Source: Priestia megaterium NBRC 15308 = ATCC 14581 | Lineage (GTDB): Bacteria > Bacillota > Bacilli > Bacillales > Bacillaceae_H | DNA length: 64,000 nucleotides | NCBI RefSeq assembly: GCF_000832985.1 | Contig: NZ_CP009920.1 | Location: 3,714,501-3,778,500 of the forward strand | Direction: 5' to 3' | In this document: positions 1 through 64,000 of the stretch, one piece after another | Layout of the letters: each line of letters starts with the position of its first letter | Position numbering within the stretch: position 1 is the first letter of the stretch | The notes under the pieces: generated by a model | Database searches by the model: none | What the model was told of the DNA's origin: nothing | Seen by the model: only the letters and a program-made list of their open reading frames with translations | Made by a program: the position numbers and the translations under genes

Positions 1-162
1 ATCACTAGACGCCTGTTTTTTTTGTTCGTTAATTTGCTGCTGAACGATAGTCAAATGCATTTGAGCATTTTGAAAATTAGCTCCATTCAAATTCATCTGC
101 CCTTGATAAACAGCCTGTTCAGCTAATTGTAATGCTTCTTTAATATGAGTGTATGAATTCAT
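1..162 (-). CDS. Small hydrophilic protein of unknown function (C-terminus off window)
   Basis: The frame is open from an ATG at 162 to the window edge, giving 54 residues beginning MNSYTHIKEALQLAEQ. It is rich in Gln, Asn and Ala, with no membrane segment, and looks like a helical small soluble protein. A purine-rich AGAAGGATGAGAGG lies just before the start. It is divergent from the LysE-type gene, so the gap at 163-332 should hold both promoters. I do not recognise a family with confidence. Confidence 0.6.
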   Translation of the reverse strand, partial: MNSYTHIKEALQLAEQAVYQGQMNLNGANFQNAQMHLTIVQQQINEQKKQASSD

Positions 163-332
163 GCCTCTCATCCTTCTGTATAGTATTTACAGTTAACATG
201 CGCTGGTTTTTCGCAGCTATACAAATGATTTAGAAATAAAATAAAAATTACGTAGTACAAGCTAAGCAGGCTGCATACATTTATCATAGTTCAATTTATA
301 AAATCTCAAAAGTAATGGAAGAAGGGATGTAT

Positions 333-959
333 GTGGGAGCTTTCTTTAGCTATGTATTATTAGGACTCTCGTTGGCGGCACCAATTGGTCCAATAAATGC
401 AGCGCAGCTTGATAAAGGAATCAAAAATGGTTTTTTACATGCTTGGTTCTTAGGGATAGGAGCAACCTCGGTTGACGCTCTTTATATGCTTGTAGTGTAT
501 TTTGGATCCGTTCATTTTTTAAGCAGCGATTTTATGAAAACGTTTCTTTTTTCGTTTGGATGCTTCGTATTAATTTATACCGGTATTGAAGGGTTAATGA
601 GCGCAGGGAAAATTACACAGCATCGGAACGCAAAAGGAGATTCTGTAGTAAAGTGTTTTTTTTCAGGTTTTTTAATTTCATTAACAAACCCGCTTACTAT
701 TCTTTTTTGGCTTGGTATTTATGGCTCTGTTTTAGCCAAAACAGCTAATACATACGAAACAGAACAGCTCATTTTATACAGCTGTGCTATTTTTACAGGG
801 ATTTTATGCTGGGATATTGCGATGGCAGCATTAGCAAGCACTTTTCGAAGGTACTTAGCAGCGACATTTTTGACTGCAGTTTCTGTTATATCCGGCCTTT
901 CTCTAATAGGATTTGGTATATATTTCGGCTGGCAGGCTGTACAGCAATTGATTATTTAA
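333..959 (+). CDS. LysE-family amino acid/metabolite exporter
   Basis: Integral membrane protein of about 209 residues with five or six hydrophobic segments. Near the N-terminus is the LysE/RhtB-type signature LSLAAPIGPINAAQLDKG, followed later by LTNPLTILFW. The family exports amino acids or related small molecules; the substrate cannot be read from sequence. In-frame ATG codons exist at 315 and 327, but the GGAAGAAGGG element (317-326) is correctly spaced only for the GTG at 333, which I take as the start. It is followed by the amino acid permease gene on the same strand. Confidence 0.85.
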   Translation: MGAFFSYVLLGLSLAAPIGPINAAQLDKGIKNGFLHAWFLGIGATSVDALYMLVVYFGSVHFLSSDFMKTFLFSFGCFVLIYTGIEGLMSAGKITQHRNAKGDSVVKCFFSGFLISLTNPLTILFWLGIYGSVLAKTANTYETEQLILYSCAIFTGILCWDIAMAALASTFRRYLAATFLTAVSVISGLSLIGFGIYFGWQAVQQLII

Positions 960-1086
960 GAGGGGAAAAAGCAGAACTGAATTTAAAGAGTTTTCTATCT
1001 GTTGAAAAATAGTAGAAAGCTGCCTCTTTTTGCGCATAATTTTTTCAAACTATCACACACTACATCGAGGCGTAAGGAGTGATAGT

Positions 1087-2430
1087 ATGAAAAAGAAAAT
1101 AGGCTGCGGAAGTCAGGTTGAAGGGAAATTAAAATGGTGGCAGCTGTCTTTAATCGGAGTAGGGTGCATCATCGGTACAGGCTATTTTTTAGGATCAAGT
1201 ATTGCAATAAAAGCCACGGGTCCCTCTGTATTAATTGCTTTTTTACTAGCAGCAGTATGTACATTTGTTGTATTTGATGCTCTTGCTAAAATGAGTGCTC
1301 AAGATCCTCAAAAAGGTTCGTTTCGCTCCTATGCTAAAAAGGCTTATGGAAGATGGGCAGGATTTAGCAGCGGATGGGTGTACTGGAGTTCAGAGATGCT
1401 GATCATGGGGAGTCAGCTCACTGCTTTATCTCTTTTTACACGTTTTTGGTTTGACGGTATTCCACTGTGGGTCTTTGCCTCTATTTATGCTGTTTTAGGC
1501 ATTGCTGTTGTATTAATCGGAACAAAAGGCTTTGAACGAATGGAAAATGTATTTGCTGTCACAAAAGTGGCTGCCATTTTAATGTTTATTGTATTAGCTA
1601 GTCTCGCTTTATTTGGATTTCTTGACCAAGGTGCCAAACAAGGAGTGCCACGAACGATAAGTGAAGTATTTCCCCACGGCTTTTTAGGTTTATGGGGCGC
1701 TTTGCTTTATGCCTTTTATGCTTTCGGCGGCATCGAAGTCATGGGAATCATGACGGTTCGTTTAGAAAAAAAAGAAGATGCACCGAAAGCAGGAAGAAGT
1801 ATGCTTATTCTCCTTGGAATTATTTATATTGTTTCACTGAGTTTAGCTATTTTAATTGTGCCATTTCATGATTTTCATGGAAATCAAAGTCCATTTATAA
1901 CGGCTTTAGAAACATATCATCTTCCATTTTTCCCTCATGTTTTTAATGGAGCAATGATTGTTGCTGGTTTCTCAACGATGTCAGCGTCTTTTTTTTCTGT
2001 AACGACAATGATTGTCACTCTTTCAGAAGATGGAGATGCCCCGGCATTGTTTTCAAAACAAAAAAAGAAAAAGCTGCAGTTTCCTTTACCGGCTTTACTT
2101 TTAACAACAGCAGGATTAGTTGTTTCTATTGTTCTTTCCTTGCTATTGCCTGGGAAAATTTATGAGTACATTACAACAGCAGCGGGACTGATGCTGATTT
2201 ATAACTGGTTCTTTATTTTAATTTCTTTTCATCGCTTAATCAAACAAACCGTTTGGGATAAAGTAAAACAAGCTGTTGGCCTCTTATTAATCCTGCTAGC
2301 AGTAAGCGGTACGCTGTTAGAATCTGCAAGCAGGCCAGGTTTCTTTGCAAGCTTAGGCTTTCTAATTGTTATAAGCCTTGTTATTTTAAAACTGCGCCAT
2401 AAGTGGAAAGAAGAAGAAGCCGCTAGCTAA
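1087..2430 (+). CDS. APC-superfamily amino acid permease
   Basis: Polytopic permease of 447 residues with about twelve hydrophobic segments. The first helix contains the glycine-rich LSLIGVGCIIGTGYF motif, typical of the amino acid/polyamine/organocation superfamily substrate site. The frame is open back to 1030, but the ATG at 1087 follows AAGGAGTGATAGT, so the shorter form is chosen. It probably imports an amino acid at the cytoplasmic membrane; the substrate is not evident. It could form a transcription unit with the small gene at 2501, since no strong terminator separates them. Confidence 0.85.
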   Translation: MKKKIGCGSQVEGKLKWWQLSLIGVGCIIGTGYFLGSSIAIKATGPSVLIAFLLAAVCTFVVFDALAKMSAQDPQKGSFRSYAKKAYGRWAGFSSGWVYWSSEMLIMGSQLTALSLFTRFWFDGIPLWVFASIYAVLGIAVVLIGTKGFERMENVFAVTKVAAILMFIVLASLALFGFLDQGAKQGVPRTISEVFPHGFLGLWGALLYAFYAFGGIEVMGIMTVRLEKKEDAPKAGRSMLILLGIIYIVSLSLAILIVPFHDFHGNQSPFITALETYHLPFFPHVFNGAMIVAGFSTMSASFFSVTTMIVTLSEDGDAPALFSKQKKKKLQFPLPALLLTTAGLVVSIVLSLLLPGKIYEYITTAAGLMLIYNWFFILISFHRLIKQTVWDKVKQAVGLLLILLAVSGTLLESASRPGFFASLGFLIVISLVILKLRHKWKEEEAAS

Positions 2431-2500
2431 CATATATTTAATCTTTATGAGGGACACTATGCACGTTGTACAATTACAAAAATAAAAGGTGGTTATGATT

Positions 2501-2641
2501 ATGCCAAAAAACAAGCAGACTCCTTCTTCACAAGTAGATCAAAAACAAGTAGTAGATGACAAAGCAAAAGCGCTACGAGAAAATAATTATGAAGATGGTC
2601 ATATTCGCAAGATAACTCAAAGCGGAGCAGACGGCCAATAA
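2501..2641 (+). CDS. Very small hydrophilic protein, unknown function
   Basis: 46 codons starting MPKNKQTPSSQVDQKQ. Highly charged and Gln-rich, with no hydrophobic segment or Cys. AAAGGTGG at 2486-2493 is well spaced for this ATG (an earlier in-frame ATG at 2495 is too close). The stop codon abuts a strong terminator hairpin, which supports a real short gene. Composition resembles the many small Bacillus spore or stress proteins, but no family is recognised. Confidence 0.55.
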   Translation: MPKNKQTPSSQVDQKQVVDDKAKALRENNYEDGHIRKITQSGADGQ

Positions 2642-2642
2642 C

Positions 2643-2670
2643 AAAAAAAGACGCGTTCGCGTCTTTTTTT
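2643..2670. terminator. Bidirectional intrinsic terminator
   Basis: Perfect 13-bp arms (AAAAAAAGACGCG and its complement) around a TT loop, ending in a T run on both strands. It lies between the small plus-strand gene at 2501 and the convergent YpzG-like gene. Confidence 0.85.
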
Positions 2671-2687
2671 GTTGAAGTGTATCATCC

Positions 2688-2840
2688 TTACCAACGATGA
2701 GCTTTTGCATTACTTCGCAAGATGATGTTCGTTTGAGACATCTCTGTATGTCCATTTACTTGGGACTTTGAACGCTTCGGTCTCGTCCAGTTGTGGCGGA
2801 ATAGTTCTGAATGCTGATCTACTTGATTTTTATCATTCAT
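2688..2840 (-). CDS. YpzG-like small protein
   Basis: 50 codons starting MNDKNQVDQHSELF; a basic, Trp/Arg-rich protein with the segment RHNWTRPKRSKSQVNG. From memory this matches the YpzG type of short Bacillus proteins of unknown role; not verified by search. GAGGTGA precedes a pair of ATG codons (2843 and 2840); 2840 has the better spacing. Convergent with the small gene at 2501 across a shared terminator. Confidence 0.6.
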   Translation of the reverse strand: MNDKNQVDQHSELFRHNWTRPKRSKSQVNGHTEMSQTNIILRSNAKAHRW

Positions 2841-3023
2841 CATAATCACCTCAAGGATAGGATACTTTCACAAGATATTTACGGTGAAATATCTCTCTTA
2901 TAGAATGGGATAAAAAAGAAGAAATACACCTAACACTTTTAACCATACATATAAAGGGAGTGCCTATTCATAAACTATAAAGGGCAACTTCTAACTTTGG
3001 GTTAAGCTTCGGATTTATAAAGT

Positions 3024-3057
3024 AAAACTGCCTTAGTGGGGACTAAGGCAGTTTTTT
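3024..3057. terminator. Intrinsic terminator downstream of the RNase J gene
   Basis: 13-bp arms AAAACTGCCTTAG and complement around a short loop, with T runs on both sides. It ends just before the stop of the minus-strand ribonuclease J gene. Confidence 0.85.
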
Positions 3058-3067
3058 AGTGGAGTAA

Positions 3068-4741
3068 TCAAACTTCAATAATGACAGGAAGGATCATAGG
3101 TCTTCTTTTGGTTTGGTTATATAAAAATTGGCCAAGCGTTGTCTTGATTTCTTTTTTCATAATGCTCCATTGGTGAACATGAGCTTTTTGTAATTGATTT
3201 ACAATTTTAGTCACTTGTCGGTTAACATCTTTTAATAACTGCTCTGAATCTCTGGTATAAACAAAGCCTCGTGAAATGGTATCTGGGCCAGACACAATTT
3301 TCCCTTCCGCTTTATTCAGAGTAATAACAATAACCAGCATACCATCTTCTGAAAGCTGTTTGCGGTCACGTAAAATCGCGTTGCCGACATCTCCAATGCC
3401 AAACCCATCTACATATACATTACCTGCAGGGATTTTTCTTGTTTGAACAGCTGCTCCGCCCTTGATATCAACAATATCACCGTTATTTATAATAAAAATG
3501 TTCTCTTTTTCCACCCCGACGGATTCTGCTAATAAGCTGTGGTGATGGAGCATTCGAAACTCACCGTGAATGGGGATAAAATACTTTGGCTTCATCAATG
3601 TAGCCATTAATTTTAGCTCTTCTTGATAGCCATGTCCTGATACGTGCATACCTGTTGCGCTTCCTGAACCGTAAATCACATGAGCCCCGAGTGTGAAAAG
3701 GCTGTCGACAATACGAGAGATATTACGTTCATTGCCAGGAATAGGCCCTGCTGATAAAATGACCGTGTCTTCAGGAAGAATCTCTACTTGTCGGTGATTT
3801 CCGCTGGCTAATCTAGATAGAGCGGCCATCGGCTCGCCTTGGCTTCCAGTGCAGAGAATAGCGACTTGTTCAGGTGCAAGTGAATGTACTTCATAAGGTT
3901 CAATTAGCATCCCTTCAGGAATGGTTAAATACCCTTTCTCTAACGCAACTGATACAACGTTAACCATGCTTCTTCCTAGCAGCGCAAGTTTTCTGTTCGT
4001 TTTAATCGCTGCATCTACAATTTGCTGTACGCGGTTAACATTCGAGGCGAAAGTAGAAATAATCACTTTTCTCTTTGCTTTACGAAAAGCTTCTTCTACA
4101 TGTCTGCCAACTAACTTTTCTGAAGGCGTAAATCCAGGGCGTTCAGCATTTGTACTTTCGGATATTAAAGCCAGTACACCTTCACTGCCGATTTTCGCCA
4201 TTTTATGAAGATCTGGATATTGGTCATTAACAGGAGTTAAATCAAACTTAAAATCCCCGGTATGCACAACAGCTCCTTCAGGCGTATGAAAGACAATGCC
4301 AAGACAATCTGGAATGCTGTGATTCGTTTTAAAAAAAGAAAGTGGAATATTGCCTAATGTAATTTCTGACTCTTCGTTGATTTCAATAAGCTCCGTCTCT
4401 GCAGATAATTGATGTTCCTGGAGTTTAATGTCAATTAATCCAAGGGTAAGGCTTGTTGCATAAATGGGAAGGTTCAACTGTTTTAAAAGATAAGGAATAC
4501 CTCCAATATGATCTTCATGACCATGCGTAACAACCAGTGCTCGAACTTTTTCTCGATTCTCTTGCAGGTATGTAATATCAGGTATAATCAAATCAATTCC
4601 TAATAAACTTTCGTCAGGGAATTTAGAGCCGCAGTCAATTACAATGATGTCATCATCATATTGAACGGCATACATGTTTTTTCCTATTTCATTAATGCCG
4701 CCTAAAGCAAAAATGGATAGTGTGTTTCTATTTGTACTCAC
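3068..4741 (-). CDS. Ribonuclease J-family metallo-beta-lactamase nuclease (paralogue)
   Basis: 557 residues, the normal RNase J length. N-terminal FALGGINEIGKNM is followed by the metal-binding HGHEDHIGG motif (about residue 75), later HTGDFKF, the beta-CASP segment with STFASNVNRVQQ, GSQGEPMAALSR, HVSGHG and the C-terminal ending TKRRPMILPVIIEV. These enzymes are zinc-dependent 5'-3' exo- and endoribonucleases in mRNA decay and rRNA maturation. Blocks such as NAERPG and LVIVITLNKAEGKIVSGP recall J2, but the HGHEDH motif is the intact J1 form. The start is a GTG eight bases after AGGAGG. It is not next to an rpoY-like gene, so it may be an extra copy. Confidence 0.9.
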   Translation of the reverse strand: MSTNRNTLSIFALGGINEIGKNMYAVQYDDDIIVIDCGSKFPDESLLGIDLIIPDITYLQENREKVRALVVTHGHEDHIGGIPYLLKQLNLPIYATSLTLGLIDIKLQEHQLSAETELIEINEESEITLGNIPLSFFKTNHSIPDCLGIVFHTPEGAVVHTGDFKFDLTPVNDQYPDLHKMAKIGSEGVLALISESTNAERPGFTPSEKLVGRHVEEAFRKAKRKVIISTFASNVNRVQQIVDAAIKTNRKLALLGRSMVNVVSVALEKGYLTIPEGMLIEPYEVHSLAPEQVAILCTGSQGEPMAALSRLASGNHRQVEILPEDTVILSAGPIPGNERNISRIVDSLFTLGAHVIYGSGSATGMHVSGHGYQEELKLMATLMKPKYFIPIHGEFRMLHHHSLLAESVGVEKENIFIINNGDIVDIKGGAAVQTRKIPAGNVYVDGFGIGDVGNAILRDRKQLSEDGMLVIVITLNKAEGKIVSGPDTISRGFVYTRDSEQLLKDVNRQVTKIVNQLQKAHVHQWSIMKKEIKTTLGQFLYNQTKRRPMILPVIIEV

Positions 4742-4958
4742 ACTTATTTCCTCCTATATTTTCAAAATCAATATGCAGAATTTCTACTCTTAGTATGAAC
4801 ATTTATTTCTGGTGCATTCTGTTAAATATGGAGATTTTATTTTTATTTAATAAGAGGGATGCAAGTAAAAAGAAAAGAAGGTCATTTTCCTGATACTACC
4901 TCTTATTTTCTTTTTATAACTCCATAAAATATAGACGTTACACATGGAGGTGGATGGA

Positions 4959-5099
4959 ATGAGTAAACAAAATAAAAGCAAAAACCAAGGAGTCAGCAGC
5001 AGTGCAGCTGCTGTCGATAATGTGAATAAAAGTATTTTATCAAACGATATTCATACAGATGAGCTTCAAAAAGCAAAAGTAAGCCGTCATAACAAATAA
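4959..5099 (+). CDS. Very small hydrophilic protein, unknown function
   Basis: 46 codons starting MSKQNKSKNQGVSSSAAAVD. Strongly polar, with many Lys, Asn, Ser and Gln and no hydrophobic stretch, like minor small acid-soluble spore proteins, though no known family is matched with certainty. GGAGGTGG lies upstream (4947-4954). A weak hairpin at 5115-5137 follows the stop, then another tiny gene of similar character. Confidence 0.55.
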   Translation: MSKQNKSKNQGVSSSAAAVDNVNKSILSNDIHTDELQKAKVSRHNK

Positions 5100-5114
5100 A
5101 AGAATGACAACCAA

Positions 5115-5137
5115 AAGAGCAGCTTTGAGCTGCTCTT
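5115..5137 (+). terminator. Weak hairpin after the small gene
   Basis: 10-bp arms AAGAGCAGCT / AGCTGCTCTT with a 3-base loop but no proper T run. It may be a partial terminator or an mRNA end-protecting hairpin. Confidence 0.35.
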
Positions 5138-5167
5138 GATAAAATAGAGATAGGGAAGTGAAAAAAC

Positions 5168-5314
5168 GTGTCAGAAAACAAAAGTTCTCAATATAAAGAA
5201 GAAAATAAGTCAACGCCTAGTCGTCCTCTTGAATATAAAGAACGCACAAATCAATCACAGAGTACACGTCAAATGCTGCGCAGCATTCTCGAATATTCGA
5301 GTCGATATCGTTAA
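5168..5314 (+). CDS. Very small hydrophilic protein, unknown function
   Basis: 48 codons from a GTG that lies seven bases after GGAAGTG. The product begins VSENKSSQYKEENKSTPSRP and ends with a basic tail LRSILEYSSRYR. No membrane segment. It is followed by a perfect terminator at 5382. Possibly a spore- or stress-associated small protein; function unknown. Confidence 0.5.
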   Translation: MSENKSSQYKEENKSTPSRPLEYKERTNQSQSTRQMLRSILEYSSRYR

Positions 5315-5381
5315 TAAAATTCTACATATAAAACTGTAAGGATAAGCGGGCAATATAAAAGTTGAAGCACCGCTTTAATAC

Positions 5382-5411
5382 AAAAAAGCAAGCAGCTATG
5401 CTTGCTTTTTT
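5382..5411 (+). terminator. Intrinsic terminator
   Basis: Perfect 13-bp arms AAAAAAGCAAGCA and complement around GCTA, followed by T residues. Ends the small-gene unit before the metallopeptidase-like gene. Confidence 0.8.
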
Positions 5412-5445
5412 GTATGTATAGCCTTATACATATTGAAAAAAAAAC

Positions 5446-5477
5446 ATACATACGGTATTTTAGATAAACGTATGTAT
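5446..5477. promoter_or_regulatory. Inverted-repeat operator candidate upstream of the HExxH gene
   Basis: ATACATACG and its exact complement CGTATGTAT are separated by 14 bases; the right arm overlaps a TATAAT hexamer (5475-5480). A regulator bound here could block transcription of the gene at 5527. No neighbouring gene encodes an obvious cognate repressor. Confidence 0.5.
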
Positions 5478-5526
5478 AATGGTAAACCTGTACATGTATT
5501 TTTTGAGAAAAGAAGTGGGGGATTTT

Positions 5527-5943
5527 ATGAATTTACATGATTTTGTTCATGGAGTAGATCCAACAATAAAGCTAGTTATTGAAGATGAGTTTCCTGGAAC
5601 GCGGTGTGTAGGCGGAAAGTACGTTCCTAGCACACATTCTATTTTTTTATATGAAGAAGATATTAACATACAGTGTCAGCACTTATTTGGTTCAAATGAG
5701 TGTTTAGAATCTTATCAATGGATTATTTTAGCTCACGAATTAGGTCATGCGCTAGATGAAGACCTTTTATCTTTGAGTGCAAAGTTTGATCAAACAGACG
5801 ATATAGGTCTTTTGTATCGAATTGAATGTAATGCTTGGGAGATAGGAGAGAAATTGATTCCTTTTATTAATTCAGAACTATTCTCATTCATAAAAGATCA
5901 ATCGTTAGCCCATTACCATAAAGAGATGGAGAAGATTAGTTAG
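5527..5943 (+). CDS. ImmA/IrrE-like HExxH zinc metallopeptidase-type protein
   Basis: 138 residues, soluble. The central segment IILAHELGHALDEDL holds an HExxH zinc motif (HELGH), and CNAWEIGEKL further on provides a possible third ligand region (E) as in ImmA-type proteases. ImmA enzymes cleave phage or ICE repressors; none is seen nearby, so the target is unknown. The frame is open upstream to 5479, but the ATG at 5527 follows AAGTGGGGGA and is chosen. It stands alone between terminators. Confidence 0.65.
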   Translation: MNLHDFVHGVDPTIKLVIEDEFPGTRCVGGKYVPSTHSIFLYEEDINIQCQHLFGSNECLESYQWIILAHELGHALDEDLLSLSAKFDQTDDIGLLYRIECNAWEIGEKLIPFINSELFSFIKDQSLAHYHKEMEKIS

Positions 5944-5990
5944 AAGAAAAAAAGTTCCTGTGACTTGTACTATAAGGAACTTTTCTTCTT
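5943..5990. terminator. Bidirectional terminator
   Basis: Core arms AAAAGTTCC (5950) and GGAACTTTT (5976), extended by A- and T-rich flanks. It separates the metallopeptidase-like gene from the convergent KGG stress gene. Confidence 0.6.
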
Positions 5991-6017
5991 CGAGTTGTTT
6001 ATTACTTCAAATACTAG

Positions 6018-6224
6018 TTAATTATTACGCTGGCTGCTGGATCTGCCGCCTTTTTTTCCAATTTCCTCGTAAAATTCTTTACCTTGATTTTTGGAAGTAG
6101 CTTCTCCGCCTTTTTCACCAATTTCTTGGTAAAACTCTTTGTCATGATTTTTGGAAGTAGCTTTTCCACCTTTTCTTCCTGCTTCTTCACGACTCATTTT
6201 TTCATTCTTTTTATTAGTTGCCAT
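6018..6224 (-). CDS. gsiB: GsiB-like KGG-repeat general stress protein (short form)
   Basis: 68 residues starting MATNKKNEKMSREEAGRKGG, with tandem units of the pattern KGGxATSKNxxKEFYxEIGxKGG. This is the hydrophilic LEA-like repeat of Bacillus GsiB, a sigma-B-dependent protein thought to protect against desiccation and glucose starvation. B. subtilis GsiB has about five such repeats; this copy has two, so it is roughly half length. GGAGGG lies before the ATG and a sigma-B-type promoter lies 40 bases further up. Confidence 0.85.
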   Translation of the reverse strand: MATNKKNEKMSREEAGRKGGKATSKNHDKEFYQEIGEKGGEATSKNQGKEFYEEIGKKGGRSSSQRNN

Positions 6225-6262
6225 CTTGCATCCCTCCTAATAAATTTGAATTCATAGTCTGT

Positions 6263-6287
6263 CTTCCCGGTCAAAAAAGGATCAAAC
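6263..6287 (-). promoter_or_regulatory. Candidate sigma-B promoter of the GsiB-like gene
   Basis: On the minus strand GTTTGA (6287-6282), 13 bases, then GGGAAG (6268-6263), close to the sigma-B consensus GTTTAA-N12-15-GGGWAW. It agrees with the known stress regulation of gsiB. Confidence 0.6.
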
Positions 6288-6444
6288 TGGTTATTTTATA
6301 TTTTTTCTAAAAATTAGATTTTTCTCAAAATTATCAGACCACGAAGCCCTGTATAGCAGTATTTATTAAGTTGAAATTAATCTTAAAAAATTTTATATGA
6401 AATATGATATGGTTAAGAGAAATAAGAAAAAGGAGCTTAGAAAC

Positions 6445-6669
6445 ATGTCAAAATATGTAGAAATGGATACCGCTTCGCTGCGACGGAAAATACAAGAATA
6501 CAAAGAATTAATTTGGAGAGTAGGGCCAGGAAGTGAAAGAACTATAGAAGCTGTTCAAGAGATTCAAGGAATGGAAAAAGAGTTAAAAGCACGCAATGCA
6601 GAATTTGAAGCTACGGATTGGAAAACTTTTACTCAGGAAATAAAAGAAAACTACGACTTTACTTATTAA
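6445..6669 (+). CDS. Small helical protein, unknown function
   Basis: 74 residues starting MSKYVEMDTASLRRK. Charged and predicted mainly helical (EIQGMEKELKARNAEFEA), soluble, no Cys. The ATG at 6445 follows AAAAAGGAGC; a longer frame to 6397 lacks a ribosome site. No family recognised. A hairpin with arms CCAAGTAGAA / TTCTACTTGG follows at about 6711-6740, without a clear T run. Confidence 0.6.
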   Translation: MSKYVEMDTASLRRKIQEYKELIWRVGPGSERTIEAVQEIQGMEKELKARNAEFEATDWKTFTQEIKENYDFTY

Positions 6670-6766
6670 ATAAGACACATTCATAATAATGTGATGAGGA
6701 TAAATGTCTCCAAGTAGAAGGCTGTCTGTTTTCTACTTGGAAACGATAGAAGTAGTATGAAGACGA

Positions 6767-7498
6767 TTAAGAAAAATGATCCAGTATGAGTGAAGCAAGT
6801 AATCCAAGTGCAGCAATCAATCCTGTAATAGACCCTCCCTCTTCATAGGCCTCTGGCATCATTGTAGAACCTACCATAGCAATAATACCACCGCCGGCAA
6901 AAGCAGCAATAGCAGCCATAAGTGTCTCAGATGCATGGTCTAAAAAAACAAATCCTGTCCATGAACTAAAAGCTGAAATGAACAAAACAGCTGCCCATAG
7001 TAAAAAAATTTTCTTTTTAGAGAATCCGCTTTTCACTAGACCGGTCGTACTGGACAGTCCTTCAGGAATATTACTTATAAAAATAGCGATAACAAGAAGC
7101 CAGCTAACGGTTGCATTTTCAATTAAGCTAGCCCCAATCATAATGGACTCTGGGATTGCATCCATTACGGTTCCTATAAATATAGCAATTCCAGAACTAC
7201 TCGCAGCCATTTGTTTGGTAGACCGCTTTCTTTTATTCGCTCCTTGACGTGAAATTAGATAGTCTAAAAAAGTAAAAACGACAGCCCCGGCAAGAAAACC
7301 AAGAGAAGTAGCTTTTAACCCGCCGTTATGAACCGAGTCTCCAAGCAGCTCATAGGTAGATGCTCCGATTAATACACCTGTCCCAAAAGCCATAATATAA
7401 CCAATTATCTTTTTGCCGATAGGCAAAAAAACTGCTGCCAAAGCACCAAGAAGGACAGCTGATCCTGAAATTCCGCCCCACATCGCAGCTTGCCACAT
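6767..7498 (-). CDS. ZIP-family divalent metal transporter
   Basis: 243 residues with about eight hydrophobic segments. Signature metal-site helices are VMDAIPESIMIGASL and ISNIPEGLSSTTG (the usual HNxPEG region, with N in place of the histidine seen in many members), and a C-terminal STMMPEAYEEGG. The family moves Zn, Fe or Mn into the cytosol. The frame extends upstream to 7606, but GAGGAGGGATTTTTC immediately before the ATG at 7498 fixes the start. Monocistronic and divergent from the amino acid permease. Confidence 0.85.
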   Translation of the reverse strand: MWQAAMWGGISGSAVLLGALAAVFLPIGKKIIGYIMAFGTGVLIGASTYELLGDSVHNGGLKATSLGFLAGAVVFTFLDYLISRQGANKRKRSTKQMAASSSGIAIFIGTVMDAIPESIMIGASLIENATVSWLLVIAIFISNIPEGLSSTTGLVKSGFSKKKIFLLWAAVLFISAFSSWTGFVFLDHASETLMAAIAAFAGGGIIAMVGSTMMPEAYEEGGSITGLIAALGLLASLILDHFS

Positions 7499-7959
7499 GA
7501 AAAATCCCTCCTCATCTCTATTTTCTATGGATACTTTCCCTAAGAAGAGAAAGAAGAAACGTAAAAGGAGAAGAAAGGATTTTTTTCGATTAAGTAGTGG
7601 TTTCATTTCGTTCGCCTTAAAAAATAGAGTGTTCTAGCACCCTGAGCCTATATTTATTTTAAATATTCATAAAATTTAAATTATACTGAAATAAAAAAAT
7701 ATTTCACTAAGATGATTGATTTAATAAAGGTAAAAGGTTTTGTTGAGTGTTTTTCTGAAAAAAACAATTGTATTTCTGAGGGAAATTTATTATTATAAAA
7801 TAAGTAATTATACAGTCGAATAGCTAAAAATAGAAAAAATAGTTTAGTTGTAAAGGTACTAGATAAAAATGGAAGGTTTTAAAAACGATAGCTGTTCCAT
7901 CAGACACAAAAAGTATCTTTCCTAACAGAGCTATAACAAGTTTAGGAGGAGGAAATGGA
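7499..7959. other. Intergenic region upstream of the permease
   Basis: AT-rich gap of about 460 bases between divergent genes. The best promoter-like match for the permease is TTGTAT (7768-7773), 17 bases, TATTAT (7791-7796). A bulged dyad ATAGCTGTT...AACAGAGCTAT lies in the leader at about 7888-7935. No gene is supported here. Confidence 0.35.
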
Positions 7960-9345
7960 ATGGCAGACAAACAGCTAAAAAGAGGCTTAGAATCCCGTCA
8001 CATTCAAATGATCGCGCTAGGCGGAACAATTGGCGTTGGATTATTTATGGGATCAGCAAGCACCATCCAATGGACAGGTCCATCGGTATTGCTTGCTTAC
8101 GCAATCTGCGGAATGTTTATTTTCTTTATTATGCGTGCCATGGGCGAAATGCTGTACATGGAACCAAGCACAGGTTCATTCGCTACATTTGGCCACAAAT
8201 ATATTCATCCATTAGCAGGTTATATGGCTGCGTGGAGCAACTGGTTTCAATTTGTAATCGTAGGGATGTCTGAAATTATAGCGGTAGGAGCATATATGCA
8301 TTACTGGTTCCCACATCTACCTGCTTGGGTACCAGGTATTATTGCCATGTTGATTTTAGGCACAGCCAACTTAGTTTCAGTGAAATCATTTGGAGAGTTT
8401 GAATTTTGGTTTGCGATGATTAAGATTGTAACGATTATTTTGATGATTATTGCAGGGCTCGGGTTGATTTTCTTCGGATTTGGAAACGGGGGAGACGCTA
8501 TTGGATTATCAAACCTTTGGGCACACGGCGGCTTCTTTGCAGGCGGATGGTCAGGTTTTTTCTTTGCACTATCTCTTGTTGTTGCAGCTTATCAAGGAGT
8601 CGAGCTAATTGGTATTACAGCTGGTGAAGCAAAGGACCCTAAAAAAACGTTAAGAAACGCAATTCAAAGCATCATCTGGCGCATTTTAATTTTTTATATT
8701 GGAGCTATTTTCGTTATCGTGACGGTATATCCGTGGAATGAATTAGATTCTTTAGGGAGTCCATTTGTATCTACATTTGCTAAAGTTGGTGTTACGGCAG
8801 CTGCAGGTATCATTAACTTTGTTGTTATTACAGCAGCTATGTCAGGCTGTAACAGTGGAATTTTTAGTGCAGGACGCATGCTTTATACGCTTGGCGTAAA
8901 CGGTCAAGCACCTAAATTCTTCACAAAAATTTCTCGTAACGGCGTTCCAATTTATAGCACACTCGCTGTTATGATTGGATTGGTAATTGGTGTTGTTTTA
9001 AACTACATCGCTCCACCGAATGTATTTGTTTATGTATACAGTGCGAGCGTGCTTCCGGGAATGATTCCTTGGTTCATCATTCTTATCAGCCAAATTCGTT
9101 TCCGTAAAGCTAAAGGTGCTGAAATGGATAGTCATCCTTTCAAAATGCCTTTTGCACCTGTAACGAATTATGTAACTATTGCCTTTCTACTAATGGTGCT
9201 TGTAGGCATGTGGTTTAATGATGAAACGCGTATCTCACTTATTGTAGGAGTTATTTTCCTCGCTCTTGTTGTCATTAGTTTTTACGCATTCGGAATAAAT
9301 AAGCGTATGATACCTGATACAGAGAACGGTCAAATAAAGAAATAA
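7960..9345 (+). CDS. AAT-type amino acid permease
   Basis: 461 residues, about twelve membrane segments. It begins [29 protein letters not shown], the standard opening of the amino acid transporter (AAT) family of the APC superfamily (GabP, RocE, AapA, YbxG types). Other family blocks are [14 protein letters not shown] and [16 protein letters not shown] proton-coupled uptake system; the amino acid carried is not clear. GGAGGAGGAA precedes the start and a perfect terminator follows at 9371, so it is monocistronic. Confidence 0.88.
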
Positions 9346-9370
9346 ATATGCTTTTTCATAAGTGAAAGGC

Positions 9371-9410
9371 AAAACAAAAAAACGGCTGAGAAAAGCCGTT
9401 TTTTTGTTTT
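9371..9410. terminator. Strong intrinsic terminator
   Basis: Long arms AAAACAAAAAAACGGCT and complement around GAGAAA, ending in T runs; follows the AAT permease. Confidence 0.9.
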
Positions 9411-9500
9411 GTTTAAATGAAAGATACAAGAAAAATGTCATTGTACGCTGATAGTTTGGATAAACTATATTCGTTCATATAACGTAAAGGAGCGAATGTT

Positions 9501-9722
9501 ATGAGAAGCCACAGATATATTATCAAAGATTCACTAAAAGCTGATGAAGTTGCCAAGGATTTGGAACTGCAGCTGGATATAAACCGAATGTCCGATGTCA
9601 GAATTCTTTCGGTAAATGCACAAAACGAAATACTCGTTCAAATGCAGGAGGAGAACGAGGAAGCAGGAGATGTTATTGATGTATTTATGAAAGAGTATAA
9701 AACAGGAGAAATTATTGAATAG
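9501..9722 (+). CDS. Small acidic protein, unknown function
   Basis: 73 residues starting MRSHRYIIKDSLKADEVAK. Alternating beta/alpha pattern and an acidic second half (QEENEEAGDVIDVFMKEYK). AAAGGAGCGAATGTT precedes the start. No membrane segment or Cys; no family recognised. Confidence 0.6.
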   Translation: MRSHRYIIKDSLKADEVAKDLELQLDINRMSDVRILSVNAQNEILVQMQEENEEAGDVIDVFMKEYKTGEIIE

Positions 9723-9811
9723 CATGTAATTGAGAAGAATATTGAGTGGTTTTGTTGAATAAATAAAAAGAAAACACCTTTATTTTTTATTGAAAAAGAA
9801 ACGGACGTAAG

Positions 9812-9842
9812 AAAACTTCTTGTTTATCAAGAAGTTTCTTTT
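9812..9842 (+). terminator. Intrinsic terminator
   Basis: Arms AAACTTCTTG / CAAGAAGTTT around TTTAT followed by CTTTT; ends the unit at 9501. Confidence 0.75.
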
Positions 9843-9880
9843 GTATCTGAACAGTAGTTTGTATACGTAGGGGAGAGGTG

Positions 9881-10081
9881 ATGAAGGTGAAAAAAAATGG
9901 TGAAGGCCACGTCCTTTTTATTATTCTCGGAGGTCTGTTTATTTTAATAGGCACACTCTTTGCAAATACTTCCGTTTATTTTCTCATCTCCGGATGGATA
10001 GCAGCCGTCTGTTGTTTAGGAATCAGCGCTGTACTAAAGAAAGAAAAAACAAAATCAGTCAGTAAAGAGGAGGAAGAATAA
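9881..10081 (+). CDS. Small two-helix membrane protein, unknown function
   Basis: About 66 residues: a basic N-terminus, two hydrophobic segments (HVLFIILGGLFILIGTLF and VYFLISGWIAAVCCLGISAVL) and a charged Lys/Glu tail. GGGGAGAGG lies at 9870-9878; the in-frame GTG at 9887 has better spacing than the ATG at 9881, so the start is uncertain by two codons. Unknown function. Confidence 0.6.
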   Translation: MKVKKNGEGHVLFIILGGLFILIGTLFANTSVYFLISGWIAAVCCLGISAVLKKEKTKSVSKEEEE

Positions 10082-10170
10082 TAATTTTTATATAAAAATG
10101 GAAAGTAAATATATGAAAAGGAAGAATGGATATCCATTCTTCCTTAAGTCATGGTGTGTATGAAATTGTC

Positions 10171-10380
10171 TTAGAAACGTCCGCCGCCAAGTTGTTGCTC
10201 AGCTAATTGTACAAGACGTTTTGTGATTTCGCCGCCTACTGATCCGTTTGCACGTGCAGTAGTGTCAGCTCCTAAATTTACTCCGAACTCGCTAGCGATT
10301 TCATATTTCATTTGATCGATTGCTTGTTCAGCCCCGTATACTAATAATTCATTATTATTGCTGCTTTTGTTGTTTGCCAT
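10171..10380 (-). CDS. Alpha/beta-type small acid-soluble spore protein
   Basis: 69 residues. It contains the conserved [12 protein letters not shown] segment, cut by the GPR protease during germination, and the DNA-binding block [25 protein letters not shown]. These proteins coat spore DNA and protect it from UV and hydrolysis. The ATG at 10380 follows AAAGGAG with normal spacing; an in-frame TTG three codons earlier is too close. A sigma-G promoter lies just upstream. The long Asn/Ser-rich N-terminus recalls the minor P. megaterium family members. Confidence 0.95.
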
Positions 10381-10405
10381 TGTATTCAACTCCTTTCTGT
10401 AACGT

Positions 10406-10435
10406 TAAGGTGTGAATAAAGGAAGAAGAATATGC
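10406..10435 (-). promoter_or_regulatory. Sigma-G promoter of the SASP gene
   Basis: On the minus strand GCATA (10435-10431), 18 bases, then CACCTTA (10412-10406), close to the forespore sigma-G consensus (GNATR, N18, CATNNTA). Confidence 0.7.
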
Positions 10436-10470
10436 AATAAACTGATATTTATTTTATAAAAAACGTATTT

Positions 10471-11454
10471 TTACGTTGTTTGTCCTTCTAGAAGCTTAAC
10501 GGGAAGGCAGATTTCACGAGGTATATTGCTGAATTCTCCTTCAATTTCTTTTAGTAAAATATCAATGGCTGTTTGAGCAATCGATTCAATGGGCTGTTGA
10601 ACTGTAGTTAGACCAGGTAACAAAGTCTGACTGGCCTCCGTTCCGTCATAGCCCACAATTTTTAAATCTCTTGGGATGTTTTTTCCTCTTTTTTGTGCTT
10701 CTGCAACTACTAAAGCTGCAAGTAAGTCATCACTTGCAAAAATACCATCTACTTCCGGATTTTCTTCAAAAACCTTAGAAATAGTTTCTCTCTGGATGTT
10801 GCGGTCGAAGGTATTTGAAATTTCATACGTGATAGGCTGTTTTCCGTACTTTTTCATCACGTTTTCATAAGCTTTCCTTCTTAAGTTAGCTGGAGTTTCG
10901 AGTTTAAGGGGGCCGTTAATATGAATAATATGCTTACAATCTTTTGAAATGAGCAATTCCGTGGCTTGTTTTCCTCCAGAATAGTTATCAGAAGATACGG
11001 TAGGAATATCTGTTGATAAATAATGATCCACTGCAACTACAGGAAGACTTTGACTTTCTGAATCAAAAATACCTCTATTATAAGTAACGGCAATCACACC
11101 ATCTACCTGATTTCTGATGAGCATCTCTACATATTTTTTTTCTTTATCAATTCGATTAAGACTGTTGCAAAGAAGTACTTTGTAGTTAAGAGAAGCACAT
11201 ATACTTTCAATGTGAAAGGCTAACTCTCCGAAAAAAGGGTTGCTCGTTTGCGGGACAATCATACCGATTAAATTTGTTCGTTTATTAAATAATGAACGTG
11301 CAATATCATTTGGGAAATAATTAATTTCTTTCATTGCTTTATAAACATTTTCTCGCGTTTCTTTGCTTATGTAACCACGGTTATTTAATACACGAGAAAC
11401 GGTAGTCGGTGAAACACCTGCAATTTTTGCTACATCACTAATCTTGGCTTTCAT
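10471..11454 (-). CDS. LacI/GalR-family repressor, probable sucrose/levan regulator
   Basis: 327 residues. The N-terminal helix-turn-helix is ISDVAKIAGVSPTTVSRVLNNRGYIS, followed by the hinge segment NYFPNDIARSLF and a periplasmic-binding-protein-like sugar domain (GYDGTEASQTLLPGLTTVQQP at the C-terminus). It faces the sucrose permease/hydrolase genes, whose promoter has two copies of TGAAACCGGTTGACA; the same box is at levR and a variant is at sacB. I infer that this is the repressor acting at those boxes, as ScrR/CscR-type regulators do. AGGAGGAAATTAG precedes the ATG. Confidence 0.88.
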   Translation of the reverse strand: MKAKISDVAKIAGVSPTTVSRVLNNRGYISKETRENVYKAMKEINYFPNDIARSLFNKRTNLIGMIVPQTSNPFFGELAFHIESICASLNYKVLLCNSLNRIDKEKKYVEMLIRNQVDGVIAVTYNRGIFDSESQSLPVVAVDHYLSTDIPTVSSDNYSGGKQATELLISKDCKHIIHINGPLKLETPANLRRKAYENVMKKYGKQPITYEISNTFDRNIQRETISKVFEENPEVDGIFASDDLLAALVVAEAQKRGKNIPRDLKIVGYDGTEASQTLLPGLTTVQQPIESIAQTAIDILLKEIEGEFSNIPREICLPVKLLEGQTT

Positions 11455-11677
11455 CTAATTTCCTCCTAATTTCTCCAAAACATTGCTTTTATAGTATATA
11501 TCAGACATGTAAAAGCCTTAAAATAAATTGCAATTAAGCAAATAGCTTTCAGTCGTTACGTTTTCTTTTGACCAATAAAAATCTATGTAAAGATTGTAAA
11601 CGGTTTATTAAACAATTTAAACATACCACAAAGCCCACTTTTACACCTAATACAATCTTTTTTTAAAATATAAAATG

Positions 11678-11709
11678 TGAAACCGGTTGACATATGAAAC
11701 CGGTTGACA
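11678..11709. promoter_or_regulatory. Tandem LacI-type operators
   Basis: Two direct copies of TGAAACCGGTTGACA (11678-11692 and 11695-11709), each centred on the palindrome AACCGGTT, 17 bases apart. The first covers the -35 box and the second ends at the -10 box of the permease promoter, so binding would occlude RNA polymerase. Confidence 0.8.
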
Positions 11710-11715
11710 TAAAAT
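11687..11715 (+). promoter_or_regulatory. Sigma-A promoter of the sucrose permease/hydrolase unit
   Basis: TTGACA (11687-11692), 17 bases, TAAAAT (11710-11715). The -35 box is built from the end of the first operator. Confidence 0.75.
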
Positions 11716-11720
11716 CATAT

Positions 11721-11734
11721 TGAAAGTGCTTTCA
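11721..11734. promoter_or_regulatory. CcpA-type cre box at the transcription start
   Basis: TGAAAGTGCTTTCA, a near-perfect palindrome matching the cre consensus, positioned about +1 of the promoter above. Predicts glucose repression of the sucrose genes. Confidence 0.65.
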
Positions 11735-11782
11735 TTTTGTTAGATAAAAGATTTTATATCTTAAGCTAAAGGGGTAACTAAA

Positions 11783-13024
11783 ATGAAAAGTTCAAAAAGT
11801 TTATATTGGAAGCTGAGTGCATATTTTTTCTTCTTCTTTTTTACGTGGTCGTCCAGCTACTCTTTATTTTCTATCTGGTTAGGGCAAGAGATTAAGTTGA
11901 ACGGATCAGCAACAGGCTTAATCTTTTCTGTGAACGCTATCTTTGCTTTGTGTATGCAGCCTTTGTACGGATATATATCTGACAGGATAGGTTTAAAGAA
12001 ACACGTTTTATTTTTTATTAGCTGTCTTTTAGTGTTTGTAGGACCATTTTATATTTTTGTTTATGGACCTTTGCTTCAATACAATGTGGTGATAGGGGCT
12101 ATTATTGGAGGCTTATATTTAGGAGTAGCGTTTTTGGCGGGCATCGGAGCGATTGAAACATACATAGAGAAAGTCAGCCGAAAATATAAATTTGAGTATG
12201 GAAAATCTAGAATGTGGGGGTCATTAGGCTGGGCTGCAGCTACGTTTTTTGCAGGACAATTATTTAATATTAATCCTCACATTAATTTTTGGGTGGCATC
12301 TGTTTCAGCGGTTATCCTAGTCGCTATTATTTTTTCTGTAAAAGTAGAAATGAGCAGTTATGAAATGGAAAAAGCTGAATCCGTCACGCTAAGAGATGTA
12401 GGTAGTTTATTTTTATTGAAGGAATTTTGGTTTTTTATGATTTATGTTGTTGGTGTTACATGCGTATATGGGGTATACGATCAGCAATTTCCTATCTATT
12501 ATGCATCTTTGTTTCCTACTGAATCGATAGGTAACCAAGTATTTGGCTACTTAAATTCGTTTCAAGTATTTTTAGAAGCTGGAATGATGTTCGCAGCACC
12601 GTTTATTGTAAATAAGATCGGTGCAAAAAATAGTTTAATTTTAGCAGGATTTCTAATGGGATTTCGTATTATTGGGTCAGGGCTTGTTGTTGGTCCAATC
12701 GGAATATCTTCAATGAAACTCATTCATGCATTAGAACTTCCTATTATGCTCATTGCCATCTTTAAATATTTGGCAGCTAACTTTGACACGCGCCTATCTT
12801 CCATCCTTTATTTGGTTGGATTCCAATTTGCTTCGCAAATAGGTGCTTCAGTTCTTTCACCCATAGTGGGAGGATTATATGATAGCGTAGGTTTTTCCCG
12901 TACCTATTTAATTATGGGAGGTATGGTTTTGGTATTTAACGTTATTTCGATGTTTACACTACTAAACTCTAAAAAACATAGATTTATAAGAAAAGATGTA
13001 CAAGAAAACACGCAGATTATATAG
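11783..13024 (+). CDS. LacY/CscB-type sugar:H+ symporter, probable sucrose permease
   Basis: 413 residues, about twelve membrane segments. The opening LYWKLSAYFFFFFFTWSSSYSLFSIWL and the block YGKSRMWGSLGWA are characteristic of the oligosaccharide:H+ symporter branch of the MFS (LacY, RafB, CscB). Sucrose is the likely substrate because the next gene, seven bases on, is a GH32 sucrose hydrolase and the repressor of this regulon lies divergently. Uptake would deliver unphosphorylated sugar, unlike the PTS route of B. subtilis. Confidence 0.88.
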   Translation: MKSSKSLYWKLSAYFFFFFFTWSSSYSLFSIWLGQEIKLNGSATGLIFSVNAIFALCMQPLYGYISDRIGLKKHVLFFISCLLVFVGPFYIFVYGPLLQYNVVIGAIIGGLYLGVAFLAGIGAIETYIEKVSRKYKFEYGKSRMWGSLGWAAATFFAGQLFNINPHINFWVASVSAVILVAIIFSVKVEMSSYEMEKAESVTLRDVGSLFLLKEFWFFMIYVVGVTCVYGVYDQQFPIYYASLFPTESIGNQVFGYLNSFQVFLEAGMMFAAPFIVNKIGAKNSLILAGFLMGFRIIGSGLVVGPIGISSMKLIHALELPIMLIAIFKYLAANFDTRLSSILYLVGFQFASQIGASVLSPIVGGLYDSVGFSRTYLIMGGMVLVFNVISMFTLLNSKKHRFIRKDVQENTQII

Positions 13025-13030
13025 GGGGAT

Positions 13031-14503
13031 ATGATGATGTTAACGATAAATAAAATCGAGCAAGCTCAACATTCATTAAATGAAGCAGAGAAAAAGGTGA
13101 ATCATCAATATCGGTTAGGGTATCATATTATGGCGCCAGCGAACTGGATTAATGATCCGAATGGGTTGGTTCAGTATAAAGGAGAATATCATGTTTTTTA
13201 TCAACATCATCCTTATGACGAAAATTGGGGGCCAATGCATTGGGGACATGTCAAAAGCAAAGATCTTGTTCATTGGCAGCACTTGCCGATTGCTTTAGCT
13301 CCTGGAGATTCATTTGATAAAGATGGATGTTTTTCTGGAAGTGCCGTGGATAACGAAGGAGAGCTTACGTTAATTTATACAGGACATAATTATATAGACA
13401 AAGAGCTGGATACTTTTTTTCAAAACCAAAATATAGCTGTTAGTAAAGACGGCATTACCTTTGAAAAAGCAGAGGCCAACCCAGTTATTGCTGAGCCGCC
13501 AGCAGATAGCTCTCATCATTTTAGAGATCCTAAAGTATGGAAGCACGAAGGTTTCTGGTATATGATTCTAGGAAACTCAACAAAGAAACAAGAGGGCCGT
13601 GTTATCTTATACCGGTCTTCAAATTTACAAAAATGGGAATATGTTGGTGTTCTTGCTAAAAGCGATGGAGATCTAGGATACATGTGGGAGTGTCCAGACT
13701 TCTTTGAGTTAGACGGAAAGCATGTGTTAATGATTTCTCCTCAAGGGATAGAAGCAAAAGGTGATTCCTATCACAACCTTTTCCAAACAGGATATTTAGT
13801 TGGAGAATATAATTATGGAACCAATACATTTCATCATGGGTCATTTACTGAATTAGATTACGGCCACGATTTTTATGCTGTTCAAACACTTTTAGATGAT
13901 AAAGGACGGCGAATTGCAATTGGCTGGATGGACATGTGGGAAGCTAATATGCCAACGAAAGAGGATGGATGGTGCGGTGCGCTAACGCTCCCGAGAGAAC
14001 TAACTTTAAGAGAGGATAAAGTGTTAATGAACCCCGTCCAAGAGCTTACATCACTTCGGAAAACTCAGTATAATATGCTAACCAATAAAGCTCTTTCTAA
14101 CAGCTATGTAGTAGAAGTAAATGAAGACTTGCTAGAGATACAAGCTGTATTTGATTTAGCGGACTGCCAAGCTTCATCGGTAGGAATAAAAATTCGTGGA
14201 ATAAACAACGAAGAAACGCTTATGTGTTACAACCTTAATGAGCAAAAGTTATTGCTTGACTGTACTCACTCGGGAAAAGAAGATGGAGTGAGGAAAGTAG
14301 CGCTACAAGCAGGTGAGACACTAGCTTTACGAATATTTGTGGACCGTTCTTCCGTTGAAGTATTTGCAAACGAAGGACAAGCGACCATGACGAGCCGTAT
14401 TTATCCAAAAGAAAGCAGGCTTGGAATTGAGTTATTTACTGAAGGAGGAAACGTAATCGTAAAAGAGTTAACGTATTGGAATTTAAAAGATATTTGGGGG
14501 TAA
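13031..14503 (+). CDS. GH32 intracellular sucrose hydrolase (beta-fructofuranosidase)
   Basis: 490 residues without a signal peptide. The three GH32 catalytic boxes are present in order: WINDPNGLV (nucleophile Asp), HFRDPKVW (transition-state Asp) and MWECPDFFEL (acid/base Glu), plus the C-terminal beta-sandwich with RSSVEVFANEGQ. It splits sucrose or short fructans to glucose and fructose in the cytosol. Three ATG codons occur at 13031, 13034 and 13037 after AGGGGG; 13037 has the best spacing. It follows the permease directly, so the two are one operon, and ends at a strong terminator. Confidence 0.92.
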   Translation: MMMLTINKIEQAQHSLNEAEKKVNHQYRLGYHIMAPANWINDPNGLVQYKGEYHVFYQHHPYDENWGPMHWGHVKSKDLVHWQHLPIALAPGDSFDKDGCFSGSAVDNEGELTLIYTGHNYIDKELDTFFQNQNIAVSKDGITFEKAEANPVIAEPPADSSHHFRDPKVWKHEGFWYMILGNSTKKQEGRVILYRSSNLQKWEYVGVLAKSDGDLGYMWECPDFFELDGKHVLMISPQGIEAKGDSYHNLFQTGYLVGEYNYGTNTFHHGSFTELDYGHDFYAVQTLLDDKGRRIAIGWMDMWEANMPTKEDGWCGALTLPRELTLREDKVLMNPVQELTSLRKTQYNMLTNKALSNSYVVEVNEDLLEIQAVFDLADCQASSVGIKIRGINNEETLMCYNLNEQKLLLDCTHSGKEDGVRKVALQAGETLALRIFVDRSSVEVFANEGQATMTSRIYPKESRLGIELFTEGGNVIVKELTYWNLKDIWG

Positions 14504-14510
14504 AATACAG

Positions 14511-14543
14511 AGGAAGAAGTATATTAATACTTCTTCCTTTTTT
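14511..14543 (+). terminator. Intrinsic terminator of the sucrose operon
   Basis: Perfect 12-bp arms AGGAAGAAGTAT / ATACTTCTTCCT around ATTA with a T6 tail. Confidence 0.88.
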
Positions 14544-14776
14544 GAGCATTTAATAGCTCGTCAACAAAGTGGAGGTATATAAATGGATAAGGCACTTTAG
14601 ATTAAAAGTACGGGCAAATACGATATAATAGTAAAAGAGATAATGAATGAAAGAGCAACTGTCCTGCTCTAAGATGCCCAGAAGAAAGCAGGATAGAGCA
14701 AGGCTACTGCGCTTATAAAACAACGATCAGTAAAGAAAGAATTATGTTTTAAGACACAAAAAGAAAAGGAGATACG

Positions 14777-16237
14777 ATGACTAATCAAAAAGAAACAGGA
14801 TGGAATTTACGTAATAGCTATGCGGAGTTACCAAACATCTTTTTTACCCCTCTTGATCCTAATCCAGTGAGTTCACCTAAAATAGTTAAATTTAACGACT
14901 CTTTAGCCGCATCTCTAGGGTTACAAAAAGAACAGCTGCAAAGCCCAGAAGGAGTTAGTATTTTGGCTGGAAACAGTTTTCCAAAAGGTGCTTTCCCGCT
15001 TGCACAAGCTTATGGGGGGCATCAATTTGGCCACTTTAACATGCTAGGAGACGGCCGGGCTTTGCTGATAGGGGAGCAAGTTACGCCTTCGGGTGAGAAA
15101 GTAGACATTCAGCTTAAAGGCTCAGGCCGAACACCATATTCCCGCGGAGGAGACGGCCGGGCAGCTCTAGGACCTATGCTGCGTGAGTATATTATTAGTG
15201 AAGCCATGCATGCTCTTGGTATTCCGACTACTCGGAGCCTAGCAGTCGTAACAACAGGTGAATCCATTGTTCGTGAAAAAGAACTGCCGGGGGCGATTTT
15301 GACGCGTGTAGCTTCCAGTCACCTTCGTTTTGGCACATTTCAGTTCGCTGCAAAATGGGGAACGGTCGAAAACCTTCAAGCTTTAGCTGACTATGCATTA
15401 GAACGTCACTTTCCCCACATAGAAAAGAATGAAAAAAAATATTTATCATTGCTTCAAGAAGTGATTAAGCGTCACGCTACCCTAGTTGCTAAATGGCAGC
15501 TTATTGGTTTTATTCATGGCGTCATGAATACGGATAATATGACAATTAGTGGAGAAACAATTGATTATGGGCCATGTGCATTTATGGATACCTATGATCC
15601 AGAAACTGTATTTAGTTCAATTGATGTACAAGGGCGCTACGCTTATCAAAATCAACCAGGCATTACAGGGTGGAATCTTGCGAGATTTGCCGAGGCTTTA
15701 TTACCGCTATTGGATCAAGATATAGAAAAAGCAGTTGAAATAGCGCAAAGCGCTGTGACGGAATTCCCAAAATTCTATCGGGAAAACTGGCTGGCAGGTA
15801 TGCAGGCTAAACTTGGTCTTTTTAACGAAGAAAAAGAAGATGAAGCATTATTCCAAGACCTTCTTACAATAATGAAAACCTATAAAGCTGACTACACAAA
15901 TACGTTTCGTGCATTAACCGCTGAAAAGTTAGAAAACAGTGATCTGTTTGAAAGCAAAAAATTTGCACAGTGGCATGAGCTATGGCAGAAAAGATTAGGT
16001 AGACAAAAACAATCTAAAGCGGAGTCACAAGAGCTTATGAAAAATAATAATCCGGCTGTCATTCCTCGAAATCACCGAGTGGAAGAAGCGTTAGACGCAG
16101 CACAAAAAAAAGACTACAGCGTCATGGAAACCCTTCTTGAAGTGATTTCTAGCCCATATGAATCTCCGGGTCAGCCAGAGTATTGTACACCGTCTGCTCC
16201 GTCTAAGCAGCCTTATCAAACGTACTGCGGAACTTGA
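14777..16237 (+). CDS. selO: SelO/YdiU-family protein adenylyltransferase (AMPylator)
   Basis: 486 residues. Pseudokinase-fold signatures are visible: [66 protein letters not shown], then the active-site region [25 protein letters not shown]. SelO enzymes bind inverted ATP and transfer AMP to Ser, Thr or Tyr of target proteins, with a proposed role in redox stress. AAAAGGAGATACG precedes the ATG. It sits alone between terminators inside the sucrose/levan island and has no obvious functional link to it. Confidence 0.93.
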
Positions 16238-16280
16238 TTCTTAAATAAGAACTGCTATTTAAAAACAGCACAAATGATAT

Positions 16281-16325
16281 CAAAAAGAGCTCTTTATAAA
16301 GAGCTCTTTATAAAGAGCTCTTTTT
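16281..16325 (+). terminator. Triple-repeat terminator after selO
   Basis: Three overlapping copies of AAAGAGCTCTTT joined by ATA spacers. Copies 1 and 2, 2 and 3, or 1 and 3 can pair, and the last is followed by T5. It is a terminator made from a 14-base tandem repeat that may have expanded by slippage. Confidence 0.7.
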
Positions 16326-16688
16326 GATTTTCTGAAAAATGTATTATTGATTCATTAAAATGATAGCGATTTCTCGTGAAAAGCTACATAAAATTTAACA
16401 GGATAAAAGAATCAAATTGAAAAGCAATTATCTAATTCTTTTGTCTCTCATTATTTCCAATAGGAACTATTATATAATAAATTATTCCACTAATTCACAA
16501 AAAATACATTAACAATATTTTTTTGAAAATGGCTTACTTTAACAATTGTAGAAGAGCTTATAAAAAATAGCAGGTTAAATATGATGGTGAATTTGCTCAT
16601 TTAATTAAAAAGTTGAAGGTTTAAGACTTTATAACCAAATGAAAGATATAAGAGAAGAAAAATGAGATAATTACTCCATTTTACCTAT

Positions 16689-16717
16689 TTGACTTTTCAA
16701 TATTATGCAAGTAATCT
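16689..16717 (+). promoter_or_regulatory. Candidate sigma-A promoter of sacB
   Basis: TTGACT (16689-16694), 17 bases, TAATCT (16712-16717). It leaves a leader of about 115 bases to the sacB start. Confidence 0.6.
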
Positions 16718-16728
16718 TGGAAAGGTAA

Positions 16729-16743
16729 TGGAACCGGTTCTGT
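16729..16743. promoter_or_regulatory. LacI-type operator variant at sacB
   Basis: TGGAACCGGTTCTGT shares the AACCGGTT core with the operators at 11678, 11695 and 18459 and lies just downstream of the sacB promoter, as expected for a repressor roadblock. Absence of a SacY-type antiterminator hairpin fits this mode of control. Confidence 0.6.
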
Positions 16744-16838
16744 TATTTCGCCAGATTGATATGACTTCTCGATACATAGAAAATGAATTGCTTGTGAGTG
16801 ACACAAGAAAAGGTATTATACAAAAGGGAGAAAAACAG

Positions 16839-18290
16839 ATGAATATTAAGAAAATCGCAAAGCAAACTACAGCTTTATCTTTTGCTACAGCTCTGTTAAT
16901 AGGTGCTGGATCTCAAACATGGGCTGCTGAAAGCAATCATAAAGATACCAACAATAATTATGGAGTTTCCCATATTACACGTGATAACATGCTGAAAATT
17001 CCTCAGCAGCAAAAAAGCGAACAGTTTAAAGTTCCAGCTTTTGATAAATCAACAATCAAAAATATTGCCTCTGCAAAAGGGTATGATAAATCGGGCAATT
17101 TAATTGATTTAGACGTATGGGACAGCTGGCCTCTGCAAAATGCTGACGGAACAGTAGCCAACTATCATGGTTACCAAGTTGTATTTGCACTAGCAGGCGA
17201 TCCGAAAGATGCTGATGATACATCTATTTATGTGTTTTATCAAAAAATCGGTGAAGATTCGATTGACAGTTGGAAAAATGCAGGAAGAGTGTTCAAAGAC
17301 AGTGACAAATTTGTACCGAATGATCCTCATTTGAAAAAGCAAACACAAGAATGGTCAGGATCTGCTACTTTAACATCAGACGGAAAAATACGCTTATTCT
17401 ATACTAACTTTTCAGGTACAAACTATGGAAAACAAACCATAACAACGGCTCAAGTAAATGTATCCCAGCCAAGTGGAGATACGTTAAAAATTGATGGTGT
17501 TGAAGATCATAAATCCATTTTTGATGGTGATGGTAAAAAGTATCAAAATATTCAGCAGTTTATTGACGAAGGCGCATATGGTTCAGGAGATAATCATACG
17601 TTGAGAGATCCTCACTATGTAGAGGATAAAGGGCATAAATACCTTGTATTTGAAGCAAACACAGGAACTGAAGATGGTTATCAAGGTGAAGATTCCCTTT
17701 ACAATCGAGCTTACTACGGTGGAAATAATCCATTTTTCCAATCAGAAAAAGAGAAATTACTTCAGAGCTCTAATAAAAAGAAAGCCTCTTTAGCAAACGG
17801 TGCATTAGGCATTGTTGAACTAAATAACAATTATACCTTGAAAAAAGTAATGGATCCACTGATTACTTCAAACACGGTGACAGATGAAATTGAACGCGCA
17901 AATGTATTTAAAAAAGATGGGAAATGGTACTTATTCACAGATTCTCGCGGATCTAAAATGACGATTGATGGTATCGGCCAAGATGACGTATATATGCTAG
18001 GGTACGTATCAAATACGCTGACAGGAAAATACAAGCCGCTAAATGATACAGGACTTGTTTTACATATGGACCTCGATCCTAATGACAAAACGTTTACGTA
18101 TTCACATTTTGCAGTTCCACAAGTGAAAGGAGACAATGTCGTAATCACAAGTTACATGACAAACAGAGGCTTTTATTCAGAGGAACATTCTACTTTTGCT
18201 CCTAGCTTCTTGTTAAATATTAAAGGATCAAAAACAGCTGTTGTGAAAAACAGTATTTTACCACAAGGGCAATTAAGTACGGATAAATAA
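16839..18290 (+). CDS. sacB: Levansucrase (GH68), secreted
   Basis: 483 residues from the ATG after AAAAGGGAG. A signal peptide (LSFATALLIGAGSQTWA, cleaved near AWAAES-type site at about residue 29) directs secretion. Catalytic residues are D95 in DVWDSW, D257 in LRDPHY, E352 in EIERAN and R370 in TDSRGS; these match the published P. megaterium SacB numbering. It transfers fructosyl units from sucrose to build levan or oligofructans outside the cell. It is followed by its own terminator and then levR, so polymer synthesis and breakdown are encoded side by side. Confidence 0.97.
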   Translation: MNIKKIAKQTTALSFATALLIGAGSQTWAAESNHKDTNNNYGVSHITRDNMLKIPQQQKSEQFKVPAFDKSTIKNIASAKGYDKSGNLIDLDVWDSWPLQNADGTVANYHGYQVVFALAGDPKDADDTSIYVFYQKIGEDSIDSWKNAGRVFKDSDKFVPNDPHLKKQTQEWSGSATLTSDGKIRLFYTNFSGTNYGKQTITTAQVNVSQPSGDTLKIDGVEDHKSIFDGDGKKYQNIQQFIDEGAYGSGDNHTLRDPHYVEDKGHKYLVFEANTGTEDGYQGEDSLYNRAYYGGNNPFFQSEKEKLLQSSNKKKASLANGALGIVELNNNYTLKKVMDPLITSNTVTDEIERANVFKKDGKWYLFTDSRGSKMTIDGIGQDDVYMLGYVSNTLTGKYKPLNDTGLVLHMDLDPNDKTFTYSHFAVPQVKGDNVVITSYMTNRGFYSEEHSTFAPSFLLNIKGSKTAVVKNSILPQGQLSTDK

Positions 18291-18296
18291 TTTTTA

Positions 18297-18343
18297 AAAA
18301 CGAAAGAAGATGGCGGTAACTGCTGCTGTTTTCTTTCGTTTTA
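18297..18343 (+). terminator. sacB terminator
   Basis: Outer arms AAAACGAAAGAA / TTCTTTCGTTTT with an internal GC-rich part and T-rich end. Confidence 0.75.
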
Positions 18344-18458
18344 TTATTTAATCAAAAATGTGCTGTAAACGCAGTGCTGATTAAAATAAAAAAGCAGTAT
18401 ATACATTAATAGTTATTTAAAGAAAATGAAACATTCAGACAGACTATAACTTCAAGAA

Positions 18459-18473
18459 TGAAACCGGTTGACA
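18459..18473. promoter_or_regulatory. LacI-type operator at levR
   Basis: TGAAACCGGTTGACA, identical to the two permease operators, placed directly upstream of the levR -35 box. Confidence 0.75.
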
Positions 18474-18480
18474 TGCAAGT

Positions 18481-18509
18481 TTGACTAACTTAATATATTT
18501 ACATATAAT
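18481..18509 (+). promoter_or_regulatory. Sigma-A promoter of levR
   Basis: TTGACT (18481-18486), 17 bases, TATAAT (18504-18509): a near-consensus promoter. Confidence 0.8.
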
Positions 18510-18513
18510 GGTT

Positions 18514-18526
18514 TGAAACGTTTTCA
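18514..18526. promoter_or_regulatory. cre box over the levR start site
   Basis: TGAAACGTTTTCA fits the CcpA cre consensus and covers the predicted +1, indicating carbon catabolite repression of the activator itself. Confidence 0.65.
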
Positions 18527-18643
18527 TAGATTAGTATCACATGAGGGTACTTGTAGATGAAATAGCTTGTAGTAGTAGGGAATGATCATTTCTTTGAAAG
18601 AGAAAATTCCAATCGTGAACTGAAAATAAAGAAGGTGCTTCTA

Positions 18644-21430
18644 ATGAAACGAATTGATAAGGTATACAATCAGCTGTTGAGTAATTTTCAAGAGTTTACA
18701 GAAGTGGAACTTTTACATAAACAAGGAAGCTCAGCGATTGAAATTGCTGAACAGTTAGATTTAGAGAGATCTAATGTAAGCCTTGAACTTAACAAACTTG
18801 TCCGCCTGCAAAAAGTAATCAAAATTAAAATGTTCCCCGTTCGCTACGTTCCGCTAGAGGTTGTTGAAACCATTTGCCGTCACAAGTGGGATACGAATAA
18901 GATGGAAGTAGAAAAACTAGAGCAGCTATCTAATGGGGGTAAAGAAGAAGCTCTTCCTGCTAATCCTTTTGAATTAATGATTGGAGCTACCGGAAGTTTG
19001 AAAAAATCGATTTCTCAAGCAAAAGCTGCTGTTCTTTACCCGCCTAATGGATTACATATGCTGCTATTAGGTCCCACGGGATCGGGAAAATCTCTTTTTG
19101 CAAAACGAATCTATCAATTTGCCTTATATTCAGAGAGGCTAAAAACAGATGCTCCGTTCATTACCTTTAACTGCGCTGATTATTACCATAATCCTCAATT
19201 ACTTCTTTCTCAGTTATTTGGTCATAAGCAAGGGAGTTTCACCGGAGCAACTGAAAGTAAAGTAGGTTTAGTAGAACAAGCAAATGAAGGGATTCTCTTT
19301 ATGGATGAAGTACACCGGCTTCCTCCTGAAGGCCAAGAAATGCTTTTTTACCTCATTGATCAAGGTACGTACAATCGCCTAGGGGAAACAGATCATAAGC
19401 GAACGTCTAAGGTATTAATTATTTGTGCTACAACTGAAAATCCCGGTTCAGCCTTACTGCAAACTTTCTTAAGAAGAATTCCGATGACTATCCATATTCC
19501 CTCATTAGAAGAGAGGTCTTTAAAAGAAAAAATTCGCCTCACCACGTTTCTTTTAGAACAAGAGGCTAAGCGAATTAATAAAAAGCTAAGTGTCCACATT
19601 GATGTATTAAATGCTTTAATCCACACTGAAAAATTCGGGAATGTAGGGCAGTTAAAGTCGAATGTGCAGCTCGTTTGCGCACACGGATTTTTAAATAACC
19701 TTGATAGTAAACATATGGTGGAACTTACAGTGCGAGATCTGCCTGACGATATTAAACGAGATTGGATTTCAAATAGTAAAAATATGGAGCGCAGCAAAAA
19801 AATTTCTGAATATGTAAACCTTAAAACGATTATCTCCCCGGCTATGGAGAGCCAAGAAATAAAAATGGAGGAAGACGTATCATTTAATTTATATCAGTTA
19901 ATAGAAGAAAAAGTAGATGTTTTAACAAAAGAAGGTTTATCTCAAGAAGATATCAATCAGTATATTCTTACCGACATTCATTTGAATGTTCGAAGCTTTT
20001 TTAATCAAAAAAATGGCCAGAGCTCTAATTTAATGAAATTCGTAGAAGACGATGTGATGCAGCTTACAAAAGAATTAAAACAGTTGGCTGAAAAAGAATT
20101 GAACTGTAAATTTGATCGCAGGTTTATTCATTTTTTAAGTATGCATATGGAATCCTTTTTAAAGCGAAAAAAACAAGTAGACGTATTAAATACAAAGGAG
20201 ATAGATGAAATTCGCGAAACATATCCAAAAGAATATGCGGTAGCACTGCTTTTTAAAAATCGAATTGAAATGTGGTTTAACATTAGCGTGCCAGAAATAG
20301 AAGTCATTTATCTCACAATGGTTATTCAATCAATTCGAACGTTAGAAGAAAATAAACGAGTAGGGATTGTAGTTGCTGCCCATGGAAACAGCACGGCAAC
20401 TTCTATGGTTGAAGTTGCTACGGAGCTTTTAGGAAGCACTCCTATTATAGCTATTGATGTGCCTTTGACGGTATCTCCGGTTGAAATTGTAGACAGGTTA
20501 ATCCAAGGAATTAAGAAAGTAGATGAAGGAGAAGGCGTATTAATGCTTGTGGACATGGGCTCGCTTGCCATGTTAGAAAGCAAGTTGGAACAAAAAACAG
20601 GGACTAAAATTAAGACCATCAGCAATGTGACGACGTCTATGGTGTTAGACACCGTTAGAAAAGTAAATTATTTAGATTTAAATTTATATGCCATATTTGA
20701 TTCGGTGCAAAAAGACTTTATGGAATTTATAGATAAGCAGCAGCACGTGTTTGGAAAAAAGAAAGCACTTGTTTCTATTTGTACAACAGGAAGCGGTACA
20801 GCAAAACAATTAGAAAAAATCTTAACGATTATTTCACGCAAAGTATCTCAAGAACCTATTAAAATTCTAACCGTTTCTTCTATTAAATTAGCAGCAAACA
20901 TTCGAGAAATTCAAAAAGAATATGAAATTGTTGCAACGGCAGGCACTAAAAATCCAAGGATTGATGCGCCTCATGTATCATTAGAAGTTCTCATTGAAGG
21001 GCAGGGAGAGCGAATACTTCAACAGGCAATTACAAAAGAAACGATAAGCTATGATGACGAGAAAACCGAAGCGAATATTGTGGTGCGTGAACTTTGCGAA
21101 GAAAACTTGCGAAAGTACCTTCTATTTATTAATCCGTACCTCATAAGTGAAATTCTGTTAGAGTGGTTAAGTCATGTACAAGATGAGTTAGAAATGGAAT
21201 TAAGCAACACTGTTATGATTCGAATTGTGATGCATACAGCCTTTGCTTTAGAAAGAATGATAAAAAATGAACCTCTTACTTTTCCCGAGGATGAAGAAAT
21301 CACTCACGAGTTAGAAAACATTTATCAAAAAACGGAAAAAACATTACAAGCCGTCGAAAAAAAGCTGAAACTTACCTTAACAAGAGATGAAAAATTATTT
21401 ATTGCCACCATTTTTGCGGATGAAATGTAA
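18644..21430 (+). CDS. levR: LevR-type sigma-54 activator with PTS regulation domains
   Basis: 928 residues. Order of domains: N-terminal helix-turn-helix (SSAIEIAEQLDLERSNVSLELNKL); AAA+ ATPase with Walker A GPTGSGKS at 143-150 and the sigma-54 contact loop GSFTGA at about 197-202; a first PRD with RRFIHFLSMHMESF; a mannose-EIIA-like domain (GIVVAAHGNSTATSM); an EIIB-like segment with Cys in SICTTGSG (near 710); and a second PRD with MHTAFALER. Phosphorylation by HPr and LevE-type EIIB is known to tune LevR. It should activate the -24/-12 promoter at 21628. ATG 18644 follows GAAGGTG. Confidence 0.95.
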   Translation: MKRIDKVYNQLLSNFQEFTEVELLHKQGSSAIEIAEQLDLERSNVSLELNKLVRLQKVIKIKMFPVRYVPLEVVETICRHKWDTNKMEVEKLEQLSNGGKEEALPANPFELMIGATGSLKKSISQAKAAVLYPPNGLHMLLLGPTGSGKSLFAKRIYQFALYSERLKTDAPFITFNCADYYHNPQLLLSQLFGHKQGSFTGATESKVGLVEQANEGILFMDEVHRLPPEGQEMLFYLIDQGTYNRLGETDHKRTSKVLIICATTENPGSALLQTFLRRIPMTIHIPSLEERSLKEKIRLTTFLLEQEAKRINKKLSVHIDVLNALIHTEKFGNVGQLKSNVQLVCAHGFLNNLDSKHMVELTVRDLPDDIKRDWISNSKNMERSKKISEYVNLKTIISPAMESQEIKMEEDVSFNLYQLIEEKVDVLTKEGLSQEDINQYILTDIHLNVRSFFNQKNGQSSNLMKFVEDDVMQLTKELKQLAEKELNCKFDRRFIHFLSMHMESFLKRKKQVDVLNTKEIDEIRETYPKEYAVALLFKNRIEMWFNISVPEIEVIYLTMVIQSIRTLEENKRVGIVVAAHGNSTATSMVEVATELLGSTPIIAIDVPLTVSPVEIVDRLIQGIKKVDEGEGVLMLVDMGSLAMLESKLEQKTGTKIKTISNVTTSMVLDTVRKVNYLDLNLYAIFDSVQKDFMEFIDKQQHVFGKKKALVSICTTGSGTAKQLEKILTIISRKVSQEPIKILTVSSIKLAANIREIQKEYEIVATAGTKNPRIDAPHVSLEVLIEGQGERILQQAITKETISYDDEKTEANIVVRELCEENLRKYLLFINPYLISEILLEWLSHVQDELEMELSNTVMIRIVMHTAFALERMIKNEPLTFPEDEEITHELENIYQKTEKTLQAVEKKLKLTLTRDEKLFIATIFADEM

Positions 21431-21450
21431 AAATCATATTATAATTTTGA

Positions 21451-21489
21451 GAAACTAGTTTGATTTATATGCCACTAGTTTCTTTTTTT
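21451..21489 (+). terminator. levR terminator
   Basis: Arms GAAACTAGT / ACTAGTTTC followed by T7. Confidence 0.85.
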
Positions 21490-21514
21490 ATCCCATTTTT
21501 TAAATAACAGAAAA

Positions 21515-21580
21515 ACCTGTATTAAAACGCATGACGTTTTGATACAGGTTTGTTTATTTTAAGGAACCTGTATCAACAAC
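21515..21580. promoter_or_regulatory. Candidate LevR upstream activating sequence
   Basis: ACCTGTATTAAAAC (21515), its inverted near-copy CGTTTTGATACAGGT (21535-21549) and a third copy ACCTGTATCAACAA (21566) lie about 75 to 140 bases before the expected transcription start, the right range for a sigma-54 enhancer. The first two could also fold as a hairpin, but no U-tract beyond GTTT follows. Confidence 0.6.
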
Positions 21581-21605
21581 ACAGAAAAAGGTATTGAAAA
21601 ATAAA

Positions 21606-21619
21606 TGAAAGCGCTTAAT
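21606..21619. promoter_or_regulatory. cre box before the PTS operon promoter
   Basis: TGAAAGCGCTTAAT lies between the enhancer and the -24 box, the same arrangement as in the B. subtilis lev operon. Confidence 0.65.
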
Positions 21620-21627
21620 ACTCTTTG

Positions 21628-21644
21628 TTGGCACGATACTTGCA
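21628..21644 (+). promoter_or_regulatory. Sigma-54 (SigL) promoter of levDEFG
   Basis: TTGGCAC, 5 bases, TTGCA: a consensus -24/-12 element (GG-N10-GC). The predicted start is about 30 bases before the first PTS gene. Confidence 0.9.
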
Positions 21645-21684
21645 ATAAATAAGTGTAGAACGTAAAAGAGAGGAGCAAGTGTAC

Positions 21685-22125
21685 ATGATTTCAGTCATTA
21701 TTAGTGGACATGGTGATTTCGCGCCAGCGTTAGAGGGGTCTTCCAAAATGATATTTGGTGAAGAGAATCACGTAGTAGCCGTACCTTTTCTAAAAGGAGA
21801 GGGTATCCAAACCCTTGAAGAAAAATATAAGCAGGCATTAGAGGAAATGCCCTTAGAAAATGAAGTGCTTTTTCTAGTCGATATTTTCGGAGGTACACCC
21901 TACAATGCGGCTACTCCATATATCCTTAAAAATAAAACAGCGGATATGGTATCCGGAGTTAACTTGCCTATGTTATTAGAAGTGTTAGCCATGAGGGAAC
22001 ATGTTACATTAAAAGAGATGCTAGGAAGATTAAAGCAGGTAAATGAAGAAAGTTTTCAAGTGTGCAGTGAACATTTGGAGAAAATCCAGCAAGCGAACCA
22101 AATCGGAGAGGATGGATTATTATGA
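21685..22125 (+). CDS. levD: Fructose PTS EIIA component (mannose family)
   Basis: 146 residues; the opening ISVIISGHGDFAPALEGS holds the phosphorylated His of mannose-family EIIA, and LVDIFGGTPYNAA is the second conserved block. It passes phosphate from HPr to the EIIB below. ATG 21685 lies nine bases after GAGGAG; an in-frame GTG two codons earlier is less well spaced. It overlaps the EIIB gene by four bases (ATGA), so translation is coupled. Confidence 0.93.
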   Translation: MISVIISGHGDFAPALEGSSKMIFGEENHVVAVPFLKGEGIQTLEEKYKQALEEMPLENEVLFLVDIFGGTPYNAATPYILKNKTADMVSGVNLPMLLEVLAMREHVTLKEMLGRLKQVNEESFQVCSEHLEKIQQANQIGEDGLL

Positions 22126-22616
22126 AAATCGTTTTAGCAAGAATTGATGACCGCTTTATTCACGGGCAGGTATTAACAAGATGGATCAAAACAAATGCAG
22201 CAGATCGAATTATCATTGTTTCAGATGAGGTGGCAGCGGATGAAATGCGAAAAACGCTTATTCTTTCTGTGGCTCCTTCGAATGTAAAAGCGAGCGCTGT
22301 CTCGATTTCTAAAATGACAAAAGCATTTCACAGCCCTCGTTATCAGGATACAACAGCCATGCTGCTGTTTGAAAACCCCGCAGACATTGTCGCTCTTGTT
22401 CAAGCGGGCGTACCTATTGAGACAGTAAACGTAGGGGGCATGCGTTTTGCTAATGACCGAAAACAAATCACTAAATCTGTAAGCGTTACCGAAAAAGATA
22501 TCGATGCTTTTGAGAAACTGCAGGAACTAGGCGTAAAGCTTGAGCTGCGCCAATTACCTTCAGATTCTAGTGAAAATTTTATTCAACTACTGAGAAACGA
22601 AACAAAAATCAAATAA
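22122..22616 (+). CDS. levE: Fructose PTS EIIB component (mannose family)
   Basis: 164 residues starting MKIVLARIDDRFIHGQVLTRW; the His in FIHGQV is the phosphorylation site. It phosphorylates incoming fructose to fructose-1-phosphate and, in the known LevR circuit, also phosphorylates and silences the regulator when substrate is absent. The stop is 12 bases before levF. Confidence 0.93.
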   Translation: MKIVLARIDDRFIHGQVLTRWIKTNAADRIIIVSDEVAADEMRKTLILSVAPSNVKASAVSISKMTKAFHSPRYQDTTAMLLFENPADIVALVQAGVPIETVNVGGMRFANDRKQITKSVSVTEKDIDAFEKLQELGVKLELRQLPSDSSENFIQLLRNETKIK

Positions 22617-22628
22617 GGAGATGAGTTT

Positions 22629-23435
22629 ATGTCTTCCATACAAATTATTTTATTATTAGTCATTGCAGCAGTAACTGGCATTGCAAGCGTGTTGGACGAA
22701 GGGCAATCCCATCGTCCTCTCATTGCCTGCACGTTAGTAGGCTTGGTGCTTGGAGATTTAAAAACCGGCATTATTTTAGGTGGAACACTGGAATTAATGG
22801 CTCTTGGATGGATGAATGTTGGATTGGCGATGGCACCAGATACGGCTATTGCTTCTGTTATTTCAACTATTTTAGTTATCACAGCTGGTCAGGGGATTGG
22901 TGAAGGCATTGCGGTAGCCATAGCTTTAGCAGCTGCAGGGCAAGTACTCACCATTTTTGTTCGTACCATTACGGTATTTTTAATTCATCGAGCTGATAAG
23001 TACGCGGAAGAAGGAAACTTTAAAGGAATTGAAATTATGCATATTACTGCTATGGGTTTTCAGGCTCTCCGCGTTATGATTCCAACTTTAATTGTTACAT
23101 TAATCAGCGTAAGCGCCGTGCAAACTTTCCTCGGCAATATTCCGGAAGTTATTACAAAAGGCCTGCAAATTGGAGGAGGCATTATCGTGGTCGTAGGATA
23201 TGCCATGGTTATCAATATGATGAACATTCCTCATTTAAAGCCCTTTTTCTATATCGGGTTCTTACTGGCGGCATTTACAGGGTTTAACCTGGTAGGATTT
23301 GGAGCGCTGGGTCTTTGTTTAGCACTTCTTTATCAGCAAGTAATGCAGCAGCGAAATCAAATGCAGCCGGCAGGCGTTCCCGCAGCTACAGGGAGCGAAC
23401 AAGTATATGATGATGACGATGATTTAGATGCCTAA
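22629..23435 (+). CDS. levF: Fructose PTS EIIC component (mannose family)
   Basis: 268 residues, about seven membrane segments. LVGLVLGDLKTGIILGGTLELMALGWMNVG is the family signature of mannose-type IIC, which with IID forms the membrane channel. The C-terminus is an acidic cytoplasmic tail (YDDDDDLDA). AAGGAGATGAG precedes the ATG. Confidence 0.93.
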   Translation: MSSIQIILLLVIAAVTGIASVLDEGQSHRPLIACTLVGLVLGDLKTGIILGGTLELMALGWMNVGLAMAPDTAIASVISTILVITAGQGIGEGIAVAIALAAAGQVLTIFVRTITVFLIHRADKYAEEGNFKGIEIMHITAMGFQALRVMIPTLIVTLISVSAVQTFLGNIPEVITKGLQIGGGIIVVVGYAMVINMMNIPHLKPFFYIGFLLAAFTGFNLVGFGALGLCLALLYQQVMQQRNQMQPAGVPAATGSEQVYDDDDDLDA

Positions 23436-23461
23436 ACGGCGAACTTAAGGGAGGGATAGAG

Positions 23462-24289
23462 ATGGAAAATGAAAAAAGATTAACGAAAAAAGATATCTTT
23501 AGCATGTTCATTCGTTCGAATTTTTTACTTGGTTCATTTAACTTTGAACGTGTTCAAGCAATGGGCTACTGTTATGTTATGATTCCAGCAATCAAACGCT
23601 TATATGGACCAGGAGCTCAGCGAAATGCAGCATTAAAGCGTCACTTAGAATGGTTCAATACACACCCATGGATTTCCGCACCTATATTCGGCGTCACGGC
23701 AGCAATGGAAGAAGAAATGGCAAACAAAAAAGATTTTGATGAAAAAGCTATCAGCGGAATGAAAATTGGATTAATGGGCCCGCTTGCTGGTGTAGGAGAC
23801 CCTATTTTCTGGGGAACGCTTCGACCAGTTCTCGCAGCCCTAGGCGCCTCGCTTGCGTTAGGCGGTAATATTGCCGGGCCACTGCTGTTTTTCATCTTAA
23901 TTAATGCAATTCGATTAAGTACAAAATATTATGGATTAAAATATGGTTACTTAAAAGGAACAGAAATTTTAAAAGATTTAGTAGGCAATCGAATTCAAAA
24001 ACTGACGGAAGGTGCATCCATTTTAGGACTCTTCGTAATGGGAGCGTTGGTTTCGAAATGGACCACTATTAATATACCAGTGGTTGTTTCTAGGATCAAA
24101 GATGATTCTGGTAAAGTTGTGGTAAAAACCGTGCAAGACGTACTTGATAGTATTCTACCGGGGCTGCTTCCTTTAGCACTAACTCTATTAGTAGCATGGA
24201 TGCTTCGAAAAGGTACAAATCCGCTGCTTATTATTTTCGGTATTTTCTTAATTGGTATAGGGGGTTATTGGATAGGCTTTTTAGGATGA
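23462..24289 (+). CDS. levG: Fructose PTS EIID component (mannose family)
   Basis: 275 residues. LTKKDIFSMFIRSNFLLGSFNFERVQAMG and GLMGPLAGVGDPIFWGTLRP are hallmark IID motifs; C-terminal hydrophobic helices anchor it with IIC. GGGAGGGATAG precedes the start. The levanase gene follows after 86 bases with no terminator, so it probably belongs to the same transcript. Confidence 0.93.
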   Translation: MENEKRLTKKDIFSMFIRSNFLLGSFNFERVQAMGYCYVMIPAIKRLYGPGAQRNAALKRHLEWFNTHPWISAPIFGVTAAMEEEMANKKDFDEKAISGMKIGLMGPLAGVGDPIFWGTLRPVLAALGASLALGGNIAGPLLFFILINAIRLSTKYYGLKYGYLKGTEILKDLVGNRIQKLTEGASILGLFVMGALVSKWTTINIPVVVSRIKDDSGKVVVKTVQDVLDSILPGLLPLALTLLVAWMLRKGTNPLLIIFGIFLIGIGGYWIGFLG

Positions 24290-24375
24290 TAAATAAGAGG
24301 AGTCATCTATTCTTCTAGCATCTGCTGGTGAAAATGTTTTACATAACCAGTATGCAAATAAAGGAGGAAAGGAAG

Positions 24376-27300
24376 ATGAAAAGAACCGTTAAAAAGTTAT
24401 TGATGATTGGAGTCGCTTGTTCCATAAGCTTGTTTTCTGCATGCCCTGTATTAGCTGATAATACAGGGTATTATCAAGAAAAATACCGGAATCAATTTCA
24501 TTTTTCTCCAGAAGCGAACTGGATGAACGATCCAAATGGAATGGTCTATTATAACGGAGAGTATCACCTTTTTTATCAGTATTATCCTTACGGTACCACT
24601 TGGGGACCTATGCACTGGGGGCATGCAGTTAGTACAGATTTAGTGAAATGGAAACACCTGCCGATTGCTCTTTCTCCAGACGAGAACGGAGAGATTTTTT
24701 CCGGAAGTGCCGTTATCGATTGGAATAATACCGCAGGGTTTGGAAAAGAAGCAATGGTAGCTATCTTTACACACTCGGGCAGAAAAGGACAAGTGCAAAG
24801 TCTAGCATACAGCAAGGACAGGGGAAGAACGTGGACCAAGTATGAAGGAAACCCTATTATGCCGAATCCCCCAGTTCCTGACTGGCGCGACCCAAAAGTG
24901 TTTTGGCATGACCAAACCAAGCAGTGGGTGATGTCTTTAGCTGCTAAAGATAAAATTATGTTTTATACATCACCTGACTTGAAAAATTGGAAATACGCAA
25001 GTGAGTTTGGACCTGATGGAGGCATCCAAGCAAACGGTCAAAGTGGTGCATACTCATATACCTTATCCGAACAAAAAGGTCAATCCTTTACTCTAGAGGG
25101 GGAAATTACGCTTGTAGAAAAGAATGGACGCGCAGGCGCAGGCGGTCTTGTTTTTCGTTCTAATAAAGACGCAACAAACGCATATACCGTCAATTTAGAT
25201 GCAGAAAAGAACCTCTTAACACTTAACAAAGTAGAGAAAGGAAACATAACGACTGTTGTTTCAAAGCCAATGAGGCTTGATACATCACAAGCATATCATG
25301 TAAAAGTAGAAGCAAACAGTCACTACTTTAAGGTACTGCTAAATGGAAAACAGGTTCTAGAAGGCAGTGATGCATCTTTTGAAAATGGTCAGTTTGGATT
25401 AACAGCATGGAATTCCACAGCTGTCTTTCGTCATGTTAAATTTACGAATCAATCTAATTTCATAACCAATCTATCTAACTGGAAACCTGTTACGGGAACA
25501 TGGAATGATACTGCTGATGGAAAAACCGGTAAATCTGACAGCGACGGATACATTATGAGTGAAGAACAGGGAGATCAGTTTATTTACGAGTCAAATATGA
25601 CATTTTTAGATGAAAACCCTGGTTCAGGTGCACTACTCTTTCGGGCAGACGCGGAAGCCAAAAACGGATATATAGCTAGCGTGGATGCTTCTAAGGATAC
25701 AATCAAACTAGTAAAGCTTCAAAATGGCATTTCAACTGTCCTTGCCGAAACAAATGAAAAAATTGATACGAGCAAATCACATCAAGTAAAAGTAACTGCA
25801 TCTGGAAATAAACTTGATTTGTATATAGACGATAACTTCACCCTTACTGCAAAAGATGAAACTTTTTCAAAAGGATTGTTTGGACTACACGTTAATCAAT
25901 CTTCAGTCCGGTTTCAAGACGTTAACATGACCAAGTTTATTGATACAGATGAAAAAGAAATTAAAAATAAAAGTTTTGAAACAGGCGATCTCACCGGCTG
26001 GAAAACGATAAAAGGAAATGCATTCACAAACGATCATGTAACGGATGCAACCACAAATTGGAGCGGTCTCTTTGAACAAAAAGGAAAGTATCATTTATGG
26101 GGGTTTTCTGATAAGCAAGATGGTGATAATGCCACTGGAGAATTACATTCGTCTTATTTTAAATTGAGCGGATCAGGTGAAATCAATTTGTTAATGGGAG
26201 GCGGAAACGACCCCGCAAACCGCTATGTAGCCTTAGTCCGGGCATCCGACGATAAAGAATTGATTCGTCAAGCGAATACAAAGTTTGCAGATGAAAAGTA
26301 TCAGCGCTACGTATGGGATGCTTCTAAGTATATAGGAGAAGTACTGTACATTAAAGCCGTTGATCAAGCTGTAGGCGGATGGGGGCATATTAATCTAGAT
26401 GATGTGAATGTATTTCATACAGAAAAAATGCCGGATAAAGTAGACAGTGTAGCAAAAGAACCGGAGGAAGCTAAACAAAGAGAAAGCGGAGAGATTTCAG
26501 ATTGGAACACAGTGTCAGGAGAATGGGTGAATTCAACTCACGGAAGCAACGGAGGCATTTGGGAGTGTCCTACTTTACTCGAACTGCCGGTTGATGGAGA
26601 CAGCACAAAGAAAAAATGGGTGCTGCAGGTCAGCATCAATGATGGAGCGGCAGCTGGAGGTTCAGGGATGCAGTACTTTGTTGGGGATTTTGACGGAAAA
26701 ACATTTAAAAATGAAAACCCGCCAGAGGAAGTGCTTTGGACAGATTATGGTGCCGACTTTTATGCCGCTGTAGATTGGAGCGGAGTTGCAGGAGATAACG
26801 GAGAAAAGTATTGGCTAGGCTGGATGAGCAACTGGCAATATGCAAACAATACTCCCACTACTACTTGGAGAAGCTCTATGTCAATCCCAAGAAAAATAGA
26901 ACTCACCAACACAGCAAAAGGGCTTCGTTTAAAACAAATACCTGTTTCAATTGATTCAATCCGCAATAAGCAAGAAAAAAAGATATTGAAGAATCTCATG
27001 GTTACTGAAAATGGAAATCTTCTTTCAGGCATACAGGAAAACAAATATGAAATTATGGCAGAATTCGATGTTTCTAATACAGAGGCACAAGAATTTGGTT
27101 TTCAAATTCAAAAAGAAGGCAGTGAAAATACGAAAGTCAGCTATAACATAAACAAACAGCGATTATCTGTTGACCGAACAAACTCTGGAAGTTTTGATTT
27201 TGGTGAAAATGTGAAAGGCAAACACTCTGCTTCCATGCTTCCAAAAGACGGAAAGGTTAAGCTTCATATGTTTGTAGACCAGTCGTCTGTAGAAGTATTT

Positions 27301-27954
27301 GGTAATGACGGCACAGAAGTAATAACAGACCAGCTCTTTCCAACGCTTTCAAGCAATAAAATAAGGCTTTATAGCAAAGGAGGCGCTGTAAAATTAAATT
27401 CTCTTAAGATGTATCCGTTAAAATCAATTTGGAATAAAAGTCCTGTTGAGACAAACTTATCAGGGTGGAAAAGCATTAGCGGACTATGGGCCGATACGAT
27501 TAACGGGAAACAAGGACGAAGCAAAGAAGATGCCTTTACCTTATCATCAAAAGAAGCAAAAAATTTCACATATGAGGCAAAGATAAAGGTGTTAAAGGAG
27601 GCTGTTTCAAATTCTACAGGAGCAGGAGCGCTAGTATTCCGTTCGGATGAACAGGCAAATAACGCTTACGCTGCGAATGTAGATGTGCTTAATAATCAAG
27701 TGAAACTCATTGCGTTTAGAGATGGAATAGGAAAGGATCTCATTATTTACGACGATGGGGGAAAGCTGGATTTAAAACCAAATACGGATTACCATCTAAA
27801 AGTAAGGGCTGAAGGAGAGCACATTCAAGTTTATCTCGATGGCAAGCTGGTGATCGATACAATGGATCCTACCTTTTCAGAAGGTTATGCTGGGCTGAAT
27901 GTGTGGAATTCTACTAGTTTGTTTAATGAAGTGAAGCTTGAAATAGTGGATTAA
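24376..27954 (+). CDS. sacC: Secreted levanase (GH32) with a large domain insertion
   Basis: 1192 residues with a signal peptide (LLMIGVACSISLFSACPVLA). Catalytic boxes are D52 in MNDPNGM, D172 in WRDPKV and E730 in WECPTLLEL. Between the second and third boxes lie some 550 residues where about 50 are usual. Residues from about 216 to 690 hold two CBM66-like beta-sandwich repeats (near 214 and 361) and a third jelly-roll-like module (near 529). The propeller then resumes, and another CBM66-like domain closes the protein (1027-1192). It hydrolyses levan to fructose for the PTS. AAAGGAGGAAAGGAAG fixes the start; B. subtilis SacC has about 677 residues. Confidence 0.93.
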   Translation: MKRTVKKLLMIGVACSISLFSACPVLADNTGYYQEKYRNQFHFSPEANWMNDPNGMVYYNGEYHLFYQYYPYGTTWGPMHWGHAVSTDLVKWKHLPIALSPDENGEIFSGSAVIDWNNTAGFGKEAMVAIFTHSGRKGQVQSLAYSKDRGRTWTKYEGNPIMPNPPVPDWRDPKVFWHDQTKQWVMSLAAKDKIMFYTSPDLKNWKYASEFGPDGGIQANGQSGAYSYTLSEQKGQSFTLEGEITLVEKNGRAGAGGLVFRSNKDATNAYTVNLDAEKNLLTLNKVEKGNITTVVSKPMRLDTSQAYHVKVEANSHYFKVLLNGKQVLEGSDASFENGQFGLTAWNSTAVFRHVKFTNQSNFITNLSNWKPVTGTWNDTADGKTGKSDSDGYIMSEEQGDQFIYESNMTFLDENPGSGALLFRADAEAKNGYIASVDASKDTIKLVKLQNGISTVLAETNEKIDTSKSHQVKVTASGNKLDLYIDDNFTLTAKDETFSKGLFGLHVNQSSVRFQDVNMTKFIDTDEKEIKNKSFETGDLTGWKTIKGNAFTNDHVTDATTNWSGLFEQKGKYHLWGFSDKQDGDNATGELHSSYFKLSGSGEINLLMGGGNDPANRYVALVRASDDKELIRQANTKFADEKYQRYVWDASKYIGEVLYIKAVDQAVGGWGHINLDDVNVFHTEKMPDKVDSVAKEPEEAKQRESGEISDWNTVSGEWVNSTHGSNGGIWECPTLLELPVDGDSTKKKWVLQVSINDGAAAGGSGMQYFVGDFDGKTFKNENPPEEVLWTDYGADFYAAVDWSGVAGDNGEKYWLGWMSNWQYANNTPTTTWRSSMSIPRKIELTNTAKGLRLKQIPVSIDSIRNKQEKKILKNLMVTENGNLLSGIQENKYEIMAEFDVSNTEAQEFGFQIQKEGSENTKVSYNINKQRLSVDRTNSGSFDFGENVKGKHSASMLPKDGKVKLHMFVDQSSVEVFGNDGTEVITDQLFPTLSSNKIRLYSKGGAVKLNSLKMYPLKSIWNKSPVETNLSGWKSISGLWADTINGKQGRSKEDAFTLSSKEAKNFTYEAKIKVLKEAVSNSTGAGALVFRSDEQANNAYAANVDVLNNQVKLIAFRDGIGKDLIIYDDGGKLDLKPNTDYHLKVRAEGEHIQVYLDGKLVIDTMDPTFSEGYAGLNVWNSTSLFNEVKLEIVD

Positions 27955-27962
27955 GGGATTGT

Positions 27963-27990
27963 GAAAGCTGCCGTTTACTAAGGCAGCTTT
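27963..27990 (+). terminator. Levanase terminator
   Basis: Arms AAAGCTGCC / GGCAGCTTT with a T-rich tail. Confidence 0.75.
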
Positions 27991-28000
27991 TATATAACAT

Positions 28001-28036
28001 AAAAAAGTATGCTGCGGTGAAGTAGCATGCTTTTTT
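28001..28036. terminator. Second terminator hairpin
   Basis: AAAAAAGTATGCT pairs with AGCATGCTTTTTT (one mismatch), giving T runs on both strands. Confidence 0.65.
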
Positions 28037-28196
28037 GAATTTCATAGGTTAATGAAGAGGGTTTTTACATATGATAAATATCTTACTAGTCTAATTAATC
28101 GTACATTTTAGTTCTTAAAAGGTCTTTTGAAAAATCCTCATAAAAATATGATAAAATCGGATAGGATATATATTTCGAGGAAGGAAAGTGTTTTTT

Positions 28197-28943
28197 ATGA
28201 TTATTGGTAACGAACAAGATTTAGAAAGTTTACGCAAAATTGGACGCATCGTTGCACTTGCGCGCGAAGAGATGAAAAACCAAGCAAAAGCAGGTATGAC
28301 AACAAAAGAACTTGATATGATCGGTAAAAAAATATTGGATGAACACGGTGCTACTTCTGCACCTGAAAAAGAATATAATTTCCCAGGTGTAACGTGCATT
28401 AGTGTAAACGAAGAAGTGGCTCACGGTATTCCGGGAGATCGAGTATTAAAAGATGGCGATTTAGTAAATGTGGATGTATCTGCCGTACTTGATGGCTATT
28501 ATTCAGATACCGGTATTTCATTTGTTATTGGGAAAGATGAAGAAAAAGAAAAGCTGTGTCAAGCTGCAGTAGATGCATTTTGGGCAGCTATGAAAAAAGT
28601 AAAAGCTGGTTCAAAACAAAACCAAATTGGTCGTGCTGTTTCTAACTTTGCACACCAAAACGGATACGCGGTTATTGAAAATTTAACGGGTCATGGTGTT
28701 GGCCGCAGCTTGCATGACGCTCCTAACCATATTTTAAACTATTATGATCCAATGGATAAAGCCCTTTTGAAAAAAGGCCTTGTTATTGCTGTAGAACCGT
28801 TTATCTCTATGAAAGCTGATCATATCATTGAACGCGGAGACGACGGCTGGACGTTTGTTACACCTGATAATAGTCTTGTAGCACAATGTGAACATACGAT
28901 TGTTGTAACAAACGGTGAACCGATTATTTTAACTGAACTATAA
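28197..28943 (+). CDS. map: Type I methionine aminopeptidase
   Basis: 248 residues, the compact type I form. Metal ligands are visible in VNVDVSAVLDGYYSDTG (two Asp), TGHGVGRSLHDAPN (His), AVEPFIS (Glu) and QCEHTIVV (Glu), and the substrate His in EVAHGIPGD. It removes initiator methionine from nascent proteins. The gene is not in the ribosomal protein cluster, so it is likely the second, MapB/YflG-like copy. ATG 28197 is preceded by AGGAAGGAAAG. Terminators lie on both sides. Confidence 0.93.
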   Translation: MIIGNEQDLESLRKIGRIVALAREEMKNQAKAGMTTKELDMIGKKILDEHGATSAPEKEYNFPGVTCISVNEEVAHGIPGDRVLKDGDLVNVDVSAVLDGYYSDTGISFVIGKDEEKEKLCQAAVDAFWAAMKKVKAGSKQNQIGRAVSNFAHQNGYAVIENLTGHGVGRSLHDAPNHILNYYDPMDKALLKKGLVIAVEPFISMKADHIIERGDDGWTFVTPDNSLVAQCEHTIVVTNGEPIILTEL

Positions 28944-28994
28944 TCAAGTTCCGCACGTCTTCTTATTTTTATAGATTCCATTAATTAAATTAAT

Positions 28995-29052
28995 AAAAAG
29001 CTACTTCACTTAGCAATGTTTTTTTATTGTGTTATAGTGAGGTGGCTTTTTT
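28995..29052 (+). terminator. Terminator of the aminopeptidase gene
   Basis: AAAAAGC..ACTTCACT can pair with AGTGAGGTGGCTTTTT (with G-U pairs), ending in T6. Confidence 0.55.
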
Positions 29053-29178
29053 GATTTATTACGCAATGAATGATGATCATATTGATTTGCTTTGTTCAGA
29101 TAACGTTTGAAAGATAGTGTAATTGAATATGCTCAAGGGAATGCTAAACATAAATCAAAATGAAAAGGGGTATAAAAT

Positions 29179-29487
29179 GTGGAATATGTAAAAAGAGAAA
29201 CGGCTATAAGTGAACTGACGCATCATATGGATGATATTTTAAACAAATATAACCTTCAAGGCGTCTCCGTATATGAAGAAGAAGGAGAAGGTAATCACTA
29301 TTATCTTGGCTACACAGTAAAAAAGAATGATCAGGTGTTTATGCTAAACAGACCTTATCTAAAAGATAAAGACGGGAAACTAGCAGTAGAAAAGCAAGAA
29401 TGGACCGTTCAAGGTAACGAAGGAGAAACAAATGGACATGCTTCACTTGAAGATGCATTTCAAAAAATTGATGAAATCGTACATTAA
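29179..29487 (+). CDS. Small acidic protein, unknown function
   Basis: 102 residues from a GTG eight bases after AAAGGGG. Soluble and acidic (VSVYEEEGEGNHYYLGYTVKKNDQVF), with an alternating beta-strand pattern and a short C-terminal helix. No Cys and no membrane segment. I do not recognise the family with certainty. Monocistronic. Confidence 0.65.
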   Translation: MEYVKRETAISELTHHMDDILNKYNLQGVSVYEEEGEGNHYYLGYTVKKNDQVFMLNRPYLKDKDGKLAVEKQEWTVQGNEGETNGHASLEDAFQKIDEIVH

Positions 29488-30112
29488 ATAAATTCGATGA
29501 ATTTCACTGCGGATACTTTTCTTTGAACACTTGAGTACGAGCAGTAGAAGCGCTAATAGGTAACGGGTGTCTTTCATCTATACTATCTAAATTTTCTTTG
29601 CTTTGAAATCTAGAAAATTATATAATGAAAAATTGTTTTTTTAGGTTTTACTATATAAATACGGGGTACACATATAGTACAGCAGCTATCATGCAAATGG
29701 TTGTTGTGAAAGGTTAAATACTTAGCGTTTGAAGGGACTGATTAGTTTTGAAAGGCTTAACAGCGACTTCAGCAAATGTATTACCGCAAATTGAAAGCAG
29801 ATATTCGTATCTGACACAAGGCACTTTGGTTATGAACCGATATACGTAACGAAAGGGCCTGACTAGGCAAACAAAGGAAAGACTGAATCAACTAGAAGAA
29901 GCCTGCATCTAAAAATGTAGGCTTCTTCTTTTTTACAGATGAAACTAAGGTGATGAGTGAGTACATAGCGGGTATGAATTCAAAAGATTCACATTCAATC
30001 AATTTTCCGTGCACGTTTTTCTTGAAAAAAGGTCATAAGTTGAAGATACTGTATATAACTATGTAAAAGAATTTTTGAAGACAAAATAGTAAATCTGCTT
30101 GAGGTGAAAATG
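29488..30112. other. Gene-free stretch with an orphan terminator
   Basis: No convincing protein gene in about 620 bases. It holds a strong terminator at 29895-29934 with no gene directly before it, so part of this region may be transcribed as a small RNA. A 34-codon frame from a TTG at 29749 lacks a ribosome site and is not called. Confidence 0.4.
29895..29934 (+). terminator. Orphan intrinsic terminator
   Basis: GAAGAAGCCTGCAT pairs with ATGTAGGCTTCTTC, followed by a long T run. About 400 bases from the nearest upstream stop codon. Confidence 0.8.
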
Positions 30113-30262
30113 ATGAGAAAAGCAAATAAAAGTGAATTTCTGTGGAATACGTTAGACGGCTGGCTTTTTATCCCTAGGAACATTCCTTTACTATTCCTTT
30201 TTGTATTTCTCTTAGGGGTTTCTTACCTAGGTTGGGTTAAGCTGTTTCATAAATTCGTTTAG
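30113..30262 (+). CDS. Small single-pass membrane protein, unknown function
   Basis: 49 codons beginning MRKANKSEFLWNTLDGW, then a hydrophobic helix IPLLFLFVFLLGVSYLGWV and a basic end. GAGGTG at 30101-30106 suits this ATG; another ATG at 30110 is in frame but close. A terminator follows at 30274. Unknown function. Confidence 0.55.
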   Translation: MRKANKSEFLWNTLDGWLFIPRNIPLLFLFVFLLGVSYLGWVKLFHKFV

Positions 30263-30273
30263 ATACACCAATG

Positions 30274-30299
30274 AGCTGAAACAAAAAACTGTTTCAGCT
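30274..30299 (+). terminator. Terminator-like hairpin
   Basis: Perfect arms AGCTGAAACA / TGTTTCAGCT around AAAAAC, with only a short TT afterwards. Confidence 0.55.
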
Positions 30300-30354
30300 T
30301 GTGGGCGTGGTGATTTATTTATTTTATGTATAGCTGTACCGTAATTTACCTAAA

Positions 30355-30828
30355 TTATTCATTCCATCCTTTGCATACATCAACCCATTTTAAGCATTTC
30401 GAAAATTCTTCTAGTTCGGGTATTGTTAATTCGATTGCACTATTTCCACTTCCACAGGCAGGGAAAATGGTGACAAAACGTTTCAGAGATTCATCTAGGT
30501 ACACGTGAACACCTTCATTAACGGCAAACGGGCATACTCCGCCTACAGCATGACCAATCAGCGTTTCTACTTCACTTGCTCCAAGCATTTTTGCTTTGGT
30601 TCCGAACTCTTCTTTATATTTTCGGTTGTCAATTTTTGCATCTCCCGCTGCCACAATCAATAAAACGGTTCCTTCTGCGTTAAAAGAAAGACTTTTTGCG
30701 ATTCGTTGCGGCTCGCATTTTAAAGCTTGCGCTGCCAGTTCTACAGTAGCACTGGACTCATCCATTTCAATAATTCGATTCTCCATGTCATATTGTTTAA
30801 AATATGCTTTTACTTTTTCAATCGCCAT
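30355..30828 (-). CDS. YbaK/EbsC-family aminoacyl-tRNA deacylase
   Basis: 157 residues covering one YbaK/ProRS-editing domain. Recognisable blocks are CEPQRIAKSLSF, LIVAAGDAKIDNRKYKEEFG (with the conserved Lys), EVETLIGHAVGGVCPFA and YLDESLKRF. Members clear mischarged tRNAs such as Cys-tRNA(Pro). It resembles B. subtilis YwhH. AAAGGAATGG precedes the ATG. Convergent with the small membrane gene at 30113. Confidence 0.85.
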   Translation of the reverse strand: MAIEKVKAYFKQYDMENRIIEMDESSATVELAAQALKCEPQRIAKSLSFNAEGTVLLIVAAGDAKIDNRKYKEEFGTKAKMLGASEVETLIGHAVGGVCPFAVNEGVHVYLDESLKRFVTIFPACGSGNSAIELTIPELEEFSKCLKWVDVCKGWNE

Positions 30829-31143
30829 TTTTTATATCCATTCCTTTCATTGAATCTCGCAAATATGTATGATTGCCTTACAGAGAATGTACAGTTGTTC
30901 TTTAAAGTGAAAAATTCTTATTATTTTAATATACAGAAATTATACACAACTTTGAAGTTAAAAGCACATATTCGTTTTAATTAAAAAAGTTACGTAAGTA
31001 AAGTATTTTTAACTGATTAAAGCAGGATTACGGAACCCTTTGACGAATGTAACTATGTCGGCTGCGAAAACATAGGCATTAGAACAAAAGATAAATGATG
31101 AAATTGAAAAGGCGCAAACGTTCTAGTGAAATGAGGAGAAGGA
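30829..31143. other. Intergenic region without recognised features
   Basis: AT-rich gap of about 315 bases between divergent genes. It should contain both promoters, but I see no strong consensus elements or gene. Confidence 0.4.
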
Positions 31144-31335
31144 ATGCCAAATTTACACACTGTCGTCAGTTTTTTTAGCAGTACATGTATGGCAACGATG
31201 AGTATGATTTATTTGTTTTCCCTTGTGCCGCGCGCATGGTCTTTTAAATTTCGATTTGGAGCCATGGTTATAGGAATCCCAGTCGGCATTATAATGGGAC
31301 AGGTTGCTATGCTGATCGGCTGGCACCATCATTAA
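31144..31335 (+). CDS. Small two-helix membrane protein, unknown function
   Basis: 63 residues starting MPNLHTVVSFFSSTCMAT, with two hydrophobic segments separated by a basic turn (PRAWSFKFRFG) and ending GWHHH. GAGGAGAAGGA immediately precedes the ATG. The aldo/keto reductase follows after 37 bases, so the two may be co-transcribed. Confidence 0.6.
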   Translation: MPNLHTVVSFFSSTCMATMSMIYLFSLVPRAWSFKFRFGAMVIGIPVGIIMGQVAMLIGWHHH

Positions 31336-31372
31336 AACTTTGAACTTTTTAACAAAAAAGGAGACGTGTAAA

Positions 31373-32197
31373 ATGAATATGGTTACATTAAACAATGGTT
31401 TAAAAATGCCTCAGCTTGGGTTTGGCGTATGGCAAGTAGAAGATAACCAAGCAGCAGCTGCAGTGTCAAAAGCAATTGAGGTTGGGTATACCTCTATTGA
31501 CACAGCTATGATTTATAAAAATGAAGAAGGAGTAGGCCAGGCGATTAAAGAATCTTCTGTTCCTCGAGAACAGCTGTTTATTACAACAAAAGTTTGGAAC
31601 AGCGACCAAGGCTATGAAAATGCATTACGTGCATTTGATGAAAGCTTAGAACGATTAGGACTTGATTATGTCGATTTATATTTAATTCACTGGCCTACGC
31701 CTCAATATGATGAGTACGTGGAGACGTATAAAGCATTAGAAAAGCTTTATCACGACGGAAAAGTAAAAGCAATTGGCGTCTGCAACTTTGAAATTGAACA
31801 TTTAGAGCGCTTGTTAAACGAATGTGATGTAACACCGGTTTTAAACCAAATTGAGTGCCATCCGTATCTTGCTCAAAACGAATTAAAAGAGTTTTGCGCT
31901 AAACATAATATTTTTGTGGAAGCATGGAGTCCTCTTGATCAAGGCGGAGAAGTGTTACAAGACGAGGTTATTCAAAAAATTGCTGAAGTACATAGCAAAA
32001 CTCCGGCTCAAGTTGTATTGCGCTGGCACTTACAGAACAACACAATTGTCATCCCTAAATCAGTTACACCGTCTAGAATAGAAGAAAACTTTAACGTGTT
32101 TGATTTTGAACTAACTGCCGATGATATGGCAGAGATTAATGGGTTAAACAGCAACCGCCGCAAAGGTCCGCACCCAAGTGACATGAACGTCCGATAA
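31373..32197 (+). CDS. Aldo/keto reductase (YvgN/glyoxal reductase type)
   Basis: 274 residues, a single TIM-barrel AKR. The catalytic tetrad is visible: Asp and Tyr in DTAMIYKNE, Lys in TTKVWN, His in LIHWP; the cofactor region IPKSVTPSRIEENF binds NADPH. Substrates are probably methylglyoxal and other small aldehydes. AAAAAAGGAGACG precedes the ATG at 31373. Confidence 0.9.
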   Translation: MNMVTLNNGLKMPQLGFGVWQVEDNQAAAAVSKAIEVGYTSIDTAMIYKNEEGVGQAIKESSVPREQLFITTKVWNSDQGYENALRAFDESLERLGLDYVDLYLIHWPTPQYDEYVETYKALEKLYHDGKVKAIGVCNFEIEHLERLLNECDVTPVLNQIECHPYLAQNELKEFCAKHNIFVEAWSPLDQGGEVLQDEVIQKIAEVHSKTPAQVVLRWHLQNNTIVIPKSVTPSRIEENFNVFDFELTADDMAEINGLNSNRRKGPHPSDMNVR

Positions 32198-32291
32198 CGT
32201 TTAAAAAATAAAATTTTGCAGCCGTGAATCATCGCTGCTATAAGAAAAAACCATTTTATTTCAGATTATTTAAAATTTTCTTAAATAATGA

Positions 32292-32320
32292 TTGACAAAT
32301 GATTAATTCAGCGCAATACT
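32292..32320 (+). promoter_or_regulatory. Candidate sigma-A promoter of the hut operon
   Basis: TTGACA (32292-32297), 17 bases, AATACT (32315-32320). It would give a leader of about 220 bases containing the UAG triplets and attenuator described next. Confidence 0.6.
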
Positions 32321-32366
32321 TAGTGTAGATACTCTAGTTGCTTTAAGATGTACAGCTTAAAGTGTA

Positions 32367-32453
32367 TAGTGATTTAGTCATTTAGCGATTGTATGTATAA
32401 GTGAAATACTGATTATTAATAAAAGCCCATAGTGTAAGTAGGTTAGTTTATAG
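32367..32453 (+). promoter_or_regulatory. UAG triplet arrays in the hut leader
   Basis: UAG occurs at 32367, 32375 and 32383 with exact 8-base periodicity, and again at 32430, 32439, 32444 and 32451 just before the terminator. Regularly spaced UAG/NAG triplets are the recognition form of the HutP antiterminator in B. subtilis (usual spacer four bases; here five in the first array). Function inferred. Confidence 0.5.
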
Positions 32454-32502
32454 GGGGCTATATCAAAAGGAGCTTGTTTCCTCTTTGATATAGCCCCTTT
32501 TT
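32454..32502 (+). terminator. hut leader attenuator
   Basis: GGGGCTATATCAAA pairs perfectly with TTTGATATAGCCCC, followed by T5. It lies 46 bases before the hutH start and downstream of the predicted promoter, so it should stop transcription unless antitermination occurs. Confidence 0.85.
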
Positions 32503-32548
32503 GTGTTCAAAAAGAAAAGGTAGTCTACAGTTTAACAAGGGAGCGGGT

Positions 32549-34063
32549 ATGATGTTTATTCAAATTGATGGAAATTCACTGACGTTCGACCAAATTTACA
32601 AAGTTATTTACCAAGGATACTCCGTGAAAATTAGCGATCACGCAGTTGAACATATACAAAAAAGCAGAACGTTAGTTGAAGAGAGCATTACGAACAACAA
32701 CGTCATTTACGGAGTGAATACGGGATTTGGAAAGTTTAGCGATACGGTTATTTCAAAAACAGACTTAGCTGATCTGCAGATTAACCTAATTCGCAGTCAT
32801 GCCTGCGGACTAGGAGAGCCATTCTCGTTAGAAGTAAGCAGAGTCATGCTGCTTTTACGAGCGAATGCATTAGCTAAAGGGTATTCCGGAATACGACTGG
32901 AAACCTTGCAGCTTCTTATCGATTGCTTAAATCAAAACGTAGTACCGGTTATCCCGAGTCAAGGTTCGCTTGGAGCTAGCGGTGACTTAGCCCCGTTATC
33001 ACATCTAGCGCTGCTACTAGTTGGAGAAGGAGAAGCTGTATATAATGGTCAGCGAATGCAAGGAGAAGAAGCTTTAAAGCTAGCGGGGCTTGAACCTATA
33101 CAATTACAGGCAAAAGAAGGGCTAGCTCTAATTAACGGCACTCAGGCAATGACGGCTGTAGGCGTAGCTTCGTACCTTGAAGCTCAAAAGCTCGCTGATC
33201 TTGCGGACGGGATTGCAGCACTAACACTAGAAGGTCTGCAAGGTATTGTAGAAGCATTCATGCCCGAGTCTCATGCAGTAAGGCCTTATCGCGAACAACA
33301 GCAGGTAGCTGCCCGAATTCTTTCGTACTTAGAAGGCAGTCAATTAACTACTTCTCAAGGTCAAATAAGAGTGCAAGATGCTTATTCACTGCGCTGTATT
33401 CCTCAAGTTCATGGTGCTATTTATCAAGTTTTAAATTATGTGAAAGAAAAGCTTTTAATTGAGATTAATTCAGCAACCGATAACCCGCTCATCTTTGCCG
33501 ACAGCGGCAAAGTAATTTCTGGAGGGAACTTTCACGGGCAGCCTATTGCGTTTGCTATGGATTTTCTAGGAATTGCAATGGCGGAGCTTGGGAATATTTC
33601 TGAACGGCGCATTGAACGAATAGTAAACCCTCAGCTTAGCGGGCTGCCGGCATTTTTAAGTACAGATCCAGGTCTAGAGTCCGGGCTCATGATTACTCAA
33701 TACGCTGCTGCTTCATTAGTTTCCGAAAATAAAGTATTAGCGCATCCATCAAGTGTCGATTCTATCCCATCTTCAGCGAATCAAGAAGATCATGTCAGCA
33801 TGGGAACGACTGCTGCACGTCATGCTTATCAAATTATCCAAAATACACGAAGAGTTTTATCAATTGAAGCAATTTGTGCGGCTCAAGCAGCTGATATTCA
33901 AGGGGTGGATAAACTGGCTTCGGAAACAAGAAAAATTTATTCAAGAATTAGAAAAACCGTACCAACCATTACTAAAGACCGAATTTTCTCACGTGATATT
34001 GAAGGGTTAGCAGCTGATTTCAAAACCTTTGTGCAAGATACTAATTATGAATTAGCGCTTTAA
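32549..34063 (+). CDS. hutH: Histidine ammonia-lyase
   Basis: 504 residues. The MIO prosthetic group forms from Ala143-Ser144-Gly145 in [24 protein letters not shown] and [15 protein letters not shown] are further active-site blocks. It converts histidine to urocanate and ammonia, the first hut step. ATG codons at 32549 and 32552 follow AAGGGAG; either could serve. First gene of a four-gene hut operon, behind the attenuator. Confidence 0.96.
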
Positions 34064-34112
34064 TAAAAAGTTAGTTTAACAGTTTTTCATTTTTATAGAG
34101 GAGGAAAACGAA

Positions 34113-35774
34113 ATGGAGACAAAACAAAGTGGAATAAAAGCACCTCGTGGAACAGAACTAACGACAAAAGGCTGGGTACAAGAAGCTGCTCTTCGCATGC
34201 TTCTAAACAATTTAGATTCTGAAGTAGCGGAGCATCCGGAAAAGTTAGTCGTATACGGAGGAATCGGAAAAGCAGCCCGTAACTGGGAGGCGTTCGATCG
34301 TATTGTCGCAGCGTTAAAAGAGTTAGAAGAAGATGAAACGCTTCTCATACAGTCCGGTAAGCCTGTTGCGGTTTTTAAAACCCACAGTGATGCACCGCGT
34401 GTTTTATTAGCGAATTCGAATCTTGTTCCTGCTTTTGCAAATTGGGAGACGTTCCATGAGCTTGATAAAAAAGGGTTAATGATGTACGGACAAATGACTG
34501 CAGGAAGCTGGATTTATATCGGAAGCCAAGGCATTGTTCAAGGAACGTATGAAACATTTGCTGAGTGTGCCAACCAGCATTTTAACGGAACTTTGAAAGG
34601 AACGATTACGCTAACAGCTGGATTAGGAGGAATGGGAGGCGCACAGCCACTAGCTGTTACGATGGCAGGCGGGGTTGTAATTGGAATTGATGTTGATCGC
34701 ACGCGTATTGAAAAACGTATCGAAACAAAATATTGCGATACGGTAGTCGAAAGTGTAGATGATGCAATCACGTTAGCTGAAGATGCAAAAAGATTGGGCA
34801 AAGCGCTTTCCATTGGATTAGTTGGAAATGCAGCCGAGATTCTTCCTAAGATGATAGAGCGAGGATTTATCCCAGATATTGTGACGGATCAAACATCGGC
34901 ACATGATCCGCTTAACGGATATTTGCCGATTGGAGTCAGCTTAGCAGAAGGAGAAAGATTGCGGAATACAAATCCAAATGAATATATAAAACAATCAAAA
35001 GCAAGTATGGCTATTCACGTTCAAGCCATGTTAGAGATGCAGAGAAAAGGCGCGATTGCTTTTGACTATGGCAATAATATTCGCCAAGTGGCGTTGGATG
35101 AAGGTGTCACGAATGCATTTGATTTCCCGGGATTTGTCCCAGCGTACATCCGTCCGCAGTTCTGTGAAGGAAAAGGACCGTTTCGATGGGTCGCTTTGTC
35201 AGGAAACCCAGAGGATATTTATAAAACAGATGAAGTCATTTTACGTGAGTTTTCGGATAATACGCATCTTTGCAACTGGATTAGAATGGCGAGAGAAAAA
35301 ATTGAGTTTCAAGGATTGCCGGCTCGTATTTGCTGGCTAGGCTACGGAGAAAGAGCGCGCTTTGGAAAAATTATTAATGATATGGTAGCAAACGGAGAGC
35401 TGTCAGCGCCTATCGTTATTGGCAGAGACCATCTAGATGCCGGTTCTGTGGCTTCGCCAAATCGGGAAACTGAAGCGATGAAAGACGGCAGTGATGCAGT
35501 AGCAGACTGGCCGATTTTGAATGCATTAGTAAATACGGCAGCAGGCGCAAGCTGGGTATCTGTTCACCACGGAGGAGGAGTAGGTATGGGGTATTCTCTT
35601 CACGCTGGGATGGTTGTAGTAGCAGACGGGACGGAAGAAGCAGCCAAACGTCTAGAACGTGTTTTAACAACAGACCCAGGCATGGGTGTAGTTCGTCATG
35701 TAGACGCCGGCTATGATAAGGCCATTCAAACTGCAAAAGAAAAAGGAATACAAATTCCGGCGTTAAATGAATAA
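34113..35774 (+). CDS. hutU: Urocanate hydratase
   Basis: 553 residues, full length. [16 protein letters not shown], the NAD-binding [20 protein letters not shown] and the C-terminal [17 protein letters not shown] are typical. It uses tightly bound NAD+ to convert urocanate to imidazolonepropionate. AGAGGAGGAAAACGAA precedes the ATG. hutI starts 16 bases after the stop. Confidence 0.96.
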
Positions 35775-35790
35775 AAAAGGAGGGATACGT

Positions 35791-37080
35791 ATGACTATTA
35801 CGTATATCAAATGTGCTGCACAAGTCATTACGGTTAAAGGAGGAAGTCAGCCTAGACGATCGGAGGAAATGTCAGATCTAGGAATCATTGAAAATGGCAG
35901 CGTACTCGTGAAAAATAGAAGAATTGTATTTGTTGGGCCTGACGTCAAAGCGCAGGAATACCTTGAGCATATTCATGAACCTATTAATATAATTGATGCC
36001 GAAGGAAAAATCGTAACGCCTGGGTTGATTGATCCACACACTCACCTTGTGTTTGGCGGCAGTCGTGAAAAAGAATTAGAAATGCGCTTAAACGGGGCAA
36101 AGTATATTGATATTTTAAAAGCGGGAGGAGGAATTTTACAAACAACCGTTAGTACACGACAAGCAACAGAAGAGGAGCTAATCAAGCAATCTACAAAACG
36201 TTTAAATAAATTCCTGCAGTACGGAGTTACAACTGTCGAAGCCAAAAGCGGGTACGGTTTAAATCTCAAAGATGAAATCAAACAATTAAAAGTAGCGAAG
36301 AAACTGAATGAACAGCATCCGGTAGATGTGGTTTCAACCTTTATGGGAGCTCATGCGGTGCCAGTTGAGTACAAAGGCAATGAAGATGAGTTTGTTCGTT
36401 TCGTTATCGAAGAAATGATACCAATCGTTGCAAAAGAAGAGCTAGCGGAGTTTTGTGATGTGTTTTGTGAAGAAGGCGTGTTTACAGTTGAACAGTCAGA
36501 TCGTATTTTACAAGCTGGAAAAGCATACGGACTAAAACCTAAAATCCACGCTGATGAAATTGTTTCTTTTGGCGGTGCAGAATTAGCGGCTAAAGTGGGA
36601 GCTGTGTCCGCGGATCATTTACTAAAAGCATCGGATCAAGGAATTAAGCAAATGGCTGAAAGCGGAGTTATAGCCGTCCTATTGCCGGGTACTGCATTCT
36701 TTTTAATGGAAGAGCCGGCGCGTGCTAGAAAAATGATCGAAGCAGGAGTGCCGGTTGCGTTATCAACAGATAGAAACCCAGGGTCTTCTCCTACGGAATC
36801 GCTGCCGTTTATTATGAATTTAGCTTGTTTAACGATGAAGATGACGCCAGCAGAAGTGTTAACGGCCTGTACAATTAATGCAGCTCACGCCATTTGCAAA
36901 GGCGATCAAATTGGAAGTATTGAAGTAGGGAAAAAAGCCGATTTGGTGCTATTTGACGCTCCAAATTATCAAACGCTACAATATAACTATGCGGTAAATC
37001 TTGTAGACACGGTATTAAAAGATGGAAAAGTAGTGGTTGAAGGCGGTGTTTTGCATGAACTATCCGTACCCACAGCTTGA
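35791..37080 (+). CDS. hutI: Imidazolonepropionase
   Basis: 429 residues; amidohydrolase fold with the metal motif DPHTHLVFGGSREKE, then TTVEAKSGYGLN, GAHAVP, KIHADEIVSFGG and ALSTDRNPGSSPTES. It opens the imidazolone ring to formiminoglutamate. AAAAAAGGAGGGATACGT lies before the ATG at 35791. Its 3' end overlaps the start of hutG by 26 bases. Confidence 0.96.
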   Translation: MTITYIKCAAQVITVKGGSQPRRSEEMSDLGIIENGSVLVKNRRIVFVGPDVKAQEYLEHIHEPINIIDAEGKIVTPGLIDPHTHLVFGGSREKELEMRLNGAKYIDILKAGGGILQTTVSTRQATEEELIKQSTKRLNKFLQYGVTTVEAKSGYGLNLKDEIKQLKVAKKLNEQHPVDVVSTFMGAHAVPVEYKGNEDEFVRFVIEEMIPIVAKEELAEFCDVFCEEGVFTVEQSDRILQAGKAYGLKPKIHADEIVSFGGAELAAKVGAVSADHLLKASDQGIKQMAESGVIAVLLPGTAFFLMEEPARARKMIEAGVPVALSTDRNPGSSPTESLPFIMNLACLTMKMTPAEVLTACTINAAHAICKGDQIGSIEVGKKADLVLFDAPNYQTLQYNYAVNLVDTVLKDGKVVVEGGVLHELSVPTA

Positions 37081-38038
37081 TCGTCCACCTTTTTGCTGGC
37101 AGCGTCAAAGCACTCATGACCCAAAAGTAAGCGACTGGATTCAAACAGTTGAAGATGGGAGCGACTTCGACTTTCCATCGATAGATATTACGGTCTTAGG
37201 TGTGCCTCTTTCAAGGTCTTCCATTAGCGCTTCTGGAGCCAGTGAGACGCCAATGGCCATGAGGAAGCTCTGGAAATCCTTTAATCCGTATCATATTGAG
37301 TATGATACGGATTTGACTTCCTTGTCAGTGTTGGATTTAGGAGACGTCAAGCAGCACGTCACGGATATAGAGAAATCCCATCAGCATATAAAAGAAGCGA
37401 TGATGTCTATGCGGAAATGTCATCCGCATGCGCTGCCTGTTATGCTTGGAGGAGATCATTCTATTACAGCTATGTTAGTAAAAGGGTGGAAAGCGTCACA
37501 TCCTGAACAGAAGATAGGGATTTTACAGTTTGATACGCACTTTGACTTACGCAGTCTAGAAGATAATGGGCCTTCTAATGGAACACCTATACGAAATTTA
37601 ATTGAAAGCAACACGATTGATGCAAGACATGTATGGAATATTGGACTTCACGGGTTTTATAATTCAAAATCGTTAAAGGAATATGCAGATAGTAAAGGCG
37701 TTCATTATGTAACGTTACTGCAAGCAAGAAAAGCGGGAATAACTCATACCGTGAAAGAAGCATTAAAACAGCTGAGCAAAGAGGTAGACATGATCTATTT
37801 AACCGTTGATATGGATGTGTTAGATATCGCTTACGCACCGGGAGTTCCAGCAGGAACGACAGGCGGAATGAGGACAGATGAGTTGTTTGAAGCAGTATAC
37901 ACCGCCGGGAGTCATCCACTTGTTCAAGCAATGGATATTGTATGTCTAGATCCGCTGCGTGATGTAGGAGAAATTACCGTGAAAGCAGGCGTACACGTGT
38001 TTTTGAATTTTTTAACAGGCGTTGCAAACAGAAAGTAA
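37055..38038 (+). CDS. hutG: Formimidoylglutamase (ureohydrolase family)
   Basis: 327 residues; manganese-binding arginase-family motifs are GGDHSITA, QFDTHFDLR and TVDMDVLDIAYAPG. It splits formiminoglutamate to glutamate and formamide, ending the pathway. ATG 37055 is inside the hutI 3' end, preceded by GAAGGCGGTG, so translation is probably coupled. A perfect 13-bp inverted repeat lies within the coding sequence at 37283-37313. No hutM or hutP is found next to the operon. Confidence 0.95.
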   Translation: MNYPYPQLDRPPFCWQRQSTHDPKVSDWIQTVEDGSDFDFPSIDITVLGVPLSRSSISASGASETPMAMRKLWKSFNPYHIEYDTDLTSLSVLDLGDVKQHVTDIEKSHQHIKEAMMSMRKCHPHALPVMLGGDHSITAMLVKGWKASHPEQKIGILQFDTHFDLRSLEDNGPSNGTPIRNLIESNTIDARHVWNIGLHGFYNSKSLKEYADSKGVHYVTLLQARKAGITHTVKEALKQLSKEVDMIYLTVDMDVLDIAYAPGVPAGTTGGMRTDELFEAVYTAGSHPLVQAMDIVCLDPLRDVGEITVKAGVHVFLNFLTGVANRK

Positions 38039-38061
38039 GGAAGTGTGCTTCCTTACTTTTT
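38031..38061 (+). terminator. hut operon terminator
   Basis: AGTAAGGAAG / CTTCCTTACT around TGTG with T6; the stem includes the hutG stop codon. Confidence 0.9.
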
Positions 38062-38135
38062 TATATGGCTATTTTTATAAGATTCATAAACGATTGTTGA
38101 GAGTGGGATAAAATAATTTTAGGAGTGTGTAGGGG

Positions 38136-38213
38136 TTTTAGTAAATATATTTTTACTAAAATAAACGATTTTTATTGTTTTTATTCGAATTTAGTAATAA
38201 TATATTTACTAAA
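38136..38213. promoter_or_regulatory. Two MarR-type operators
   Basis: TTTTAGTAAA...TTTACTAAAA (38136-38161) and TTTAGTAA...TTTACTAAA (38190-38213) are two copies of the same dyad. The second ends just before the MarR ribosome site, which indicates autoregulation. Confidence 0.7.
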
Positions 38214-38228
38214 GAAGGTGGATATCTC

Positions 38229-38660
38229 ATGAAGGAAAAACTGGCTAAGGAATATATCGCTTTAATACCAGTTTTATTTGAAAGCTTTAAGAACTTAAAC
38301 AAGAATGAAGTGAAATTAACACATTTACAAAATCACGTAGTTGAATTTATGTATATGCAAAAAAGAGATTTGAATATTAAGGAAATTAGCCAAGGGTTAA
38401 ATATTGCCAAACAGCAGTTAACGAATGTTATCAGTGAATTAGTAAATGAAGGATATTTAATCAAAATGCCCGATTCGCGAGACAAGCGTGCAGTTTTAGT
38501 CTCATTAACATCTAAGGGAAAAAGTATTCAAGAGGAAAAATGGAGAGGGATTTATAGTAATTTTCATACAAATCTTGCGAAGTTAAATGAAGAAGAGCAA
38601 TTAGACCTGCAGTTTGCTCTTCATAAATTAAATGTTTTGTTAAAAAAGATGGAGGGATAA
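38229..38660 (+). CDS. MarR-family transcriptional regulator
   Basis: 143 residues. Winged helix with recognition segment LNIKEISQGLNIAKQQLTNVISELVNEGYL and the wing MPDSRDKRAVLVSLTSKGK. Start ATG 38229 follows AGAAGGTGG; the longer frame upstream runs through an operator and is rejected. It forms a two-gene unit with a small membrane protein, which may be its regulated target. Ligand unknown. Confidence 0.85.
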   Translation: MKEKLAKEYIALIPVLFESFKNLNKNEVKLTHLQNHVVEFMYMQKRDLNIKEISQGLNIAKQQLTNVISELVNEGYLIKMPDSRDKRAVLVSLTSKGKSIQEEKWRGIYSNFHTNLAKLNEEEQLDLQFALHKLNVLLKKMEG

Positions 38661-38663
38661 ATC

Positions 38664-38828
38664 ATGAGTCAAAGAGAACGAATTTCACTTATTAGTGTAG
38701 GCGTTATAGGCGGAACAGTAATGGGAGTAATTTATAAAGATATATCCAACTGTTTGATTACAGGTGTTATTGTTGCTTCAATCATTACTGTAATGCTTAA
38801 TCAAAAAGCGAAAAAAACAGCTAGATAG
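38664..38828 (+). CDS. Small two-helix membrane protein
   Basis: 54 codons starting MSQRERISLISVGVIGG, four bases after the MarR stop. Two hydrophobic stretches (ISLISVGVIGGTVMGVIY, LITGVIVASIITVML) and a basic tail. GGAGGGATAA, at the end of the MarR gene, serves as its ribosome site. Unknown function, presumably controlled by the MarR protein. Confidence 0.65.
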   Translation: MSQRERISLISVGVIGGTVMGVIYKDISNCLITGVIVASIITVMLNQKAKKTAR

Positions 38829-38835
38829 TATGAAT

Positions 38836-38891
38836 AAAAGTAAGACAGCACCAGCAAGTGGCAAACTCTGCTATGGTGCTGTCTCACTTTT
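38836..38891. terminator. Bidirectional terminator
   Basis: AAAGTAAGACAGCACCA pairs with TGGTGCTGTCTCACTTTT (one bulge) between the MarR unit and the convergent nucleoside hydrolase. Confidence 0.75.
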
Positions 38892-38906
38892 ATAAAGTCA
38901 TGAACA

Positions 38907-39845
38907 TTACGAAGCCGAATATGTTTTAAGAGCCTTAATCATTAAATCCCAAAATCCGTCTACATCAAGGGTTAAACCAAATTTCGCATTGGGTTTCCTT
39001 CCTGTTACTCCCAGCAAATCAACTGAAGTCGTTCCAGCCGTGTATTCTCCGCGTGTTTCTACTACAATATTAACTTCTTTGAACGTAAATAGCTCTGGAG
39101 CTACGCAATAAGCAACGGTCAATACATCGTGAACGGGAGGGCCGTCAAAGTCAAAGGTTTCTTTATAGGCAGATTTAAAAAATGCTAATAATTCCCCGAC
39201 CTTTTTTGCTACGTTATTATCAATGTTCATCACCTGGTTAATAACATTATCTGTTGCAACGGCTTGATGGGTAATATCTAACCCCATTACTACCAGTGGG
39301 ATACCGCTATCAAACACTTTTTTAGCCGCTTCCGGATCTGCCCAAATATTAAACTCAGCCGTTGGCGTCCAGTTCCCAAATGTTCCACCGCCCATAAGGA
39401 TAATCTCTTCAATGTTTTCTTTCATTTCTGGAGCTTTTATTAAAGCTAAGGCAATGTTTGTTAAAGGTCCTGTTGGTAAAAGCGTAACGCGATCTTCTGA
39501 CTCTTTGATCATTCGTATAATAGTATCTACTCCGTGTTCTTCGCTCCAGCTGCGAGAGAGAGCCGGGAACTCAGGGCCGTCTAATCCTGAATCCCCGTGT
39601 ATACTAGGCGCATTTTCACGTCTGCGCATCATTGGTTCGCTTGCTCCTTTTGAAACAATCACGTTATGTAATGATACCAAATCACACACCTTCAAAGCAT
39701 TCATCGTCGTTTTTTCAATTTCTGCGTTTCCTGAAACAGTTGTAATGGCTAAAATATCTAATTCCGGTTGTGCGGCAGCCAAAATAATAGCAATAGCATC
39801 ATCATGACCTGGATCACAGTCCATAATAATCTTTCGTTTTTTCAT
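38907..39845 (-). CDS. Inosine/uridine-preferring nucleoside hydrolase
   Basis: 312 residues. The calcium-binding motif DCDPGHDDA is near the N-terminus; LLPTGPLTNIALA, ILMGGG, AEFNIWADPEAA and the His of VHDVLTVAY follow. It hydrolyses ribonucleosides to base and ribose in the cytosol. ATG 39845 is six bases after GAGGTG. It follows the dehydrogenase gene after 33 bases on the same strand, so both are one operon. Confidence 0.9.
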   Translation of the reverse strand: MKKRKIIMDCDPGHDDAIAIILAAAQPELDILAITTVSGNAEIEKTTMNALKVCDLVSLHNVIVSKGASEPMMRRRENAPSIHGDSGLDGPEFPALSRSWSEEHGVDTIIRMIKESEDRVTLLPTGPLTNIALALIKAPEMKENIEEIILMGGGTFGNWTPTAEFNIWADPEAAKKVFDSGIPLVVMGLDITHQAVATDNVINQVMNIDNNVAKKVGELLAFFKSAYKETFDFDGPPVHDVLTVAYCVAPELFTFKEVNIVVETRGEYTAGTTSVDLLGVTGRKPNAKFGLTLDVDGFWDLMIKALKTYSAS

Positions 39846-39878
39846 TATGATCACCTCTATAGAATGGATAAATTGCTG

Positions 39879-40955
39879 CTAATGTTGCAGGGATTTTATT
39901 TTTTCTAAAATAGCTTCTGTAAACTCCGACGTAGAGGCATGTCCGCCTAAATCTTTCGTTTTCACTTCAGCTTGGAGCGTTTGATAAAGTGCGTGTTCTA
40001 CTGTAGCAGCCACTTCTGTAAGTTTACGATCCGCATGTTTTTCAGCCAGCCATTTCAATAGCATGGCTGCTGAAGAGATAATGCCGGTTGGGTTTGCTAT
40101 GTTCAAACCTGCGATGTCTGGCGCAGAACCATGGGCTGCTTGGGCCATAGCGATATGTTCATTTGCATTAAGAGAAGGGGCTAATCCTAAGCTCCCTACA
40201 AGCTCGCCAGCTAAATCTGAAAGAATATCACCATACATGTTTTCTGTTACGATGACATCAAAATCGGCTGCACGACGTACGAGATGAGCAGCCATGGCAT
40301 CGATATGGTAGTCGTCCACCTTTACTTCAGGATATTGCGCAGCTATTTCTCGACAAACGTTTAGAAATAGTCCGGTACTTAATCGTAAAACATTTGCTTT
40401 ATGTACGATTGTTACTTTTTTACGGCGCTGCATAGCCAATGCAAAAGCTTCATGCGCAATTCTTTCTACGGCTTTTCGCGTAAATACGCCGGATGTCACC
40501 ACAACGTCTTTTGTAATTTGCCATTCACCGTGCCCAGAAAACATATTTCTATCAGCATAGAATCCTTCTGTATTTTCTCGGACAATCACTAAATCAGCTT
40601 CTTTCACGACGCTTTTAATACCTGGCATTGTTTTAGCAGGGCGAATATTCGCGTAAAGGTCTAAACTGTGACGAAGCTCTCCGCTAGGATTACGCTTTTC
40701 TTTGTGCTTGAGAGGATAAGCAGCAGAATCGTGCGGGCCAAGTATCCATCCATGCGTATGTTTTAAAGCATCTATTGTTACTTCTGGAAGAGGATCGTTA
40801 TATTGTTTAATTCCTTCCCATCCCATCGGCAGATGAATCCATTCCATTTTTACTCCAGCTTTGCAAGAAGCATTTTTAACTACCTGAACTGCGGCGTCGA
40901 CAATCTCCGGCCCGATGCCATCACCCGCCAATACCCCGATACGATAAACAGTCAT
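39879..40955 (-). CDS. Isocitrate/isopropylmalate/tartrate dehydrogenase-family enzyme
   Basis: 358 residues. GVLAGDGIGPEIVDA is the N-terminal family motif; RENTEGFYADRN, HKANVLRLS, DAMAAHLVRRAADFDVIVTENMYGDILSDL and HGSAPDIAG complete the beta-decarboxylating dehydrogenase pattern. The exact substrate is unclear; the RENTEGFY block points to isocitrate- or tartrate-type members rather than leucine synthesis, and no leu genes are near. The ATG at 40955 is preferred over an in-frame GTG that overlaps the AAAGGG ribosome site. Confidence 0.82.
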   Translation of the reverse strand: MTVYRIGVLAGDGIGPEIVDAAVQVVKNASCKAGVKMEWIHLPMGWEGIKQYNDPLPEVTIDALKHTHGWILGPHDSAAYPLKHKEKRNPSGELRHSLDLYANIRPAKTMPGIKSVVKEADLVIVRENTEGFYADRNMFSGHGEWQITKDVVVTSGVFTRKAVERIAHEAFALAMQRRKKVTIVHKANVLRLSTGLFLNVCREIAAQYPEVKVDDYHIDAMAAHLVRRAADFDVIVTENMYGDILSDLAGELVGSLGLAPSLNANEHIAMAQAAHGSAPDIAGLNIANPTGIISSAAMLLKWLAEKHADRKLTEVAATVEHALYQTLQAEVKTKDLGGHASTSEFTEAILEKIKSLQH

Positions 40956-41159
40956 TGTTTTGAACACCCTTTCATTATGCGCAATGCTTTTATAAATAGA
41001 TTGAAGGTTTATAGTATTAATCTACTTAAAGAAAAGACAATAATAAAATAGTATTTTTTTATGTTTATAGATTAAATTCTTTTATCTTTCTTTTTGATGC
41101 TTTTTTAAAAAAAGAACTAGCTAATGCTTCATGCTCCAGATTTTCTATCAAACAGCTTC

Positions 41160-41198
41160 TTAATTGGCGCTGTTAAATTTTTAAAAACACCCAATTAA
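41160..41198. promoter_or_regulatory. Candidate enhancer (UAS) for the cyanophycin operon
   Basis: TTAATTGG and its complement CCAATTAA stand 23 bases apart, centred about 100 bases before the predicted sigma-54 start. This is the usual enhancer position for an NtrC-class activator such as the one encoded at 46906. Confidence 0.5.
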
Positions 41199-41252
41199 CA
41201 CCTAAAACACGATTTAATTATATCATAATTCAGAAAATTAAACGGTTTTACG

Positions 41253-41270
41253 TTGGCACGAAAATTGCTT
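41253..41270 (+). promoter_or_regulatory. Sigma-54 promoter of the cyanophycin operon
   Basis: TTGGCAC, 5 bases, TTGCTT, with GG-N10-GC spacing. A leader of about 110 bases separates the predicted start from the transporter gene. Confidence 0.85.
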
Positions 41271-41390
41271 GTACTGTATATGAGGAATGCAAAAGGAAGG
41301 AGCAATATGGAGCTGCAGATAAGGAATCTGCTTTTAAAGAACGGGATGTCTGTTTAAAGCTATTATTTCATAATGAAGGGGAGAAGAAGA

Positions 41391-42812
41391 ATGAGTGAAC
41401 CGCAAAAAGAAATGAGTTCATTAAATCAGGTACGGAAAAAAGAGAGGAAAATAAACGTTTTTGCTTTATTGTTAGGATTTCTTGTGATTGCTACCATTTT
41501 AACGTATATCTTGCCAGCTGGAGAATACGCACGCGTAGAAGTAGACGGAAGAACAACGGTAGATCCTCAGTCGTTTAAATGGATTGATTCTACACCTGTT
41601 GGATTCTTTGATATGGTCAAAGCGATACATACAGGAATGGTAGAAGGAGCCGACATTATCTTTTTTGTATTAATTATCGGCGGTTTCTTTGGCGTACTAA
41701 GCGCTACGGGGACAGTAGATGTATTAATTACAACGATGGCTAAAAAACTTGCTACCCGAGAAAAATTATTAATTCCTGTTATGATGCTGTTTTTTGCGGT
41801 AGGCGGTTCTTTAATGGGAATGGCGGAAGAAACGCTAGCCTATATTCCTCTTTTAATTCCGCTGGCACTTGCTCTTGGATTCGATGCATTAACAGGGACT
41901 GCTATTGTGTTAATTGGCGCATCGGCTGGTTTTACTACGGCCGTTATGAATCCATTTACAGTGGGTGTTGCACAAGGAGTAGCAGAGCTTCCTATGTTTT
42001 CTGGAATGGGCTTTCGACTCATCTTATTTGTAGTTGTTTATGCTGTTTCAGTATGGTTTGTCTACCGATATGCGATGAAAGTTAAAAAAAGTCCTTCGAT
42101 TGGAACATACGGAAAATACAGCATAACTAATGCAAATAAACTCTTAAACTCAGATGCAAAGTTAACTAGAAAGCATAAATGGATTATGGCAGCATTTCTT
42201 ATTAACTATGTAATTCTTGCTTTTGGGGTTATTAAGTATAAGTGGTACATTACCGAAATTGCCTCTCTGTTTGTCATTTTGACTATTGTGATTGGGGTTA
42301 TTGGGAGACTGTCTGTTGAAAATACAGTTAAGTCGTTTACAAACGGGGCAGCAGCATTAGTTGGAGGAGCGCTAGTTATCGGAGTTTCTCGTGCTGTTCT
42401 TGTTGTTTTGAATGAAGGTCATATTGTAGATCCTATGCTTCATCAAGTATCTGGAACCATTCAACATATTCCGGGATATTTAAGCGTCATTGGAATCTAT
42501 AACTTCCAAGCGCTGATTCACCTTATTTTAGCATCTGGAACAGGTCATGCGATGCTGACAATGCCAATCATGACACCGCTTGCAGATTTGCTTGATATTA
42601 CAAGACAAACAGCAGTATTATCTTTTTCTTTTGCAGACGGCATCGGAAACATTATTTTCCCGACGGCTGGAACATTAATGGCTGGCTTAGCGATTGCGGG
42701 AATTTCATGGACAAAGTGGGCAAAATGGGTGCTGCCGTTAGTCCTTATTCAATATGTGATTGGTCTAATAGCCGTTGTGATTGCTTATTTTATCAATTAC
42801 GGACCATTTTAA
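41391..42812 (+). CDS. DcuC/YfcC-family membrane transporter
   Basis: 473 residues with a basic cytoplasmic N-terminus and about twelve hydrophobic segments. Family features include TYILPAGEYARVEVDGR, GGSLMGMAEETLAYIPLLIPLALALGFD and the C-terminal SGTGHAMLTMPIMTPLADLL. Relatives carry C4-dicarboxylates, or arginine/ornithine in the YfcC/ArcD branch. Position between a sigma-54 promoter and isoaspartyl dipeptidase suggests uptake of beta-Asp-Arg dipeptide or of a product; this is inferred. ATG 41391 follows AAGGGGAGAAGAAGA. Confidence 0.82.
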   Translation: MSEPQKEMSSLNQVRKKERKINVFALLLGFLVIATILTYILPAGEYARVEVDGRTTVDPQSFKWIDSTPVGFFDMVKAIHTGMVEGADIIFFVLIIGGFFGVLSATGTVDVLITTMAKKLATREKLLIPVMMLFFAVGGSLMGMAEETLAYIPLLIPLALALGFDALTGTAIVLIGASAGFTTAVMNPFTVGVAQGVAELPMFSGMGFRLILFVVVYAVSVWFVYRYAMKVKKSPSIGTYGKYSITNANKLLNSDAKLTRKHKWIMAAFLINYVILAFGVIKYKWYITEIASLFVILTIVIGVIGRLSVENTVKSFTNGAAALVGGALVIGVSRAVLVVLNEGHIVDPMLHQVSGTIQHIPGYLSVIGIYNFQALIHLILASGTGHAMLTMPIMTPLADLLDITRQTAVLSFSFADGIGNIIFPTAGTLMAGLAIAGISWTKWAKWVLPLVLIQYVIGLIAVVIAYFINYGPF

Positions 42813-42875
42813 GCATTAAAATTATATAGAAAAATATTATTCGCAAGTCGAGCTTACTAGTAGGAGGAATAGAAG

Positions 42876-44048
42876 TTGTTAACCTTAATCAAAAACGCAG
42901 AAGTATATGCACCACAGCCTTTAGGAAAAAAAGACGTATTACTTGCAGACAGCAAAATCATCCTTATAAAAGATTATATTGAGCATTTAAATACGTCCAT
43001 TCCTATTGATGTTGTAGACGCGGCTAATCACATTATAGCTCCAGGCTTCATTGACTCACATGTTCATATTATTGGCGGAGGAGGAGAAGGTGGATATAAA
43101 ACACGCACTCCTGAACTAATGTTAACCGATGCAACGACTGCCGGTGTTACAACTATTGTAGGTGTACTTGGAACAGACGGTACAACAAGAAGAATGGAAA
43201 ATCTTCTGGCCAAAGCAAGAGGATTAGAAGAAGAAGGGATTAGCTGTTTCATTCACACAGGTTCTTATCAAATACCAGTAAAAACGTTAACTACCAGCAT
43301 CGAAGAAGATCTTATTTTAATTGATGAAATTATCGGAGTAGGTGAAATTGCCATTTCTGACCACCGTTCCTCTGAACCGACATTTGAAGAACTGGTAAAG
43401 GCGGCTTCTGCTGCCCGCAATGGAGGGATTTTATCAGGGAAAGCCGGAATATTAGAAGTTCATGTAGGGGATGGAAAACGGAAATTATCTTTATTAAATC
43501 AAATCGCAGATGAAACAGATCTGCCAATTCGTCAGTTTCATCCTACACATATTAATCGAAATGAAGAACTGTTTAAAGAAGGAATTCAATTTGCAAAACG
43601 AGGTGGCTATGTAGATTTTACAACTAGTACCATTCCATATTTTTTAGAAGAAGGCGAAGTTAAGTGCAGTAAAGGGTTACGTATCATGCTTGAAGAAGAA
43701 GTTCCAATCTCGAGCATTACGTTCTCATCCGATGGACAAGCGAGCCTGCCGTTTTTTGATGATAACGGAGACTATAAAGGGCTTCAAGTTGGAAAAGTGT
43801 CTTCTTTATTTCAAGAAGTACGAGATGCAGTATTAGAAGAATCAGTGCCGTTAGAAACAGCTCTTCAAGTCATTACTTCTAATCCTGCCAAAGTATTAAA
43901 ACTGTCCAATAAAGGGCATATTCAACCTGGAAAAGATGCAGATTTAGTCCTTTTAGACAAAGAGACACTAACAATTAAAACAGTTTTTGCTCAAGGTAAA
44001 GTAATGGTAAAAGACGGTGTCCCTGTTGTGAAAGGAACGTTTGAATAA
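42876..44048 (+). CDS. iadA: Isoaspartyl dipeptidase
   Basis: 390 residues from a TTG eight bases after AGGAGG. Metal-dependent amidohydrolase: SHVHIIGGGGEGGYKTRTPE carries the HxH pair and the GGGEGG substrate loop; later blocks are VGEIAISDHRSSEPT, LEVHVGDG, HPTHINRN and SSDGQASLP (catalytic Asp). It hydrolyses beta-aspartyl dipeptides. Next to cyanophycinases its natural substrate is probably beta-Asp-Arg, giving Asp and Arg. Cytosolic, no signal peptide. Confidence 0.93.
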   Translation: MLTLIKNAEVYAPQPLGKKDVLLADSKIILIKDYIEHLNTSIPIDVVDAANHIIAPGFIDSHVHIIGGGGEGGYKTRTPELMLTDATTAGVTTIVGVLGTDGTTRRMENLLAKARGLEEEGISCFIHTGSYQIPVKTLTTSIEEDLILIDEIIGVGEIAISDHRSSEPTFEELVKAASAARNGGILSGKAGILEVHVGDGKRKLSLLNQIADETDLPIRQFHPTHINRNEELFKEGIQFAKRGGYVDFTTSTIPYFLEEGEVKCSKGLRIMLEEEVPISSITFSSDGQASLPFFDDNGDYKGLQVGKVSSLFQEVRDAVLEESVPLETALQVITSNPAKVLKLSNKGHIQPGKDADLVLLDKETLTIKTVFAQGKVMVKDGVPVVKGTFE

Positions 44049-44140
44049 CAGGTTTTAAACATCATTTAACGAAAGTATCGAGAAAGAATACGAGCTAGTC
44101 AGAGAAAGATATTAAAATTTGCGTGGAAAGGATCTTTTAA

Positions 44141-46693
44141 ATGAAAAAGAAACTTGTTTCATGTCTTATCAGCTTTACATTACTTTCTTCTTTGAGTACA
44201 CCGCTGCTTGCAAAAGCACAAGAAAATACTGAAGACATTAAAGGCAGCCTTGTTATTGCAGGCGGAGGTATAGGGACATCTAATCACGAAATCTATGAAA
44301 AGTTTCTCTCGCTTGCTGGAGGAAAAGAAAAAGCAAAAGTAGGGATTATTCCAGCTGCTAGCACAACGCTGCAGTCTTCTAAAAAGTTTAAGGAAGACCT
44401 CGTAAAATACGGAGCAAACTCAGATTCTATTAAAATTCTTCCCGTTTCAAATCACGATTTTTCTGATACACAAAAGGACGAATCAACCTGGAAGAATCAA
44501 GTAAATGATAAGAAGTTATCCCGTACGATTAAAGGACTAACGGCAGTTTGGTTTGTTGGAGGAGATCAAACCAAAATTGTGGATTCTCTTCGTCAAAATA
44601 ATGGAAGTGATTCTGAAGCGTTAAAAGCTATTTGGGATATATATCGTAAAGGAGCAGTAATCGGAGGCACAAGTGCAGGAGCTGCAATTATGAGTGACGT
44701 CATGATTACAGGAGGAGACAGTCTAGGAGCGTTAAAAGACAGTTTAGAAAACAAGGAAAATAAACATGTAAGCAAAAACCAACGCAGTCAAAAAGAGTAC
44801 GAGCCTCTATCAATTCAAAAAGGGCTGGGGTTTTTCCAACACGGCATAATTGATCAGCACATGGATGAACGAGCACGACTTGGGCGACTTGCAGTAGCTG
44901 CATATACTTCTGAACGTGACAAAGAAAAAAACTTTGCATACGGTGTGGACGAAGATACGGCTATGGTCGTTAACAATAAAGATCAAAAGATTGAAGTTGT
45001 TGGACGAAGCGGAGTAGCCGTCTTGGATATGAGCAAAGCTGAGCTTGTATCTAAGCAGAAAGCTCGTTCGGGATTAGAGAATATAAAGGTTAGTTACTTA
45101 TCTCCTGGAGATAAAATTAACTATCATTTAAAGTCATTTGAATTTCCAAAAGAGAGAGTAGAAACGAAGGGATTTGAATATTACTCGTTTAACGCACTGC
45201 CTGCTACGGGTGTTTTTACGCCATATGGAAGATTAAAGGCTTATTTATCCTATTCTCTTGTTGACAATGAATCGATGAAATCTGCGAAAAGCTATGTTTA
45301 TGACAGTAAAGGGTCGGGATATGAAATTGCTTTTCAAAAGGACAATAATACAAACGGCTACTGGAGATATACTGACGGACAAAAAGATGACTATTCCATT
45401 GTAAATGTCAAAATGGATATTACGCCCAAAACCTTCAAATTCCAACCGGATAGAAAAACTAGTTTAACGTATAAAAAACCTACTTTTTCTTCATCTGAAA
45501 GTCCTGCATACGATTCGATTAAAGGTAATCTCTTAATTGCAGGAGGAGCGCTTGGCAGCAGCAATTCAAGCGTGTATAACAAGTTTATTAATCTTGCAGG
45601 AGGAAAACAAGCCAAAATAGGAATTGTGCCTGCAGCGAGTACTAAGTTCGACTCTTCTAATCAGTTTAAAAGTGATTTAATTAAATACGGAGTGAAAGCA
45701 GAAAATATAGAGATTTTACCTATTTCGAACCATGACTTTAAAGGAACTTCTGAAAATGAGTCGACTTGGAAAACAAATATGAACAGTGATAAACTAGCGC
45801 AAAAAGTTAAAGGGCTAACGGGCATTTGGTTTGTAGGAGGAGATCAAACCTTGATTACGGGCTCCTTGCGTAATGAAAATGGTTCGGACTCAAAAGTTTT
45901 ACAAGCTATATGGCATACGTATAAAAACGGGGCAGTACTTGGCGGTACGAGCGCCGGCGCGGCAATTATGAGTAATACTATGCTCGCAGGCGGAGATAGC
46001 TACGGAGCGCTTTCATACGGATTTACAAACACATATGATGATATGAATCAGCAAGAAGGCGGGCCTGCTTATTTGGAAAAAGGTCTTGGCTTTTTCCAAT
46101 ACGGTCTTGTAGATCAGCATTTTGACAACAAAGCAAGACTCGGACGTCTTATTGCAACAGCATATGAAAAAGGAAATAAAAATCAGCTTTCATACGGAAT
46201 TGATGAAGATACTGCTATGGTGGTAAATAATAAAGAAAAACAAATAGAAGTTGTGGGAAGAGGCGGTATTACGCTAGTTGACTTAGCGAAGGTACAGGCA
46301 AATGACAAATTTCCGAGTGACTACAAAAATATTCTTATCTCTTGTATCACTCCAGGCGACAAAGTAAATCTCACAACAAAAGAAATCGTCATAAACCCAG
46401 CTAAAACATCTACTAGAAAAAATGAATACTACAGTGAAAAAGTTGGACCAAATACAGGTCTTTTCTCTCCGCACGGTGTACTAAGAAAGTTTTTAGCTTA
46501 CGATCTTGTTGATAACGCTCAGAGTAAAGAAATAAAGAGCTATGCGTTTAACCAAAACAAAGGTTTTGAGCTTACCTTCCGAAAAAGTGCTGAAAGCAAT
46601 GGTTATTGGGCTTATACAGACGGTCAAAAAGACGATTACTCCATTGTAAAGGTAGCCTTAGATATCAAACCAATAGATGTAGATATTAGATGA
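44141..46693 (+). CDS. Secreted double-domain cyanophycinase (peptidase S51)
   Basis: 850 residues: signal peptide (LVSCLISFTLLSSLSTPLLAKA), then two full S51 units at about 35-445 and 460-850. Each has a glycine-rich start (VIAGGGIG / LIAGGALG), a FVGGDQT block, the nucleophile Ser in GGTSAGAAIMS (S178 and S604, 426 residues apart), DQHxD..ARLGRL and the matching end DGQKDDYSIV. S51 cyanophycinases cleave multi-Arg-poly-Asp to beta-Asp-Arg. Both active sites look intact. Single-domain enzymes are the norm. GGAAAGGATC precedes the ATG; a terminator follows at 46733. Confidence 0.88.
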   Translation: MKKKLVSCLISFTLLSSLSTPLLAKAQENTEDIKGSLVIAGGGIGTSNHEIYEKFLSLAGGKEKAKVGIIPAASTTLQSSKKFKEDLVKYGANSDSIKILPVSNHDFSDTQKDESTWKNQVNDKKLSRTIKGLTAVWFVGGDQTKIVDSLRQNNGSDSEALKAIWDIYRKGAVIGGTSAGAAIMSDVMITGGDSLGALKDSLENKENKHVSKNQRSQKEYEPLSIQKGLGFFQHGIIDQHMDERARLGRLAVAAYTSERDKEKNFAYGVDEDTAMVVNNKDQKIEVVGRSGVAVLDMSKAELVSKQKARSGLENIKVSYLSPGDKINYHLKSFEFPKERVETKGFEYYSFNALPATGVFTPYGRLKAYLSYSLVDNESMKSAKSYVYDSKGSGYEIAFQKDNNTNGYWRYTDGQKDDYSIVNVKMDITPKTFKFQPDRKTSLTYKKPTFSSSESPAYDSIKGNLLIAGGALGSSNSSVYNKFINLAGGKQAKIGIVPAASTKFDSSNQFKSDLIKYGVKAENIEILPISNHDFKGTSENESTWKTNMNSDKLAQKVKGLTGIWFVGGDQTLITGSLRNENGSDSKVLQAIWHTYKNGAVLGGTSAGAAIMSNTMLAGGDSYGALSYGFTNTYDDMNQQEGGPAYLEKGLGFFQYGLVDQHFDNKARLGRLIATAYEKGNKNQLSYGIDEDTAMVVNNKEKQIEVVGRGGITLVDLAKVQANDKFPSDYKNILISCITPGDKVNLTTKEIVINPAKTSTRKNEYYSEKVGPNTGLFSPHGVLRKFLAYDLVDNAQSKEIKSYAFNQNKGFELTFRKSAESNGYWAYTDGQKDDYSIVKVALDIKPIDVDIR

Positions 46694-46732
46694 AAAGAAA
46701 GTAATTCAATGCATCTAGCACTTTAGCATATT

Positions 46733-46766
46733 GTGCCTCCACCTATTAAAGCGGAGGCACTTTTTT
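46733..46766 (+). terminator. Terminator after the cyanophycinase gene
   Basis: GTGCCTCC / GGAGGCAC with T6. The activator gene therefore probably has its own promoter. Confidence 0.88.
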
Positions 46767-46905
46767 CTACTTATTTTTATTTACAATAGGGACAAACGTC
46801 CGCTAGATGAAATGCAGGGCAACGTATAAAATGATAGGTACAGTATTCCAAGACTAATCTCTGAAGGCAAGCAAATTTAAAGGCCTGTAGAAAGGTGTTC
46901 ATACG

Positions 46906-48219
46906 ATGAAAAAGAAATTAGTTTTAATAACAGGAAGCAAGCAAACTAGAATCATTTTGCACGATCAATTAAAAGAGTTGCTAGACGATTACATTTTTAT
47001 TGAATGCTTTGCGATTGACGAAGAATTACCGGGGGAAATTGATGGCGATGTTGTCCTCTACTCATCAGAGAGTATAAAGCACGAAATGAAGGACAGATTA
47101 GACGTTCAGCATGCACATGAAATTGTAGGGAATAGAACGATTCACCATAAGCATATAAATGAATTGCTGCAAATCCCCGCCCATACAAAAGTATTAATTG
47201 TAAACGATGACGATAAAGAAACCCTTAAATTAATAGAATCTCTCTATCAAGTAGGTATTAATCATGTTCAGTTTATTCCTTTTAAAAAGCAAAAGACCTA
47301 TTACGAAGGTGTGGAAGTTGCTGTTTCTCCGGGTGAGATTCACTTATGTCCGCCATATGTAAAACATGTAATTGATATAGGCGTTAGGCTTTTTGATATG
47401 GCGACCATTTTTGAACTTATAAAATCATTTGGTTTTAATCAGTCTAATCATTCAATTATTTGGGATCGCTATTTACGAAATATTATTGAGCTGCAAAAAA
47501 AGCTAATAGAAGCAGAAGGGCAAATGAAAGAACTTCACCTCCATGTAAAGAGTGTTGTAAATGTAGTAGAAGATGGGATCCTGGCCGTGGATTTCAATAA
47601 AAGAATTACGTTATTTAATAAAAGGTTAGAATCATTGTTTCAGCTATCTTCTTCTGATGTTGTAGATCGTGAAATTCAACATGTCATTTCTAACGAAGGC
47701 CTTGTGGAGTTTATTACATCGTCCGACGAGAAAAGTCAGTACTTTAACGTAAACGGATACGAAATGGTTATCTATAAGTCTATGATTCAGGAAAGCAATA
47801 CTACGGTAGCAACGTTTAAAAGTGTGAATCAAGCTGTTGAAATAGAAGGAAAAGCGCAGTCAGAACTTAGAAAAAACGGCTTTTCTGCTAAGTATAATTA
47901 TCAAGATATTATCGGAGAACACCCAGCTTTGCTTAAAACGATTGAAATTTCCCGGAAAATGGCGGTTACTGAGTACCCTATTTTAATTCAAGGAGAAACC
48001 GGTACAGGAAAAGAGCTGTTTGCTCAGGCTATCCACAATCATTCTACACGTAAAAACGGACCGTTTCTTGCCGTAAATTGCAGTGCCATGACCGATACAT
48101 TGCTAGAAAGTGAGCTGTTTGGGTATGAAGAAGCCAGTTTTACAGGAGCCCAAAAAGGTGGCAAAAAAGGGCTGTTTGAGAGCGCTGATAAAGGTACGAT
48201 CTTCCTGGATGAAATTGGT
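46906..48219 (+). CDS. Sigma-54 activator (NtrC/PrpR class), 5' exon
   Basis: 438 codons before the intron. The N-terminal 200 residues resemble a PrpR-type sensory region (VLYSSESI...LIVNDDDKETLKLIES), then a PAS-like domain (VEDGILAVDFNKRITLFNKRLESLF), then the AAA+ domain with Walker A GETGTGKE, the contact loop ASFTGA (GAFTGA with G to A and A to S changes) and FLDEIG, where the gene is interrupted. Unspliced, translation would run 19 codons into the intron and stop at 48277-48279, giving a truncated and inactive ATPase. Likely activates the two cyanophycinase promoters. Confidence 0.88.
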
Positions 48220-48807
48220 GTGCGCCCATACGGGCATATAGAGAATCTCCTTAGACAAGAGATGGGAGTCTGCGCTTAACCCATTTACCGCCTTGCTTAC
48301 CCACAAGGGGAAACCCGGAGGGGACCAGAGCATGCAAGGAAAGCCCTAAGTTACCAAAGTGACCTAGGTACGACTGAGGGGCAAGGTAAAAAATGTTATG
48401 AATAAGGATGAATGCTAAACTGCGTGAACCATAGTCCAAAGTGGAGTATCGTCGCCCGAAGTGAAGGGTCATTGAAACGCTTCGCAGTCAAGAATGGAAA
48501 TATTGCCAAAGTTTCCATTGAACATACGTGATACGTATGGCAGACCAAAGACTGGCTAACTTGGATAACAAGTAACGGACGAAAGTGGCATCCGACATCA
48601 TAATTAGTCTAGTTTCTATATGTACTAAATGGGGATTACCTAACTTGGAACGCCTCGTAAGGAGGCTATTGAGGATGATACCAAGTGTAAAAAGCAAGGT
48701 ATGTGGCTCATGAAAATCCAATATGGTAACGGAGTTCTCGTAGTAGTCAGAGCGAGGGAAAGCCTCGTACAAGGCAAAGGAGAACAGTCTTTTCGACTAA
48801 TATTAAA

Positions 48808-50643
48808 TTGGGAAGGGGCGTGAGGCTCTTGCGAAGCCCAAAAATCGTATTAGGAAATCTAGCATCTCACAGTAACAAAGCAGGATATAAATACAAAAAA
48901 TTATATCGAAATCTGTATAACCCATTATTTTTTCTTGATGCCTATCAAAATATATACGCCAGCGAAGGAAACATGACTGCTGGAACAGATGGAAAGACCA
49001 TTGACGGAATGTCTACAGAAAGAATCTCAGCACTAATTGATAAGTTACGAGATTATTCTTACCAACCAAAACCAGTAAGAAGAGTTTATATTCCAAAGAA
49101 AAATGGAAAAAAGCGTCCGTTGGGCATACCTTCCGTAGAAGATAAGTTAGTTCAAGAAGTCATCAAAAACCTATTACAATCCATCTATGAACCAACCTTT
49201 AGTAAGTTCTCTCATGGCTTTCGCCCTGAAAAAAGTTGCCATACAGCACTAATTCAGGTCAAAGGAACCTTTACTGGGAGTAGATGGTTCATTGAAGGTG
49301 ATATCGAAGGTTTTTTCGACAATATTAATCATCATATCCTTATCCATACCCTAAGGAAGAGGATAGATGATGAACAATTTATTTCGCTTATATGGAAGTT
49401 CCTTAGAGCCGGATATTTAGAGGAATGGAAGTTTCATAAAACGTTTAGTGGTGCACCACAAGGTGGTATTCTTAGCCCTTTACTAGCAAATATTTATCTA
49501 AATGAGTTAGATAATTTTATAAATCGGTATAAGTCAACTTTTGATGTAGGAAAAGTTAGAAGGATAAACCCAGCTTATTCTAAAATACAACATCAAATAA
49601 ACAGGGTTAAGAAAGAACTGAGGGAATCCAAGGAAATAGATGAAGTACGGGAAAAAGAATTAACCAATAAGGTACATGAGTTGTTAGCTGAAAGAGAACG
49701 TATTCCTCAACGATATCCGATGGATGAGAATTATAAACGAATCCAATATGTTAGATATGCAGATGACTTTCTCATTGGAGTTATTGGAAGCAAGGAAGAT
49801 GCGTACAAGGTAAAAAAAGACATTGCTAATTTCTTGAAATCAGAACTTAAGCTAACATTATCCGAGGAGAAAACACTTATAACAAATACGAGGCATAAGG
49901 CTCGATTTTTAGGATATGACGTTAAAGTTTTGCGAGATTTTCACTCTAAACGACGAAGCGATGGAATAAAAACAAGAGCATTCTCGTTAAAATGTGAACT
50001 ATATATGCCTACTGATCTTGTTTATAGTCGCCTGTTTAAAAAAGGGGTAATAAAGGTCAACCAAAAGACAGGTCAATGGAAACCAATGCACCGTCCAGAG
50101 TTAATTAAATTGGTTCCTCTTGAGATTTTAAGAAACTATAACGCCCAGATACGTGGAACCTATCAATATTACCAACTGGCAGTTAATGTGTGCCATCTAA
50201 ACAGTTATAAGTATCTTCTTGAATATTCTATGTACAAAACCTTAGCAAATAAGTACCGTACTACCTTAGGTAAAGCTAAACAAAAATTTATGGTGAACGG
50301 AATATTCCAAGTCAGTTATATGACAAAGTCCGGTAAGAAAACGGAAGTGCTTTATGATAAGGGATTTCGTAGGAATAAAGCTCCTATAACTAAAAAGGAT
50401 ATAGAAAAACTTCCTTCGGAAGTATCATACCAATCCCGAACATCGCTTATCCAAAGGTTGATGGCTAATCAATGTGAATGGTGTAAGGCTGAAGAAGGCT
50501 CAATGGAAGTTCATCATGTTCGAAAGTTAAAGAACCTTAAAGGGAAAAAGAAATGGGAAAGACAGATGATAGCAAGAAGTCGTAAAACGATGGTACTTTG
50601 TCGAAAGTGTCATCATGACCTGCATAATGGGAAGCTAGACTGA
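48808..50643 (+). CDS. ltrA: Group II intron-encoded reverse transcriptase/maturase with HNH domain
   Basis: 611 residues from a TTG; GTG 48820 or TTG 48829 after AAGGGG are other possible starts. RT blocks include IEGDIEGFFDNINHHIL, GAPQGGILSPLLANIYLNELD and the catalytic YVRYADDFLIGV; a maturase (X) domain follows, and the C-terminus is an HNH nuclease with CEWCKAEEGSMEVHHVRKLK and CRKCHHDLHNGK. It assists splicing and target-primed retrohoming. All key motifs look intact, so the element may be active. Confidence 0.95.
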   Translation: MGRGVRLLRSPKIVLGNLASHSNKAGYKYKKLYRNLYNPLFFLDAYQNIYASEGNMTAGTDGKTIDGMSTERISALIDKLRDYSYQPKPVRRVYIPKKNGKKRPLGIPSVEDKLVQEVIKNLLQSIYEPTFSKFSHGFRPEKSCHTALIQVKGTFTGSRWFIEGDIEGFFDNINHHILIHTLRKRIDDEQFISLIWKFLRAGYLEEWKFHKTFSGAPQGGILSPLLANIYLNELDNFINRYKSTFDVGKVRRINPAYSKIQHQINRVKKELRESKEIDEVREKELTNKVHELLAERERIPQRYPMDENYKRIQYVRYADDFLIGVIGSKEDAYKVKKDIANFLKSELKLTLSEEKTLITNTRHKARFLGYDVKVLRDFHSKRRSDGIKTRAFSLKCELYMPTDLVYSRLFKKGVIKVNQKTGQWKPMHRPELIKLVPLEILRNYNAQIRGTYQYYQLAVNVCHLNSYKYLLEYSMYKTLANKYRTTLGKAKQKFMVNGIFQVSYMTKSGKKTEVLYDKGFRRNKAPITKKDIEKLPSEVSYQSRTSLIQRLMANQCEWCKAEEGSMEVHHVRKLKNLKGKKKWERQMIARSRKTMVLCRKCHHDLHNGKLD

Positions 50644-50652
50644 AAAGATGGA

Positions 50653-50686
50653 GAGCCGTATACCTTGAGAGGGGTACGTACGGTTC
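50653..50686 (+). ncRNA. Group II intron domain V
   Basis: GAGCCGTAT...GTACGGTTC with the central GAGA-type loop: the catalytic hairpin of group II introns, followed by a domain VI-like stem up to the 3' splice site at 50747. Confidence 0.9.
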
Positions 50687-50747
50687 GGGGGGGAGTTCTC
50701 GGAAACCTAAGACCGAGAGGTCTTAAGGCGCCGGGTTCTTACCCTAC

Positions 50748-51479
50748 GATATCAGTCCGCGTTTACAAACTCAGCTTTTAAGAGTGCTTCAAGAAAAAGA
50801 AATTAGACGGGTAGGAGGGACAAGAGTTATTCCGATCAATGTAAGAATAATAGCAGCTACTCACAACAATTTACTACATAAAATGAAAGAAGGGTTGTTT
50901 CGAGAAGATTTGTACTATCGTTTACACGTATTATCTTTAACGATTCCTCCTTTAAGATATAGAAGAACCGATATTCCTTTACTGATTCATCATTTTATTT
51001 CTAAATCAAAAACGTGGACGCATATCCATCCAGAAGCGATGAAGCTGCTTATCGAATACGAATGGCTAGGAAACATAAGAGAATTAAAAGGAGTCATCGA
51101 GTATTTGCTTACTGTCTGCGATGAAAACGAAGTGAAAGCAAAAGACGTAGAGTATAGGCTTAGTAGTCAAAAGGAGGAGCATACTTTACATGAAATTGAA
51201 AATGAATCGGTTGACTTGATCGAACTTCAAGAAAATCACGCTCTGTTAGAAACGATAAAGCAGTGTAATGATACAGGAAAAGCAGCAAGCAGAAAGTGGA
51301 TTACACAGCATTTAAAAGGCTTTACTCTTACAGAACAGCAGGTGAGAAATCGTTTGGATGTACTAGAAGAAAGAGAGTATATTATAAAACGCAGAGGCAG
51401 AGCAGGAACGAAAATAACAGAAAAAGGACTGCATTATCTATATCATTTAAAAACAAAACAGCACTTAATCAATCCTTAA
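50748..51479 (+). CDS. Sigma-54 activator, 3' exon
   Basis: 243 codons continuing the AAA+ domain: DISPRLQTQLLRVLQEKEIRRVGG, VNVRIIAATH (sensor I), LFREDLYYRLHV, and WLGNIRELKGVIEYLL (sensor II). The C-terminus is a winged-helix domain (FTLTEQQVRNRLDVLEEREYIIKRRGRAGTKITEKG) rather than the common Fis-type helix-turn-helix. Spliced to the 5' exon it gives a 681-residue activator. By itself, this piece has no start signal. Confidence 0.88.
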   Translation, partial: DISPRLQTQLLRVLQEKEIRRVGGTRVIPINVRIIAATHNNLLHKMKEGLFREDLYYRLHVLSLTIPPLRYRRTDIPLLIHHFISKSKTWTHIHPEAMKLLIEYEWLGNIRELKGVIEYLLTVCDENEVKAKDVEYRLSSQKEEHTLHEIENESVDLIELQENHALLETIKQCNDTGKAASRKWITQHLKGFTLTEQQVRNRLDVLEEREYIIKRRGRAGTKITEKGLHYLYHLKTKQHLINP

Positions 51480-51490
51480 TATACGGAAGA

Positions 51491-51522
51491 AAGGGAAACT
51501 TCACTAATCAAGTTTCCCTTTT
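51491..51522. terminator. Terminator between the activator and the second cyanophycinase gene
   Basis: AAGGGAAACTT pairs with AAGTTTCCCTT, followed by TTCT. Confidence 0.8.
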
Positions 51523-51553
51523 CTATAAAATAGTGTCGTCATAGACTTGGCGT

Positions 51554-52630
51554 TTACGGCTGATTTCCTCCGTATACTTTTCCTGTAGAGGAAGTAATAA
51601 CACCGCCGTTTACGTTTAAAGTATAAGCTAACCCTCCAGAACCTGTCCAAGTGGAAAGATTAAAAGTGCTGCCATTAAATAGTTTATAGATAGAAACGTT
51701 ATTAAACGTCAGCGGCTGACCGCTTATACAAGTAGCAGGCGCCTTATTCGTTTTAGCTAGATAAACAGCTGCGTTTGTAGAGCCTGGCTGTGTTACTACT
51801 TTAGCTGAACCATCTTTTTCTACCAGAAGCGCTGACTGTTCATTAACAGCAATTCCTTTGGCGCTTGTTCCAGTTTCTTCTCCGTCTTGGATATTACGTG
51901 CAAGAAATGTTAAAAAGCGTCCCATTCTATCTCGTTGTTCAAAATGAGTGTCTGTTTGAATGTTATTATTATGCGGGGTTTGAATCAAATAATCTGTAAA
52001 AGAAATAAGAGAACTATAGGGATTGTTTAGCGCTGTTTTCGAATCTAAAGTTGTAGAGCCTGCTGAGATAGAGTCATAAACGTGATCACCTTGAATCATG
52101 GTGCCGGCACTTGTTCCTCCAAAAGGAATGCCTTGATTAATACGATTATTTAAGGCTGTAAGAGCTGGGGATCCTTCTAAGAAATCTACGTAATCAGCTT
52201 GATTGCCTCCAGCAAAAAAGATGCCTTCTGCCTTGTTAATTTTGTCAATTAAAGAAGAGTCTGAACCTGCTCTTATTAAATCATCGACAACAATTGTGCT
52301 AACAGAGTTAAGGGGCTTACCTATGCTTTTGGCGAGGTCATAGATATATGAATTATAGGCGTCAGTACCCGTCGCTCTTATAACCAAGAAATCTCCGCCG
52401 TTTGCCTTTTGAATCATCCATTTGAATGCTTCATCTACATCGATGCTTCCGCCCATATAGACTTGTCCGAAGCTTGTACTAGTAGCTTTGTCTGCAGTAC
52501 TTCCGACTTGATAAAGCGTATAAGGTGCAGAAGCAGCGGAAGTGGAGATTGGAAGTAAAAGAGATGCCGCGAGAACAGCACAAGTAATGACCTGCTTTTT
52601 AATACTTTTCTTACGTTCAGCTTTTTTCAT
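51554..52630 (-). CDS. Secreted cyanophycinase-family protein (peptidase S51)
   Basis: 358 residues with a signal peptide (VITCAVLAASLLLPISTSAASA). The S51 nucleophile region reads GIPFGGTSAGTMIQGD; FFAGGNQADYVDFL and DTHFEQRDRMGRFLTFLARN are family blocks, with DTH in place of the DQH of the double enzyme. It resembles the extracellular CphE-type branch. A C-terminal beta-rich tail (FNLSTWTGSGGLAYTLN) is present. AAAGGAGGAGAACTTT fixes ATG 52630; a frame to 52669 is rejected. Convergent with the activator gene and preceded by its own -24/-12 element. Confidence 0.85.
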   Translation of the reverse strand: MKKAERKKSIKKQVITCAVLAASLLLPISTSAASAPYTLYQVGSTADKATSTSFGQVYMGGSIDVDEAFKWMIQKANGGDFLVIRATGTDAYNSYIYDLAKSIGKPLNSVSTIVVDDLIRAGSDSSLIDKINKAEGIFFAGGNQADYVDFLEGSPALTALNNRINQGIPFGGTSAGTMIQGDHVYDSISAGSTTLDSKTALNNPYSSLISFTDYLIQTPHNNNIQTDTHFEQRDRMGRFLTFLARNIQDGEETGTSAKGIAVNEQSALLVEKDGSAKVVTQPGSTNAAVYLAKTNKAPATCISGQPLTFNNVSIYKLFNGSTFNLSTWTGSGGLAYTLNVNGGVITSSTGKVYGGNQP

Positions 52631-52667
52631 AAAGTTCTCCTCCTTTAATAAGTATTCATAAATGAAC

Positions 52668-52685
52668 ATGCAAGTTTTATACCAA
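52668..52685 (-). promoter_or_regulatory. Candidate sigma-54 promoter of the second cyanophycinase gene
   Basis: On the minus strand TTGGTATAAAACTTGCAT has the invariant GG-N10-GC spacing and TTGCA -12 box; the -24 box departs at CAC. The predicted start gives a leader of about 29 bases containing the ribosome site, the same geometry as the levD promoter. Confidence 0.65.
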
Positions 52686-53053
52686 CTTATTGAACACCGG
52701 CAAAATAGTGAAAGAAGGCTTTTTTTAAAAGCTCTATGTGTAATATAGGTTATTTATGGGTCATTATTAAGGTTTTTTACACCCGAAAAATGGCGAGAAC
52801 GACTTTAACTTGGATATCTAATAGTGAAAAGAAATTGCAAAAGGTATATTACAAGATTACATCCCTCATTGAAAAATCACCTTTAAAAACTTAAAATTAT
52901 AATAGAAAGGAAAAACAAGGATAAAAAGAAGAGCTGTCCGCAATAGCGCCTTATTTATCAAACAGACCTTCATTCTATCAATATCTTCATCTCTTAAACA
53001 TTTTCCACCAGCATTTCTACGCAGAAAAATTATACATGAGAGGATCTGTCAAA
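52686..53053. other. Intergenic region between divergent cyanophycinase and MFS genes
   Basis: About 370 bases, AT-rich. It would contain the enhancer for the 52668 promoter and the MFS promoter; no clear dyad matching the one at 41160 is visible. No gene supported. Confidence 0.35.
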
Positions 53054-54322
53054 ATGAACAAACAGGAAAGTAGCTACAGATGGGTTGTTTTTGGAACCGC
53101 TTTATTAGCGTATTATTTGATTGTCAGTCAACGAACAGCCCCTGGACTTATTACAGAACAGTTAATGAAAGATTTTCACGTTTCAGCGTCTGTTATAGGA
53201 TTAATGACTAGTATACAATTTTTAGCATATGCAGGTCTTCAGATTCCTATTGGTTTACTTTCTGACCGATACGGTCCCAATCGATTTTTGATTATAGGGT
53301 CGCTTTTAACGGGAATAGGAAGTCTTATCTACAGCACGTCTCCTAACGAATATGTGTTAATTTTCTCTCGTTTACTAGTCGGTACGGGAGACTCCATGAT
53401 TTTTGTCAATTTAGTGTTAATTTTAAGTCAGTGGTTTAAGGGAAATGAGTTTGTAAAGCTATTAGGTTTAATTGGGCTGGTAGGAAGTGTAGGTTCATTA
53501 TCAGCTACCGTGCCTTTGTCTATGTGGATTTCATTTTCAGGCTGGAGAGTTCCCTTTCTTAGCATAGGTCTAGTTTTAATGGCGGTATCCTACCTGCTTT
53601 ATGTCGTTTTGGTGGTAAAACCTAAACGATTATTTCAAGATGATGCTAAAACAAATAAATCCTCTGTTAAGACTCCGGAAAGTGTATGGGCGATCCTAAG
53701 GAGAGTGATGACGACTCGCCAAGCCTGGGCAACATTTCTTTGTCATTTTGGTGTAGTTGGTACATATATCGGTTTTATTGGTTCTTGGGGAGTTCCTTAT
53801 GGAATGAATGTGTTCCATTTATCTCGCGCTGATGCAAGTCAGCTTATTATGTATGGTCTGTTTGGCGCTATGATTGGCGGACCTTTAATCAGCTGGATAT
53901 CAAGCAGGTTAAATTCCATTAAAAAAATTTATTCACTTATTCATCTTATTGTGGTGTTTAGCTGGACTGGGTTATTACTTTCCGGCGTGAAACCTTCATT
54001 CATGCTAGTCGTTATTTTGCTTTTTATCATCGGCTTCGGAAACGGCGCAAGTGCTTTGACTTTTGCCGTAGTACGTCAATCTTTCTCACTAAAAGAAGTA
54101 GGAGTTGTATCAGGTTTTGCCAATATGGGAGGCTTTTTAAGCGCCGTATTATTACCTAGTATTTTCGGAAATGTCCTGGATTTATTCCCCGAGCGTTCAC
54201 TGCATGTTGGTTATCATTATGCTTTTATGATTCCCATTTTGTTTTCAATGATGGGGTTGTTAGGTGTCTTACTAATTAAAGAGAAGGAAAAAAAGGAGCA
54301 GAAAGTGCTGAATGCTTCTTAA
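53054..54322 (+). CDS. MFS transporter
   Basis: 422 residues with twelve hydrophobic segments. LQIPIGLLSDRYGPNRFLIIGSLLTGIGSLIYSTSP is the loop 2-3 MFS signature, and SRLLVGTGDSMIFVN and SGWRVPFLSIG follow. Substrate unknown; could be a metabolite uptake or drug efflux protein. GAGAGGAT lies eight bases before ATG 53054. A disrupted MerR gene follows 11 bases later and may once have controlled it. Confidence 0.85.
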   Translation: MNKQESSYRWVVFGTALLAYYLIVSQRTAPGLITEQLMKDFHVSASVIGLMTSIQFLAYAGLQIPIGLLSDRYGPNRFLIIGSLLTGIGSLIYSTSPNEYVLIFSRLLVGTGDSMIFVNLVLILSQWFKGNEFVKLLGLIGLVGSVGSLSATVPLSMWISFSGWRVPFLSIGLVLMAVSYLLYVVLVVKPKRLFQDDAKTNKSSVKTPESVWAILRRVMTTRQAWATFLCHFGVVGTYIGFIGSWGVPYGMNVFHLSRADASQLIMYGLFGAMIGGPLISWISSRLNSIKKIYSLIHLIVVFSWTGLLLSGVKPSFMLVVILLFIIGFGNGASALTFAVVRQSFSLKEVGVVSGFANMGGFLSAVLLPSIFGNVLDLFPERSLHVGYHYAFMIPILFSMMGLLGVLLIKEKEKKEQKVLNAS

Positions 54323-54333
54323 TGTCTTATATA

Positions 54334-54712
54334 ATGAGAATGAGAGACACGCAAAAAAACGGGGCTGTCTGCGCCCACTCTGCGATACTACGAAAAGAAA
54401 GGTATTTTACCGTTTATCGAACGAAATGAACATGATCAGCTTCTATACAACGACCAGAATATCGAGTGGGTCAAGTTTGTTTTAGCTTTACGTGCAACAG
54501 GGATGCCGCTTGCCGAGATTAAGCAGTATATAGAGTCATATAAAAAAGGCGAAAGTACAATTAGCGAACGTAGAAACATGATGCTTCAGCATAAAAAGAA
54601 AGTGGAAGCAGACATGGCACAAACCTATCTGCATTTAGAACGAATCAATTATAAATTAGCACTGTGTGATACGTTGGAAGCCGGTTTAAACAATAAACAA
54701 ATAAAAATCTAA
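54334..54712 (+). pseudogene. MerR-family regulator with a frameshift in an A tract
   Basis: The conserved MerR helix-turn-helix text (TGLSAPTLRYYEKKGIL) lies in a different frame from its expected start MRMRDTQK. The switch point is a run of seven A at 54353-54359; six A would join QK to TGLSAP in one frame. Beyond it the frame is open to the stop at 54712 (coiled coil ISERRNMMLQHKKKVEADMAQ). Either a real lesion, a phase-variable tract or a sequencing error. No clear ribosome site is seen. Confidence 0.75.
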
Positions 54713-54779
54713 ATGCTGATAACAAAGAGGCTCCTCTTTATACACAAGCTATAGACCTCAGATGTAAAAAGCTAGGAAA

Positions 54780-54821
54780 CAAAGAAAACAAGATAACTGC
54801 CCAGTTATCTTGTTTTCTTTG
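54780..54821. terminator. Very strong bidirectional terminator
   Basis: Perfect 20-bp arms beginning CAAAGAAAACAAGATAACTG around CC; separates the MerR remnant from the convergent phosphorylase gene. Confidence 0.9.
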
Positions 54822-54828
54822 CACTATT

Positions 54829-55575
54829 TTAATATGTACTGCTTAAATAAAGAGCTACATCGCGAATTGCTTTATCAGTTTCACTTTCCATTAACTCTCT
54901 GTTCTTTGTATACGAATAAAGAGTGTCGCCGTGAAGAAGGTGGTCTGATAAATTTAATAAGCCGACAGCGCGCTTATTAAATTTATGAGCAATGGCCAAA
55001 GTAGTAGCTGTCTCCATATCCACACCGAGAAAACCTGCAAGCGACCATTCCTTTACCATGTCATGCGTCTCGATCAGCATGGCACCCATACTGACCGTAT
55101 GTCCTTTTATATAGCTGTAGCCTTTTTGTTCACAATATCTACAGGCGGCTTCCACTAGCTCTTTGTCAGCTTCCACAAGCGTTTGTTCTGGTAAATACCA
55201 GTGTGATACGCCATCCTGCATTTTTGCTGCAGATACAATTAAGATATCTCCATATTGTACAGTGGAAGATAAGCCTCCAAAATATCCCGTTTGAATAAAT
55301 AAGTCGGTTCCGCTGCCGGCAAATTGATGTACGATGTTTGACGCCATCGGACTGCCATACACATTTGCAAATCCTATATTTCTGTTATTTAACTTACCTA
55401 TTACCGTGTTCCATTTAGGCATATGCACATCAGTGGATAAGATCTCTTTCCATAAATTTATATTATCTTGAAATACCCACTCACCATGAATAATAAATGC
55501 ATTAGGCAGCTCTTTTTCTGATAGCTTTAATACATTTAGCCAATCTTCTTTTTTAAAATCACCATACAGCTTCAT
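54829..55575 (-). CDS. Nucleoside phosphorylase-superfamily protein
   Basis: 248 residues of the PNP/UDP phosphorylase fold: GSPMASNIVHQFAGSGTDLFIQTGYFGGL (phosphate/ribose site), VDMETATTLAIAHKFN (nucleoside-binding Met-Glu) and LNLSDHLLHG (base-site Asp). It probably phosphorolyses a purine or pyrimidine nucleoside, but the specificity is unclear and the N-terminal 70 residues are divergent. AAGGAGAAAAAG precedes the ATG. Monocistronic. Confidence 0.8.
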   Translation of the reverse strand: MKLYGDFKKEDWLNVLKLSEKELPNAFIIHGEWVFQDNINLWKEILSTDVHMPKWNTVIGKLNNRNIGFANVYGSPMASNIVHQFAGSGTDLFIQTGYFGGLSSTVQYGDILIVSAAKMQDGVSHWYLPEQTLVEADKELVEAACRYCEQKGYSYIKGHTVSMGAMLIETHDMVKEWSLAGFLGVDMETATTLAIAHKFNKRAVGLLNLSDHLLHGDTLYSYTKNRELMESETDKAIRDVALYLSSTY

Positions 55576-55856
55576 CTTTTTCTCCTTATTATCTCATTTA
55601 GACTAGTTAGAAAAGAATTCTTCATTACTAGCTTTCATTCCTTTAATTTTTATAACTAACAAATATAAAAGAAATGAAGGTTCTGATTTTAAAATGAAGT
55701 TATACGTGCTTTTTTTACTCATTTCTCGACAAATATTTAGTATTAAAAAGGAATTCAGTAATAATAAAAGAAATTTCTTATTAGCGGTTATTTAAATTAG
55801 ATAAAGCTGTGAGAAAAGATCCGTTTAGTTAATGAATAATAGGAGGGAAGGTACAG

Positions 55857-56414
55857 GTGTCAAATTATTTTCCCGTCATTAAAACAAAAAGGCTTACCCT
55901 AAGGGAATTTGAAACAGAAGACGCAAGCAATATTTTAAAATACTTATCTGATAAAGAAGTAATGAAACACTACGGACTAGAGCCTTTTAAAACGGTTGAA
56001 GATGCTTTAAATGAGATTGCGTGGTATAAATCAATCTTAAACGAAAAATCTGGAATAAGATGGGGTATTACTCTTAAAGAACAGGATGACATTATTGGCA
56101 GCTGCGGATTTCTTAATAGAGTTCATAACCATTACCGTGCAGAAATTGGATATGAGCTAAGCAAAGATTACTGGGGGAATGGGATTGCTAATGAGGCATT
56201 GGGCGCCGTTATAAAATATGGTTTTACACATTTAAATTTGCGGAGAATTGAAGCATTAATAGAGCCCGCTAATGCTGCTTCACAAAAATTAATAAAAAAG
56301 CATGGCTTTATAAAAGAAGGTCTATTAAGAAGCTACGAATTTACGGGTGGGAAATTTGATGATTTGTATATGTATTCTTTATTAAAGCAAGACTTTGAGA
56401 AGCTTCAAGCTTAG
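55857..56414 (+). CDS. RimJ/RimL-type GNAT acetyltransferase
   Basis: 185 residues from a GTG nine bases after AGGAGGG. KTKRLTLREFETEDA is the classic opening; AEIGYELSKDYWGNGIANEALGAVIKYGF is the acetyl-CoA loop, and RRIEALIEPANAASQKLIKKHGFIKEGLLR the C-terminal core. Family members acetylate ribosomal protein N-termini or small amines. Substrate unknown. Divergent from the phosphorylase gene. Confidence 0.88.
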   Translation: MSNYFPVIKTKRLTLREFETEDASNILKYLSDKEVMKHYGLEPFKTVEDALNEIAWYKSILNEKSGIRWGITLKEQDDIIGSCGFLNRVHNHYRAEIGYELSKDYWGNGIANEALGAVIKYGFTHLNLRRIEALIEPANAASQKLIKKHGFIKEGLLRSYEFTGGKFDDLYMYSLLKQDFEKLQA

Positions 56415-56466
56415 ATAACGACATTGAAAATACAAATAGCACTATGACAGGGAAGGGGGAAAATGT

Positions 56467-56915
56467 ATGGCCCATTTTAATGTTGATATTGTTCACTATC
56501 ATCCTCAATTTGCTGAGGCAACGGTAAAAATGTGGAGAGATAGTAAAGAAAAGCGATTGAACAAATGGAAATGCACAGTTTTGACTGTCATGTCTATTTT
56601 TTAAATCATATATTGTCAGCACACTATAAAATTGAATTAGCGTTAATGGATGAACAAATAGTAGGAATGATTGCTTATCATGCTGATGAAATTAGCCAGC
56701 TGTACGTTCATGTAGATTATCAAGGAAGAGGAATCGGACAGCTTTTACTCGAAAGAGCCAAGACAGAATCAAATGGAAAATTAATATTACGTACATTCGA
56801 ACGAAATAAAAATGCCCAGAGGTTTTACGAGAAACACGGCTTCAGTATTATAAAAAGAGGATGTGAAAACGAAGAGCAATTACCCGATATTACATATGAA
56901 TGGACAAGCAAATGA
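56467..56915 (+). pseudogene. GNAT acetyltransferase with a one-base frameshift
   Basis: The first 29 codons (MAHFNVDIVHYHPQF...MWRDSKEK) are in one frame and the rest (EMHSFDCHVYFLNH...LYVHVDYQGRGIGQLLLERAK...NKNAQRFYEKHGF) in another. A single A missing from the AAAA run at 56549-56552 explains the break: GAAAAAGCGATTGAACAAATGG would read EKAIEQM. The downstream acetyl-CoA loop (QGRGIGQ) is intact. Lesion or sequencing error. Confidence 0.8.
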
Positions 56916-57059
56916 AGCATACGTAATTTTAATAAAGGAGCGGTTAGTGTGAATACGTTAGCACATGAAACATAACAACGCTGTCTATATGTCCGTGGTC
57001 CGCCTTTTACTAGTTTAGGATAGATGATTAATGCTAGCTATAAAAAGGAGGAGTTTAAT

Positions 57060-57683
57060 ATGATAACGGACAAACATTTTTTAAACGCTGTAAACAATAC
57101 AAACGTTGATTTTACTGGATGGGATTTTTCTATTATTACTCGTACTGGTCATATGGATAGCGACATGCTTTCGTGGTCATACGGAAGTGAAGCTTTTCGT
57201 CTTATTCAAAACTCTAATGTCGCTTTAGATATAGGAACAGGAGGAGGAGAATTTTTATCTTTGTTACAGCCTTTTCCTCGCGTTATGTATACTACAGAAG
57301 GATAAAAACCTAACGTTCCAATCGCTAAAAAACGTTTAGAACCGCTTGGTGTCAAAGTTGTTGAACGAACTGAAGACGAAAACTTACCGTTTAAAGATGA
57401 TACATTTGATTTGATTTTGAACCAGCACGAATCTTTTTGTGCTTCAGAAGTAAGAAGGATTTTGTCAAAGGAAGGCACGTTTTTCACGCAGCAAGTGGGA
57501 GGGTTAGACTGTTCACGAATCAATGAATGTATAGGGGTTCCAATAAATAAAGAGTTTTGCAATTGGAATTTAAAGAAAGTAATAGAAGAGCTTAAACAAA
57601 GTTCTTTTAACATTATCTCTTGCAAAGAAGAGTTTCCTGTACAGAGATTTTATGATATTGGAGCGCTTGCCTTTTATTATTAA
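57060..57683 (+). pseudogene. SAM-dependent methyltransferase with an internal stop
   Basis: One frame of 208 codons interrupted by TAA at 57303-57305. Before it is the SAM-binding motif ALDIGTGGGEFLSLL; after it LGVKVVERTEDENLPFKDDTFDLILNQHESF continues the class I fold. A one-base change from TAT or TAC (Tyr) would explain the stop. AAAGGAGGAG precedes the ATG, so the gene was recently functional. Substrate unknown. Confidence 0.8.
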
Positions 57684-57721
57684 AGCTGAAGCAAAGTAAA
57701 TAGTGTAAACTAATCACATAT

Positions 57722-57756
57722 AAAAATCGGATCTCTAACTGGAGATCCGATTTTTA
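57722..57756. terminator. Bidirectional terminator
   Basis: AAAAATCGGATCTC / GAGATCCGATTTTT around TAACTG, shared by the methyltransferase remnant and the convergent YczE-like gene. Confidence 0.88.
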
Positions 57757-57794
57757 TATGTGAATGATGATTGTACATAAACGTTCTATTTCAG

Positions 57795-58442
57795 TTATGT
57801 AATGGAGCGTTTATGATCTTTAGTATGATTTTGTGATATACGAGAGTTTGTTAAAATGCAGTCTAATGCTCTTTTAGTAATGGGCATAAAAAAATTAAGC
57901 AGCACGCCGCCTAAAAACACGGTTAATAACGTTCCAACACCAATTGGTCCGTTTAAAATCATTGCAGCTAGTAAAAATGTGAAGTAAATCAATGTTCTTG
58001 CGAGAAATAAATTTGTTTTAACTAGTTTTTGTATGATTAATGTTAAGCGATCAATTGGAATGGGTGCAAAATTTGTATGTAAATAGGCAGAGGTTCCTAC
58101 ACCTATAATGATTAAACCAATTCCATAACAACATAATTTGCTGTACCATATCTCAAAGGGAGCCCAACTCTCTAATAAAAAAAGCCATATATCAATACCA
58201 AGACCCGTAATGAATGCGGTCAACAGTCCCAGTACTTCCGGCTTTTGTTTGCTTAAAAGAGCATTGACGCAAATTAAAACACTGGCAAGTATCATTTCCC
58301 AGCTTCCAACGCTAAGACCTACGTTTAGGGATAGTCCAACTAAAAGTGCATCAAAAGGTGAAGCTCCTAGGTTGGATTGGATCGTCAAAGCAATTCCCAG
58401 AGTTAATAGTAAAATTCCTCCTGCATAAACAACATATTTCAC
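57795..58442 (-). CDS. YczE/YyaS-type membrane protein
   Basis: 215 residues, five or six hydrophobic segments. GIALTIQSNLGASPFDALLVGLS and FAPIPIDRLTLIIQK are typical of the YczE/YyaS/YitT-like group of uncharacterised membrane proteins. GTG start after AAAGGATC. It shares a divergent promoter region with the MarR gene, whose two operators lie between them, and is therefore a likely MarR target. Confidence 0.8.
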   Translation of the reverse strand: MKYVVYAGGILLLTLGIALTIQSNLGASPFDALLVGLSLNVGLSVGSWEMILASVLICVNALLSKQKPEVLGLLTAFITGLGIDIWLFLLESWAPFEIWYSKLCCYGIGLIIIGVGTSAYLHTNFAPIPIDRLTLIIQKLVKTNLFLARTLIYFTFLLAAMILNGPIGVGTLLTVFLGGVLLNFFMPITKRALDCILTNSRISQNHTKDHKRSIT

Positions 58443-58470
58443 TGTAATCAGATCCTTTATTCATTATTTT

Positions 58471-58535
58471 TTGTTGCAAATGCAACTATTTTCAGGTACA
58501 TTAAACGTATATTATTTTTATTGTATTTGCAACAA
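58471..58535. promoter_or_regulatory. Paired MarR operators in the divergent region
   Basis: TTGTTGCAAATGCAAC (58471-58486, itself a dyad) and the inverted near-copy TTGTATTTGCAACAA (58521-58535) lie between the YczE-like and MarR genes. Confidence 0.7.
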
Positions 58536-58558
58536 AAATATGTGCGAAGGAGATATTT

Positions 58559-59555
<997 letters not shown>

Positions 59556-59580
59556 TTTTTTAAAAGATAAATAAAGTATG

Positions 59581-59624
59581 ATAAGGATTATTCACTAATT
59601 TAACTGGTAGAGGATAATCCTTAT
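59581..59624 (+). terminator. Hairpin after paiA
   Basis: ATAAGGATTAT / ATAATCCTTAT with a 22-base loop; weak T tail. Confidence 0.5.
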
Positions 59625-59866
59625 TGCATACAGAGGTTTTATGATTTTTTTCAAAGCAGATGCTTTTAGGGTAAGCAGTAAGCAAACTAATATGGCTGCT
59701 GTGCCAGCATATAGGAGAATGAAATTAATGTCACATGCTTACCAAAACGTTGGCTTTTTTCATTTTGGAAATTACATTTTTACTTTAATTCTATTTGAAA
59801 TAACACATGTTAATTAGATACATATCGAATTAGAAAGGTTAAAAAATGAACGTTTTTACGCTCATT
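59625..59866. other. Intergenic region downstream of paiA
   Basis: No gene supported. It contains, at 59811-59832, an inverted near-copy of the ArsR operator element described at 60469. Confidence 0.4.
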
Positions 59867-60448
59867 TTAAAAAATAACGGGCCACATCTCTTTCGGATTT
59901 AACTCATATTCTCCATTTTGCCTATACATAAAATGCTGCATAATTAACTCTCTGCGAATCGTTGCATAATCTTCATGATATTTTTTAATATGTTCATTTA
60001 ATTCTTTTTCTTGATACGTTTTTCCGTGCTGTAAATCACGTATTAAATAGGCTAATATCACGTTCTTTTTCTTTCTTTGACTTGGAATGATTTTTAAAGT
60101 ACCGTCACTATTTATAAAGTTTTTAACAATAGATAATTTGTCTTTATCCTGTAAATGGTTGTCTTGATTTTCCATCGAATCCTCTCCAATACTTAAAATA
60201 GCCTTCGAGTTATATTCAAGTCTTTCAAGGTCTAGATAAAAATAAACAATGTTCCCTTGTCTTCTTTGATAAACAATTCCTACATCTCTTAGCTTTGAAA
60301 TATGATGAGTGATAGTTGAAGGCTGTAACCCCAGTTTGTAAGCAATTGCTTGCCCGTGAAGAGATCCTTTTTTTAATAGTGAAATAATTCTAATTCTGGT
60401 AGGATCACCAACGGCTTTATGGTAATTCACCAACTTATCTAATTGCAT
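59867..60448 (-). CDS. ArsR-family regulator with DUF2087 domain
   Basis: 193 residues. N-terminal ArsR winged helix: HKAVGDPTRIRIISLLKKGSLHGQAIAYKLGLQPSTITHHISKLRDVGIV; no metal-binding CxC motif. The C-terminal part (RKKKNVILAYLIRDLQHGKTYQEKELNEHIKKYHEDYATIRRELI) matches the DUF2087 type. A large inverted repeat lies 28 bases before the start, suggesting autoregulation. No obvious target gene except the divergent DJ-1-like gene. Confidence 0.82.
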   Translation of the reverse strand: MQLDKLVNYHKAVGDPTRIRIISLLKKGSLHGQAIAYKLGLQPSTITHHISKLRDVGIVYQRRQGNIVYFYLDLERLEYNSKAILSIGEDSMENQDNHLQDKDKLSIVKNFINSDGTLKIIPSQRKKKNVILAYLIRDLQHGKTYQEKELNEHIKKYHEDYATIRRELIMQHFMYRQNGEYELNPKEMWPVIF

Positions 60449-60767
60449 AGCTGAATACCTTCTCTCTTTAATTCGATATACATCTAATTAGATATTAATC
60501 GAATTAGATGTATATGTCAAAAAAATGAAAATATTTAAAGTGAAGACTTGTCACACTGTATATAAAATGCTCTGTATAATCTTTAAACTATAAAAAAGCA
60601 CTTATTTCTTCGTATAATTTCACCATTATTTTTACCTGTTCTTTTTATTATTAAGAAAAAGTTACCATGTTTTCATCAAATAATACCGGAGAACATATTC
60701 AAAGAGATAAATGAATTATTAAAGATACATGTATGTAAATAATAAATGAAAAAGGAATGAGTAAATC
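60449..60767. other. Intergenic region between ArsR and DJ-1-like genes
   Basis: AT-rich, about 320 bases; holds the operator at 60476-60515 and presumably both promoters. No gene. Confidence 0.4.
60476..60515. promoter_or_regulatory. Operator of the ArsR-family gene
   Basis: ATATACATCTAATT and its exact complement AATTAGATGTATAT (14-bp arms) are 12 bases apart, upstream of the ArsR start. Confidence 0.75.
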
Positions 60768-61436
60768 ATGACAGGAAATTCAAAAATTTTAATGGTTGTT
60801 ACAAATGGACATACAATGGAAAACGGAGAGCTTGCTGGTATTTGGCTTACGGAATTTTCTGAAGCATATTTAGAATTTAAAAAAGAAGGATACGAAGTAG
60901 TCGTAGCAAGTCCAAAAGGCGGAACATCGCCTGTGGATCCTAACAGCTTAACAGATGATGTGACGGACGAAGACAAAGAAGCAGGAAAGCTTTTAGAGAA
61001 TACAAAATCATTAGCTGATATAAGTTCACAAGAATTTGCAGGTATGTTTGTACCTGGAGGGCACGGAACAATGTTTGACTTTCCAGACGATACGCGCTTA
61101 CATCGTTTGCTAACAGAATTTGCTGAAGACGACAAGCTAATTGCAGCGGTATGCCACGGACCGGCAGCTCTTGTAGGCGGAAAGCTTAAAAACGGTGAGC
61201 CGATTGTAAAAGGAAAACGTATTACAGCGTTTACTGATTCAGAAGAGAAAGATACAACGTTAGATAAATACATGCCGTTTCTTCTTGAAACAAAGCTTCG
61301 TGAGCTAGGCGCTGAGTTTATTGCAAAAGATAATTGGAGCGATCATATTGAAGTAGACGGAAAGCTTTTAACAGGACAAAATCCACAGTCTACTATCAGC
61401 CTCGCAAAAGAATTTGTACGTGCTTTAAACGCGTAA
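60768..61436 (+). CDS. DJ-1/PfpI-superfamily protein (Hsp31-like)
   Basis: 222 residues. KILMVVTNGHTMENGELAGIWLTE opens the domain; GMFVPGGHGTMFDF and the nucleophile elbow AAVCHGPAALVG (Cys, with adjacent His) follow; an upstream Glu (ELAGIW) completes the site. Relatives are glutathione-independent glyoxalases, chaperones or peptidases. GGAATGAG precedes the ATG. A terminator shared with the convergent membrane gene follows. Confidence 0.88.
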   Translation: MTGNSKILMVVTNGHTMENGELAGIWLTEFSEAYLEFKKEGYEVVVASPKGGTSPVDPNSLTDDVTDEDKEAGKLLENTKSLADISSQEFAGMFVPGGHGTMFDFPDDTRLHRLLTEFAEDDKLIAAVCHGPAALVGGKLKNGEPIVKGKRITAFTDSEEKDTTLDKYMPFLLETKLRELGAEFIAKDNWSDHIEVDGKLLTGQNPQSTISLAKEFVRALNA

Positions 61437-61487
61437 AAGTATGCATGACCTTAATAGGGTGAAATAAAATAGGAATTAAGGAAAATA

Positions 61488-61519
61488 AAAAGGGCAGCTA
61501 TTTAAATAGCTGCCCTTTT
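61488..61519. terminator. Bidirectional terminator
   Basis: Perfect palindrome with arms AAAAGGGCAGCTATTT; it overlaps the stop of the minus-strand gene at 61518. Confidence 0.85.
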
Positions 61520-61712
61520 ATTTATTAGAAGATTTATTTCTGAAAATGTATGTAGTAATTCCTGTCACAATGATAACAGCTACAACACAAATGATCAGAC
61601 GAACAATCTGTGTCACAAAGATATTATTTGCAATACTCATGTGTTTCGTTAGAATTAACGTTCCATAAGCAGCTAAAACAGATAAAAACATATTGACGAT
61701 TCGTTGAGCCAT
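61518..61712 (-). CDS. Small two-helix membrane protein, unknown function
   Basis: 64 residues starting MAQRIVNMFLSVLAAYGTL, two hydrophobic helices and a basic C-terminus. GAAAGGAGTAACG precedes the ATG. No family recognised. Its last codons are inside the shared terminator. Confidence 0.65.
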   Translation of the reverse strand: MAQRIVNMFLSVLAAYGTLILTKHMSIANNIFVTQIVRLIICVVAVIIVTGITTYIFRNKSSNK

Positions 61713-61948
61713 GTTGTCGTTACTCCTTTCGCTTCACTACTTTACACTTTAACATATGTGCTCACTGTAAAAAATATCGAATTACAAGTATGTCAGAAAA
61801 TCAGCACTCCAGGAAAAGAATCTACTTGTAAGGAAGTAGGTGATATTATATTATTTATGGCGACTAAACGCAGTTCAGGGAAAGAAATGAGATTCCTTTA
61901 GTCGAATTTAACATGCTTATATTCTTTTTTTAGATAGGTGGGAAAAGC

Positions 61949-62413
61949 TTGTTTGATAAATTGAAAAAGCTATTTATGGATAAACAGGATCAGGAAGCAG
62001 ATGACAAATACATTTTAGTCCCTGAGAGTGAAATAAATGAGACTTTAAAAAGAGATATAGTAAAGTTGGAAGAAGTAGGAGAGGCATACTGCAAAAGTCT
62101 TCAGCACAAATATAGAAGTGAATTTGAACGTGATGGTAAGCAGAACTTAAAAATATGGGTGTGCCGAGATATTGATGGCGACCAACTACCAAATCTAAGT
62201 TCGAAGCAGTGTTTAGAAAAAGAATATCGTTCCCAGATTGCAATAAACTTTGATGGATTTACAGATGAAGAAGATGCATACGTTTATTACATCCAGTTGT
62301 GGTATTACGTTGGTGGGTATTTTAAAGGGACAGGCACTTTGTATGATTTGTCAAAAAATCATTTAGAAGCTGATATTGAAGAAAAGTTAGAAGAATTACT
62401 GAACCAATTATAG
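61949..62413 (+). CDS. Soluble acidic protein, unknown function
   Basis: 154 residues from a TTG after AGGTGGGAAAAGC. Amphipathic N-terminus (LFDKLKKLFMDKQDQE), then an alpha/beta region with KIWVCRDIDGDQLPN and INFDGFTDEEDAYVYYIQLWYYVGGYF, and an acidic helical end. No membrane segment. Possibly an accessory or immunity-type protein like other orphan small genes here, but nothing in the sequence proves it. Confidence 0.6.
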   Translation: MFDKLKKLFMDKQDQEADDKYILVPESEINETLKRDIVKLEEVGEAYCKSLQHKYRSEFERDGKQNLKIWVCRDIDGDQLPNLSSKQCLEKEYRSQIAINFDGFTDEEDAYVYYIQLWYYVGGYFKGTGTLYDLSKNHLEADIEEKLEELLNQL

Positions 62414-62462
62414 ATTTCTACTTAGCACTGAGATTATTTGTTAATACACAGGGGGAAGGAAT

Positions 62463-62822
62463 ATGAGGGGGCGGCCACAGTTAGAAATAGAAAGGGAAAA
62501 AGTTTATAAAACGAAAAAAAATCCTAACGGAACATTTATAGCGCGAATTATTCAAGTGCCTAAGGAAGAAAATATGTTAGATTTTATGCTGGAAATCAAA
62601 AATTTAAAGAAAAAGGAACTTTCTTATAGAAGTTTATTAGTAAGGACTGAAAACTGGTACTATTCTTTTCGTCTTGCTAGAGGAGATCTGAAATGGGTAT
62701 CTTTGCATACAGTAGCGGTATGGGACCGGCTAGGACATAAATTAGTTGAGGTAGCGGCTCCAACCGGTAAGGAAAATTATCGTATTTCCGATGAACACTG
62801 TTCAGTTTACCGAGAAAAGTAA
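62463..62822 (+). CDS. Basic small protein, unknown function
   Basis: 119 residues starting MRGRPQLEIEREKVYKTKK; beta-rich, with many aromatic residues (RTENWYYSFRLARGDLKWVSLHTVAVWD). GGGGGAAGGA precedes the ATG. Lies 49 bases after the gene at 61949 and 29 before the next, so the three may be co-transcribed. No family recognised. Confidence 0.6.
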   Translation: MRGRPQLEIEREKVYKTKKNPNGTFIARIIQVPKEENMLDFMLEIKNLKKKELSYRSLLVRTENWYYSFRLARGDLKWVSLHTVAVWDRLGHKLVEVAAPTGKENYRISDEHCSVYREK

Positions 62823-62851
62823 TAGTGACCATATAGTTAAGGAGAAAACGA

Positions 62852-63046
62852 ATGAAAAAGCATTGCTGCGATTATATGAATTATCATGCGAACTTTACGT
62901 GTGGTATTCATAGTGATCCGTTTGATTGTCCAGATAATCTTATCTTATTTGATAAAACAAATAAGGCATACGGTTTAATTATCCATGATGGTGGTTCATC
63001 CATCATTGGAATTTCATTTTGTCCATGGTGTGGTGCAAAGCTATGA
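62852..63046 (+). CDS. Small zinc-ribbon-like protein (DUF6980 type)
   Basis: 64 residues with six Cys and several His: MKKHCCDYMNYHANFTCGIH, DPFDCPDNLILFD, YGLIIHDGGSS and the C-terminal FCPWCGAKL. The CPWCG knuckle suggests metal binding. The arrangement recalls the DUF6980 group, from memory. AAGGAGAAAACGA precedes the ATG. Confidence 0.7.
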   Translation: MKKHCCDYMNYHANFTCGIHSDPFDCPDNLILFDKTNKAYGLIIHDGGSSIIGISFCPWCGAKL

Positions 63047-63139
63047 ATTAAGAAATGAAGAGGTATCTTTTGCTTAAGAGATCCTCTTCGCTCTTGGAAT
63101 AGGGGGATAAAATCACGAACATAAATCAAAACAGTTTTA

Positions 63140-63532
63140 CTATTGTATTGAATAAGCCTGAGAAAACCTTAGCAAGTAGCCATCTGGGTCTTGAACTATA
63201 AATTCTTTCTGAGTAAAGCCACTATAGTTATTTATCATAGTGTCTCTAAAAAGTGAAATATTATGGTTCTTTAAGTTTTGTAAAATAACCTCTATATTTT
63301 CTACTTCAATTTGAAAATTAATCCCTCGGCCATATGGGTATTCAAGTTCAGCAGTTTCCCAATGACCATTACATTGCTCAATCATCATTTGTGCTCCGTT
63401 TAGTGAAATAAATGTAAATTGGTCCTCAGTACGTTCATAGTTAAGTTTAAATCCAAGTATCTCTAAATAAAACTTTTTTGATTTGTGAATATCTTTTACT
63501 GATAGTTCTGGTATTAACTTATTAAATTTCAT
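63140..63532 (-). CDS. VOC-family (glyoxalase/bleomycin resistance-like) protein
   Basis: 130 residues, one vicinal-oxygen-chelate unit: LIPELSVKDIHKSKKFYLEILGFKLNYERTED, FTFISLNGAQMMIEQ and the end EFIVQDPDGYLLRFSQ. Resembles the bleomycin-binding/glyoxalase branch. Metal or ligand specificity unclear. Sits convergent with the small genes upstream. Confidence 0.85.
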   Translation of the reverse strand: MKFNKLIPELSVKDIHKSKKFYLEILGFKLNYERTEDQFTFISLNGAQMMIEQCNGHWETAELEYPYGRGINFQIEVENIEVILQNLKNHNISLFRDTMINNYSGFTQKEFIVQDPDGYLLRFSQAYSIQ

Positions 63533-63728
63533 ATAATTGCTCCTTTATTTACAGGGCTGCTGTTTGTTTTAATAATACCGTATAGATATAAGCTGCACAC
63601 GCCTTATTCTTTATTACGTAGAAGTAAAGCCAGAATTTCTTTTATGTTAACAAAAGGTGTATACGATATTCATAGTAGTTTAAAGCCATAGTATTGTAGA
63701 TATAAAATACCGAAATGGGGGATTAGGC

Positions 63729-63917
63729 TTGATCTTACGTTATCTAGCTATGTTATCTGGGTTGGGAATAGCTTTATTAAACCTTTTTGATCCTATACAT
63801 CAAGGGATTACGCGCTGGTTAATGGTTATCTGTGGCTTGTTAATTTTTATTAGCCATTTAAAATTCATCGTAGATAAGAAGTCAAAAAGAATAGATAATC
63901 AAAATAAGACCTACTGA
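63729..63917 (+). CDS. Small two-helix membrane protein, unknown function
   Basis: 62 residues from a TTG after GGGGGATTAGGC. Two hydrophobic segments (LRYLAMLSGLGIALLNLF, ITRWLMVICGLLIFISHLKFIV) and a basic hydrophilic tail. No family recognised. The remaining 83 bases of the window show nothing. Confidence 0.55.
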   Translation: MILRYLAMLSGLGIALLNLFDPIHQGITRWLMVICGLLIFISHLKFIVDKKSKRIDNQNKTY

Positions 63918-64000
63918 TAAGATTTTCTTTTGATTTAGTCCTGTTGATAAACGGTGTTATGTAAACGAAAAAATTTTTGAATATGTAGAGAAATAAAAGA

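Follow-up and report, generated by a model that had tools for sequence, protein, structure and literature searches.

A probable sigma-54 regulon of Priestia megaterium that scavenges beta-aspartyl dipeptides and, by extension, cyanophycin

Cyanophycin is a nitrogen-rich storage polymer made by other microbes; when bacteria other than its producers break it down, fixed nitrogen is moved. Among the systems described for its use, a "cyanophycin utilization locus" of the Bacteroidetes strain L21-Spi-D4 has been proposed to serve scavenging (Ben Hania et al. 2017, as described in the excerpted text of PMC10206079), and an extracellular cyanophycinase, CphE, has been named from Bacillus megaterium BAC19 (Obst et al. 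2004, in the excerpted text of PMC3235067). As excerpted, the published descriptions of scavengers cover enzymes and gene clusters and no dedicated control. Like that of L21-Spi-D4, the locus examined here combines iadA with cyanophycinase gene(s) and with a transporter, but the excerpted description in PMC10206079 mentions neither a sigma-54 promoter nor a dedicated activator. It shares with BAC19, by description rather than by sequence, an extracellular cyanophycinase and the species name, but it differs from the CphE enzymes of BAC19 and Pseudomonas, as these are described in the excerpts, in having a two-domain enzyme and a second, divergent S51 protein. We consider it likely that the locus forms a sigma-54 regulon whose dedicated task is to scavenge beta-aspartyl dipeptides and which has come to include cyanophycin. 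The window (the whole stretch of 64,000 nucleotides that was analysed) carries the following features of the operon.

41160 to 41207, forward strand: upstream activating region, with TTAATTGG at 41160-41167 (found by eye) followed by a direct-repeat enhancer, CACCCAATTAACACCTAAAA, at 41188-41207
41254 to 41269, forward strand: -24/-12 (sigma-54) promoter TGGCACGAAAATTGCT, a zero-mismatch match that is identical in three close relatives
41373 to 42812, forward strand: DcuC/YfcC-family membrane transporter (Pfam DcuC, 351 bits), proposed beta-Asp-Arg importer
42876 to 44048, forward strand: IadA, isoaspartyl dipeptidase (beta-aspartyl-peptidase; TIGR01975, 574 bits)
44141 to 46693, forward strand: secreted tandem (two-domain) cyanophycinase (TIGR02069; signal peptide by eye)
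46733 to 46766, forward strand: terminator-like hairpin (gtgcctcc...ggaggcac, then a T run) separating the operon from the activator gene

The transporter, IadA and the tandem cyanophycinase form a single operon downstream of a perfect -24/-12 promoter, which fits TGGCAC-N5-TTGCW, is conserved in relatives and has equivalents in loci L039 and L040. Zero-mismatch sites of this kind number 17 in the genome, as against one when the pattern is reversed, and P. megaterium has two sigma-54 genes; a sigma-70 promoter scan returned 18 sites, fewer than the 33.4 in shuffles. The hairpin was recognized by eye and is not among the features that a scan listed. IadA exceeds its equivalog cut-off of 331.25 bits and has no signal peptide visible by eye. 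The tandem protein scores 328.3 bits against a curated cut-off of 126.6, and both of its domains keep GGDQ, GGTSAG (which we take to be the nucleophile motif), DQH and DEDT; GGTSAG and DQH are invariant in both domains across eight aligned sequences, and domain 2 aligns to the PDB cyanophycinases 7uqv, 3en0 and 7uqw. The transporter belongs to the DcuC family only, since its 332.4 bits against the NCBIfam YfcC model (NF008611, basic amino acid antiporter) fall below the equivalog cut-off of 500; in other genera too, its gene is a neighbour of the iadA and activator genes.

The original prediction had listed a promoter, a transporter, IadA, a tandem cyanophycinase, an activator and a second S51 protein, every one of which is present. 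It had also read the locus as one of uptake rather than storage and had called for a genome search for cphA. In the 99.99%-complete genome that search returned no match above the 850-bit cut-off, only 22 weak profile matches of which the best reached 145 bits, and storage turnover through the strain's own cyanophycin synthesis was rejected on this basis. The uptake reading is thus supported in outline: cyanophycinase, iadA and transporter stand together in a genome with no cphA over the cut-off, as in a scavenging-type cyanophycin utilization locus, and scavenging without synthesis fits this absence together with a secreted canonical cyanophycinase, an IadA that lacks a signal peptide, and a transporter. 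The secreted S51 enzymes would, judging by their family, cut extracellular cyanophycin down to beta-Asp-Arg; the DcuC/YfcC-type carrier, judging by its gene neighbourhood, may take in the dipeptide; cytoplasmic IadA would by family function split it into Asp and Arg; and a one-component activator may sense the dipeptide or a product. The gene for this activator is interrupted.

46906 to 48219, forward strand: activator exon 1, coding for residues 1-438 (an N-terminal domain, then PAS and the start of AAA+)
48220 to 50747, forward strand: group II intron (GTGCG...CCCTAC), lying within the activator's Walker B codons
48435 to 48440, forward strand: candidate EBS1 (TCCAAA), a putative assignment of a word present three times in the intron
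48808 to 50643, forward strand: intron-encoded reverse transcriptase/maturase with HNH domain (group_II_RT_mat, 298.9 bits, 1 bit under the cut-off of 300)
50748 to 51479, forward strand: activator exon 2, coding for 243 residues (remainder of AAA+, AAA lid, and an HTH_12 winged helix at the C-terminus)

Both exons match Pfam PF00158, as expected of a sigma-54 enhancer-binding protein whose gene is split by an intron, and the Walker A motif, ASFTGA loop and Walker B motif of the AAA+ part in exon 1 read GETGTGKE, ASFTGA and FLDEIG|D. From its N-terminus, the protein is predicted to carry a domain without an assigned family, then PAS, then the sigma-54 AAA+ motor and finally a winged helix. Sequence profiles place PAS matches at about residues 190-300, and the PDB matches listed for a 330-residue model are PAS-type or multi-domain PAS proteins. 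A model of the 180 N-terminal residues (pLDDT 90.7) gave no match in the PDB at E ≤ 0.001, the best being 0.0066. The activator resembles PrdR and the other activators of Clostridiales amino-acid catabolism (NF041552; excerpts of PMC6615313) in being a PAS-AAA+ sigma-54 activator, but its C-terminal domain matches HTH_12 and not the Fis-type HTH given in those excerpts, and its putative sites are ACC direct repeats rather than the TGT...ACA inverted repeats reported there for many groups. Identity with PrdR was rejected, because the two activator ORFs, searched apart, score 177.9 and 152.5 bits against a cut-off of 795. The activator probably binds the ACC direct repeats, which lie mostly on one helix face upstream of -24/-12 promoters, and would have as its targets here the operon and the gene for the second S51 protein (S51b), sites that are supported by comparison.

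That the activator gene is split by an intron was borne out precisely. The element spans 2,528 bases at an exact position between two codons, splitting the gene in frame, and the gene is uninterrupted at this position in three close relatives (L034-L036). The GUGYG start, the AY end, domain V (RF00029, 59.7 bits at 50651-50747), the reverse transcriptase/maturase ORF and the precise insertion identify it as a group II intron. The only other copy in the genome is 100% identical and lies in a plasmid traG (G000:C7:131320-133847), and the same intron, 92-100% identical over its full length, occurs in the traG-type coupling-protein gene of eight P. megaterium plasmid records; the copy described here differs from these in residing in a chromosomal activator gene, at the corresponding Walker B codons. 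Because the intron splits the activator at Walker B, the full protein would need splicing, and unspliced mRNA would yield a 457-residue protein without the end of the AAA+ domain and without the DNA-binding domain. The locus might accordingly be silent in this strain, its activator inactivated and regulon induction lost, and we regard this as unlikely. The candidate EBS1 pairs with only 4 of 6 bases at the end of the activator's 5' exon, as against 6 of 6 in the strain's traG (a unique EBS2 could not be assigned within the intron), and identical copies imply a recent insertion, so that intact exons are little informative. Against silencing stand the intact intron ends, domain V and maturase frame, exons that join in frame with no stop codon, and the retention of the intron in the traG-type gene of all eight full-length plasmid copies, which suggests that it is spliced there.

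The distribution of the activator bears on what a functioning regulon would respond to. It was found in 22 of 23 genomes with a cyanophycinase and in 21 of 127 others, and its presence in the latter indicates that the core module of the regulon is probably beta-aspartyl-dipeptide uptake. In all nine genomes examined in which the cyanophycinase is unlinked, the activator adjoins DcuC-IadA (eight) or IadA alone (one), with a sigma-54 site standing between them. The DcuC-type genes beside activators are of two kinds, about 75-80% and about 30% identical to that of the window. Seven of 29 activator stretches (L159, L172, L178, L180 and L182-L184) have no such sigma-54 site, and all seven come from genomes with a cyanophycinase match. 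A competing explanation is that the regulon handles isoaspartyl dipeptides from damaged or degraded proteins generally, with the S51 proteins acting on other beta-linked peptides and cyanophycin being incidental. It draws on a promiscuous IadA from a cyanophycin cluster (excerpts of PMC10206079), on the lack of a DQH motif in S51b, and on the 13 of 13 loci examined in which the activator lies beside a DcuC-type gene, each with a sigma-54 site, where no cyanophycinase was detected; these loci suggest that beta-aspartyl dipeptides as a class may act as inducer. We nevertheless judge this explanation quite unlikely, given a tandem protein that lies 200 bits above the cyanophycinase cut-off with catalytic motifs intact in both domains, and cyanophycinase genes that, remote from the other regulon genes, keep a sigma-54 site and in many cases an enhancer-like repeat.

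The favoured reading, dipeptide scavenging extended to cyanophycin, also takes in the second S51 protein, for which the window carries these features.

51554 to 52630, reverse strand: S51b, second secreted S51 protein, divergent (Pfam S51; signal peptide by eye)
52669 to 52684, reverse strand: -24/-12-like promoter of S51b, TGGTATAAAACTTGCA, found in the window and three same-genus relatives
52743 to 52762, reverse strand: enhancer of S51b, GACCCATAAATAACCTATAT, 58 bases from the -24 element

A start at 52630 is more likely than one at 52669, judging from the ribosome-binding site as read by eye. The presence of a second S51 protein was predicted correctly (43.5 bits against the Pfam cut-off of 23.9), but at 78.3 bits it falls short of the TIGR02069 cyanophycinase cut-off of 126.6. 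It carries GGNQ, GGTSAG, TDTHF and NEQS; with the cut-off missed, and with GGNQ standing where GGDQ would be expected and TDTHF where DQHF would, the view that it is an ordinary cyanophycinase is not supported. The promoter-like site is kept in all three relatives with one spacer change, in L036, and a homolog lies within a DcuC-IadA-S51b-cyanophycinase operon in Peribacillus (L052, L053 and L073). From sequence comparison, S51b looks to be co-regulated with the operon, and any role as a cyanophycinase is putative.

The original prediction had only inferred sigma-54 control, which comparison across the Bacillaceae now strongly supports at the level of sequence. The pattern TGGYAY-N5-TTGCW was counted upstream of a core gene, where it occurs in 40 of 43 Bacillota cyanophycinase loci as against 3 of 519 other ORFs, with a true absence at two loci (L049 and L060); the loci are related by descent, so that these counts are not independent. 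Three decoy motifs were found in 0 of 43 loci each and in 0, 0 and 2 of the 519 other ORFs. Such control does not appear to be a general feature of cyanophycinases, because none of 35 non-Bacillota loci has the strict pattern within 600 bases upstream, as measured from the start of the match rather than of the gene; this is a further difference between the present locus and the CphE systems.

The enhancer motif was discovered de novo, and the direct repeats are in most cases found some 36, 46 or 56 bases upstream of the -24 element, at phased distances. With a model trained without P. megaterium, the operon enhancer (46 bases from the -24 element) scores 14.4 bits and that of S51b 18.3 bits, the first of 59 sigma-54-like sites, so that the window's two promoters hold ranks 1 and 2; this training set retained four regions of the same GTDB genus (L051, L054 and their activator loci, from two genomes) and one of the same GTDB family (L050). 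In stricter models the genus or family of the window was also left out. One of these ranked the operon promoter first and the S51b promoter third of 59. In 12 further models (two exclusions by two widths by the three best solutions), the S51b promoter came first in 11 and second in one, and the operon promoter first in one, second in nine and third in two. Under such exclusion the lead over the next-ranked site drops to 0-5 bits, one of the two promoters can fall behind an unrelated site (L013), and one model prefers a neighbouring register for the operon enhancer. Over 36 regions without the window's family, the motif reached a log-likelihood of 219 as against 63.7-72.8 in 10 shuffles. At L052, L053 and L055-L057 there is a weak enhancer or none, and L039 scores only 1.2 with the model trained without P. 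megaterium. That these promoter and enhancer signals have nothing to do with regulation and reflect chance or the conservation of noncoding DNA, as upstream regions about 90% alike within the genus and the loci with weak or absent enhancers might suggest, is very improbable and, for the promoters, already largely refuted; against it stand the empty decoy and non-Bacillota counts, the persistence of the promoter pattern at unlinked genes across genera, and family-excluded models that still place the window's two promoters at ranks 1 to 3.

Scavenging loci and an extracellular B. megaterium cyanophycinase were already published. Among the matches listed from one open-access library, which leaves subscription papers mostly outside, there was no report of the sigma-54 regulon and no paper linked sigma-54 to cyanophycin breakdown. 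By term search, PMC6615313, PMC3162934, PMC12316311 and PMC4524646 do not mention cyanophycin; the excerpts of PMC9723704 have both terms in unrelated places, and the "sigl" of PMC4495716 and PMC5670224 is the name of an author. We offer, tentatively and as a whole that is more doubtful than its central element, a joint reading: an undescribed Bacillaceae class of one-component sigma-54 activator may sense beta-aspartyl dipeptides through an N-terminal domain that has no confident Pfam or solved-fold match; its winged helix may read the helically phased ACC repeats; it may govern an isoaspartyl-dipeptide regulon into which secreted cyanophycinases, linked or unlinked, have been recruited; and a plasmid intron that homes to Walker-B-coding DNA may have moved from traG to the Walker B codons of the activator, making the cyanophycin response dependent on splicing.

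The intron presents a clear case of a single element found in two ATPase genes that are unrelated, in each at the codons for a motif common to both. The activator, two promoters, enhancer sequence and gene set lend themselves to direct tests in P. megaterium and to prediction across many Bacillaceae, and a sensor for beta-aspartyl dipeptides is a possible use. A soil relative of Bacillus appears to possess a switch dedicated to the uptake genes, and to the enzymes it secretes, with which it would exploit cyanophycin.

The locus described in the original prediction is real, and its first reading is right in outline, with the -24/-12 promoter, transporter, IadA, tandem cyanophycinase, activator and second S51 gene all found within positions 41160–52762. 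Note that we infer the substrate, inducer, transport and splicing of this system. The order of the features is as follows.

Features of the locus at 41160–52762
Upstream activating region, preceding the promoter
41254–41269, -24/-12 promoter of the operon
41373–42812, DcuC/YfcC-family transporter
42876–44048, IadA
44141–46693, tandem cyanophycinase, with a signal peptide (by eye)
Terminator-like hairpin between the tandem cyanophycinase and the activator gene (by eye)
46906–48219, exon 1 of the sigma-54 activator gene
48220–50747, group II intron
50748–51479, exon 2 of the activator gene
51554–52630 (-), second S51 protein (S51b), convergent with the activator gene
52669–52684 (-), -24/-12-like site belonging to S51b

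The enzyme assignments were examined with NCBIfam models, wherein IadA scored 574 bits (cut-off 331) and the tandem cyanophycinase 328 bits (cut-off 126.6). Both S51 domains of the tandem protein keep GGDQ, GGTSAG, DQH and DEDT in 8 of 8 aligned sequences, and domain 2 can be aligned with solved cyanophycinases. S51b was predicted to be a second secreted S51 protein, and it is indeed present with a signal peptide (by eye), keeps GGTSAG and carries GGNQ, TDTHF and NEQS, but its 78 bits fall short of the 126.6-bit cyanophycinase cut-off. In the operons of Gottfriedia and relatives (L045, L046, L048 and L079), IadA is followed by a third kind of S51 protein, 28–30% identical to the tandem enzyme and with IDTHF in place of DQHF in L045 and L046. 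The lack of a cyanophycin synthetase, which the original prediction noted for the window, held across the 5.75-Mb, seven-contig host genome, in which nothing reached the cut-off of 850 bits; the best of 22 weak matches scored 145 bits, and from matched region and length the best of them look like Mur-ligase relatives.

Control by sigma-54, also predicted, is supported by promoter conservation. The operon promoter has zero mismatches to TGGCACN5TTGCW, a pattern found 17 times genome-wide versus once for its reverse. Its 16-mer is unchanged in three close relatives, and the equivalents are TGGCACGTAAATTGCA in L039 and TGGCATGAATCTTGCA in L040. By scanning named genomes with an alignment of eight tandem proteins, we obtained 79 cyanophycinase loci, 44 of them from Bacillota (L044–L086 and L116); the close relative L044 has both sites but is outside the ORF table, and hence outside the 43-locus count. 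In 40 of these 43 loci, TGGYAY-N5-TTGCW precedes one of the core genes, namely DcuC, IadA or an S51 gene; among the remaining ORFs of 150 amino acids or more in these loci, 3 of 519 have it. Three decoy motifs each scored 0 of 43 at core genes, and 0, 0 and 2 of 519 elsewhere. Of the other three loci, L075 does carry a site and its cyanophycinase frame is broken, L049 has one beside its unlinked activator, and L060 has neither a site nor a full-length activator match. In other phyla, none of 35 loci, most of them in Pseudomonas and relatives, has the site in the 600 bases preceding the match. The host genome has two full-length sigma-54 genes (C6:1881124–1881600, L043, and C6:3017899–3018378, L042) whose products of 436 and 450 residues share 35% identity; one adjoins cggR-gapA-like genes and the other stands apart.

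De novo motif search in 43 regions preceding sigma-54 sites (the window supplied two; sites were selected among those found, with many near-duplicates omitted) yielded the direct repeat.AACCAAAAA.AACC.ATAA, with a log-likelihood of 262 versus 61–69 in five mononucleotide shuffles given half as many starts. When the window's two regions were withheld, the 41-region model placed the S51b promoter (18.3 bits) at the top of 59 sigma-54-like genome sites, followed by the operon promoter (14.4 bits) and a third site at 7.8 bits; 14.4 bits is reached at 2 of 127,962 window positions. Five of the 41 regions come from GTDB kin of the window (genus, 4; family, 1). With these removed, the 36-region model had a log-likelihood of 219 versus 63.7–72.8 in 10 shuffles with equal starts, and it ranked the operon promoter first and S51b third, with an unrelated site (L013) in between. 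Across 12 further models, S51b ranked first in 11 and second in one, and the operon promoter first in one, second in nine and third in two. The enhancer link of both window promoters therefore holds, with smaller margins.

Motif positions are phased. In the 41-region model, the motif scores 12 bits or more in 28 of 41 regions and lies 35–37 (4), 45–47 (11), 55–57 (12) or 126 (1) bases away, and phasing at 10 or 10.5 bases was matched by 0 of 20,000 random draws. In the 36-region model, whose register is shifted by about 3 bases, 21 of 26 training regions with at least 12 bits fall at 32–34, 42–44 or 52–54. L052, L053 and L055–L057 have a weak motif or none, and L039 scores 1.2 bits (41-region model). 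Elsewhere in the window, a levan/fructan-type region (18635–27954) holds PTS-like genes together with those for a LevR-like activator (931 amino acids) and a large levanase-like protein (named by eye), and a second perfect -24/-12 site (21629–21644), where the motif is missing (0.6 bits).

Activator, DcuC, IadA and cyanophycinase share one locus in 21 of 46 clustered loci. In 23 genomes the cyanophycinase locus lacks the activator, and 21 of these have a near full-length match to activator residues 1–330 elsewhere. Among the nine fetched with longer flanks, the activator diverges from a DcuC-IadA pair in eight and from a lone IadA in one, each time with an intervening sigma-54 site, and the eight DcuC-type genes are about 80% (2) or 30–32% (6) identical to that of the window. 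Peribacillus L052, L053 and L073 have an S51b homolog within the operon, L059 has one ahead of the cyanophycinase, and in Ectobacillus (L270) the homolog is convergent, as in the window.

In a 150-genome sample of the order, cyanophycinase (E ≤ 1e-20) was found in 23 genomes, the activator in 43 and both in 22 (Fisher p 1.5e-13, ignoring shared descent). The 21 genomes having the activator without a detected cyanophycinase count against a purely cyanophycin role. Loci were returned for 13 of them, and in each a DcuC-type gene adjoins the activator and a sigma-54 site is present; none was used in motif training, and the enhancer reaches at least 12.0 bits at eight, 11.4 at one and at most 7.4 at four. 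Genomes with a cyanophycinase match gave 16 activator loci, whose short flank has a DcuC-type gene (9), IadA (6) or neither (1), and seven of these stretches (L159 and six with IadA) lack a TGGYAY-N5-TTGCW site. Six genomes (G048, G093, G128, G156, G180 and G182) have weak S51 matches in frames of 798–929 residues at most about 3 kb from the activator; in the last four, IadA adjoins the activator and no site of this pattern is present. These frames are possibly another two-domain S51 type under other control. More distant activator homologs in L146 and L147 (32% and 30% across the part encoded by exon 1) adjoin IadA-like genes of 43–44% identity, a further regulator-dipeptidase branch.

The N-terminal part of the activator (residues 1–180) matches no Pfam family at E < 0.05 (one at 0.071), and no non-PAS family at E 0.1 occurs in more than 3 of 28 homologs. 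Its predicted structure has a pLDDT of 90.7, and nothing in the PDB matched it at E 0.001 or better. PAS, sigma-54 AAA+ and C-terminal winged-helix (HTH_12) domains follow; the HTH_12 cut-off was reached in four of six homologs tested (one exactly at cut-off) and missed in two.

That an intron splits this gene, as predicted, is borne out by L034, L035 and L036, where it is continuous at the exact insertion point. The intron starts GTGCG, ends CCCTAC, and contains domain V (50651–50747) and an RT/maturase/HNH frame. The exons join in frame (FLDEIG\DISPRL, the backslash marking the junction), and synonymous/non-synonymous codon differences from the three relatives are 40/15, 100/35 and 75/24 of 682; judged from sequence, translation of an unspliced transcript would end after 457 residues. 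The only other genomic copy, 100% identical, lies on a 301,264-base contig (G000:C7:131320–133847) in a TraG/VirD4-type gene, again at Walker B codons (VFLLDEFG\NMPA). Two unrelated ATPase genes have the identical intron in their Walker B codons, too few targets for a claim of general preference. Plasmid NZ_CP035095.1 of P. megaterium NBRC 15308 = ATCC 14581 (301,273 bases) carries a 100% identical copy in this traG-type gene. Among 11 matching plasmid records, eight hold it full length, all eight with traG-type flanks; these are not independent, as two carry the label ATCC 14581 and another is DSM 32, which we take to be the same type strain. Candidate EBS1 pairs with the 5′ exon end at 6 of 6 positions in traG of this strain and 4 of 6 in the activator. 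Because of this pairing and the plasmid flanks, traG is probably the home site and the activator a secondary target, in which splicing may be less efficient.

An extracellular cyanophycinase has been purified from B. megaterium BAC19, according to PMC3235067, and B. horikoshii is described in PMC5532821 as having genes for cyanophycinase, isoaspartyl dipeptidase and a CphA2-like protein. The Clostridiales activators in PMC6615313, where the term cyanophycin does not occur, are Fis-type with many TGT...ACA sites, whereas the window activator has an HTH_12 winged helix. In agreement with the original prediction, we found no report of a sigma-54 regulon, activator or enhancer for cyanophycin use in searches of one open-access library. 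The new part is the regulatory layer and its spread across Bacillaceae, which is most simply read as a module for taking up beta-aspartyl dipeptides that later gained cyanophycinases.
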